This document shows positions 1 to 35,002 of a DNA stretch of 35,002 nucleotides, in pieces. How positions within the stretch are numbered: position 1 is the first letter of the stretch; each line of letters opens with the position of its first letter. A model generated the notes under the pieces. That model did not search any database. It had not been told where the DNA came from and was given only the letters and a program-made list of their open reading frames with translations. This DNA is from Gemmatimonadota bacterium (GTDB taxonomy: Bacteria; Gemmatimonadota; Gemmatimonadetes; Gemmatimonadales; GWC2-71-9): contig JAHECN010000012.1 in NCBI GenBank assembly GCA_024641735.1, positions 1-35,002 of the forward strand, given 5' to 3'. Made by a program: the position numbers and the translations under genes.

Positions 1-570
1 TTCCTTGACCAGCCGCCAGGCGCTCCGGAGGATCAGCAGGGCCACCAGCACCGAGATGATCGCGTCCGCCGGCAGCCACCCGTAGAAGTGGATCACCAGG
101 GCGGCGACGATTGCCCCGATTGAGCCGAGGACATCGCTCATGATGTGGAGATAGGCACCACGGACATTCAGATCGTGGTGATGGTGGCCGTGAAGCACCC
201 GCAACGAGATCAGGTTGACAATGAGCCCAAGCGCGGCAACCGTGCCGAACAGCACGGCATCAATCTCACGCGGCTGGTTGAGGCGGTCCCACGCCTCCAT
301 CGTGATGCCGATGCCGATGGCGAAGAGTGCGAGGCCGTTCACCAGCGCGGCGAGCACTTCCCACCGCAGGTTACCGAAACGGCGCGCTGGCCCCTCACGA
401 CGCTGCGCGATTCTGGCACCAAACCAGGCAAGCGAGAGCGCCGCCACGTCAGTCGCCATGTGCCCTGCGTCGGCGAGCAGTGCCAGCGAGTTGCTGAGCA
501 CCCCACCGATCACCTCGATCAGCAGAAAGCTTGCGGTGAGGGCAAGAACCAACGCGATCTTCCGACTCAT
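1..570 (-). CDS. Cation diffusion facilitator (CDF/CzcD-like) transporter, 3'-truncated by window edge
   Basis: Minus-strand translation from ATG (cat at 568-570): MSRKIALVLALTASFLLIEVIGGVLSNSLALLADAGHMATDVAALSLAWFG..., typical CDF TM1/TM2 with LLADAGHM; ATGA overlap with hisD stop. Confidence 0.88.
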   Translation of the reverse strand, partial: MSRKIALVLALTASFLLIEVIGGVLSNSLALLADAGHMATDVAALSLAWFGARIAQRREGPARRFGNLRWEVLAALVNGLALFAIGIGITMEAWDRLNQPREIDAVLFGTVAALGLIVNLISLRVLHGHHHHDLNVRGAYLHIMSDVLGSIGAIVAALVIHFYGWLPADAIISVLVALLILRSAWRLVKE

Positions 571-1865
571 TCCACCTCCAACCGACGCCGAACCGCTTCC
601 GCGTGTCCAAAGAGCCCCTCGGCCTCGGCCAAGGCAATCACGGCCGGGGCATCCGCCTCCAACCGCGCGCGGGAGTACTGCACGATCGACGTGCGCTTCA
701 CGAAATCATACACGCCGAGGGGCGACGCGAAGCGTGCGCTCCCGCCGGTCGGCAAGACATGCGAGGGACCGGCCAAATAGTCGCCCACCGGTTCGGGGGT
801 GGAGGGGCCGAGGAAGATGGCCCCGGCGTGGCGGATCTCAGCGGCCAAGGACTCCGGCTCACGCGTCACGATCTCCAAATGCTCCGCCGCCCGGCGATTG
901 GCCACAGCAGCCATGCCGGCCCGGTCATCCACCAAGATGATCAGTCCGTTCTGCGAGAGGGCCTTTCTGGCAATCTCGGCGCGTGGTGCCACTGCCAGCG
1001 CGGCCTCCAATGCACCGGGCAGTGCGTCAGCCAGCGTGAGGGAAGTCGTGGCCAGCCACGCCGAGGCGTCCTCATCATGCTCCGCCTGCGCGATCATGTC
1101 CGCCGCCACTGCCCGTGGGTCGGCGCTCTCGTCCGCCAATATCAGGACCTCAGTTGGGCCTGCGATCATGTCGATTCCGACCTGACCAAAGACCTGCCGC
1201 TTGGCCTCGGCCACCCAGCGGTTGCCTGGCCCGACAATCTTGTCGACCTGGGGGATGGTCTCGGTCCCGAAAGCCAGCGCCCCCACAGCGTGCGGACCGC
1301 CGACCCGGAACACGCGCGTCACCCCCGAGATCGCCAAGGCCGCGAGCACCGCGTCGTTGATCCCAAGTGGGGGGGTGACCGCCACTAGCTCCTGGACCCC
1401 AGCGACGACGGCGGGGATGGCGTTCATGAGCACCGAGGAGGGGTACGCGGCCTTTCCACCTGGGACATAGAGCCCGGCAGCATCCACTGGGGTCACACGC
1501 ATCCCGAGCAAGGTTCCATCGGCCTCTCGGAGCGAGAAACCGGCATCTCGCTGGTGCAAGTGATACTGGTGGATCTGCTTTGCCGCCTGCTCGAGTGCCT
1601 GTCGCAGCTGGGCCGGAATCCGTGCGAGTGCCTCATGACAGCGATCCAAGGGGAGTTCCCACTCCGCCGGGGTCAACTCCGAGCCATCCAGCTGCCGTGA
1701 GTACTCAGCCACCGCCACATCTCCCCGCGACGCCACGTCTGCCAATATTTCGGCGACGCGCTCCCGGGTCCCGGGATCGCTGCTCTGATGGCCGCGCAGG
1801 AACGTCGAGAGCCCGGCGAGCTCCACGCCGCTACCTCGGGCGTCGTGGCGCCGAACTAGGAGCAT
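567..1865 (-). CDS. hisD: Histidinol dehydrogenase
   Basis: ORF contains VPGGKAAYPSSVLMNAIPA, GPGNRWVAEAKRQVFG..IDMIAGPTEVLI, GPSHVLPTGGSARFASPLGVYDF. Start chosen at ATG 1865 (GGAG upstream); an upstream in-frame GTG at 1889 is possible. Confidence 0.95.
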   Translation of the reverse strand: MLLVRRHDARGSGVELAGLSTFLRGHQSSDPGTRERVAEILADVASRGDVAVAEYSRQLDGSELTPAEWELPLDRCHEALARIPAQLRQALEQAAKQIHQYHLHQRDAGFSLREADGTLLGMRVTPVDAAGLYVPGGKAAYPSSVLMNAIPAVVAGVQELVAVTPPLGINDAVLAALAISGVTRVFRVGGPHAVGALAFGTETIPQVDKIVGPGNRWVAEAKRQVFGQVGIDMIAGPTEVLILADESADPRAVAADMIAQAEHDEDASAWLATTSLTLADALPGALEAALAVAPRAEIARKALSQNGLIILVDDRAGMAAVANRRAAEHLEIVTREPESLAAEIRHAGAIFLGPSTPEPVGDYLAGPSHVLPTGGSARFASPLGVYDFVKRTSIVQYSRARLEADAPAVIALAEAEGLFGHAEAVRRRLEVE

Positions 1866-1904
1866 CTCTCGCTCCAGATGGCCGGACACACTAAAGTTGG
1901 CAGT

Positions 1905-3224
1905 ATGGAATCCTCCACTAGTTGGATGGCGATCACCCTCGGGCTCGCCTCTGTCATTGCGCTCGTTGCCCTGAACGGCTTCTTCGTCGCCGCGGAATTT
2001 GCCCTCGTCGGGGCGCGCCGCACCCGCCTCGAGGAAATGGCCGCCACCGGCGACGGCAAAGCTACGCTAGCGCTCAAGGCGGTCCAATCCCTCGACCGAT
2101 ATGTCTCGGCCACCCAGCTCGGCATCACGCTCGCCTCCCTTGGCCTCGGCATGATCGGCGAACCGGCGTTGGCCGGGCTTCTGGACCGCTTCTTCGGGGT
2201 CCTGCCGCCCCCCCTGGACGGCTTCGCCTCACACACGGTGGCGGTGGTCTTCTCGTTCGCGACGATCAGTGCCCTGCACATTGTGTTGGGCGAGCTCGCC
2301 CCGAAGACTCTGGCCATCCGATTTCCGGAGGAGGTCTCCCGCTGGGTGACACTCCCCTTGATCGGGTTCGCGTGGATCATGCATGTCCCCATCCAGGTCC
2401 TGAACGGGGCAGCAAACCGACTCCTCCGGCTCGCCGGCGTCATGCCGGTGGATGGGCACGAACGGCTGCACTCCGGGGATGAGATCCGCATGCTGGTCGA
2501 GCAATCCGGGGAGGGTGGATCGCTCGGGAAGGAGCCCGCACGGTTGCTGGAAGGGGTGTTCGAGTTCAGTGAAAAGAGCGCCGCAGATGTGATGACTCCG
2601 CGCACTGAAATCCGGGCACTCGAGGCGGACCTGACCGTGGAGGCGGCGGCCGATGTGGTGGCGTTGGGCGGACGATCGCGTTTCCCGGTCTATGTCGACT
2701 CGCTCGATGAGATTGCGGGCGTCGCCCATGCCAAGGACATCCTCCGCGCCCTGCGACAGGCGCCTGGGACACCGTTGCGGGCGATCATGCGAGAGCCGCT
2801 CTTCGTTCCCGGAACGCGCGAGGTCGAAGATGTCCTGGCGGATATGAAGCGGCTCAAGACCCACTTGGCCGTGGTGCTCGACGAGTATGGCGGGACGGCC
2901 GGCTTGGTGACGATGGAGGACTTGTTGGAGGAGATCGTCGGCGAAATCTACGACGAGCACGACCCGATCGAGGAAGCGGCCCTCGCCGCAACCGCAGACG
3001 GCTCAGCGAGTCTCGACGGCACCACGCCGATCGCGGATTTCAACGACAGCTTCGAGGCGTCGCTGGACGACACGGATTACACGACGCTCGGCGGCTTTCT
3101 CTTTGGCCAACTCGGGCGTCTGCCAAAAGTGGGCGACCGCGTCACCGTCGGACACCATCTCTTCGAAATCACGGCGATGGCGGGGAGGCGCGTGGAGCGG
3201 GTCCGGGTCATATTGACCCCATGA
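1905..3224 (+). CDS. CNNM/DUF21 + CBS pair + CorC_HlyC domain membrane protein (hemolysin C family)
   Basis: N-terminal TM region with [22 protein letters not shown] region [12 protein letters not shown]...[20 protein letters not shown]-terminal [26 protein letters not shown] 1905 or 1878 as start. Confidence 0.9.
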
Positions 3225-4180
3225 ATCGATCGACCATCGCCCGCGTCCCCCCTGGCACACTCGACCTGACGGGTCCGTCCGTGCGTCGCCGCCGTGCACT
3301 GCAGCGCGCCGCCACGACGGTGCTCGATGCCGCCGGGTTCGAGGAGTGCATCCCGCCAACGTTCGAGTACGACGAGGTCTTCCTCCGCGCCGGTGGAGCG
3401 GAGATCGCGGATCAGTTGATCCGATTCGCCGATCAGGATGGTCGCCTCCTCGCGCTTCGCTACGACTTTACTGCAGCGGTTGCACGGATCGCGGCCACTT
3501 CGTTTGCTGACGTGGCCCCCCCGCTCCGACTCTCCTACTCCGGCAAGGTGTATCGGCAGACTCCGGATCGGGCCGGACGTCCGCGGGAGATCCTTCAGGT
3601 CGGCGCGGAGATGCTCGGACTCGCGGGACCAGCAAGTGATCTCGAACTCGTGCAACTCACGCTGCGCCTGCTCGCCGAGCTTGCTCCGGCGGACTATCAG
3701 ATCAATCTGGGCCATGTCGGCATCCTTGCCCCGGGCTTCGCGGCGTTGCCTGCCGAGCGGCGGAGTGAAGTGCGACGCTGGGTCGATCGAAAGGACCGGG
3801 CCGCCCTGGAGGCCCATCTCGCGGGTCTCGACTCGCCAGCGGCCGAGTTGGCCACCCTCCCCTTTGTGATTGGACGCCGCGACGCGCTGGAACAGGCGCT
3901 CCCCACGGCGCCGGTGGAAGTGGCCGATGGGCTCCGTCAGTTGCTGGCCCTCGACGCGGCACTCACCGAATCAGAGCGCCAGCATGTGGTCTACGATCTG
4001 GGTGAGGTCCGCGGGCTCGACTATTACACCGGGATTCACTTTGAGATCTTCGTCTCCGGAGTTGGGCGGGCAGTCGGCGGCGGTGGCCGATATGACGATT
4101 TGATGGGACGCTTCGGCCGACCGATGCCAGCGATCGGTGTCACCATCGACCTCGATGCCATCGCAGAGCTCGCACCATGA
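3221..4180 (+). CDS. hisZ: ATP phosphoribosyltransferase regulatory subunit
   Basis: HisRS-like paralogue without anticodon domain (LRYDFTAAVARIAA, RLSYSGKVYRQTPDRAGRPREILQVGAEMLG, GGGGRYDDLMGRFG), directly upstream of short HisG; ATGA overlaps both sides. Confidence 0.9.
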   Translation: MNRSTIARVPPGTLDLTGPSVRRRRALQRAATTVLDAAGFEECIPPTFEYDEVFLRAGGAEIADQLIRFADQDGRLLALRYDFTAAVARIAATSFADVAPPLRLSYSGKVYRQTPDRAGRPREILQVGAEMLGLAGPASDLELVQLTLRLLAELAPADYQINLGHVGILAPGFAALPAERRSEVRRWVDRKDRAALEAHLAGLDSPAAELATLPFVIGRRDALEQALPTAPVEVADGLRQLLALDAALTESERQHVVYDLGEVRGLDYYTGIHFEIFVSGVGRAVGGGGRYDDLMGRFGRPMPAIGVTIDLDAIAELAP

Positions 4181-4800
4181 GCGCCGGCCTCCGTCTCGCC
4201 TTGGCGAAGGGACGACTCTACGACGCGACCGTAGCGCGACTCGCGGCCGCGGGAATCACGGTCGACGCTGACCCAGGTCGACGGCTGTTGATCCCGACGA
4301 GCAATCCGCTCCTTCAGGTGCTCGTGGTCAAACCCGGCGACGTGCCCGTCTATGTCGAGAATGGCGCCGCCGACCTCGGCGTGACCGGCACGGATGTACT
4401 CCGGGAGTCCGACGCGGACGTTCTGGAGCCTCTGGGATTGGGATTCGGTGCCTGCCGACTCGTCGTCGCGGCCCCAGCGGAGACGCCCTATCCCGGCCTC
4501 GCGCATGGCCGGACCGCCCGGGTGGCCACCAAGTATCCGCGTCTGGCCCGGAACTACTTCTCCTCGATGGGCAGATCGGTCGAGGTCATCATGGTGGGTG
4601 GGAGCGTCGAGGTGGCGCCGCTCCTCGGACTCTCGGATTGGATCGTCGACTTGGTCGACACCGGCGCCACGCTCAAGGCCAACGGGTTGACCGAGCGCGC
4701 CGTGATCCTCGAAAGCGCGGCTGTGCTGGTGGCGAATCGGGCGTCACAGAAATTGAAGCTGGAACAACATCTACGATTGATGCAGAGTCTGGGCGACTAG
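4177..4800 (+). CDS. hisG: ATP phosphoribosyltransferase catalytic subunit (short form)
   Basis: LRLALAKGRLYDATVARLAAAGI, ENGAADLGVTGTDVL, GSVEVAPLLGLSDWIVDLVDTGATLKANGL; 207 aa, no C-terminal regulatory domain. Confidence 0.95.
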   Translation: MSAGLRLALAKGRLYDATVARLAAAGITVDADPGRRLLIPTSNPLLQVLVVKPGDVPVYVENGAADLGVTGTDVLRESDADVLEPLGLGFGACRLVVAAPAETPYPGLAHGRTARVATKYPRLARNYFSSMGRSVEVIMVGGSVEVAPLLGLSDWIVDLVDTGATLKANGLTERAVILESAAVLVANRASQKLKLEQHLRLMQSLGD

Positions 4801-4865
4801 ACGAGAGACGAGAGAAGAGACAAGCTGCACGCTCCAATCTCTTCTCTCGTTTCTCCTCTCTCTAT
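4801..4865. repeat. GA/CT inverted repeat (copy A) filling the convergent hisG/GT2 gap; possible bidirectional terminator
   Basis: acgagagaagaga (4808-4820) and tctcttctctcgt (4838-4850) are perfect 13-nt reverse complements around a 17-nt loop; outer arms imperfectly pair (GA-rich left, CT-rich right). Confidence 0.85.
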
Positions 4866-5618
4866 TCACACTCTCGGCGCAATGTCGTACGCGCTCCGGT
4901 ACTTCTTCCGAACGCCGCGATTGGGAGGCGGAAAGGCGTTGAATTTGACGATGTGCCACAACGCCGCAACGCCGTCCTTCCAGCCGATCTTCTTCCCTTC
5001 CGCGTAGGTCCGGCCGCTGTAGGAGATTGGGAGCTCCCAGATCTTGGCGTGCGCCTGGGCGAGTCGTGCGGTGAGTTCGGGTTCGAATCCAAAGCGATCG
5101 GTGGTGAGCACCAGCTTCTTCATCAAGGGCGCCCGGACGACTTTGTAGCAGGTCTCCATGTCGGTCAGGTTCAGGTCGGTAAACATGTTCGAGAGCAGCG
5201 TCAGCACCGAGTTGCCCACGGAGTGCCAGAAGTAGAGCACCCGGTGCGGCCCCCCCAGAAAGCGCGACCCGAAGACGGCGTCCGCACCCTTCTCTTCGAT
5301 CGGCCCAAGAAGGGTTGGGATTTCGGCCGGATCATATTCCAAGTCCGCATCCTGTACCACGACCACGTCGCCGGTCGCCAGTTCGATCGCGGTCCGAATG
5401 GCGGCCCCCTTCCCTCGATTTTGCGGTTGATGCCGCACGATATCGACTCGCCCATCGGCCAGCAGCCGATCAAGAATCTCCCCCGACCCATCGGTGGAAC
5501 AATCGTTGACGCAGACGATCTCGCTATTGATGGGGACGGCCCGGACCCGATCGATGAGCAGCTCGAGGGTGCGGGCTTCGTTGTAGACCGGGATGAGGAT
5601 CGACACGCGCAGGGTCAT
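4866..5618 (-). CDS. Glycosyltransferase family 2 (dolichol-phosphate mannosyltransferase-like)
   Basis: [71 protein letters not shown]. Confidence 0.93.
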
Positions 5619-6529
5619 GTGGCGGAACTCCGCTGGACGAGGTCGAGAGCAAGGGCGATGGCGGCGCGCATACTGCCGGCGTCCGCCCGCCCGGTACCTG
5701 CAATATCAATTGCCGTGCCGTGATCTGGCGAGGTGCGGATAAACGGCAGGCCGAGCGTGACATTTACCCCTTGGCCGAACGAGGCGACCTTGATCGCGGT
5801 CATCCCGACGTCATGGTACGGTGCGAGGACGACGTCGAACTCTCCACGCATTGCCCGGACAAATACCGTGTCGGCGGGGAGCGGGCCTGCCGCGCCGAGC
5901 CGGGCGGCGGCTGGCGCGAGGATGCGCGCCTCTTCATCACCGAAAAGCCCCTGCTCCCCCGCATGGGGGTTGAGCGCGCAGAGCGCCAACCGCGGATTCG
6001 CGATCCCGAACTGCGAGCGCAACGCCTGTGCCGTCACCTCACCGGTGCGGACAATGCGGTCGGCGGTGAGCAGGAGCGGGACATCGCGCAACGGCACATG
6101 GGTGGTGACGAGGACGACGCGGAGACGATCACTGGCCAACATCATGGCGACGTCGACCCCGCCGGCCATGTGCGCCAGCCACTCGGTATGCCCAGGGTAC
6201 GGAAAACCGGCCAAGTGGAGCGCGTGCTTTTCCGCCGGACCGGTGACGATCGCGTCGACCTCGCCCGCGAGCGCGAGCTGCGCGGCCTGTTCCACAGCGC
6301 GCCCCGTGATCATGCCAGCCTCGACCGCACCGGGGCGCGCCGGACCACGGCCCGGATGCCACGGGCCTGTCGCAATATGTCGTGTTGCGGGAATTGCCTG
6401 GATTTGTTCGCGCGCGCCAATCAGGGTGATATCGGCGTCGACACCGTCGGCGATCGCCGCCGCGATGATCTCCGGCCCAATCCCGCGTGGGTCACCGAGG
6501 GTGACCGCGAGCCTGGGCCGACGGGTCAC
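5615..6529 (-). CDS. pdxA: 4-hydroxythreonine-4-phosphate dehydrogenase
   Basis: From GTG 6529: [25 protein letters not shown]..., [71 protein letters not shown] overlap with SurA-like stop. Confidence 0.94.
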
Positions 6530-7854
6530 GGCCAGCGAATGTCGACGAAGGTGCGTCGGCGCAGGTCCGCCATGAAGGTGCGGAGACCAAGTTCCTTGGC
6601 CAAACGGCCACGGATGTTCTCGCGCACGACGTCGAATTGCAGCGGTCCCTCGGCGGTCCGCCCCGTGACCTTGGCGATCCCCCACTTGGTCCGCAGCGGG
6701 TCGCCGGAGACGGGAAGGAAGAACGTGCGCGAGACCTTGCCGGAGTCCACCCCAGCAAGCGCCGCAGCATACGCGGGAGGCAACGAATCGGTATAGATCC
6801 CGGCGATGTCGCGCTCTTCTGCCTCGTCGTGATAGATCCGCTGCAGCGAGTCAAACGAGGCGCCCTTGGCGAGCGCGGCCGCGATCGCGTCGACCTTCAC
6901 CTTGGCCGCCAAGGCACCCGTGGAGTCCATCTCGGGAATGATCAGAATGTGGCGCGCCTGCACCTCGGTCGGTTGCCGGCGGGTCACCTGGATCACATGG
7001 TATCCAAAGGGTGTCTCAACGGCATTCGAGATGACTCCGACCGGCAACGAGAAGGCCGCCTGTTCGAATTCACGCACCATCCGGCCACGGCGGAAGAACC
7101 CGAGGTCCCCACCCGTTTCCTTGGTGCCGTCCATCCCGAAACGCCGTGCCGCAACGGCAAAATCGGCCCCCTTGCGCAGCTCCCCGATGATGGAATCCGC
7201 CAACGCTTTGGCCGTCGCCTTCGCGGCCGGAGTCGGCTGAGGTGTCACAATGATCTGCCGCAGCGAGACCGAGGCGGGACGAACCCCCAGCAAGCCTGCC
7301 GTGGCATAGGCATCGTAGTAGGCACGGACTTCCTTCTCTGTCGGCGCCAAATCTTTCAGCATGCCGCGCTGGCGGAGCGACGTCTCGTACCGTTCGCGAT
7401 ACAATTCCTTGCGCTGCTGGTCGACGAGCCAGCGTCGATACTCGTCCATCGAATTGAACCCGATGCCACGCATTTCCGCTTCGAACTCGGCGGTCGTCTT
7501 GTACTGCCGGCGCTGGTTCGCAAAGACACGATCCACCGTTTCAGTCACCTCTTGTTCGGTGACCTGAATCGTCGTGTCCTTGATCGCTTGGAGGTAGAGC
7601 AATTCCTCATTCACCAAAGTGTCAATCAAGGAACGACGATACGCCATCTGGCCTGCTGCATCCTTCGGGACTCCGGCCACCGGATTGTTCTGGTTCTGGT
7701 AGAACCGCTCCTCCACATGGGAGAAGAGAATCGGCGTGGTCCCGACGACCGCCACGATACGATCCACCGGCTCGCCCGCTTGTGCGGCGAGCCCGTGGGC
7801 TGCACCCCCGAAGAGGAGTGCAGCACAGGTGATGGCGGCGGCGCGCTGGATCAC
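6526..7854 (-). CDS. SurA-like periplasmic peptidyl-prolyl isomerase (parvulin domains)
   Basis: Signal peptide then DRIVAVVGTTPILFSHVEER (SurA N-domain); PPIC domain GADFAVAARRFGMDGTKETGGDLGFFRRGRMVREFEQAAFSLPVGVIS..TPFGYHVIQV; second, weaker PPIC-like region. GTG start; adjacent to pdxA as in E. coli surA-pdxA. Confidence 0.9.
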   Translation of the reverse strand: MIQRAAAITCAALLFGGAAHGLAAQAGEPVDRIVAVVGTTPILFSHVEERFYQNQNNPVAGVPKDAAGQMAYRRSLIDTLVNEELLYLQAIKDTTIQVTEQEVTETVDRVFANQRRQYKTTAEFEAEMRGIGFNSMDEYRRWLVDQQRKELYRERYETSLRQRGMLKDLAPTEKEVRAYYDAYATAGLLGVRPASVSLRQIIVTPQPTPAAKATAKALADSIIGELRKGADFAVAARRFGMDGTKETGGDLGFFRRGRMVREFEQAAFSLPVGVISNAVETPFGYHVIQVTRRQPTEVQARHILIIPEMDSTGALAAKVKVDAIAAALAKGASFDSLQRIYHDEAEERDIAGIYTDSLPPAYAAALAGVDSGKVSRTFFLPVSGDPLRTKWGIAKVTGRTAEGPLQFDVVRENIRGRLAKELGLRTFMADLRRRTFVDIRWP

Positions 7855-9299
7855 GGGGTCGGCGGGGTGGAGCCAGGAACCGGCGCTGGTCCAGGTGCCG
7901 GCTGCATGGCCCCCGGAATCTCTCCCCCTGGCATGGGGCCGGCCTTCGCCGTTGCCAGATCGACCGCGCGCTTCACGCCGACGGCGTTGATCCCGAACTT
8001 CGCGTTTCCGCGGAGTGTCCAGGCGATCATCCCCGGCAACATCCGCAGCGGCGCCTGCCCAGACGTGAGCTTGTCGAAGTACTGATCGACCTTCAACGAC
8101 GCGGCCTTCGAGCGTTCGGAGGCACTCGCCTTCGGATCAATGGACGCAGGTGTCAGGTCCATGACGATACGGAGCGAATCGACTTCACCGAGGAACTCCG
8201 CCTTCATCTTGGACCATTCGTCGGCAGTCACCTGGATGCCATGCTTGTCCGCGTCCTTGAGCAACAGCGTGCTCTCGGTGAGGCTCTTCGCGAACTGCAC
8301 CAGCTGCGAATCCTGCGCCGCCTTCATCTGTTCGATCAACTGCCGGCCCATCGCGGGATCGGCCGCAGCGGCCTGCGTCCAGTGCAAGAAGTCCTTGACC
8401 ATGAACGCGCCGCCCTTGTAGCTGACGAGCTTGGTCTTGTCGTCGCGCTTCCCGTCCCGGTCGTCCAGCGCTGCGCGCATCTTCGCGGCGGCGTCCGAGA
8501 CAGGCGTAATGGCGAATTCCGTGTTGAGTTCTGCGAAGTAGGTCGAATCCACGGCCTTCGTCGCCACCTGCTGGAGGAATGGCGTCAAGCGCGGCGTCGC
8601 CTCGGCCGCAGTGGGGCGGCGCAGAATGTGATAGCCGTACGTCGTGGTCACGATTCCGCTGATCTCACCCGGCGCGAGCTTCCAACCGGCCGCCGAGAAC
8701 TCCGGGACGAACGCATTCGCCAGGGAGGGCGGCAGGAAGCCACCGTCGGCCGCAGAGCCCGGATCCTGGGAGTTCGCACCCGCCAACGCGGCGAAGTCCG
8801 ACCCACTCTTTGCCTTGGCGAGGAGACCCTCGAGCTTCCGCTTGGCGGAGGCCTTGTAGGCATCACTGGAGTCCTGCGTCAGGATCAGAATGTGCTGGAG
8901 GACGCGAGTCTCTCCGGCGCTGTAGATGCTGTCCGCCTTCGAAGGATCAACCTTCGACCGCTGGGCGACGAGGGTGTCATGCCACCGCTCGGCGCGCAGC
9001 GCGGAGATGGACGGCCACATCGCGTCAGCAATAAAGGTCGAGTCGGCCATGAAGCCGTCCTTGGCGACGGCCTGCGCGAAGAGAGTGAAATCCACCCAGA
9101 GCCCGGCGATGAAATCCGCGGCTTCGACCGTCGGCGCCTGGCCCTTGGCCGTGCCGAGGATGTCGGCGACACGTTCCGCCGAAAGCTCCTGATCACCAGC
9201 CTTCGCTACGATGTCCGGGTGCGCCGTGAACGCCCCGCCCCCTCCGCAACCGCTTCCCAGTGCGGCGACGGCCGCCACAAGCACCATTGTACGACGCAT
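7851..9299 (-). CDS. PpiC/parvulin-type peptidyl-prolyl isomerase, predicted lipoprotein
   Basis: From ATG 9299: MRRTMVLVAAVAALGSGCGGGG (lipobox LGSGC), then LQHILIL...GSDFAALAGANSQDPGSAADGGFLPPSLANAFVPEFSAAGWKLAPGEISGIVTTTYGYHILRR. Confidence 0.9.
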   Translation of the reverse strand: MRRTMVLVAAVAALGSGCGGGGAFTAHPDIVAKAGDQELSAERVADILGTAKGQAPTVEAADFIAGLWVDFTLFAQAVAKDGFMADSTFIADAMWPSISALRAERWHDTLVAQRSKVDPSKADSIYSAGETRVLQHILILTQDSSDAYKASAKRKLEGLLAKAKSGSDFAALAGANSQDPGSAADGGFLPPSLANAFVPEFSAAGWKLAPGEISGIVTTTYGYHILRRPTAAEATPRLTPFLQQVATKAVDSTYFAELNTEFAITPVSDAAAKMRAALDDRDGKRDDKTKLVSYKGGAFMVKDFLHWTQAAAADPAMGRQLIEQMKAAQDSQLVQFAKSLTESTLLLKDADKHGIQVTADEWSKMKAEFLGEVDSLRIVMDLTPASIDPKASASERSKAASLKVDQYFDKLTSGQAPLRMLPGMIAWTLRGNAKFGINAVGVKRAVDLATAKAGPMPGGEIPGAMQPAPGPAPVPGSTPPTP

Positions 9300-9333
9300 C
9301 GGACTCCTCAATCGGTGGAAGAACTTCGGCGGC

Positions 9334-12300
9334 TCAAGGAGCCACCTGACGCAAGGCCCGAACAAGGGAGGGGACGATCCCCTCCCCCCCGAGCCGCACG
9401 AGCCGCAAGGACAGGGGCACCGTGCGGCGCACCTCCGCGGCAAGCTGGACATCGTCCAGCGCTTGGGTCAAACCAGCCATCCGCGGGGTCGCCCCCTGCC
9501 GGAAGGTCAATCGGGCCTCATCCCCACGCACCAGCACATGCTGGAGCCCGAGAATCGCGCCCATAGCCCGGAGCCGCGCCATATCCAGCAGGGCGTCGGC
9601 TTCCGGGGGAAGCGGTCCGAACCGCTCGCGCAGTTCCGCCCGCAACTCATCAATGTCGCCCGGTGCCGACGCGCGCGCCAGTCGGCGGTAGAGGTCCAGC
9701 TTGGTTTCGTCGTCCTGCACGAAGGCGTCCGGCAGGTGGGCCGGGACATCCAGCACCACGTCCGGCGGCTGCGGAGCTTCCCCGCCCCCCCGGCCTCGGA
9801 GGGCCGTGACGGTCTCCTCCAGCCAGCGCAGGTACAAATCAAAGCCGACCGCCTGCGTGTGTCCGGACTGCTCCGACCCAAGCAGATTGCCTGCCCCCCG
9901 GAGCTCCAGGTCCTTCAGGGCGATCCGGTACCCCGCTCCCAGATCAGTATGATGCTCGAGGACCTTCAATCGTTCCTCGGCCGCCTGATCGATCGTGTCC
10001 GGCACGATCAGATAGCAATAGGCTCGGCGGTGCGATCGGCCCACACGGCCCCGGAGCTGGTAGAGCTGTGCCAGGCCGAAGCGATGGGCATCGTGGACGA
10101 TCATGGTGTTGGCGTTGGGGACATCGAGCCCCGATTCCACGATCATCGTCGACACGAGGATGTCCACCTCGCCCACGACAAACTGTTGCATCACGTCTTC
10201 GAGCGTATCAGCAGGCATCTGGCCATGCCCCACGGCGACCTTCGCGCGCGGAGCCAGCGTACGAATCCGCGCCGCAATGGTCTCGATGGTCTCGATGCGG
10301 TTGTGCACCACGAAGACCTGCCCGCCACGATCAAGTTCGCGCGCCATCGCTTCCTCGAGCAGGCCATCATCCCACGGCTCGACAAAGGTCAGGATCGGGG
10401 AGCGATCGCGCGGTGGCGTCTCGATCACCGTCATGTCGCGCAGCCCGGCCAGCGACAGGTGCAGGGTACGGGGGATTGGCGTGGCGGTGAGAGTGAGCAC
10501 GTCCACGGCGAGTCGCAGTTGCTTGAGCCGTTCCTTGTGCTTGACCCCGAAGCGATGCTCCTCATCCACGATCAACAAGCCGAGATCCTTGAAGAGCACA
10601 TCCTTCGACAGGATGCGGTGTGTCCCGATCACGATGTCGAGGCTACCATCCGCGAGCTTCTGCACCGTCTCCTTTTGTTCCTTCGCGGTGCGGAACCGCG
10701 ACAAGGCTTCCACCGTGACGGGGTAATCGGCGAGTCGGTCCGCGAAGGTCCGGAAGTGCTGCTCGGCGAGAATCGTCGTCGGCACCAGCACGGCCACCTG
10801 CTTCCCGCCCTGCACTGCCTTGAAGGCCGCCCGCACGGCGACTTCCGTCTTGCCATACCCGACGTCGCCGACCAGCAATCGATCCATCGGCACCGGGCGC
10901 TCCATGTCACGCTTGATGTCGTCGGTGGCGGTCCGCTGGTCGGGCGTGTCCTCGTAGAGGAAGGACGACTCGAGTTCCCGTTGCCAGCGCGTGTCGGGCG
11001 GCGCGGGATAGCCGGCATGCACGGTGCGTCGGGCGTAGAGGTCGAGCAGGTCGGCGGCCATCGCCTGGATCGCGCTGCGGGTCTTCTCGCGCACCTTCTT
11101 CCAGGCCGTCCCGCCGAGCCGATGGATCTTCGGGGGCACGCGATCGCTCTCGTCGCCAGCCGAGCGATAGCGCTCGACTTGATCGAGGCGATAGAGCGGC
11201 ACGTTGAGGCGGTCGCCGCCCTCGTATTCGAGGATCGCGACCTCGATCGTGCCACCATCCACCGTCAGGGTCTGGATGCCGCGATAGACGCCGATGCCAT
11301 GCTCCAGATGGACGACGTAGTCGCCCAGGGCGAGCGCACCAGTCACCGTGCTCGGGGCGGCCTGTCGGTAGCGCCGCGTCCGGCGCAGGCGCCGCGCGCG
11401 CCGGAAGATTTCGTGATCCGTCATCACGCGGAGCGTCGGCATCACAAAGCCACCATCGAGGGCACCGACCACCAGCGACGTGCCGCTTGGTCGGAATCCG
11501 TTCTCCTCGAGGAGTTCGTCGAGCCGCTCGCGCTGTCCGTCATTGTCGCAGAGAATCAGCGTCGGCGTGCCATGACCCAGCAGCGCGCGCAGACGACTGA
11601 GGTCGCGATTCACCTTTTCCGGCGGGAAGAAACCGAGCTGCACATCCGCGGGCTCATCACGCAGCAGCAGTCGCGCGAACCCGGCGCGCTGTTGCCGCCA
11701 CGTGGCCGGGTCGAGGAAGAGATCCGCGCGCGGTGGAGTATCCTCGCCGAGTCGTCGCGCGATCTCCAAGTGATGCTCCGCTTCGCGCCACGCGCGCTCG
11801 ACTTCTTCCTCGTCCGGGTGCGACGCGTCTTCGAGGACCACCGCGTCCACCGGCAGCAATTCGAGCAGCGAGCGACGCTCGATCGCCCCGTCCTCGCGGG
11901 GCATCAGACGGACGGCGGAGGAGGAAATGGGAAGCACCGTGAGATCCGGGATTTCGTCCCCGGAGCGCTGTGTCGTCAGATCGAATTCTCGGATCGACGC
12001 GATCTCGTCGCCCCACCATTCCAGCCGCGCAGGCGCCGCCATGCCGAAGCCATACAAGTCCACGATGCCGCCGCGCACCGAGAATTCCGCGACTTCGGCC
12101 ACGGTGGAGACGCGCCGGTACCCCATCGCCTCGAGGGTCTCCACCAACGCCGTCAACGGTCGCGTCGTTCCCTGCACCAAATGCTGTCGCAACGAGGTGA
12201 GGGCGCCCGGGACCGCGGTGCGTTCGGCGCTGGCCCGCGCAGTGGTGACGAGCACACGCAACTCACCGCGCAGCAACGCGGCCAACGTCTCGATCCGCTC

Positions 12301-12606
12301 GCCCGCGATTTCGAAGTGCGGCTCGTCCTCGCCCAACGCTTCGCGTTGCGGGTACAGGGCGATCGCGTCCCCGATCAGCGCCGTGAGGTCGTTGACCCAG
12401 CGTTCGGCATCGGCCGGGGTCGTCGCAATCACGACGACGAGACGCCCGGCGCCCACACGCTCAGAGAGCCAGGTTGCCAGGACGGCCCCGCTCGACCCCG
12501 GCAAGCCACCGAGGCGGACGGCAGACCCGCGCGCGGGAAGACGCTCCGCCAAGGCATGAACCGTGGCGCAGCGATCAAAGGCATCAAGAATCGGACGAAG
12601 CGTCAT
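9334..12606 (-). CDS. mfd: Transcription-repair coupling factor
   Basis: 1090 aa; CarD-like RID LGDYVVHLEHGIGVYRGI, helicase motifs RLLVGDVGYGKTEVAVRAAFKA, LIVDEEHRFGVKHKERLK, TLTATPIPRTLHLSLAGLRDMTVIETPP, RGRVGRSHRRAYCYL. Confidence 0.98.
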   Translation of the reverse strand: MTLRPILDAFDRCATVHALAERLPARGSAVRLGGLPGSSGAVLATWLSERVGAGRLVVVIATTPADAERWVNDLTALIGDAIALYPQREALGEDEPHFEIAGERIETLAALLRGELRVLVTTARASAERTAVPGALTSLRQHLVQGTTRPLTALVETLEAMGYRRVSTVAEVAEFSVRGGIVDLYGFGMAAPARLEWWGDEIASIREFDLTTQRSGDEIPDLTVLPISSSAVRLMPREDGAIERRSLLELLPVDAVVLEDASHPDEEEVERAWREAEHHLEIARRLGEDTPPRADLFLDPATWRQQRAGFARLLLRDEPADVQLGFFPPEKVNRDLSRLRALLGHGTPTLILCDNDGQRERLDELLEENGFRPSGTSLVVGALDGGFVMPTLRVMTDHEIFRRARRLRRTRRYRQAAPSTVTGALALGDYVVHLEHGIGVYRGIQTLTVDGGTIEVAILEYEGGDRLNVPLYRLDQVERYRSAGDESDRVPPKIHRLGGTAWKKVREKTRSAIQAMAADLLDLYARRTVHAGYPAPPDTRWQRELESSFLYEDTPDQRTATDDIKRDMERPVPMDRLLVGDVGYGKTEVAVRAAFKAVQGGKQVAVLVPTTILAEQHFRTFADRLADYPVTVEALSRFRTAKEQKETVQKLADGSLDIVIGTHRILSKDVLFKDLGLLIVDEEHRFGVKHKERLKQLRLAVDVLTLTATPIPRTLHLSLAGLRDMTVIETPPRDRSPILTFVEPWDDGLLEEAMARELDRGGQVFVVHNRIETIETIAARIRTLAPRAKVAVGHGQMPADTLEDVMQQFVVGEVDILVSTMIVESGLDVPNANTMIVHDAHRFGLAQLYQLRGRVGRSHRRAYCYLIVPDTIDQAAEERLKVLEHHTDLGAGYRIALKDLELRGAGNLLGSEQSGHTQAVGFDLYLRWLEETVTALRGRGGGEAPQPPDVVLDVPAHLPDAFVQDDETKLDLYRRLARASAPGDIDELRAELRERFGPLPPEADALLDMARLRAMGAILGLQHVLVRGDEARLTFRQGATPRMAGLTQALDDVQLAAEVRRTVPLSLRLVRLGGEGIVPSLVRALRQVAP

Positions 12607-14391
12607 TCAGTTCCGTTGGCCCACGCGACCGCTCAACCCGGCTTCCGCGAAGACACAGAGAAGCGCCAGCACGAGCAGAGGCCCACGAAGGTCCCCGCGC
12701 CCGCCAGCCAGGAAGGCCCGACGTGGGCCTTCTTCGAATCCTGCGACCGTGGTCCGGCCCCAGAGCGTACGCACGGCATCATCCTCGGCACGCGTCAAGT
12801 CCGATTCGCGTGGGTCGAGCAACACCGTGACGGCGCCCAAGGTATCCTCGCCGACCAGCAGGTGGTACACCCCGGTGCTCTTTGGAACCCAGAGACTGCC
12901 TCCCTCAACCGGCTGCCGCTGCCCCGCATAGGCCACTGCGGAGAGCGGATCGGGGAGGCGAATCGGCATTCCGGCGATCCCATCGGGGAGGGTCACTTCT
13001 CCGCGGAAGGCCTGACGAATGAGGGCGTCGAGCAACGGCACGAAACCGGTTTCGAGCGGCAACCCCGACCAGGCAGGCTCAAAGCGGGACCCCACCAGAA
13101 TCACATCGCCGCTCCGGACGACCCACGGTTCGCGCGCCACCGTGGCCAGCACTTCGCCGCCTCCGCGGCTCGGCTCAAGCCGAACTCGGGAGTGCACCTC
13201 GACAGGATCGGGGAGGAAGGCCGCGGAGTCCGATTGTTCTTCCCCACGCACGGTCCCTTCATACTGCCAGCCGACCCCTCGGGCGGCCAACCGCCGATTC
13301 AGTGCACCAAGGAGCGCCGGATCGGCGGGAGGTACGACCACGCTCGCTCCCGAGCCCAGGTCCCCAACCCGCACGCCCTCGCCCGGCATCGCCCGACCAT
13401 CCGCAACGAGCACCGCGAGCGCGGCATTGAGGAAACGCTCCGAGGGATCCCACCGCACGGACGGTGGGGGCGCCGCATACATCGCCACGGCGCGCTCGTC
13501 GTCAGCCCGAAACTCATCGGGTGGGAGGACGGCGCGCAGCATGCTCCAGCCACGCGGCACCACGGCCAACCGCACGGCCGTCGGGACACCGGGCACCAGC
13601 AGGACATCTCGCAGCGGAGCACCTTCGAACCCGACGGCGGCAGGAACTGGCACCGTATCTGTCGACTGCAGCGAGAGCGTCACCAATCCGCCATCGACGC
13701 CCCACGGCCCCGAACCGACCGTAAGCTCGGCAATACCTCGATTCTGTGGGACGGCATCGGTTGGACGGATGACCAGCACGTCGGCATCGCCGACGCTCGC
13801 GGAGAGTGCACTGCGCTGCATGTCGGAGAGCACGACCACGGCACCCGGCCGGTTCGCCTGTGCAACCAGGGTGCGACCCTCGGTCACAGCGGTCCCAAGA
13901 TCAAGCCGACTCGTCGTCGGTGCGAGCACCGCAAGACGTTGCCGGAGTTGGGCGCGCGTGCCAGGAACCGCGGGGCCGTCGGCGGTCCGCAGCCAGAGCT
14001 GATCTGCGGACGTCGCCTCGTCGAGCACGCGTCCCGCGGCACCAACCAGAGCGCTCAGGCGCGGCACGCCATCCACGATCACTCCACTGCTCGCACTGTT
14101 GTCGACGACCAGCACGACCGCGCTCGCCGCATGTCCACCCAAACCGATCCCCGCGCAGCGCATTCCCGCCGCTGCGAACACGAGCGCCAAGATCAGGAGT
14201 GTCCGCACGATCAACAACAAGAGATGACGGAGGTGGAGTCGGCGGCGATGATCGCGGGTGGCGTCGTCGAGATACCGGACCGCCGGAAACGCGACTTCTG
14301 GTGGCTCGTGTCGGTGCACCAGGTGCAGCAGGAGAGGCACGGCCGCGAGCGGGAGTCCCAGCAAGAGCCACGGGGCCGAAAATCCGATCAC
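12607..14391 (-). CDS. BatA-domain / vWA-like membrane protein
   Basis: From GTG 14391: VIGFSAPWLLLGLPLAAVPLLLHLVHRHEPPEVAFPAVRYLDDATRDHRRRLHLRHLLLLIVRTLLILALVFAAA (BatA N-terminal domain), MIDAS-like VVDNSAS; C-terminal TM. Confidence 0.85.
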   Translation of the reverse strand: MIGFSAPWLLLGLPLAAVPLLLHLVHRHEPPEVAFPAVRYLDDATRDHRRRLHLRHLLLLIVRTLLILALVFAAAGMRCAGIGLGGHAASAVVLVVDNSASSGVIVDGVPRLSALVGAAGRVLDEATSADQLWLRTADGPAVPGTRAQLRQRLAVLAPTTSRLDLGTAVTEGRTLVAQANRPGAVVVLSDMQRSALSASVGDADVLVIRPTDAVPQNRGIAELTVGSGPWGVDGGLVTLSLQSTDTVPVPAAVGFEGAPLRDVLLVPGVPTAVRLAVVPRGWSMLRAVLPPDEFRADDERAVAMYAAPPPSVRWDPSERFLNAALAVLVADGRAMPGEGVRVGDLGSGASVVVPPADPALLGALNRRLAARGVGWQYEGTVRGEEQSDSAAFLPDPVEVHSRVRLEPSRGGGEVLATVAREPWVVRSGDVILVGSRFEPAWSGLPLETGFVPLLDALIRQAFRGEVTLPDGIAGMPIRLPDPLSAVAYAGQRQPVEGGSLWVPKSTGVYHLLVGEDTLGAVTVLLDPRESDLTRAEDDAVRTLWGRTTVAGFEEGPRRAFLAGGRGDLRGPLLVLALLCVFAEAGLSGRVGQRN

Positions 14392-15296
14392 GCGGAGAGC
14401 GCCTGCAGGAGTGCCGTTCCAAACGGGAGGTCCGTCGGCACCAACGCGTACCGAATGCCCGACGCCCGGCAGGCACTCCCCCAGGCGCGGACCACGCCCG
14501 CGACCGTCTCCCGGTACTCGGAGGACCATTCGCTGGGCGCCACCGTCACGACGGCTCCCGTCTCAGGGTCACGAAAGCGTGTCTCGTCTCCCTGAGCCAG
14601 ATCGAGCTCTGCCGGGTCGGCGATATGCAGCACCAGTACCTGATGCCCGCGGTGTCGCAGAAAGCGGAGTGCCTTCAGCGTCAGCGTCCGATCCATCAAC
14701 AAGTCGGATATCAGCACCACCATGCCGCGGCGACGGAGTGCGGCCACCACCTGCGTCAGTGCCACGTCGGCAGCCGTTCCAGTCCCAGGACGCAGCGCAG
14801 CGAGCGACTCGGCCAGCGTCTGCCACTGTCCCGCGCGAACGCGGGCAGGCAGGATGTCCCTCACCTGCTCATCGAAGGTCACCAATCCAGTGGCGTCGCG
14901 TTGACGCAGCAGGACCAAGGCGAGCGCCGCACTGAGTCGGGTCGCGTAGTCGAGCTTGGTGAGCCGACCCTCCTCGCCTCGCCATGCCATCGAGGCCGAG
15001 GCATCGAGCACCAGCATGGCGCGCAGGTTGGTTTCTTCCTCAAATTGCTTGACGTACAGGCGGTCGGTCCGCCCCAGCAGCTTCCAATCCACGTACCGAG
15101 GATCGTCGCCAGGCTGGTACTGACGATGTTCCACGAACTCAACGGAAAAACCACGGCGTGGGGATCGATGGAGGCCGTGGAGAAAGCCCTCAACGATCGC
15201 CTGCGTCGTGACTTCCAGACCCCCGAGCCGGGCCACTTCTGCCGGCAGCAGCAGGTCCGGTCGGGTCGTTCGGGACGTGGCGGAAGGAAAGCTCAT
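14388..15296 (-). CDS. DUF58 domain-containing protein (vWA fold)
   Basis: SPRRGFSVEFVEHRQYQPGDDPRYVDWKLLGRTDRLYVKQFEEETNLRAMLVLDASASM; DUF58 signature and DxSxS. Confidence 0.92.
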   Translation of the reverse strand: MSFPSATSRTTRPDLLLPAEVARLGGLEVTTQAIVEGFLHGLHRSPRRGFSVEFVEHRQYQPGDDPRYVDWKLLGRTDRLYVKQFEEETNLRAMLVLDASASMAWRGEEGRLTKLDYATRLSAALALVLLRQRDATGLVTFDEQVRDILPARVRAGQWQTLAESLAALRPGTGTAADVALTQVVAALRRRGMVVLISDLLMDRTLTLKALRFLRHRGHQVLVLHIADPAELDLAQGDETRFRDPETGAVVTVAPSEWSSEYRETVAGVVRAWGSACRASGIRYALVPTDLPFGTALLQALSA

Positions 15297-15305
15297 GCGG
15301 CGCGG

Positions 15306-15334
15306 AACGTACGAGCCACGTTGCAGGGCGTCAA
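15306..15334 (-). promoter_or_regulatory. Candidate sigma70 promoter for the DUF58-mfd-surA-pdxA operon
   Basis: On minus strand TTGACG (15334-15329), 17-nt spacer, TACGTT (15311-15306), then 9 nt to ATG at 15296. Confidence 0.6.
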
Positions 15335-15458
15335 CGGAGTGTCACCAATCCGCTGGCCCTCCCGTAGAGGGAGGCGTGGCCGTGATATGTTTCGCACGTC
15401 CCCCCGATGGTGTTGAGAAGTGATTCCTGACGTTGGTCTCTTGAATGGAGTTTCGCGC

Positions 15459-17045
15459 ATGCGCTTTCCCGTCATCCGTCTTGCCACGGTCGCCCTCCTC
15501 CTCCCGGCGGCACTGCTCGCCCAATCGCCGAAACAGATCGCCAAGGCCGGCGCCCTCATCACTCCCGCCAAAGTCCTGCAGCGGATCAGCGTGATTGCCG
15601 ATGACTCGATGGGCGGGCGCAACACACCGAGTCCGGGGCTGGAGAAGGTCGCGCAATATCTGGCCGACAACTACAAGGCGTGGGGCTTGAAGCCCGCTGG
15701 CGAGAACGGCACCTACTTCCAGCGCTACCCCATGGTGAAGAAGGGAATCGACGTCGCGGCCTCCTACTTCGAAGCGGACGAGGGTGGGATCATCACGCGC
15801 TATCCCTTCAATGACCTCACGTTCGGGACCGGGGGAATGGAGAAGCCGGTCACTGGCCACGCCGTGTTGATCGGGGGAACGGTCACCGTCGCGGATATTG
15901 AGGCCGCCAGCGGGATCGAAGGCGCCGTTGTCCTGCTGGTCTCGGATGCGAGCAAGGCGGCGGCCTGGCGCATGGTCTCCCGCGCGGTCGCGTTGAAGAA
16001 GCCTGCCGCGATCATCATGCTCACGAATCAGGACGAAGTGATGTTCGGTCGACTGCGCGACGCCTCGGGGAACAGCCGCTTCACGGTGGAGACGTCGAAT
16101 GCGCGGCCGGTGGTGCCGACGATCACAATCCACGACAAGGCCTTCAACGCGACGGGCGGCAGCAACCGACCGGATTGGGACGCAATGCGCGCAGCCCCGA
16201 TGGCCATGATCCAGGCTGCCCCGCCGGAAATTTCCGTGACGGTCTTCGTCAAGGAGAACGTCCTTGAGCGCGTGATGGTACCCAACGTGGTGGCGATGGT
16301 CGAAGGGAGCGACCCGAAAATGAAGGATGAGTACGTGGTGTTTTCATCCCACATGGACCATGTCGGAACGGTCGGGGACGGCGTCGGGGGCTGCGGTGCC
16401 TTGACCCGTCCGGACGGGACCATCGACAACATCTGCAATGGCGCGGACGACGACGCGTCCGGCACCACCGGGTTGATGATGGTCGCCGAGGCCTGGGCCA
16501 AGCTCGACCGGAAGCCACGCCGTTCGATGATCATCCTGAATGTCTCTGGCGAGGAAAAGGGCCTGCTCGGATCGGCGTGGTATGCCGAGCACCCGACCGT
16601 CCCCGCTGAGAAGATTGTCGCCAACGTCAACATGGACATGATCGGCCGCAACAATCCTGACTCGATCGTCGTGATCGGCAAGGAACACTCCAATCTCGGC
16701 CAGACGCTGGCAAAGGTACAGGGCGCACACCCGGAGCTGAAGTTGATCGCGGCCGATGACATCTGGCCGGAGCAGAACTTCTACTCCCGCTCCGACCACT
16801 TCAACTTCGCGCGGAAGGGTGTGCCGGTGCTCTTCTTCTTCAACGGGGTGCATGAGCAGTATCACCGTCCCAACGATGAAGTCGCCCTGATCGACACCAG
16901 CAAGCTCTCGCGCGTAGCCAAGCTCGGCTTCTTCTTCGGGGTGGACGTGGCCAACTCGCCGATGCGTCCGGTCTGGAATCCCGAGAGCTATCAGACGATC
17001 GTGGTGGAACAGAAGACCCCGCAGCCAGCCAAGCGGACGCCGTAA
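15459..17045 (+). CDS. M28-family metallopeptidase with PA-like insert, secreted
   Basis: Signal peptide MRFPVIRLATVALLLPAALLAQ; zinc motifs SSHMDHVG, GADDDASGT, VSGEEKGLLGS, NMDMIGRN, SRSDHFNFARKGVPVLFFFNG. Confidence 0.9.
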   Translation: MRFPVIRLATVALLLPAALLAQSPKQIAKAGALITPAKVLQRISVIADDSMGGRNTPSPGLEKVAQYLADNYKAWGLKPAGENGTYFQRYPMVKKGIDVAASYFEADEGGIITRYPFNDLTFGTGGMEKPVTGHAVLIGGTVTVADIEAASGIEGAVVLLVSDASKAAAWRMVSRAVALKKPAAIIMLTNQDEVMFGRLRDASGNSRFTVETSNARPVVPTITIHDKAFNATGGSNRPDWDAMRAAPMAMIQAAPPEISVTVFVKENVLERVMVPNVVAMVEGSDPKMKDEYVVFSSHMDHVGTVGDGVGGCGALTRPDGTIDNICNGADDDASGTTGLMMVAEAWAKLDRKPRRSMIILNVSGEEKGLLGSAWYAEHPTVPAEKIVANVNMDMIGRNNPDSIVVIGKEHSNLGQTLAKVQGAHPELKLIAADDIWPEQNFYSRSDHFNFARKGVPVLFFFNGVHEQYHRPNDEVALIDTSKLSRVAKLGFFFGVDVANSPMRPVWNPESYQTIVVEQKTPQPAKRTP

Positions 17046-17049
17046 CTCC

Positions 17050-17385
17050 ATGGCCGACCTCGACGATTTCAACGCGTTCCGCACCAAGATGAACGACACG
17101 ATTCTTGGTGCGGGCAACTTGACCATCAACCGCTTCTTTGCGCTGGACAATCGTGCCTACGAGGCGGGCGCCCTCGGGACCAAGCAGAAGGAGATGCTTG
17201 GCCTGGTGGCGTCGATGGTCCTGCGCTGCGATGACTGCATCACCTACCACGTGGTCCGATGTCACGAGGAAGGCGTCACGCGCGAAGAGTTCCTGGAAAT
17301 CTTTTCGGTGGGATTGGTGGTCGGCGGGAGCATCGTGATTCCGCATCTCAGACGGGCGATGGAGCGACTGGAAGAACTGACCTGA
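17050..17385 (+). CDS. Carboxymuconolactone decarboxylase / AhpD-like protein
   Basis: 111 aa; LGLVASMVLRCDDCITYHVVRCHEEGVTREEFLEIFSVGLVVGG with CxxCxxxH redox motif. Confidence 0.9.
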   Translation: MADLDDFNAFRTKMNDTILGAGNLTINRFFALDNRAYEAGALGTKQKEMLGLVASMVLRCDDCITYHVVRCHEEGVTREEFLEIFSVGLVVGGSIVIPHLRRAMERLEELT

Positions 17386-17459
17386 AGAGAGAAGAGAGAC
17401 GAGAGAGGAGAGAGGAGTCTGTATTCTCTTCTCTCGTCTCTCCTTTCTCTTCTCTCTTG
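17384..17459. repeat. GA/CT inverted repeat (copy B) filling the convergent AhpD-like/EamA gap
   Basis: Left arm gaagagagaagagagacgagagaggagagaggag; right arm ctcttctctcgtctctcctttctcttctctctt. By eye 29/33 complementary with an 8-nt loop (tctgtatt). Confidence 0.88.
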
Positions 17460-18365
17460 TTAGCCCTCCGCCGCCGGCACCACCTTCTGTCTGGTCGCCA
17501 ACACGCCGCCGATGATCAACACTCCCCCTATCAGATGGGTGATGCCGGGGCGCTCGCCGAGTCCGACCATGGCGATCGCCGTGGCCACGAGGGGCACCAG
17601 CGTGTTGTAGGCCACGGTGCGTGCGGCACCGAGCTCGGCCACGCCGCGATTCCAGAGGATGTACGCGGCGACCAGCGACAGGAGACCGGCGTAGAGCAAG
17701 CCGCCCCACCCGACCCACGTCACTGCACTCCAATCCGTCCGCATCAACTCCGGCCACCCCAGGATGACCAATCCCGGCGTCCCCGTGTACATCGTCCACG
17801 CGGTGATCCGGAGCGACGAGATCGGGAGCCGCCAGTGCCGGAGGAGCAGCGTGTAGGCGGCCCATGTGACCACCGCGCCGAGCAGCAACAGGTCACCGGC
17901 ACGGATGCTGGTGTCGATCGTGGCGCCACGCGTCAGAATGACGATCACGACACCGACGGTGGCGATCGCGACGGCGAGCCGTTGCCGCAGCGTGGTCACT
18001 TCGATCCGGAGCAACCAAGTCGCCAGGACCACAATGGCGGGCATCCCGGCAAGGATGAGCGCGGTCTTTGTGGCTGACGTGCGGGCCAATCCTTCGATGA
18101 AGCAGAGCTGGTACAAGGTGTTTCCGATCAACCCCAGCCAGATCAGCTTGGTCCGGGCCCCGGGCGGGAGGGGTGTCGCCGGTTCGCGCCGCCGGAGGAT
18201 CAGCCAGAGGATCGCCGTGGCCAGCAAGAACCGGAGGGCGGTAAAGGCCAGCGGTTCGAGCTCCGCGAAGGCCAGCTTGGTCGCCGTGAAATTCCCGCCC
18301 CAGAAGAGGGTGACCAGCAACATCCCGGTGGACGCGGAGAGACGAGGGGGGGCGGAGTCTGACAT
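17460..18365 (-). CDS. EamA/DMT-family transporter
   Basis: [57 protein letters not shown]...; ~10 TM; second EamA repeat [19 protein letters not shown]. Confidence 0.92.
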
Positions 18366-18370
18366 GCCCG

Positions 18371-18376
18371 AATATA
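18371..18376 (-). promoter_or_regulatory. -10-like TATATT for the EamA transporter, 5 nt before ATG
   Basis: aatata at 18371-18376 (TATATT on minus), then cgggc, then ATG (18365). Confidence 0.5.
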
Positions 18377-18496
18377 GGAGAAAGGAGAAAAGAGAGCGGA
18401 GAACCGTTCGAAGGTGCCCCTGAGGGTGCCACGTCGGACCGGCCACCGCCCTCCTCTCGCTTCTCTCCTCTCTCTTCTCTCCCCTCGCCTCTCTCC

Positions 18497-18502
18497 TATA
18501 TT
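18497..18502 (+). promoter_or_regulatory. -10-like TATATT for lepA, 6 nt before ATG
   Basis: tatatt at 18497-18502, gccgcc, ATG at 18509; no SD between. Confidence 0.5.
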
Positions 18503-18508
18503 GCCGCC

Positions 18509-20308
18509 ATGCAACCGTCCCGGATTCGCAATTTCTGTATCGTCGCGCACATCGACCACGGCAAGTCCACCTTGGCGGACCGCCTGATTGAGGTGACCCA
18601 GACCGTCTCGAAGCGCGAGATGCGGGAGCAACTCACCGACACCATGGACCTCGAGCGTGAGCGGGGGATCACCATCAAGCTGAACGCCGTTCGGATGGGG
18701 TACACCGCGCCGGATGGGACCGAGTACGCCCTCAACCTGATCGACACGCCTGGGCATGTGGACTTCACCTATGAAGTCTCCCGCTCGCTGGCAGCGTGCG
18801 AGGGTGCAGTCCTCGTGGTGGACGCCTCGCAGGGCATCCAGGCCCAGACGCTCTCCAATCTCTTTCTGGCGCTCGATGCCGGCCTGGAGATCATACCGGT
18901 CCTGAACAAGATCGACCTCCCCGGCGCCGAGCCCGAGCGCCGGGCGCAGGAGATCATGGACCTGATTGGCGCCACCCGGGAAGAGATCCTCTCGGTCTCG
19001 GCCAAGGACGGGACCGGCGTCCCGGAGCTCCTCGAAGCCATCGTGGCGCGGGTTCCACCTCCCCGCGGAAACGAAGCCGCCCCCTTTCGCGCCCTGATCT
19101 TCGACTCCTACTACGATCGGTATCGTGGCGCGATCCCCTCCATTCGCGTCGTCGATGGTTCGATCGCCGCCGGAATGCAGGTCGCCTTCGGGGCACATCG
19201 CGAAGATGTCTACGACATCGCCGAAGTCGGCTACCTCGCGCTCGGCCAGCGACCGGCCAAGTCACTCAACGCCGGCGAGGTCGGCTACTTCATCGCCAAC
19301 TTGCGGCATGTCCGAGACGCCCGAGTCGGCGACACCGTGCTGGATGCCAAGCAGCCCGCCAAGGAACTCCTTGCGGGATATCGTGAAGTCCGTTCGATGG
19401 TCTTCGCCGGCATCTACCCGGCCGATGCCGCCCAGTACGAAGACCTGCGCGACGCGCTCGAGAAACTCTGCCTCAACGACGCCTCGCTGCACTATCTCCC
19501 GGAAAGCTCCACGGCGCTTGGCTTCGGCTTTCGCTGCGGCTTCCTCGGCCTGTTGCACATGGAGATCGTGCAGGAACGGCTTGAGCGAGAGTTCGACCTC
19601 AACCTGATCACGACCGTCCCGACGGTGGAGTACCACGTCTACCGCACCGATGGCGAGATGGTGCTGGTGGAGAACCCCTCGGAGCTCCCTGACACGGCGA
19701 GCATCACGCGGATCGAAGAGCCGTACGTGAAGGCGCGGATCATGGCCCCCACCGAATACATCGGCGGGATCATGAAGCTCGGTCAGGAGCGACGTGGCGA
19801 ATACCACGGCATGACGTATCTCGATTCTGCCCGTGTGGAGTTCTCGTTCTCCTTTCCGCTCGGCGAGATCGTACTCGACTTCTACGATCGACTCAAGTCC
19901 ATCACGCGGGGCTACGCGTCTCTCGACTACGAGATGGACGGCTTCCGGACCTCACCGCTGGTCCGCCTCGACATGCTGTTGAATGGCGACCCGATCGACG
20001 CCTTCTCGGTGATCATCCACCGCGACAAGGCATACGAATGGGGCCGCAAGCTGGCCGAGAAGCTCAAGGAACTCATTCCCCGGCAGCTCTTTGCCGTGGC
20101 GATTCAGGCGGCAGTCGGGCAAAAGGTGATCGCCCGGGAGAGCATCTCGCCGATGCGGAAGGACGTGTTGGCCAAGTGTTACGGCGGCGATATCAGCCGG
20201 AAGCGGAAGCTCTTGGAGAAGCAGAAGGAGGGCAAGAAGCGGATGAAGCAGGTCGGCTCCGTGGAGATTCCGCAGGAAGCGTTCTTGGCTGTTCTTCAGA
20301 TCGACTAG
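18509..20308 (+). CDS. lepA: Elongation factor 4
   Basis: 599 aa; [55 protein letters not shown]-terminal [41 protein letters not shown]. Confidence 0.99.
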
Positions 20309-20321
20309 CCCGGGAGGGGGG

Positions 20322-21323
20322 ATGGCGGACACGCTGGTGATCCAGACCGCCTTTCTGGGCGACGTGATCCTGACCACACCGTTGCTTGCGGTCCTCGCCG
20401 AGCGCCATGGGCCACTCGATGTCGTCACCACGCCGGGCGCCGCCCCCTTGCTCCGTGGTCATCCGGCCGTGCACCGTGTCATTCCGCACGACAAACGCGG
20501 CACCGAACGCGGGCCCAGAGGGATCGCGACCCTCGCCGCGCGGCTCCGTGCATCCGGGTACCGTCGGGCCTATCTTCCCCATCAGTCCTGGCGCAGCGGA
20601 TTGGCCGCCCGATTGGCGGGCATCCCGGAGCGCATCGGGTTCGACGATGCCCCGGCGCGACTGACGTATACGCGCCGGATTCCGAGACCTACAGACACGC
20701 ATGAAGTCGACCGCATCTTGGCGCTGGCCGAGGGAGGGTCCACTGCCCCGATCTCCCTGGGATTGAGTGTCAGCGAGCTGGCCGAAGGCGATGCGTGGCT
20801 TGAGCAGCGCAGGCTGTCACACGGCTTCGTCGCCTTGGCACCAGGATCGGTCTGGGCGACGAAGCGGTGGGGGAAGTACCCGGCCCTTGCCACGGCGCTG
20901 GCAGCACCGCTGGTCGTGCTTGGGGGGCCAGAAGAGCGGGAGTTGGGCGAGGCGGTGATCGCGGGATGCGGTACGCGCGCAGTCAACGCGGCTGGCACCC
21001 TGCCACTCCGGATCTCGGCGGCAGTGCTGAGTCGGGCGGCCGTGCTGGTGACGAATGATTCGGCGCCGCTCCATATGGCGCAGGCCACCGGAACGACGAC
21101 GATCGCCCTCTTCGGTCCGACGGTGACCGCGTTCGGTTTTGGCCCCCGTGGGCCACGTGATCTGGTCCTGCAGGTCGACGGACTCGAGTGCCGCCCCTGC
21201 TCGGCGCACGGACCGCAGCGTTGCCCGTTGGTGCATCACCGCTGCATGCAGGATCTCGAACTTGCGCGCGTTACCTCCGCGGTGCGTGACGCCCTGACTT
21301 TCCACGGAACGAGGCACACCTGA
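20322..21323 (+). CDS. Glycosyltransferase family 9 (heptosyltransferase-like)
   Basis: LVIQTAFLGDVILTTPLLAVLAERHG, LAPGSVWATKRWGKYPALA, LVTNDSAPLHMAQATGTTTIALFGPT; strong SD ggaggggggATG. Confidence 0.9.
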   Translation: MADTLVIQTAFLGDVILTTPLLAVLAERHGPLDVVTTPGAAPLLRGHPAVHRVIPHDKRGTERGPRGIATLAARLRASGYRRAYLPHQSWRSGLAARLAGIPERIGFDDAPARLTYTRRIPRPTDTHEVDRILALAEGGSTAPISLGLSVSELAEGDAWLEQRRLSHGFVALAPGSVWATKRWGKYPALATALAAPLVVLGGPEERELGEAVIAGCGTRAVNAAGTLPLRISAAVLSRAAVLVTNDSAPLHMAQATGTTTIALFGPTVTAFGFGPRGPRDLVLQVDGLECRPCSAHGPQRCPLVHHRCMQDLELARVTSAVRDALTFHGTRHT

Positions 21324-22300
21324 ACTACGTACTCGGGATCGATGTCGGCGGAACCAATTTGGTCGTGGGTGCCGTCGCGGAAGACGGCTCGCGCGTTGTC
21401 GGGAGCCATTCGCATCCGACAGATGCGACGCGCGGCCCGGAGGCAATCGTCACGGACTTAGTGGCGATGAGTCAACAGACGTTGGCCGCCTTGGCCTCGG
21501 AAGACCCCTCGGCCACCGTGCTTGGAGTGGGTGTCGGAGCGCCCGGCCCGCTGGATCGTCACGCCGGGGTTGTGCTGCTGACGCCAAATCTCGGGTGGAC
21601 CAACATGCCGCTTCGCGCCAGGCTGGGCGAGGGGCTGGGACTGACCGCCGCGCTCGACAATGACGCCAACTGCGCCGTGCTGGGCGAAGCCTGGGTCGGT
21701 GCAGCCCGTCAGGGGCGCCATATCATCGGCATGACGATCGGCACGGGCATCGGTGGGGGCATTGTCCTGGACGGCAGGCTCCATCATGGGGCGTCAGACT
21801 GCGCCGGGGAAATCGGTCATGTCACCATCGATCTTGATGGTCGTCGTTGTGGCTGCGGGAATTACGGTTGCCTGGAGGCGTATGCGTCCGGTCCCGCAAT
21901 CGCGCGTCGTGCCGTCGAGCAAATTGAGAGCGGTGCCGAGAGTGCGCTCGTGCAGATGGTCGGCGGCAACTTGGCATTGATCACGGCACAAACCGTGTAC
22001 GCCGCGGCAGAAGAAGGCGACGAGGTCGCCGACGAAGTCGTCAGCACGACGGCGCGCTATCTCGGGGCAGGACTCGCCAACTTGGTCAACATCTTCAACC
22101 CGGACCTCGTGGTGATCGTCGGCGGCGTCACCCAAGCAGGGGAGAAGCTCTTTGTGCCGCTCCGCCGCGAGGTAGCCCGTCGAGCCTTCAAGCCCGCCGT
22201 GCAGGCGTGCACAATCGTCCCCGGGACGCTGGACGGCCTCGCCGGCGTCTATGGCGCTGCCCGAGCATTTCTCGATCAACGCGCCGAGGGAATGGTCTGA
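21320..22300 (+). CDS. ROK-family sugar kinase/protein, apparent CTG start
   Basis: Frame LNYVLGIDVGGTNLVVGAVAEDG, DNDANCAVLGEAWVGAARQGRHIIGMTIGTGIGGGIVLDG, GRRCGCGNYGCLEAYAS (ROK zinc motif). The only usable start upstream of DVGGTN is CTG at 21320, overlapping the GT9 stop (CTGA). Confidence 0.88.
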   Translation: MNYVLGIDVGGTNLVVGAVAEDGSRVVGSHSHPTDATRGPEAIVTDLVAMSQQTLAALASEDPSATVLGVGVGAPGPLDRHAGVVLLTPNLGWTNMPLRARLGEGLGLTAALDNDANCAVLGEAWVGAARQGRHIIGMTIGTGIGGGIVLDGRLHHGASDCAGEIGHVTIDLDGRRCGCGNYGCLEAYASGPAIARRAVEQIESGAESALVQMVGGNLALITAQTVYAAAEEGDEVADEVVSTTARYLGAGLANLVNIFNPDLVVIVGGVTQAGEKLFVPLRREVARRAFKPAVQACTIVPGTLDGLAGVYGAARAFLDQRAEGMV

Positions 22301-23262
22301 TGCCACGAGTCGGGGTCCTCGGCTCGCTGGTCTGGGACCAGATTCATGGTCGTGATCCCCATGCCGCCCCGGTGGAAGAATGGGGCGGGATCGCCTACGC
22401 CTTGGCCGGGATGGACGCGGCCCTTCCGCCCGAGTGGGAGATGGTGCCACTGATCAAGGTGGGTCAGGACCTCGCCCCAAAAGCTGCGGACTTCTTCCGG
22501 AGCCTCACGCGATTGGGACCGGGCTTTCGTCCACTGGAAGTGCCGGTTCCCAACAACCGCGTGACCCTCCGATACCAATCCGTGGAACGGCGCTGTGAAC
22601 AGATGTCCGGCGGGGTCCCCGGCTGGACCTGGGATGAACTGGGACCGATGGTGGCGGACCTCGACGCGCTATATATCAACTTCATCTCGGGGATGGAGTG
22701 TTGCCTCTTCACGGCGACGCAACTGCGGCGTGGGTTCGATGGGCCGATCTATGCGGACCTGCATTCGCTCTTCCTCGGCATCGGCAGTGATGGTATGCGG
22801 CACTTGCGGCCACTCCCGGAAGCGCCTGGCTGGTTCGCCTGCTTCGACATCGTGCAACTCAACGAGGAGGAGATGCTGCAACTCGCTGCCGAACCACTCC
22901 CCGTTGCTGCCGACGCCCTGCGCGCTGGTGTGTCCCTGCTCACGGTCACCGTCGGCGCGCGTGGCGCGATCTATTTCGCGCGGCCGGGATTCGACCGCCT
23001 CTCCGACCTGTCCGTGAGGGCCGTTCCCGCAGGCGAGGTGGGCGCGGTGCGCACGGCGCGCCTCGGTGGTCCCGAAATTGACGTGCTTGACCCCACCGGG
23101 TGCGGCGACGTCTTCGGTGCGACCGCATTTGCCCGGCTGCTGGCGGGTGACGATGTTGTGACGGCGACCACTGCAGCCAATCGTGCCGCGGCGCGCAATG
23201 CGACCTATCGTGGTGCTTCCTCACTCGCGCGACACTTGCGCGGCGACCTGGTGCTGGCCTGA
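22300..23262 (+). CDS. PfkB-family carbohydrate kinase
   Basis: MPRVGVLGSLVWDQIHGRD...EEWGGIAYALAG; C-terminal LDPTGCGDVFGATAFARLLAG (PfkB signature 2 variant); TGATG junction with ROK gene. Confidence 0.87.
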   Translation: MPRVGVLGSLVWDQIHGRDPHAAPVEEWGGIAYALAGMDAALPPEWEMVPLIKVGQDLAPKAADFFRSLTRLGPGFRPLEVPVPNNRVTLRYQSVERRCEQMSGGVPGWTWDELGPMVADLDALYINFISGMECCLFTATQLRRGFDGPIYADLHSLFLGIGSDGMRHLRPLPEAPGWFACFDIVQLNEEEMLQLAAEPLPVAADALRAGVSLLTVTVGARGAIYFARPGFDRLSDLSVRAVPAGEVGAVRTARLGGPEIDVLDPTGCGDVFGATAFARLLAGDDVVTATTAANRAAARNATYRGASSLARHLRGDLVLA

Positions 23263-24158
23263 TGCATGTGCTCCCTGTTCCCACCTATCTCGACGATCGC
23301 AGCCTCGACCAGCTGGCTGCGAACCTGCCCAGTTGGCCGCCAGAGCAACGGCTGTTGGTCGATGCCCACGCCACGGAATGGGCCTCGCCCGCGGGCTTCA
23401 CGGCCCTGCTCACCCTCGGACAAGCCTTGAAGGAGATCGGTGGTCCTGCCCCCCGACTCACGCTGCCTGGTGCCGATGGCGTAGCGTCCTACTGGGCCAA
23501 GGCCGGGTTCCTCCAGCATGCGGATGACTTCTTTGAGCTCCACGGCAAGGTGCCCCGTCGCAAGGCGGCGGAGACGAGCGAAACACTGCTCGACGTGACG
23601 CCGATTCGGGAATCCAAGGATGTCCACGAGATCGTCGGACGCATCAACGAGCGGTCGACGCAGATTCTGAAGCGCGAGTTGGACCTCGAGGCGAGTGTCG
23701 TGGGCGGCTTCGGGCAATCGCTGTCCGAGACGTGCCAGAACATCACCGAGCATGCCGGCACCGGTGGCTGGGTGGCCGTGCATGTCTACAACTTTCGGCG
23801 GCGCCTCGGGCGCAAGGCCGTCGTGATCGCGGTCAGTGATGCGGGGATCGGATTTCGGCGCTCGCTGGAGGCAACGCAGGCAAAGCGCTTCGGCGACCGG
23901 TGGAGCGACGGCCTCGCCATCGAGACCGCGTTGATTCACAACATCTCCCGCTTCCGCGATCCTGGACGCGGGCAGGGACTGGCGGGGACGAAGCGATATC
24001 TCGCACGGTGGCATGGAAAGATCTCGATTCGCTCTGGCACGGCGCGGGTCTGCATTCCACCCGCCTGGGATGATGAGCCGCCCATGACCGAAGGGCTCGG
24101 CTGGTTCCCGGGATCTCAGGTGACCATCGTGATTCCCGCACGCGAGAGCGCCTCGTGA
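23262..24158 (+). CDS. STAS-like N-terminal domain fused to HATPase_c (GHKL) ATP-binding protein
   Basis: N-terminal LLVDAHATEWASPAGFTALLTLGQAL (STAS-like); C-terminal SLSETCQNITEHA (N-box), VSDAGIGF (G1), GRGQGLAGTKRYLARW (G2). Confidence 0.78.
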   Translation: MHVLPVPTYLDDRSLDQLAANLPSWPPEQRLLVDAHATEWASPAGFTALLTLGQALKEIGGPAPRLTLPGADGVASYWAKAGFLQHADDFFELHGKVPRRKAAETSETLLDVTPIRESKDVHEIVGRINERSTQILKRELDLEASVVGGFGQSLSETCQNITEHAGTGGWVAVHVYNFRRRLGRKAVVIAVSDAGIGFRRSLEATQAKRFGDRWSDGLAIETALIHNISRFRDPGRGQGLAGTKRYLARWHGKISIRSGTARVCIPPAWDDEPPMTEGLGWFPGSQVTIVIPARESAS

Positions 24159-24700
24159 GCGCCGTCATCCGGATCGAGCGGCTCCTCCATGAGACGATCG
24201 CCACACCCTATTCGGATCTGGTGACGCGTCCGACTGGAGCCGCAGTACGCCAGCGCGTGCTGGATGCCCTGCATGAGGCCGCGGGCGATGAAGCGCACCT
24301 GGATTTCTCGGCGGTTGGCCTGGTCGACTTCTCCTGCGCGGACGAGGTCGTCGCGAAGTTGGTCGGCCAGCTGCCGGACCTCCCCGTCCTCCGGCTGCAC
24401 TTGTCCGGCTTGCGGGAGGATCACGCGGAGGCGATCGAACACGCCCTCCGCTGCCACGGGCTCGCCGTGGTGGCAGTGTTCGTGGACTCCCCGCGGCCGC
24501 GTCTCTTGGGGACGGTCCCGGAGGATTGGCAGGTGGTCTTTGCACTCTTGAGTGAAATGGGGCGCGCCCCCGCCCCACCCGTCGCCGAAGCGCTTGCCTG
24601 GCCATTGGTGCGCGCACGTGCGGCGCTGGACGCCTTGGCGGCCGGGGGCTGCCTCTGTGCCCACCCAGATGACACCTTCGAGCTTGGAGCGGTAGCATGA
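24155..24700 (+). CDS. STAS-like (anti-anti-sigma type) protein with C-terminal wHTH-like segment
   Basis: HLDFSAVGLVDFSCADEVVAKLV STAS-like core; C-terminal PPVAEALAWPLVRARAALDALAAGGCLCAHPDDTFELGAV resembles a winged helix; GTGA overlap with the upstream gene. Confidence 0.7.
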   Translation: MSAVIRIERLLHETIATPYSDLVTRPTGAAVRQRVLDALHEAAGDEAHLDFSAVGLVDFSCADEVVAKLVGQLPDLPVLRLHLSGLREDHAEAIEHALRCHGLAVVAVFVDSPRPRLLGTVPEDWQVVFALLSEMGRAPAPPVAEALAWPLVRARAALDALAAGGCLCAHPDDTFELGAVA

Positions 24701-25845
24701 CGAAGCGGCTCGGTCTCTCCACGATTGCCATTCACGGCCGAACCCCGCACCGCGGTGCGGACTGGACCCCTGCGGTCACGCCGATCTATCAGAGCGCGAC
24801 CTTCCGGAATCCGCTCGGGAGCGACGCCGACGTCCTCTACACCCGCTACGGCAACAATCCCAACCAGCGGGCCATTGCCGAGCGCTACGCCGGCCTCGAA
24901 GGGGCGGAGGACGCCATCTTCGTGGCGAGTGGCATGGCGGCCACCGCGCTCGCGCACCTCGCGGTCCTCCGTCCAGGAGATCACCTCCTCGCGTCGCGCT
25001 GGATTTACGGTGGAACACGCACGCTGTTCGACACGGAGTTCGGTCGATTTGGCATCGAAGTGAGCTACGTCGATCCCGATCACCCGCGCGCGTGGCGCAA
25101 GGCGCTGCGCCCCAACACCCGGGCGATTTTTGTGGAGGCGTTGACCAACCCCCTCATGCGGGTCGTCGACGTTCCCGCGATTGCCAAGATCACCCGTGAG
25201 CATGGACTCGCGCTGCTGGTGGATGGCACATTCTGTTCCCCGGTGATGTTCCGGCCACTCGAGCATGGCGCCGACATCGTGATCACCAGCGCGACGAAGT
25301 ACCTCAATGGCCACAGCGACATCATCGCGGGTGCCATCGCGGGGAGCAGTTCCGTGATTGAGGAGGTGACGCGGCTGATGCGGCTCTGGGGGCCGTCCAT
25401 CGATCCCCACGCGGCGTGGTTGACCGAACGCGGCATGAAGACGCTGTCGCTGCGCGTGGAACGCCAGCATCGCAACGCCATGGCCATCGCGCAGTGGGCC
25501 GCGACACGTCCTGCATTCAGCGCCGTGCATTATCCCGGCTTGACCACCCACCCCGATCACGCGCTCGCCACCGAGCTCTTCTCGGGATACGGTGGGATGG
25601 TCGGCCTGATGATGGCAGGGGGCGTTGAGGCCGCGCAACGGTTCCTGGCGCACTTGCGATTGGTGACGCACGCACCCTCGCTCGCCGGCGTGGAGTCCCT
25701 GATCTGTGAACCGCGATTGACCTCGCACAAGGGCGTCGGCGCGGAGGAACGCGAGGCGCTGGGCATTCCGGATGGCTTCCTGCGTCTCTCCTGCGGTTGT
25801 GAGGACATCGATGACTTGCTCGCGGATTTGGCGGGCGCGCTCTAG
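24697..25845 (+). CDS. Cys/Met-metabolism PLP-dependent enzyme (cystathionine gamma-synthase/lyase-like)
   Basis: PIYQSATFRNPLGSDADVLYTRYGNNPNQRAIAERYAGLEGAEDAIFVASGMAA; PLP lysine motif DIVITSATKYLNGHSDIIAGAI. Confidence 0.94.
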   Translation: MTKRLGLSTIAIHGRTPHRGADWTPAVTPIYQSATFRNPLGSDADVLYTRYGNNPNQRAIAERYAGLEGAEDAIFVASGMAATALAHLAVLRPGDHLLASRWIYGGTRTLFDTEFGRFGIEVSYVDPDHPRAWRKALRPNTRAIFVEALTNPLMRVVDVPAIAKITREHGLALLVDGTFCSPVMFRPLEHGADIVITSATKYLNGHSDIIAGAIAGSSSVIEEVTRLMRLWGPSIDPHAAWLTERGMKTLSLRVERQHRNAMAIAQWAATRPAFSAVHYPGLTTHPDHALATELFSGYGGMVGLMMAGGVEAAQRFLAHLRLVTHAPSLAGVESLICEPRLTSHKGVGAEEREALGIPDGFLRLSCGCEDIDDLLADLAGAL

Positions 25846-25854
25846 CGCCCCGGC

Positions 25855-25860
25855 TATCTT
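25855..25860 (+). promoter_or_regulatory. -10-like TATCTT 6 nt before the ftsE GTG start
   Basis: ggcTATCTTccttctGTG; no SD in the 6-nt gap. Confidence 0.4.
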
Positions 25861-25866
25861 CCTTCT

Positions 25867-26553
25867 GTGATTCGCTTTACCAAGGTCTCGAAGCACTACC
25901 CGACCGGCACGACGCCGGCCCTCGACGACGTGAACTTCCACGTCGCGCGCGGGGAGTTCGTCTTCATGACGGGACACTCCGGCGCGGGCAAATCGTCCAT
26001 CCTCAAATTGATGTACGGGGACGAACGCCCGAGCAGCGGTGACGTGCGGGTGTCAGGCTTCCACATCGGCACGTTGACACGCGATGAAGTCCCGCGTCTG
26101 CGCCGCCGGCTCGGCATCGTCTTCCAGGACTTTTCGCTCCTCGAGGATCGGACGGCCGCCGAAAACATCGCCTTTGCCCTCGAGGTCACCGGATCCCGCG
26201 TGGACATGATTCCGGCGCGCGTCACCAAGGTCCTGGCGCAGGTCGGACTCCTCGCGAAGGCCGAGGCGTTTCCGCGCGAGCTCTCCGGCGGCGAGCAGCA
26301 GCGCGTGTCCATCGCCCGCGCCTTGGTGAATGATCCGCCGATCCTGCTGGCCGACGAGCCCACCGGCAATCTCGACGAGCGCGCCACACGCGGCGTCTAT
26401 CAGCTGCTCTTGGACATCAACGCCCAGGGGACGGTGGTCGTCATGGCGACGCACAACCTGGATCTGGTCCGGTTCGGAGGACAGCGCACGCTGGAGCTTC
26501 GCGACGGCAAGCTGGTCTTCGATTCGGGCGTCGATGTGGGAGATGACGCATGA
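25867..26553 (+). CDS. ftsE: Cell division ATP-binding protein FtsE
   Basis: [51 protein letters not shown]...[34 protein letters not shown]. Confidence 0.96.
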
Positions 26554-27419
26554 ACTTGCTCCTGCGCGAAGCCTTGATCGCCTTCCGGCGCACGCGGACA
26601 CTCTCCGTACTATCCATCACGACGATCGCCTTCGCCCTGTTCGTGACCGGACTCTTTGGACTCGTCGCCCTCAACATGCGCTCGGCGCTCCGCAACGTGG
26701 CCGAACGGGTGGAGATCGTGGCCTTCGTCTATCGTGGGACGCCGTCGATGCAGTTGACCGCCGCGAGCTCCGACATCGCCGCCTTCCCTGAAGTCCTCGA
26801 AGTCCAGTACGTCTCCGAGGAAGAGGCGTTGGTCCGTGCCCGCCGAGACTTGGTCGAGTTTCAGGAAGCGTATCAGGACCTGGAGATCAACCCGCTTCCC
26901 CCGTCGCTCGAGATCCGACTCCGACCCGAGTACCGCGACGCCAAGCATGCGGGAGACGTCGCCGAGCGCCTGCATGGCTTCGAGTTCGTGGAGGACGTCC
27001 GCTACGGACGCGATTGGGTGGAACGCCTCGATGCCCTCCGGCAGATCGCAGGATTCGTCGGGCTCGCGATCGGTGCGGCCTTCGGTCTCGTGAGCATCGT
27101 GATCATCGGCGTCACCATCCGCATGACCGTCCTGCATCGCGCCCGCGAGATCCGCATCATGCGTCTGGTGGGAGCCACGGATTGGTTTATCCGTGGACCG
27201 TTCCTGTTGGAAGGCGCCCTCAAGGGCCTCATCGGTGGCATCCTCGCGGCCATCCTCTGTGGCGTCGTCTTCGGCGCCTTTGAGGCCGGCAATTTCGGGC
27301 TTGGCATGGGACTCACGTTCTTCGGCCCGCTGGAAGTCGTGTTCCTGATCGTCTTCGGTGTGCTCCTCGGACTCACCGGCTCGCTGGTGAGTGTGGGCCG
27401 GCATCTCAAGAAAGTCTGA
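26550..27419 (+). CDS. ftsX: Cell division permease FtsX
   Basis: [47 protein letters not shown]..., FtsX extracellular domain and 4 TM; ATGA overlap with ftsE. Confidence 0.95.
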
Positions 27420-27420
27420 T

Positions 27421-27526
27421 ATGCGAGAGGAGAGAGGAGGGAGGAGAGAAGCGAACGGACGGGTGGGGTGGCGTCCACCGCTCCGTCGCGTACACCTCCT
27501 CTCCTTTCTCTTTTCTCTTCTCTCGG
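27421..27526. repeat. GA/CT inverted repeat (copy D) at the ftsX/envC junction, overlapping the envC-like 5' end
   Basis: GA arm atgcgagaggagagaggagggaggagagaag; CT arm cctcctctcctttctcttttctcttctctcgg; central imperfect pairing gcgaacgga/tccgtcgc and ggtgg-cgt-ccacc. Confidence 0.8.
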
Positions 27527-28683
27527 TTGCGCCGCTCGCCGCCCAATCCAATCCCGACCTCGAGGCCTCCAGGCGTCGACTCGAGCAGATCCGCCAAGAG
27601 CGGGAACAACTCCAGCAGCAGCAGCGGCGGATCAGCGGCCAAGTGAGCGATGTCGGCGCTGCGCTCCGCAATATCGAACGCCAACGCGACGCCACAACCC
27701 GCCTCGTCGGTGAAATCGAACGGCAGATCGGGGGACTCGGCTCCGAACTCGAACGCTCCGCCGCGGAGATGACCCTTGCGCAGGACAACCTTGCCGACCG
27801 CAAGGCAGTGTTGCGCCGCCGACTCGCCGACATCTACAAGCGCGGACCGCTCTACACCTTCCAAGTGCTGCTGGCCGCCGAGACCTTCAGCGATTTGCTG
27901 ACACGGTACAAGTATCTCTATCTGACCTCGCGCCAGGACCGCGCGTTGGTGTCAGACGTTGAGCGACTGACGGCGAGTGTGCGCGGGAAGCGGGACGAGC
28001 TCCTGGGGATCCAGACCGAGCTGGACCGACGCCGTTCGGAGCGCGAGGCCGAACTCGAGCGCTTCGCCAATCTGGCGGACGAGCGGCAATCGCAATTGCG
28101 AAACCTGCAGCGCACCTCAGCCCAGACCCAACAACGGCTCACGACGCTCGAACGGGACGAAGCACGCGTCAACGACCTGCTCGCCTCACTGGAACGGGCG
28201 CGACGGACGGCCGAAGCCAACCGCACAGCGCGCCCCGGAACGGCCACGCCGCCGAGTGCCGGCAAGACGCTCTCGACCGCGGACCTCGGCAAGCTCGAGT
28301 GGCCCGTCGAGGGCGACATTCTCTTTGAATTCGGGCGGGATACGCTGAAGAGCGGGGCCGTGGTCCGCAATCAGGGGATCGGAATCGGCGCCCCGGTCGG
28401 CACGTCGGTTAAGGCCGTGGAGGCGGGAACCGCTGTCCTCGTTCGCCGTCTCTCCACCTACGGACTCTCCGTCTTCGTGCAACATGGGGATGGCTATTAC
28501 TCACTGTACATGCAATTGCAGAGTGCGTCGGTCACCGAGGGACAACAGGTGACGCGCGGACAGGCGATTGGAACGGTGGGCGGCGCCAATTCGGATCACG
28601 GCCCCCACCTCTACTTCGAAATCCGGGGCGATCAGCAGATCGCGCTGGACCCGCTCGTCTGGCTTCGTCGGCGCAGCAAGTAG
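27421..28683 (+). CDS. EnvC-like murein hydrolase activator (coiled coil + degenerate LytM/M23 domain)
   Basis: Signal peptide ...RRVHLLSFLFSLLSVAPLAAQ, long coiled coil LEQIREQ-type region, C-terminal LytM fold ending HLYFEIRGDQQIALDPLVWL; downstream of ftsEX. Alternative GTG start at 27463. Confidence 0.88.
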   Translation: MREERGGRREANGRVGWRPPLRRVHLLSFLFSLLSVAPLAAQSNPDLEASRRRLEQIRQEREQLQQQQRRISGQVSDVGAALRNIERQRDATTRLVGEIERQIGGLGSELERSAAEMTLAQDNLADRKAVLRRRLADIYKRGPLYTFQVLLAAETFSDLLTRYKYLYLTSRQDRALVSDVERLTASVRGKRDELLGIQTELDRRRSEREAELERFANLADERQSQLRNLQRTSAQTQQRLTTLERDEARVNDLLASLERARRTAEANRTARPGTATPPSAGKTLSTADLGKLEWPVEGDILFEFGRDTLKSGAVVRNQGIGIGAPVGTSVKAVEAGTAVLVRRLSTYGLSVFVQHGDGYYSLYMQLQSASVTEGQQVTRGQAIGTVGGANSDHGPHLYFEIRGDQQIALDPLVWLRRRSK

Positions 28684-28701
28684 CCGCCTGAAGTTCGCGG
28701 G

Positions 28702-30126
28702 TCAGGCCGCGCAGCCGATCCGGTCAACGTCCTGTCCCTTCCCATCCACCAAGCCCGCCTCGACCCGAGCGAAGAGATCCTCGGGCCGATGCACCCCGGG
28801 ATGCGGATAGACGGCGACGCCGGCGGTCAGGCGGCAGCGTGCCCCCGACTCCATATCGGCAAGCCCAGAGGCTTCGAGACGCGTACGAATCCGCCGGACC
28901 GTATCGCGTGCTCCCTCTAGGTCAGTCTCCGGGAGGAGCAGCAGAAATTCTTCGCCCCCGTAGCGCGCCACGAAGTCCGGCGCACGGATCTCGCGCTGCA
29001 GCAATCGTCCGAGTTCGGCCAGCAGGCGATGCCCGCCGTCGCGACCCAACTGATCATTCAGCTGGCGCATCCCATCAACATCGAGGAGGACCAGGGAAAA
29101 CTGCACGTCATAGCGACGCGCACGATCGAATTCCTCACGAATGCGGCGATCGAGCGCGTCGAGCGTGCCGCACCCGGTGAGCGGGTCCACATTCGAGGTG
29201 ATCGCCTGCCGCCGCACGATTGCACTGCGTCGTTCCTCCGTCTCCAGGAGCCGCGTGGTGGCCTCAACGGCGAGCTCGGCGAAGGCGACCTGAGCGGGAG
29301 TCAGGATGGCTTCATGGCGATGGGTGCGGAGCACGATGCTCCCGACGCTGCGACCGAGCGAACGGAGCGGGATCGCCGCAGTGCTCACGAGCTGTACACT
29401 CGGCGAGAGCACACCCGCCCGACCGGCGTGAATTCGAAAGAGCGGGCTCTTGCTCACATCCCCGAGGTGACAGGTCACGCCAGCAGCCGCGGCGGCAGTG
29501 GCTTCCGGCCAGCGCTCCAGTTCCACATCGGCGTCGCGCACCTTCGGTTGGTCGGTGGCAGCCACCAGTCGGCCGGTCGCGGCTTCGGGGTGATGCAGGA
29601 GACAGCTGACCGACGGGAGATCGAGAGCACGACTCAGTCCGTGGATCAGCGCATGAAGCATGTCTTCACGGTACAACTCGGCCGAGACGGCTTGCATCAC
29701 CTCGAAGAGGTGAAGGTCCCGACCGCGCCCCGGCTGACCACTGCCCCGCGGGGCGGCAAGCCGCGCTCGCAGTCGGGCGACGAGTTGGCGAGATTCCATG
29801 GGCAACAGGATCGCTTCGTCCGCCCCCGCCTCGGCGGCACGGACCAGGTCGAGCGGATCGTCACTCGCGATGAGCAGGACGATCTGGGCGCTGCTGCGGC
29901 GGGACGCCGCCAGCGCATCGACCATCGCGCGGGTCCCGATGCTGACCGGTCGGCAGGTTGCGATCACAAGGGCAGGAGATTCATCAGGCAATTCGCGCAG
30001 GTCTTCCATCTCGGACACCTGAAAGCCGGCGCGCACCAACTCACCCTCGAGTCCAATCGGCCGGTCATCCGGCTCGCCGACGAGAATCACGAGTGGACGC
30101 CCGACCGCACTTCGGGACGGGGTCAC
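28702..30126 (-). CDS. Degenerate receiver - GAF-like - GGDEF diguanylate cyclase
   Basis: From GTG 30126: VTPSRSAVGRPLVILVGEPDDRP...; GGDEF domain NVDPLTGCGTLDALDRRI...RAPDFVARYGGEEFLLLLPETD with RxxD I-site. Confidence 0.88.
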   Translation of the reverse strand: MTPSRSAVGRPLVILVGEPDDRPIGLEGELVRAGFQVSEMEDLRELPDESPALVIATCRPVSIGTRAMVDALAASRRSSAQIVLLIASDDPLDLVRAAEAGADEAILLPMESRQLVARLRARLAAPRGSGQPGRGRDLHLFEVMQAVSAELYREDMLHALIHGLSRALDLPSVSCLLHHPEAATGRLVAATDQPKVRDADVELERWPEATAAAAAGVTCHLGDVSKSPLFRIHAGRAGVLSPSVQLVSTAAIPLRSLGRSVGSIVLRTHRHEAILTPAQVAFAELAVEATTRLLETEERRSAIVRRQAITSNVDPLTGCGTLDALDRRIREEFDRARRYDVQFSLVLLDVDGMRQLNDQLGRDGGHRLLAELGRLLQREIRAPDFVARYGGEEFLLLLPETDLEGARDTVRRIRTRLEASGLADMESGARCRLTAGVAVYPHPGVHRPEDLFARVEAGLVDGKGQDVDRIGCAA

Positions 30127-30130
30127 TCCA

Positions 30131-31066
30131 ATGGGAGGAAGCGAATCGATGCGCAAGACGTCAGACACGGAACCTCGGGCCAAGAAGGGGGCCGCGGACG
30201 CCGCTGTCCCAGGAGAATTGCTGGGCGCGCACGTCTCGACCGCGGGAGGCCCCCCCACCGCCCTGGGCCGCGGAGCGGCCATCGGAGCAACGGCACTCCA
30301 GCTCTTCACCAAGACCCCGAACATGTGGCGGGAGCCGGTCGTGACGCGGGAGATCGCGGACGCCTTTCGGCGGGCGCGAGAGGAGCATCCTGTTGGCGCC
30401 ATTGTTTCGCACGATTCGTACCTGATCAACTTGGCCTCCCCCGACGACGCCCTACGGGCCAAGTCCAGACAGGCATTTGAGGGGGAACTCACGCGTTCCC
30501 AAGCACTTGGCCTCGATGGGATCGTCTCCCACCCGGGAAATTTCATCGACGAGCACGACGCCGGACTGGAGCGGAATGCGGCAGCTCTCACGGAGGCACT
30601 CCGGGCTGTCCCTGGCACGGTGATGGTCTACCTGGAGACGACGGCCGGCACCGGGACCGTCCTTGGCCGGACCTTTGAGGAGCTGAGGGACCTTCGGGAT
30701 CTTGTCGGGGAAGAGGTCCGATCCCGGGTGGGATTCTGCGCGGACACCTGTCACCTCTTCAGCGCGGGGTACGACCTCGTGGGGGACTTCGACGGTGTCT
30801 GGGAGGCGTGGGACCGGATCATCGGCCTGGAACACCTTCGATGCCTTCACCTGAATGACTCGAAAACGCCCTTTGCGTCCAAGAAGGACCGACATGAACT
30901 CCTCGGAGAAGGTTCTCTCGGGACGGAGCCGTTTCGCCGGATCATGACCGATCCACGTTTCGTTGCCATTCCGAAGCTACTCGAGACCCCGAAGGGCGAC
31001 GCCGACGAGGTGACCAACGATCTCCGAATGCTCGCCCTGCTGCGCAGTTTTGGCACCCCGAATTGA
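30131..31066 (+). CDS. nfo: Deoxyribonuclease IV (endonuclease IV)
   Basis: LLGAHVSTAGG, GIVSHPGNF, YLETTAGTGTVLG, FCADTCHLFSAGYD, LHLNDSKTPFASKKDRHELLGEGSLG. ATG 30131 or 30149. Confidence 0.93.
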   Translation: MGGSESMRKTSDTEPRAKKGAADAAVPGELLGAHVSTAGGPPTALGRGAAIGATALQLFTKTPNMWREPVVTREIADAFRRAREEHPVGAIVSHDSYLINLASPDDALRAKSRQAFEGELTRSQALGLDGIVSHPGNFIDEHDAGLERNAAALTEALRAVPGTVMVYLETTAGTGTVLGRTFEELRDLRDLVGEEVRSRVGFCADTCHLFSAGYDLVGDFDGVWEAWDRIIGLEHLRCLHLNDSKTPFASKKDRHELLGEGSLGTEPFRRIMTDPRFVAIPKLLETPKGDADEVTNDLRMLALLRSFGTPN

Positions 31067-31098
31067 CCCCGGGCCCCTGTCCCCGGCATCTTCGGAGG

Positions 31099-31698
31099 AT
31101 GCGATTCCCATTGTTCGTCATCCTCGCGGTCGCGGTGCGTCCCTCCGTGCTCGAGGCTCAGCTGACTGCGCGCCTCAGCGCCGGGGCCACGATGGGGACC
31201 TCCTTGGTGGCCGACGCGATCCTCTATGACGACGTGGTCGCCCTCAAGACGTCGGTCGCACCCACGATCGCGATTGGCCTTGGCTACCCGATCTCGGCAA
31301 CCCACAAATTGTTGGGTGAACTCCGCATCGCCTCCGCGACGCTGACCGGCAGTGGCAGCGCCGGCGCAAATGACCTCGGCGCGCTTCGGACGATCGAGTT
31401 CTCGGTGATGGCAGAGGGTCCCCTCCCCTACCACCTGCGATTCCAGGTCGGTGGCGGCGCGATCAAGTATTCGCCCGCACGCGCAGCAGGTGCCTTCCTC
31501 GACGACGCACCGATCAAACCGATGGTCACGGCGGGGCTCGCCTGGACCAAGAGTTTGCGCCCCGGCCTCGAACTGCAGGTGGGTGGTCGTTGGGGACTCC
31601 ACGAATTCACCACCAAGACGCTCGAGCGTCGCGGCTACTCGCTGGCGCAGCGGGTCCATCGCCTCGGGATCACCCTCGGCGTGGAGCGTGCCTGGTGA
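31099..31698 (+). CDS. Predicted small outer-membrane beta-barrel protein
   Basis: Signal peptide MRFPLFVILAVAVRPSVLEAQ; alternating beta-strand pattern; terminal aromatic ...LGVERAW. Confidence 0.55.
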   Translation: MRFPLFVILAVAVRPSVLEAQLTARLSAGATMGTSLVADAILYDDVVALKTSVAPTIAIGLGYPISATHKLLGELRIASATLTGSGSAGANDLGALRTIEFSVMAEGPLPYHLRFQVGGGAIKYSPARAAGAFLDDAPIKPMVTAGLAWTKSLRPGLELQVGGRWGLHEFTTKTLERRGYSLAQRVHRLGITLGVERAW

Positions 31699-32342
31699 AG
31701 GGCCGACTCGCGTGCCTCATCAGCCTGGTTGCCGTCACCGCCTGCGCCGACATCGTGCCCCCGGCACAACGCGAAGGCTACGAGTATCGTCAGATCCTCG
31801 GCACCGACACATTGTCGTTCAAATGGGATCCAAGTCTGCTCCCCGTGAAGATCTGGATCGCGGACGACTCTCCCCTGCGTTCCCATTTGATCACGGCGAT
31901 CAGCCGATGGGAGCAGGCGTTCGTCTACGGAGAGTTCCGCGCCACGTTGGTAAGCGACTCGAGCCGTGCAGACATCATCGTCCGCAACGCGCCGCCGACC
32001 AGTGGCGCAGGGCTGCGGCTTGCTGCGTTTGCGAGTCAGTGTCTCGGCGAGACCACCTACCAGTTGGGCAGCGCGCCGAAGACCCTCCAACTGCCATGGC
32101 GTGTCCATGTGTGGCCCGCATCGAATCCCAATGCCACCGGCATTCAGGATTGCTACCGCATCACGGTGACGCACGAGCTCGGACACGCGCTGGGTATCAT
32201 CAACGCCAATCACGCGGGCGCACTGCCAACCGATGTGATGTACCGTGACCCGGTTGCTGATGGATTGAGTGAACGTGATCGCAACACGATTGAGCGGCTA
32301 TACCATAGCCGAACGACTTTGACGGCCGTGCCCCGGCCATGA
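31695..32342 (+). CDS. Metzincin/matrixin-like zinc metalloprotease, predicted lipoprotein
   Basis: GTG 31695 (GTGA overlap); [17 protein letters not shown] lipobox; [27 protein letters not shown] (HExxH + Met-turn-like VMY). Confidence 0.8.
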
Positions 32343-32352
32343 TGGAGACCTG

Positions 32353-34212
32353 ATGAGCAGCAATGCCCCGTCGCTGGACACGACCGCACCTGCCTGGGTG
32401 CAGCACCCCCGCCTGCAAGCCTGGGTGGCCGAGATGGCCGCTCTGACCCAACCCGATCAGATCCAATGGTGCGACGGCTCCCAAGCCGAGTACGACGCGC
32501 TCTGTGAACAGATGGTGGCCGCCGGAACCTTCCGCCGCCTTGATCCGGTGAAGCGTCCGAACTCCTTCCTGGCACTCTCGGATCCCAACGACGTCGCACG
32601 GGTCGAGGACCGGACCTTCATCTGCAGCAAGCGGAAGGTGGATGCTGGGCCAACGAACAATTGGGTTGAGCCCCGCGAGATGCGCGAGAAACTGCGTGGT
32701 CTCTTTGCGGGGTCGATGCGTGGCCGGACGATGTACGTCGTGCCGTTTTCGATGGGGCCGATCGGTTCACCGCTCTCGCATATCGGCGTGGAGCTCTCCG
32801 ACTCACCGTACGTCGTCGTCAACATGCGGATCATGACGCGCATGGGACGCGCCGTCCTCGATTCCCTGGGACAAGGCGATTTCATTCCGTGCATGCATTC
32901 CGTCGGCGCGCCATTGGCAGCTGGCCAGAAGGATGTGGCGTGGCCGTGCAACGCGGAGCAGAAGTACATCGTGCACTTCCCGGAAGACCGTCAGATCTGG
33001 TCCTATGGCTCCGGCTACGGTGGGAACGCGCTGCTCGGCAAGAAGTGCTTCGCGTTGCGCATCGCCTCGGTCATGGGCCGGGACGACCATTGGATGGCCG
33101 AGCACACGCTGATTCTCGGTGTCGAAGATCCGAAGGGCGAGAAGACCTATGTCGCGGCCGGCTTTCCGAGCGCCTGCGGCAAGACCAACTTCGCGATGCT
33201 GATTCCCCCCGAAGGCTACGAGGGGTGGAAGGTCACGACGGTCGGTGATGACATCGCCTGGATTCGCGCCGGCGATGATGGTCGGCTCTGGGCGATCAAC
33301 CCCGAGGCCGGGTACTTCGGTGTGGCGCCCGGGACCTCCATGGCAACGAATCCCAACGCCATGCTCTCGTGTGCCTCGAACACCATTTTCACCAACGTCG
33401 CCTTGACCGAGGACAACGACGTCTGGTGGGAAGGGATGACGGACACGCCGCCAGCTCGTCTGACCGATTGGCGCGGCAATGCCTGGACGCCCGAGTCGAA
33501 GACACCGGCTGCCCACCCGAACGCCCGTTTTACCGCGCCAGCGTCGCAATGCCCCTCGATCGATTCGGCGTGGGAAGATCCCGCCGGTGTGCCGATCTCG
33601 GCCTTCATCTTCGGCGGTCGGCGGGCCACGACGGTCCCGTTGGTGCACCAGGCCTTCAATTGGAGCTTCGGCGTGTACCTCGGCGCGACGATCGGCTCGG
33701 AAACCACGGCAGCCGCTGCGGGCGCCACGGGCCAAGTGCGTCGCGATCCGTTCGCCATGCTGCCATTCTGTGGCTACCACATGGGCGACTACTTCAACCA
33801 CTGGTTGCAGATGGGTCGCGGGTTAAGCGATCCGCCGCGCATCTTCTGCGTGAATTGGTTCCGGAAGGACGCAAATGGGAAATTCGTCTGGCCGGGCTTC
33901 GGGCAGAATATGCGCGTGCTCGAATGGATCGTCGGCCGCGTGCGGGGACGGGCCGCCGGCATCGAATCGCCGATCGGCTGGATGCCACGCTACGAAGATC
34001 TCCGCTGGGACGGGCTCGACTTCTCGAAGGAGACCTTCCTCCAGTTGATGGACGTCGATCGCGAGCAGTGGAAGAGCGAGTTGTTGGGCCATCGCGACCT
34101 GTTCGAGAAGCTCTACGATCGTCTGCCACAGGAATTCATGGCGATGCGAGAGCTGATCCTCTCCGCGCTCTGGCGGAGTCCGGAGCATTGGAGTTTGGAG
34201 CCGGAAGCGTAG
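32353..34212 (+). CDS. pckG: Phosphoenolpyruvate carboxykinase (GTP)
   Basis: 619 aa; [84 protein letters not shown]. Confidence 0.97.
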
Positions 34213-34220
34213 ATGGTCGC

Positions 34221-34319
34221 GAGTCGTGAGTCGTTGGTCGTGGGAGGGTCAATGCGCATGCCGCGCGACGAGATCCACACTGCTGAGGTAGCCCGCTGAA
34301 AACTCACGACTCACGACTC
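34221..34319. repeat. Inverted repeat built of tandem heptamer GAGTCGT / ACGACTC
   Basis: gagtcgtgagtcgt (34221-34234) is an exact reverse complement of acgactcacgactc (34306-34319); 71-nt spacer. Confidence 0.85.
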
Positions 34320-35002
34320 ACCCCTCGCTTCCAAGTCATTCGCGATCCGCTCTGGGACAACATCCGCCTGGAGCCGATCGCCGCCGCCGCCATGGACACG
34401 CCTGCGGTCCAGCGGCTGCGTTACGTGCGCCAACTCGGCCACGCCTTCCTGGTCTACCCCGGCGCCACGCACTCTCGCTTCGAACATGCCCTCGGCGCCT
34501 ACCACCTCACGCGCCGCGCCCTCGGCACGCTGGATGAGCGTGGCGACCTTGATGGCATCCCCGAAGAGGATCGTCTTGCGGTCCGCCTCGCCGCCCTGCT
34601 CCATGACATCGGGCACTATCCCTTCTCACACGCATTGGAAGAGGCAGGATTCCCCTCCCACGAGGCGCTCGGCGTCGCACGACTCGGGCAGGGCGAATTG
34701 GGTGTACTGCTGCGATCGATCGGTGGTGACGCCTTCATCGCGCAGATTGCCGGCATCATTCAGGGGACCGGCGCCTCCGTGCTCGGCGGATTGGTCTCCG
34801 GGTCACTCGATCTCGACAAGATCGACTATCTCTCGCGGGACGCCAGACAATGTGGCGTGCCCTATGGGCAAGTCGATGTCGATCGCCTGCTCGCTTCGCT
34901 CTGCATCGTGACCGAAGCCGACGGGCGTCGGTCCGTCGGGGTGCACGAGAAGGGTGTCAGTGCGTTGGAGTCGCTGCTCTTCGCGAAGTATCAGATGTAT
35001 CG
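34296..35002 (+). CDS. HD-domain phosphohydrolase (dNTPase/SAMHD1-like), 3'-truncated; start uncertain
   Basis: Frame FQVIRDPLWDNIRLEPIAAAAMDTPAVQRLRYVRQLGHAFLVYPGATHSRFEHALGAYHL...LLHDIGHYPFSHALE. First in-frame ATG is 34392; homology-like sequence begins upstream, possible CTG at 34296. Confidence 0.8.
   Translation, partial: MKTHDSRLTPRFQVIRDPLWDNIRLEPIAAAAMDTPAVQRLRYVRQLGHAFLVYPGATHSRFEHALGAYHLTRRALGTLDERGDLDGIPEEDRLAVRLAALLHDIGHYPFSHALEEAGFPSHEALGVARLGQGELGVLLRSIGGDAFIAQIAGIIQGTGASVLGGLVSGSLDLDKIDYLSRDARQCGVPYGQVDVDRLLASLCIVTEADGRRSVGVHEKGVSALESLLFAKYQMY

What the first reader, a model, noticed from the sequence alone, without database searches (positions are those of the whole stretch)
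17384..17459. Dispersed family of GA/CT low-complexity inverted repeats that fill gene boundaries
At least four loci (4801-4865, 17384-17459, 18371-18502, 27421-27526) carry one GA-only-like arm and one CT-only-like arm in inverted orientation with unrelated loops. The arms share a word style (gagagaagaga, gaggagaga, cgagag) but are not exact copies. In the two convergent gaps the repeat occupies essentially the whole stop-to-stop interval. The family is conserved in composition and pairing rather than in exact sequence, unlike ordinary REP/MITE copies. It could be a bidirectional terminator or RNase III hairpin, a homopurine triplex (H-DNA) former, or a repeatedly seeded mobile hairpin. I cannot tie it to a named family.
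Basis: partly seen in the sequence, partly recalled or inferred. Interest (0 to 1): 0.82.

Follow-up and report, generated by a model that had tools for sequence, protein, structure and literature searches.

The report
Paired seven-base repeat hairpins between genes
The GA/CT hairpins are one spelling of a large family of facing seven-base tandem repeats that fill gene junctions in this Gemmatimonadota bacterium; related species put different seven-base words in the same junctions, which resembles a little-studied repeat class reported in Xanthomonas and Geobacter.

Summary
In the window's genome (a Gemmatimonadota MAG) the arms are degenerate tandem heptamers with consensus AG(A/T)NG(A/T)G. 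GAGAGGA is one of several words; others are GAGTCGT (a fifth window copy, 34214-34333), GATGATG and GAGAACG. In an unbiased 202 kb, 23 arrays have period 7; periods 2-6, 8-11 and 13 have none. They lie head-to-head, purine-richer arm first (50/50), and the two arms of a locus mirror each other unit by unit. Loops are unrelated. About 12% of gene junctions carry arrays. Junctions with them are about 80-100 bases wide, those without about 10, so the elements are insertions or expansions, usually touching the upstream stop codon. Congeners fill some of the same junctions with arrays of other words (9 of 31 tested, 2.3 expected). One copy (27421-27526) encodes a predicted signal peptide. Closest known: Xanthomonas GGGAATC inverted heptamer pairs (Rehm 2015) and Geobacter metallireducens paired heptamers (Aklujkar 2009). 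Most words lack G-runs and are not homopurine, so neither G-quadruplex nor H-DNA is the shared feature. Best reading: a self-spreading repeat tolerated at gene ends, with REP-like RNA hairpins as side effect. A terminator role is possible but not favoured.

The parts
4799..4820 (+). 5' (purine) arm, heptamer array AGACGAG-AGACGAG-AGAAGAG, directly after the hisG stop (TAG 4798-4800)
4838..4859 (-). 3' (pyrimidine) arm of the same element; convergent gap hisG / glycosyltransferase
17385..17417 (+). 5' arm, about 5 heptamers (GAAGAGA, GAAGAGA, GACGAGA, GAGGAGA, GAGGAG), at the stop of the carboxymuconolactone-decarboxylase-family gene
17426..17458 (-). 3' arm, ends next to the EamA transporter gene stop; loop 17418-17425 (8 nt)
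18371..18402 (+). 5' arm in the divergent EamA/lepA gap; outer end contains TATA-like AATATAG
18449..18502 (-). 3' arm (period-7 CT array 18449-18497 plus TATATT) just before the lepA ATG at 18509
27425..27451 (+). 5' arm at the ftsX stop; also codes for the start of the EnvC-like M23 peptidase ORF (ATG 27421, MREERGGRRE...)
27496..27522 (-). 3' arm; in the reading frame codes for the hydrophobic core LLSFLFSLLS of the predicted signal peptide
34214..34242 (+). 5' arm of a fifth element with another word (GGTCGCG-AGTCGTG-AGTCGTT-GGTCGTG), directly after the PEPCK stop
34305..34333 (-). 3' arm (CACGACT units) of the fifth element, before the HD-type gene

Best explanation
Each locus is a head-to-head pair of degenerate heptanucleotide tandem arrays, (AGNNGNG)n - loop - (CNCNNCT)n. 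It was inserted or expanded at a gene junction, usually directly behind the stop codon of the upstream gene. The most likely mode of existence is a self-spreading simple-sequence repeat. Arrays gain and lose 7-nt units by slippage (inferred). The two arms are kept complementary by copying across the hairpin or cruciform, or by inverted template switching (mirroring shown, process inferred). Multi-unit segments are copied between loci (shared unit order shown, process inferred), so each species carries its own dominant words. The arrays are tolerated mainly behind stop codons because that is the only non-coding, non-promoter room in a compact genome. Read as RNA they form strong hairpins from either strand, so REP-like effects on mRNA 3' ends or partial attenuation are plausible side effects.
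For: Period 7 is exclusive: 23 arrays in an unbiased 202 kb, none at lags 2-6, 8-11 or 13, one at 12, harmonics at 14, none in dinucleotide shuffles. Several words occur in one genome and some arrays switch word in register. Positions A1, G2, G5 and G7 are constant in 78-94% of 251 units. In-register arm complementarity exceeds one-unit-shifted complementarity in 45 of 50 loci, and the own partner arm is the best match in 24 of 50 loci against about 3 by chance. Loops share nothing except further arrays. A composite unit order, AGTCGTT-GGTCGTGAG, is shared by at least 8 loci. Median gap with arrays is 77.5 (convergent) and 100 (codirectional) against 8 and 10 without. Words are species-specific: GAGTCGTGAGTCG 84 times in own, 0 in G004, G006 and G009; GATGACN x3 159 times in G004, 0 in own. 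The ftsX-envC junction is invaded in several species, with a native-looking signal-peptide region left in the loop in G009 and G013.
Against: No copying enzyme was identified. Pure slippage does not explain why a few words dominate one genome. Excess sharing of orthologous junctions (9 of 31 against 2.3 expected) could mean selection for an element there rather than neutral tolerance. All 50 elements fold far better than shuffles, as expected for a functional hairpin too.
Confidence: 0.5

Rival explanations
1. Selected 3'-end hairpins: bidirectional transcription attenuators or terminators, or mRNA-stabilising stems, used by the host at gene ends.
For: Median distance to the upstream stop is 2 nt in 30 codirectional gaps. 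Convergent junctions are most often occupied (6/20 against 12/122 codirectional and 2/20 divergent). Both strands fold strongly. Orthologous junctions share elements more than background.
Against: No U-tract; the terminator scan of 14000-32000 finds none of them. Most convergent junctions have a median 8-nt gap and no element. Copies sit inside the ftsX-envC junction, where transcription must pass through to envC, and in the divergent lepA promoter gap. Congeners lack them at many of the same junctions.
Confidence: 0.27
2. Paired binding sites for a DNA- or RNA-binding protein that reads 7-nt-phased AGNNGNG units (global regulator or nucleoid protein), as proposed for the paired sites of Geobacter metallireducens.
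For: Constant positions in the unit, constant facing orientation, fixed period, and excess at orthologous junctions. Precedent: PMC2700814.
Against: Words differ between and within genomes, and unit length is 8 in G013. No candidate protein. Arms mirror each other in unit order, which separate binding sites would not need.
Confidence: 0.12
3. Non-autonomous mobile hairpin (MITE/REP type) moved by a transposase acting on the arms.
For: Dispersed, species-specific, new sites relative to congeners; nested elements (G007 PEPCK gap).
Against: Loops are unrelated and there is no conserved terminal tetranucleotide. Y1_Tnp/RAYT is absent from G009, which has arrays, and the single own copy has no arrays nearby.
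Confidence: 0.09
4. Arrays added to DNA ends by a telomerase-like reverse transcriptase (DRT10-like), leaving head-to-head repeats.
For: Facing purine-rich tandem repeats look like fused telomeres (architecture); a bacterial RT making tandem-repeat DNA is described in PMC12632851 (abstract seen).
Against: No RVT_1 match in the own genome or in 8 of 9 congeners. Arms mirror each other in unit order.
Confidence: 0.02

Closest known systems
(GGGAATC)n heptameric repeats of Xanthomonas (Rehm et al. 2015, PMC4692102)
   Same: 7-nt tandem unit, 183-186 arrays per genome, 89-93% intergenic, 70-75 facing inverted pairs, close to the 5' neighbour ORF (28 nt against 160 nt downstream), fewer between divergent genes, length variable between relatives.
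   Different: There one G-quadruplex-forming word dominates. Here there are many words per genome, most without G-runs, word switching inside arrays, and different words at the same junction in congeners.
Paired tandem-heptamer/octamer sites of Geobacter metallireducens (Aklujkar et al. 2009, PMC2700814; classes 1-3)
   Same: Tandem 7-8 nt units in pairs on opposite strands at variable spacing, dispersed in one species and not in its relative.
   Different: Consensus words differ (MTYCTGA etc.); 8 to 24 pairs per class; interpreted as regulator binding sites.
TAACTGA direct heptamer repeats of Beggiatoaceae (MacGregor 2015, PMC4679880)
   Same: Abundant intergenic heptamer arrays specific to a lineage.
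   Different: Direct, almost never inverted, and mostly just upstream of start codons.
REP/BIME elements with RAYT transposases
   Same: Dispersed palindromes at gene ends, few in divergent gaps (own knowledge of the family).
   Different: REP copies share sequence and a GTAG-type head; here the sequence is a variable tandem word and no RAYT association is seen.

Membership tests
Xanthomonas-type heptameric inverted-pair repeats (Rehm 2015) | tandem unit of 7 nt | tested here: met
Xanthomonas-type heptameric inverted-pair repeats (Rehm 2015) | facing inverted pairs, intergenic, next to the upstream ORF | tested here: met
Xanthomonas-type heptameric inverted-pair repeats (Rehm 2015) | word with G-tracts able to form G-quadruplex | tested here: not met
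   GAGTCGT, GAGAGGA, GATGACA have no GGG; only minority words such as GGGTGAG and GGGAACA do
Xanthomonas-type heptameric inverted-pair repeats (Rehm 2015) | under-representation between divergent genes | tested here: inconclusive
   2/20 divergent against 12/122 codirectional and 6/20 convergent
Geobacter metallireducens paired sites (class 3) | tandem heptamers in pairs on opposite strands, variable spacing | tested here: met
   definition
Geobacter metallireducens paired sites (class 3) | consensus MTYCTGA | tested here: not met
   own words differ
Intrinsic terminator | GC-rich stem followed by U-tract | tested here: not met
   no site at 17384, 18371 or 27421; flanks lack T-runs
Intrinsic terminator | RNA 3' ends at the element | not testable with these tools
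   needs Term-seq
REP/RAYT | conserved head tetranucleotide and linked Y1 transposase | tested here: not met
   no consensus outside arms; Y1_Tnp absent in G009 and not near arrays in own
H-DNA (homopurine mirror repeat) | homopurine arms as the shared trait | tested here: not met
   GTCGT-word arms are about 60% purine
Rfam families | match to a curated RNA family | tested here: not met
   no hit in the window

The most novel reading that the evidence does not exclude
The element's position and architecture (facing, 7-nt phased AGNNGNG arrays at fixed junctions) are kept across a genus while the word is replaced genome-wide in each species. That would be concerted turnover of a repeat word, driven by an unknown copying process or a co-evolving binding factor, and it would belong to a cross-phylum class (Gemmatimonadota, Xanthomonas, Geobacter, perhaps Bacteroidota) that has not been recognised as one.
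Probability: 0.3. Interest if true: 0.78.

Novelty: new variant of a known kind. Interest (0 to 1): 0.58.

Why it matters
Heptamer inverted pairs were described one word and one genus at a time, and the Xanthomonas and Nostoc repeats were studied as G-quadruplexes. A genus in which every sampled array-bearing species uses its own words, partly at the same junctions, separates the constant parts (period 7, facing pairs, gene ends) from the accidental ones (G-runs, homopurine). It also makes the origin of bacterial 7-nt repeats testable by comparison of close strains. One case suggests that such a repeat was domesticated as a signal peptide.

Tried and rejected
(1) GA/CT homopurine (H-DNA) as the defining trait: rejected, other words are not homopurine. 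(2) G-quadruplex: rejected as the shared trait. (3) Intrinsic terminator with U-tract: not met. (4) Telomerase/DRT10-like RT, suggested by the fused-telomere look: no RVT_1 in the own genome. (5) RAYT/REP: absent from G009. (7) Known RNA family: no Rfam hit. (9) Early readings of minus-strand loci were in the wrong orientation and were redone.

Full report
IDENTITY. The window is contig 93 of a draft genome of 2.75 Mb in 245 contigs, 96% complete. Its LepA protein is closest to Gemmatimonadota MAGs (80% to a Gemmatimonadales bacterium). Relatives used below are unnamed handles; G001-G009 are in the same genus.

OBSERVATION. The four GA/CT inverted repeats exist at the stated coordinates. 535 kb of other own-genome sequence has 30 against 2. 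The two convergent gaps are filled from stop to stop.

WHAT THE ARMS ARE. A de novo inverted-repeat scan with no assumption on composition shows that most long short-loop inverted repeats of this genome (50 of 71) have arms that are tandem heptamers. Example at 17385: GAAGAGA GAAGAGA GACGAGA GAGGAGA GAGGAG. In an unbiased 202 kb (window plus contigs 1-20) 23 arrays have lag 7. Lags 2-6, 8-11, 13 and 15 have none, lag 12 has one, lag 14 is the harmonic, and dinucleotide shuffles give none. GAGAGGA is only one word. GAGTCGT (84 exact GAGTCGTGAGTCG in the genome), GATGATG, GAGAACG, GCGAACG, GGGTGAG and AGTCGTA also occur, and the window has a GAGTCGT copy at 34214-34333 behind PEPCK. Some arrays change word half-way while keeping the 7-nt register. 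Units anchored in that register have A1 87%, G2 78%, G5 94% and G7 86%; the anchor words themselves carry these positions, so the figures are partly built in.

ARCHITECTURE. In 50 period-7 elements the purine-richer arm is always 5'. Sequence identity between arm 1 and the reverse complement of arm 2 is higher in register than shifted by one unit in 45 of 50 loci; the pairing was chosen as the best register, which favours this result. The own partner is the best match in 24 of 50 loci, against about 3 expected, and here both sides were given the best register. So the arms of a locus mirror each other beyond sharing a word, although a minority of loci face arrays of different words. Loops share nothing except further arrays. 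RNA folding z-scores have median -6 and all are below -2.

POSITION. Genes were called with a home-made codon-usage caller that reproduces the expected window genes. In 30 codirectional gaps the element starts at a median 2 nt from the upstream stop and ends at a median 34 nt before the next start. In the unbiased sample 12/122 codirectional, 6/20 convergent and 2/20 divergent junctions carry an array. Median gap with an array is 100 (codirectional) and 77.5 (convergent), against 10 and 8 without. The elements therefore are the gap: they are insertions or expansions in otherwise tight junctions. This explains much of the stop-codon proximity without invoking termination (inference). Half of the 570 kb sample was chosen because it contains elements, so only the unbiased numbers should be read as rates.

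RELATIVES. The same-genus genomes that carry such arrays in the sampled stretches use period 7, mostly with other words: G004 GATGACA, GAGAAGG, GAGACTA; G009 GTGAAAC, GAGAGAC, GTGAGCG; G001 GAGAGAC; G007 GTGAAAG, GTCGTAG. G013, another genus, uses period 8, and G022, G027, G029 and G043 show none in 100 kb each. GATGACN x3 occurs 159 times in G004, 9 in G005 and nowhere else in the genus. The same junctions hold facing arrays of other words. Behind hisG: own GAGAGAC, G007 GTGAAAG, G004 GATGACA. Behind EamA: own, G002, G009. Behind PEPCK: own GAGTCGT; G007 a nested GTCGTAG-outside, GTGAAAG-inside pair, mirrored. EamA/lepA gap: own, G009, and an 8-nt version in G013. ftsX/envC: own, G001, G009, and 8-nt versions in G013, G040 and G042. 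Across five junctions and congeners, 9 of 31 cells are occupied against 2.3 expected from per-genome rates (simulated P about 3e-4; 5 of 21 against 1.3, P about 0.008 with the better-sampled genomes only). This is either shared descent with word turnover or hot spots; the data do not separate them. Polarity is fixed per word but not universal: in G011 the pyrimidine-rich TTCGCTA array comes first.

THE 27421 COPY. It starts behind the ftsX stop and reads through in frame as MREERGGRREANGRVGWRPPLRRVHLLSFLFSLLSVAPLAAQ-SNPDLE. It looks like the signal peptide of the M23 peptidase that follows, with the CT arm coding for the hydrophobic core. In G009 and G013 the loop still holds a native-looking hydrophobic segment and the CT arm lies between it and the cleavage site. 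Predicting a signal peptide from the letters is inference.

MECHANISM. Shown: fixed period, facing orientation, arm mirroring, shared multi-unit segments between loci (AGTCGTTGGTCGTGAG at 8 loci), species-specific words, wide gaps only where arrays are. Inferred: slippage for unit number, hairpin-templated or template-switch copying for arm matching, ectopic copying for spread, tolerance at gene ends. Against a terminator: no U-tract, presence inside the ftsX-envC junction and in a divergent gap, and absence in many congeners. Against RT addition: no RVT_1 in the own genome. Against RAYT mobility: no Y1_Tnp in G009.

COMPARISON. Rehm et al. 2015 (PMC4692102) describe (GGGAATC)n in Xanthomonas with the same unit length, facing inverted pairs, intergenic place and proximity to the upstream ORF, and state that no function is known. 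Aklujkar et al. 2009 (PMC2700814) describe paired opposite-strand tandem heptamers and octamers in Geobacter metallireducens. The present family has the same architecture but fails the quadruplex feature and has many words, so it is a new variant of that kind.

LIMITS. Draft MAGs, own gene calls, a 20% sample of the genome, no transcript data, five orthologous junctions.

Noticed in passing
window 27421-27540: An invasive repeat appears to have become the signal peptide of an EnvC-like M23 peptidase; similar co-option in G001, G008 and G009.
   Followed up: partly
window 18360-18510; lepA loci L070-L077: TATATT/TATTTT box 8-12 nt before the lepA ATG in most relatives and on the opposite strand before EamA, suggesting leaderless divergent promoters; the arms end exactly at these boxes in the own genome.
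   Followed up: no
L100:10667-10829 (G000:C9 about 30667): Heptamer element flanked on both sides by GTTTCACGTGAAAC palindromes that look like parS sites.
   Followed up: no
L063:11211-11283 and L106:10837-10903: A second, unrelated palindromic repeat (GTGCGACGCATGCGTCGCACC) in two copies facing each other.
   Followed up: no
L100:12973-13305 and L100:15382-15613: Long (86-94 nt) inverted repeats sharing arms with each other; possibly a REP-like or MITE family.
   Followed up: no
G013 stretches L272, L273; L167: Relatives with unit length 8 (CGGTCGGG) or 8/9 instead of 7, in the same facing layout.
   Followed up: partly
L200:17732-17806 (Bacteroidales): Facing AGTTAAA heptamer arrays in another phylum.
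   Followed up: no
L328 (G004, behind EamA) and L319 (G004, behind PEPCK): Where the heptamer element is missing G004 has other hairpins, one a G+C-rich stem (GGGGGGCGAGCC/GGCTCGCCCCCC) followed by GTTGGGCTTT that looks like an ordinary terminator.
   Followed up: no

Follow-up and report, generated by a model that had tools for sequence, protein, structure and literature searches.

A dispersed tandem-heptamer hairpin as the probable source of the EnvC signal peptide core in an uncultured Gemmatimonadota bacterium

Introduction

MITEs are elements of fixed sequence characterised by terminal inverted repeats, a target-site duplication and mobilisation in trans by a transposase. In Yersinia, the intergenic palindromic repeat YPAL/RU-2 has been found fused in frame to coding sequence, and its hydrophobic translation forms part of the predicted signal peptide of YPO1552 (PMC2229807). 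That repeat is a fixed-sequence MITE within a putative protein thought to be newly formed (PMC2229807), whereas in the locus described here the signal peptide of a conserved division protein appears to have been replaced, in many species and by different words. The palindromic elements of Rickettsia are accommodated in frame inside conserved genes (PMC10969869, PMC2229807), but they form families of 105–150 bp with a conserved peptide, and have neither period-7 words nor a tie to signal peptides.

A close counterpart in repeat structure is the GGGAATC heptamer family of Xanthomonas, which is dispersed, tandem and mostly intergenic, includes 70–75 inverted array pairs, and consists of one G-rich word with quadruplex potential, with 16% of repeats between convergent genes; the available part of that report describes no signal-peptide reading (PMC4692102). 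The repeats of the genome analysed here, G000, share the tandem 7-nt units and the inverted pairing of arrays. However, the Gemmatimonadota words vary from species to species, a single genome can contain more than one, and the G000 word, RRGAGAG, lacks the regular GGG runs of a quadruplex, which some words of its relatives (GGGGGAC) would have. REP/RAYT palindromes are 20–40 bp long and carry a GTAG or CGTC tag (PMC3733652), but the G000 arms are, by eye, tandem heptamers without a fixed tag. Inverted arms as in MITEs are present, but the copies share a word and not a fixed sequence.

No description of hairpins of this kind in Gemmatimonadota was found in the literature, and a paper on chromosome architecture reports repeats of at least 90 bp, with heptamer hairpins not among them. 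Signal peptides derived from repeats have precedents, as do paired heptamer repeats; it is their recurrence with word turnover that looks new.

Results

The window, which is the whole stretch of 35,002 nt analysed, corresponds to contig G000:C93 in the genome of an uncultured bacterium (2.75 Mb, 245 contigs) whose named relatives are Gemmatimonadales genomes. EnvC is an FtsEX-linked LytM activator. An EnvC-like gene with an M23 domain lies directly 3' of ftsE-ftsX in the window, as expected of an EnvC-like FtsEX partner, and the orthologues in relatives are also placed behind ftsX. Gene order (ftsE-ftsX-envC) and the M23 domain are thus those of EnvC, but the signal peptide in G000 differs in apparently being derived from a repeat. 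The last M23 motif reads HLYFE in place of HLHFE (by eye), and the M23/LytM domain is probably degenerate judging by its sequence. The features of the locus are:

25867–26553, + strand: ftsE-like ABC ATPase (Pfam ABC_tran, 2.8e-34)
26550–27419, + strand: ftsX-like permease (Pfam FtsX_ECD, 6.7e-12; FtsX, 1.5e-11), stop codon TGA at 27417–27419
27421–28683, + strand: EnvC-like gene, coiled coil and M23/LytM domain (Pfam Peptidase_M23, 1.1e-24)
27423–27455, + strand: GA (purine) arm of the heptamer hairpin, probably translated as the charged n-region REERGGRREA; RNA stem 27425–27448
27456–27492, + strand: hairpin loop of 37 nt, containing the alternative start GTG 27463
27493–27525, + strand: CT (pyrimidine) arm, hydrophobic core HLLSFLFSLLS; RNA stem 27499–27522
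27526–27546, + strand: c-region VAPLAAQ, with a putative signal peptidase I site between A-A and Q, proposed from the sequence and from the orthologues, most of whose signal peptides end in AQ or SQ at the same place

The two arms flank the start of the EnvC-like gene and lie inside its reading frame. Matches to a 24-nt purine tract are abundant in the window (115 overlapping, against a shuffled mean of 1.2). At the DNA level, the 168 nt before the mature start have an inverted-repeat score of 12.0, which is higher than in all 60 dinucleotide shuffles (z 4.4) and in eight control windows of the same locus; a default repeat finder did not return the junction pair because its DNA arms are imperfect complements. 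As RNA, positions 27415–27530 fold at −64.8 kcal/mol (z −5.6), with 24 pairs, some of them G-U, joining 27425–27448 to 27499–27522. The first-pass annotation had translated the CT arm in frame as HLLSFLFSLLS followed by VAPLAA and Q, and its coordinates, frame and translation are all correct; the charged N-terminus that it read from the GA arm is also found, the gene reading MREERGGRREANGRVGWRPPLRRVHLLSFLFSLLSVAPLAAQ from ATG 27421. With a peak hydropathy of 2.4, an n-region net charge of +3 and the VAPLAAQ motif, the N-terminus has the features of a Sec signal peptide, and it is probable that the CT arm of a dispersed hairpin serves as the export signal core of EnvC in G000.

The repeat family was characterised in a sample of 868 kb (32%) of G000 and 400 kb of G009, the latter partly chosen for holding matches. 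Purine tracts of 27 nt with at most one mismatch gave 1587 overlapping matches in the G000 genome, and the first 572 kb contained 41 tracts versus 2 in random sequence of equal dinucleotide frequencies. Where purine and pyrimidine tracts are paired, the purine arm always comes first (16/16 pairs in 572 kb, 18/18 in 868 kb of G000). A purine-loop-pyrimidine arrangement stays the same on reverse complementation, so the hairpin is alike from both strands. The repeat unit in G000 is the heptamer RRGAGAG, with an identity of 0.74 at lag 7 and 0.73 at lag 14; from lag 2 to lag 30 there is essentially no signal other than at 7 and its multiples. The samples yielded 47 (G000) and 38 (G009) lag-7 tracts, compared with about 3 (runs of N) and 0, respectively, at nearly every lag other than the multiples of 7. 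Further heptamer hairpins in G000 are built from GGAGAAC, GAGTCGT and GGATGAT. An inverted repeat at 34216–34317 of the window, GTCGCGAGTCGTGAGT and ACTCACGACTCACGAC, comes from GAGTCGT.

The heptamer hairpins in G000 are mostly intergenic and concentrated between convergent genes. With junctions classed by a simple, and therefore crude, codon-usage gene caller, inverted repeats scoring at least 14.5 occupied 21/85 convergent, 20/527 co-directional and 2/81 divergent junctions of the sample, the difference between the first two classes having a p of 3e-9. From this positioning, a terminator-like use in convergent junctions is probably the primary role and the signal peptide a secondary one. 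Two copies in the window lie at such sites, and the enrichment suggests that they are bidirectional terminators:

4799–4863, no strand assigned: GA/CT heptamer hairpin between convergent genes
17384–17461, no strand assigned: GA/CT heptamer hairpin between convergent genes

The first-pass annotation considered this class of repeat pre-adapted to encode n- and h-regions, a view that the composition of the arms bears out. In G000, a Kyte-Doolittle mean of at least 1.6 over 10 residues is attained by 52% of CT-arm frames and by 2.5% of random genomic frames, a roughly 20-fold difference, while GA arms never reach 1.6 and have a net charge of +1.4 per 10 residues. The CT arms encode 32% Leu, 32% Ser, 13% Phe and 13% Pro, and the GA arms 32% Arg, 31% Glu, 13% Gly and 13% Lys. 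A stricter cut-off, the 25th percentile of real signal peptides, was passed by 1/54 frames and gave no separation, and a range of thresholds was used instead. Across the genetic code, the hydropathy of a codon and that of its reverse complement are correlated at −0.59; an in-frame hairpin with its hydrophilic arm first therefore tends to read as charged and then hydrophobic. The signal peptides made from hairpins are slightly less hydrophobic than the others (median peak 2.26 versus 2.60). No other clear arm-made signal peptide was found in the 868 kb of G000, so this usage is rare.

The search for relatives covered 61 genomes (G000 and 60 others), of which 52 loci were used to judge the junction. 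A match to mature EnvC was present in 61/61 genomes, in a few of them to the M23 domain only. Within the genus the mature protein is 60–73% identical and the signal peptides are unrelated; a comparison with 51 orthologues, of the kind that the first-pass annotation had proposed, likewise showed a conserved mature part and a signal peptide that is not conserved. The junction inverted repeat exceeded all 60 shuffles in 12/52 orthologues, 11 of them with a score of at least 12 and one, G042, marginal at 10.5. A score of at least 14 was reached at 9–10 of the 52 junctions, and the highest score in about 400 control windows drawn from these loci was 13. In three further loci (G008, G035 and G050) the signal-peptide region contains the word, but this test detected no complete partner arm; in G008 and G050 only the 3' arm is present, as the signal peptide. 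The remaining 37 orthologues have no hairpin. Where the repeat is absent the junction is tight: in L031 a GTG start overlaps the ftsX stop and is followed by an ordinary signal peptide. The near relatives G004 and G007 lack an arm, and their signal peptides are unrelated.

In G035 (L050) the EnvC N-terminus is proline-rich (PPFPVPPSPFPTRLAAQ) and comes from the GTTCCCC word of that genome. It is not hydrophobic, and not every occupied junction therefore gives a credible signal peptide; the export signal may have been lost, another start may be used, or there may be an assembly problem. The mature match begins 234 nt from the contig end and the word matches on both strands within that stretch, where a hairpin is possible.

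Mapped on a tree of FtsX and mature EnvC, the hairpin requires eight gains or losses, of which well supported branches force seven. In one clade all five genomes have the hairpin, in several different words. This pattern could reflect repeated insertion or an old hairpin with word turnover, as gains and losses are inseparable on the tree, and no near-identical pair of genomes with an empty and a filled site was found.

The words at the junction, with matches counted across 27 to 33 genomes per word, are as follows:

G000: RRGAGAG
G001: GAGACGA (matches to the GAGACGA triple: 246 in G001, 107 in G009, 88 in G003, 62 in G008, 0 in 26/33 genomes)
G009: GGTGAGA
G019: CTTGACG
G022: GGCGGTAAG (89 matches in G022, at most 3 elsewhere)
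G024 and G034: GGCGTCACGCARA (30 matches in G024, 36 in G034)
G036: GGGGGAC (as GGGGRAC, 25 matches in G036 and 117 in G035)
G040: GACGCACC
G042: GTGCCTCT (26 matches to GTGCCYCY in G042)
G056: GGTAGAT (141 matches in G056, 0 in 26 others)

In at least nine species the junction word is thus the genome's own dispersed repeat, and is absent or rare in most others. The junction copy itself is among the matches, for example in G036 (G036:C84:54369), G022 (G022:C15:3688 and 3731) and G034 (G034:C144:28107). These counts are strong evidence against coincidental codon usage. The phenomenon is not specific to GA/CT words, as other words occupy the same junction in relatives.

A second coding site was found in a PknB-like kinase of G000 (L085 9375–9442), where a hairpin supplies both ERRDERREKR, which follows the kinase domain, and SSSLLSPLS, with which the transmembrane segment begins. 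At the same alignment columns the genus-mates G009 and G008 show DERRET and SLVSRLSS, encoded by GAGACGA, and other relatives lack the repeat there. The words at this site differ mostly by a change of the C of GAGACGA to A or G, as they do in the dispersed families of the genomes. PknB-like kinases are themselves very numerous, with 30–75 matches in each of the ten genomes searched (G000 and genus-mates). Upstream of lepA, both G000 and G009 (L126, about 18015–18110) have a hairpin, in different words. Together the kinase and lepA sites suggest, at the level of sequence, that sites are kept while words turn over. The lepA hairpin of the window is:

18371–18502, no strand assigned: GA/CT hairpin in the divergent junction upstream of lepA

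Discussion

We consider it likely that the junction feature belongs to a dispersed family of tandem-heptamer hairpins, with one array in each direction, and that this copy became the core of the EnvC signal peptide. The hairpin would have inserted into the tight junction of ftsX and envC directly after the start codon, a position that encodes only a signal peptide and at which almost any charged-then-hydrophobic sequence would suffice. With the purine-rich first arm in frame, charged residues would precede a hydrophobic stretch, as in the order of n-region and h-region, and the 3' arm could have taken over as the Sec signal core. The word may later have drifted with the family of its genome, or the site may have been re-occupied, without loss of export.

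How much of the hairpin is translated depends on the start codon. ATG 27421 begins 1 nt past the ftsX TGA and is most likely the start of the EnvC-like gene, but GTG 27463, inside the hairpin, is also in frame; were it used, with or without the GA arm as a Shine-Dalgarno region, only the CT arm would be translated, behind it following a compact signal peptide of 27 residues (GWRPPLRRVHLLSFLFSLLSVAPLAA). This seems unlikely, as in most orthologues, with or without the hairpin, in-frame starts lie no more than about 10 nt from the ftsX stop (mostly −8 to +10; −4 in G001, G006, G007, G019, G028, G036 and G040, for example, and +1 in G000). G009 and G056 have possible start codons within the repeat word itself. 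The AGGAGG of the GA arm lies about 16 nt or more upstream of GTG 27463, which is too far for a normal Shine-Dalgarno sequence, and would be buried in the stem. Because starts stay near the ftsX stop regardless of the hairpin, the GA arm is more likely to be translated than to act in initiation. Exaptation of the repeat as an export signal and/or an initiation region, as first envisaged, is hence supported for the export signal, the mature part being kept while the signal peptide is replaced by the genome's own word, and not supported for the initiation region. The distance from the ftsX stop to the mature start has a median of 145 nt with the hairpin (n = 11) versus 76.5 nt without (n = 32; Mann-Whitney p 1.4e-5, relatedness ignored). 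With starts remaining near the stop while this stretch grows, both arms are probably translated, the purine arm as a charged n-region and the complementary arm as the hydrophobic core.

A structural role in RNA or DNA, such as attenuation, mRNA processing or control of stoichiometry, could instead be what maintains the hairpin, the signal-peptide reading being a by-product of frame. The very stable RNA fold agrees with this, as do the clade of five genomes that all keep a hairpin in differing words and the preference for convergent junctions, which points to a terminator-like role elsewhere. The junction is also occupied (score of at least 14.5) in 10/52 orthologues compared with 20/527 co-directional junctions in G000 (Fisher p 1e-4, relatedness ignored; p 0.003 with seven independent events only, and with a single-genome baseline that is a rough guide). 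However, the 37 orthologues without a hairpin, and the two that keep only the arm encoding the hydrophobic core, do not fit such a role, and the kinase site, being internal to a single reading frame, cannot be explained by the expression ratios of neighbours. A scan for consensus terminators and promoters at the ftsX-envC locus also found no sites. Structure as the reason for maintenance is accordingly doubtful, if a serious contender. Signal peptides are Leu-rich in general, and one rich in Leu, Ser and Phe and written in C/T-rich codons might merely resemble the repeat, but such coincidence is very improbable given that both arms are present, that the words match the repeats of their own genomes in at least nine species, and that G004 and G007, close as they are, have unrelated signal peptides and no arm.

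If EnvC took its signal core from a dispersed hairpin, the case would show concretely how non-coding repeat DNA can be built, time and again, into a conserved protein. A hairpin may be tolerated in signal peptides and membrane anchors because, in frame, it already has the right order of charge and hydrophobicity. With different words occupying one site in many species, the junction amounts to a natural experiment on how loose the requirements for a signal peptide are, and the same experiment bears on the homogenisation of dispersed repeats in bacterial genomes. A broader reading, which is plausible but tentative, is that the heptamer word changes in concert from lineage to lineage, and that the EnvC signal peptide and the kinase membrane segment may be rewritten in the current dialect with function kept through the complementarity of the code.

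Other hairpins in or near genes were also noted. L073, L079 and L171 contain in-gene inverted repeats that are not heptameric. An apparent in-gene hairpin at L077 9953 was set aside, as the long ORF there runs antisense to the likely gene, a thiolase-like ORF on the opposite strand that has the hairpin upstream of it. On the 5' side of this thiolase-like gene there is a hairpin in G000 (L077 9897–10013) and an array in G009 (L134 592–630), in different words. At L075 (about 6800–6900), a GAGTCGT-type hairpin fills a variable loop in the reading frame of an ABC transporter ATPase.
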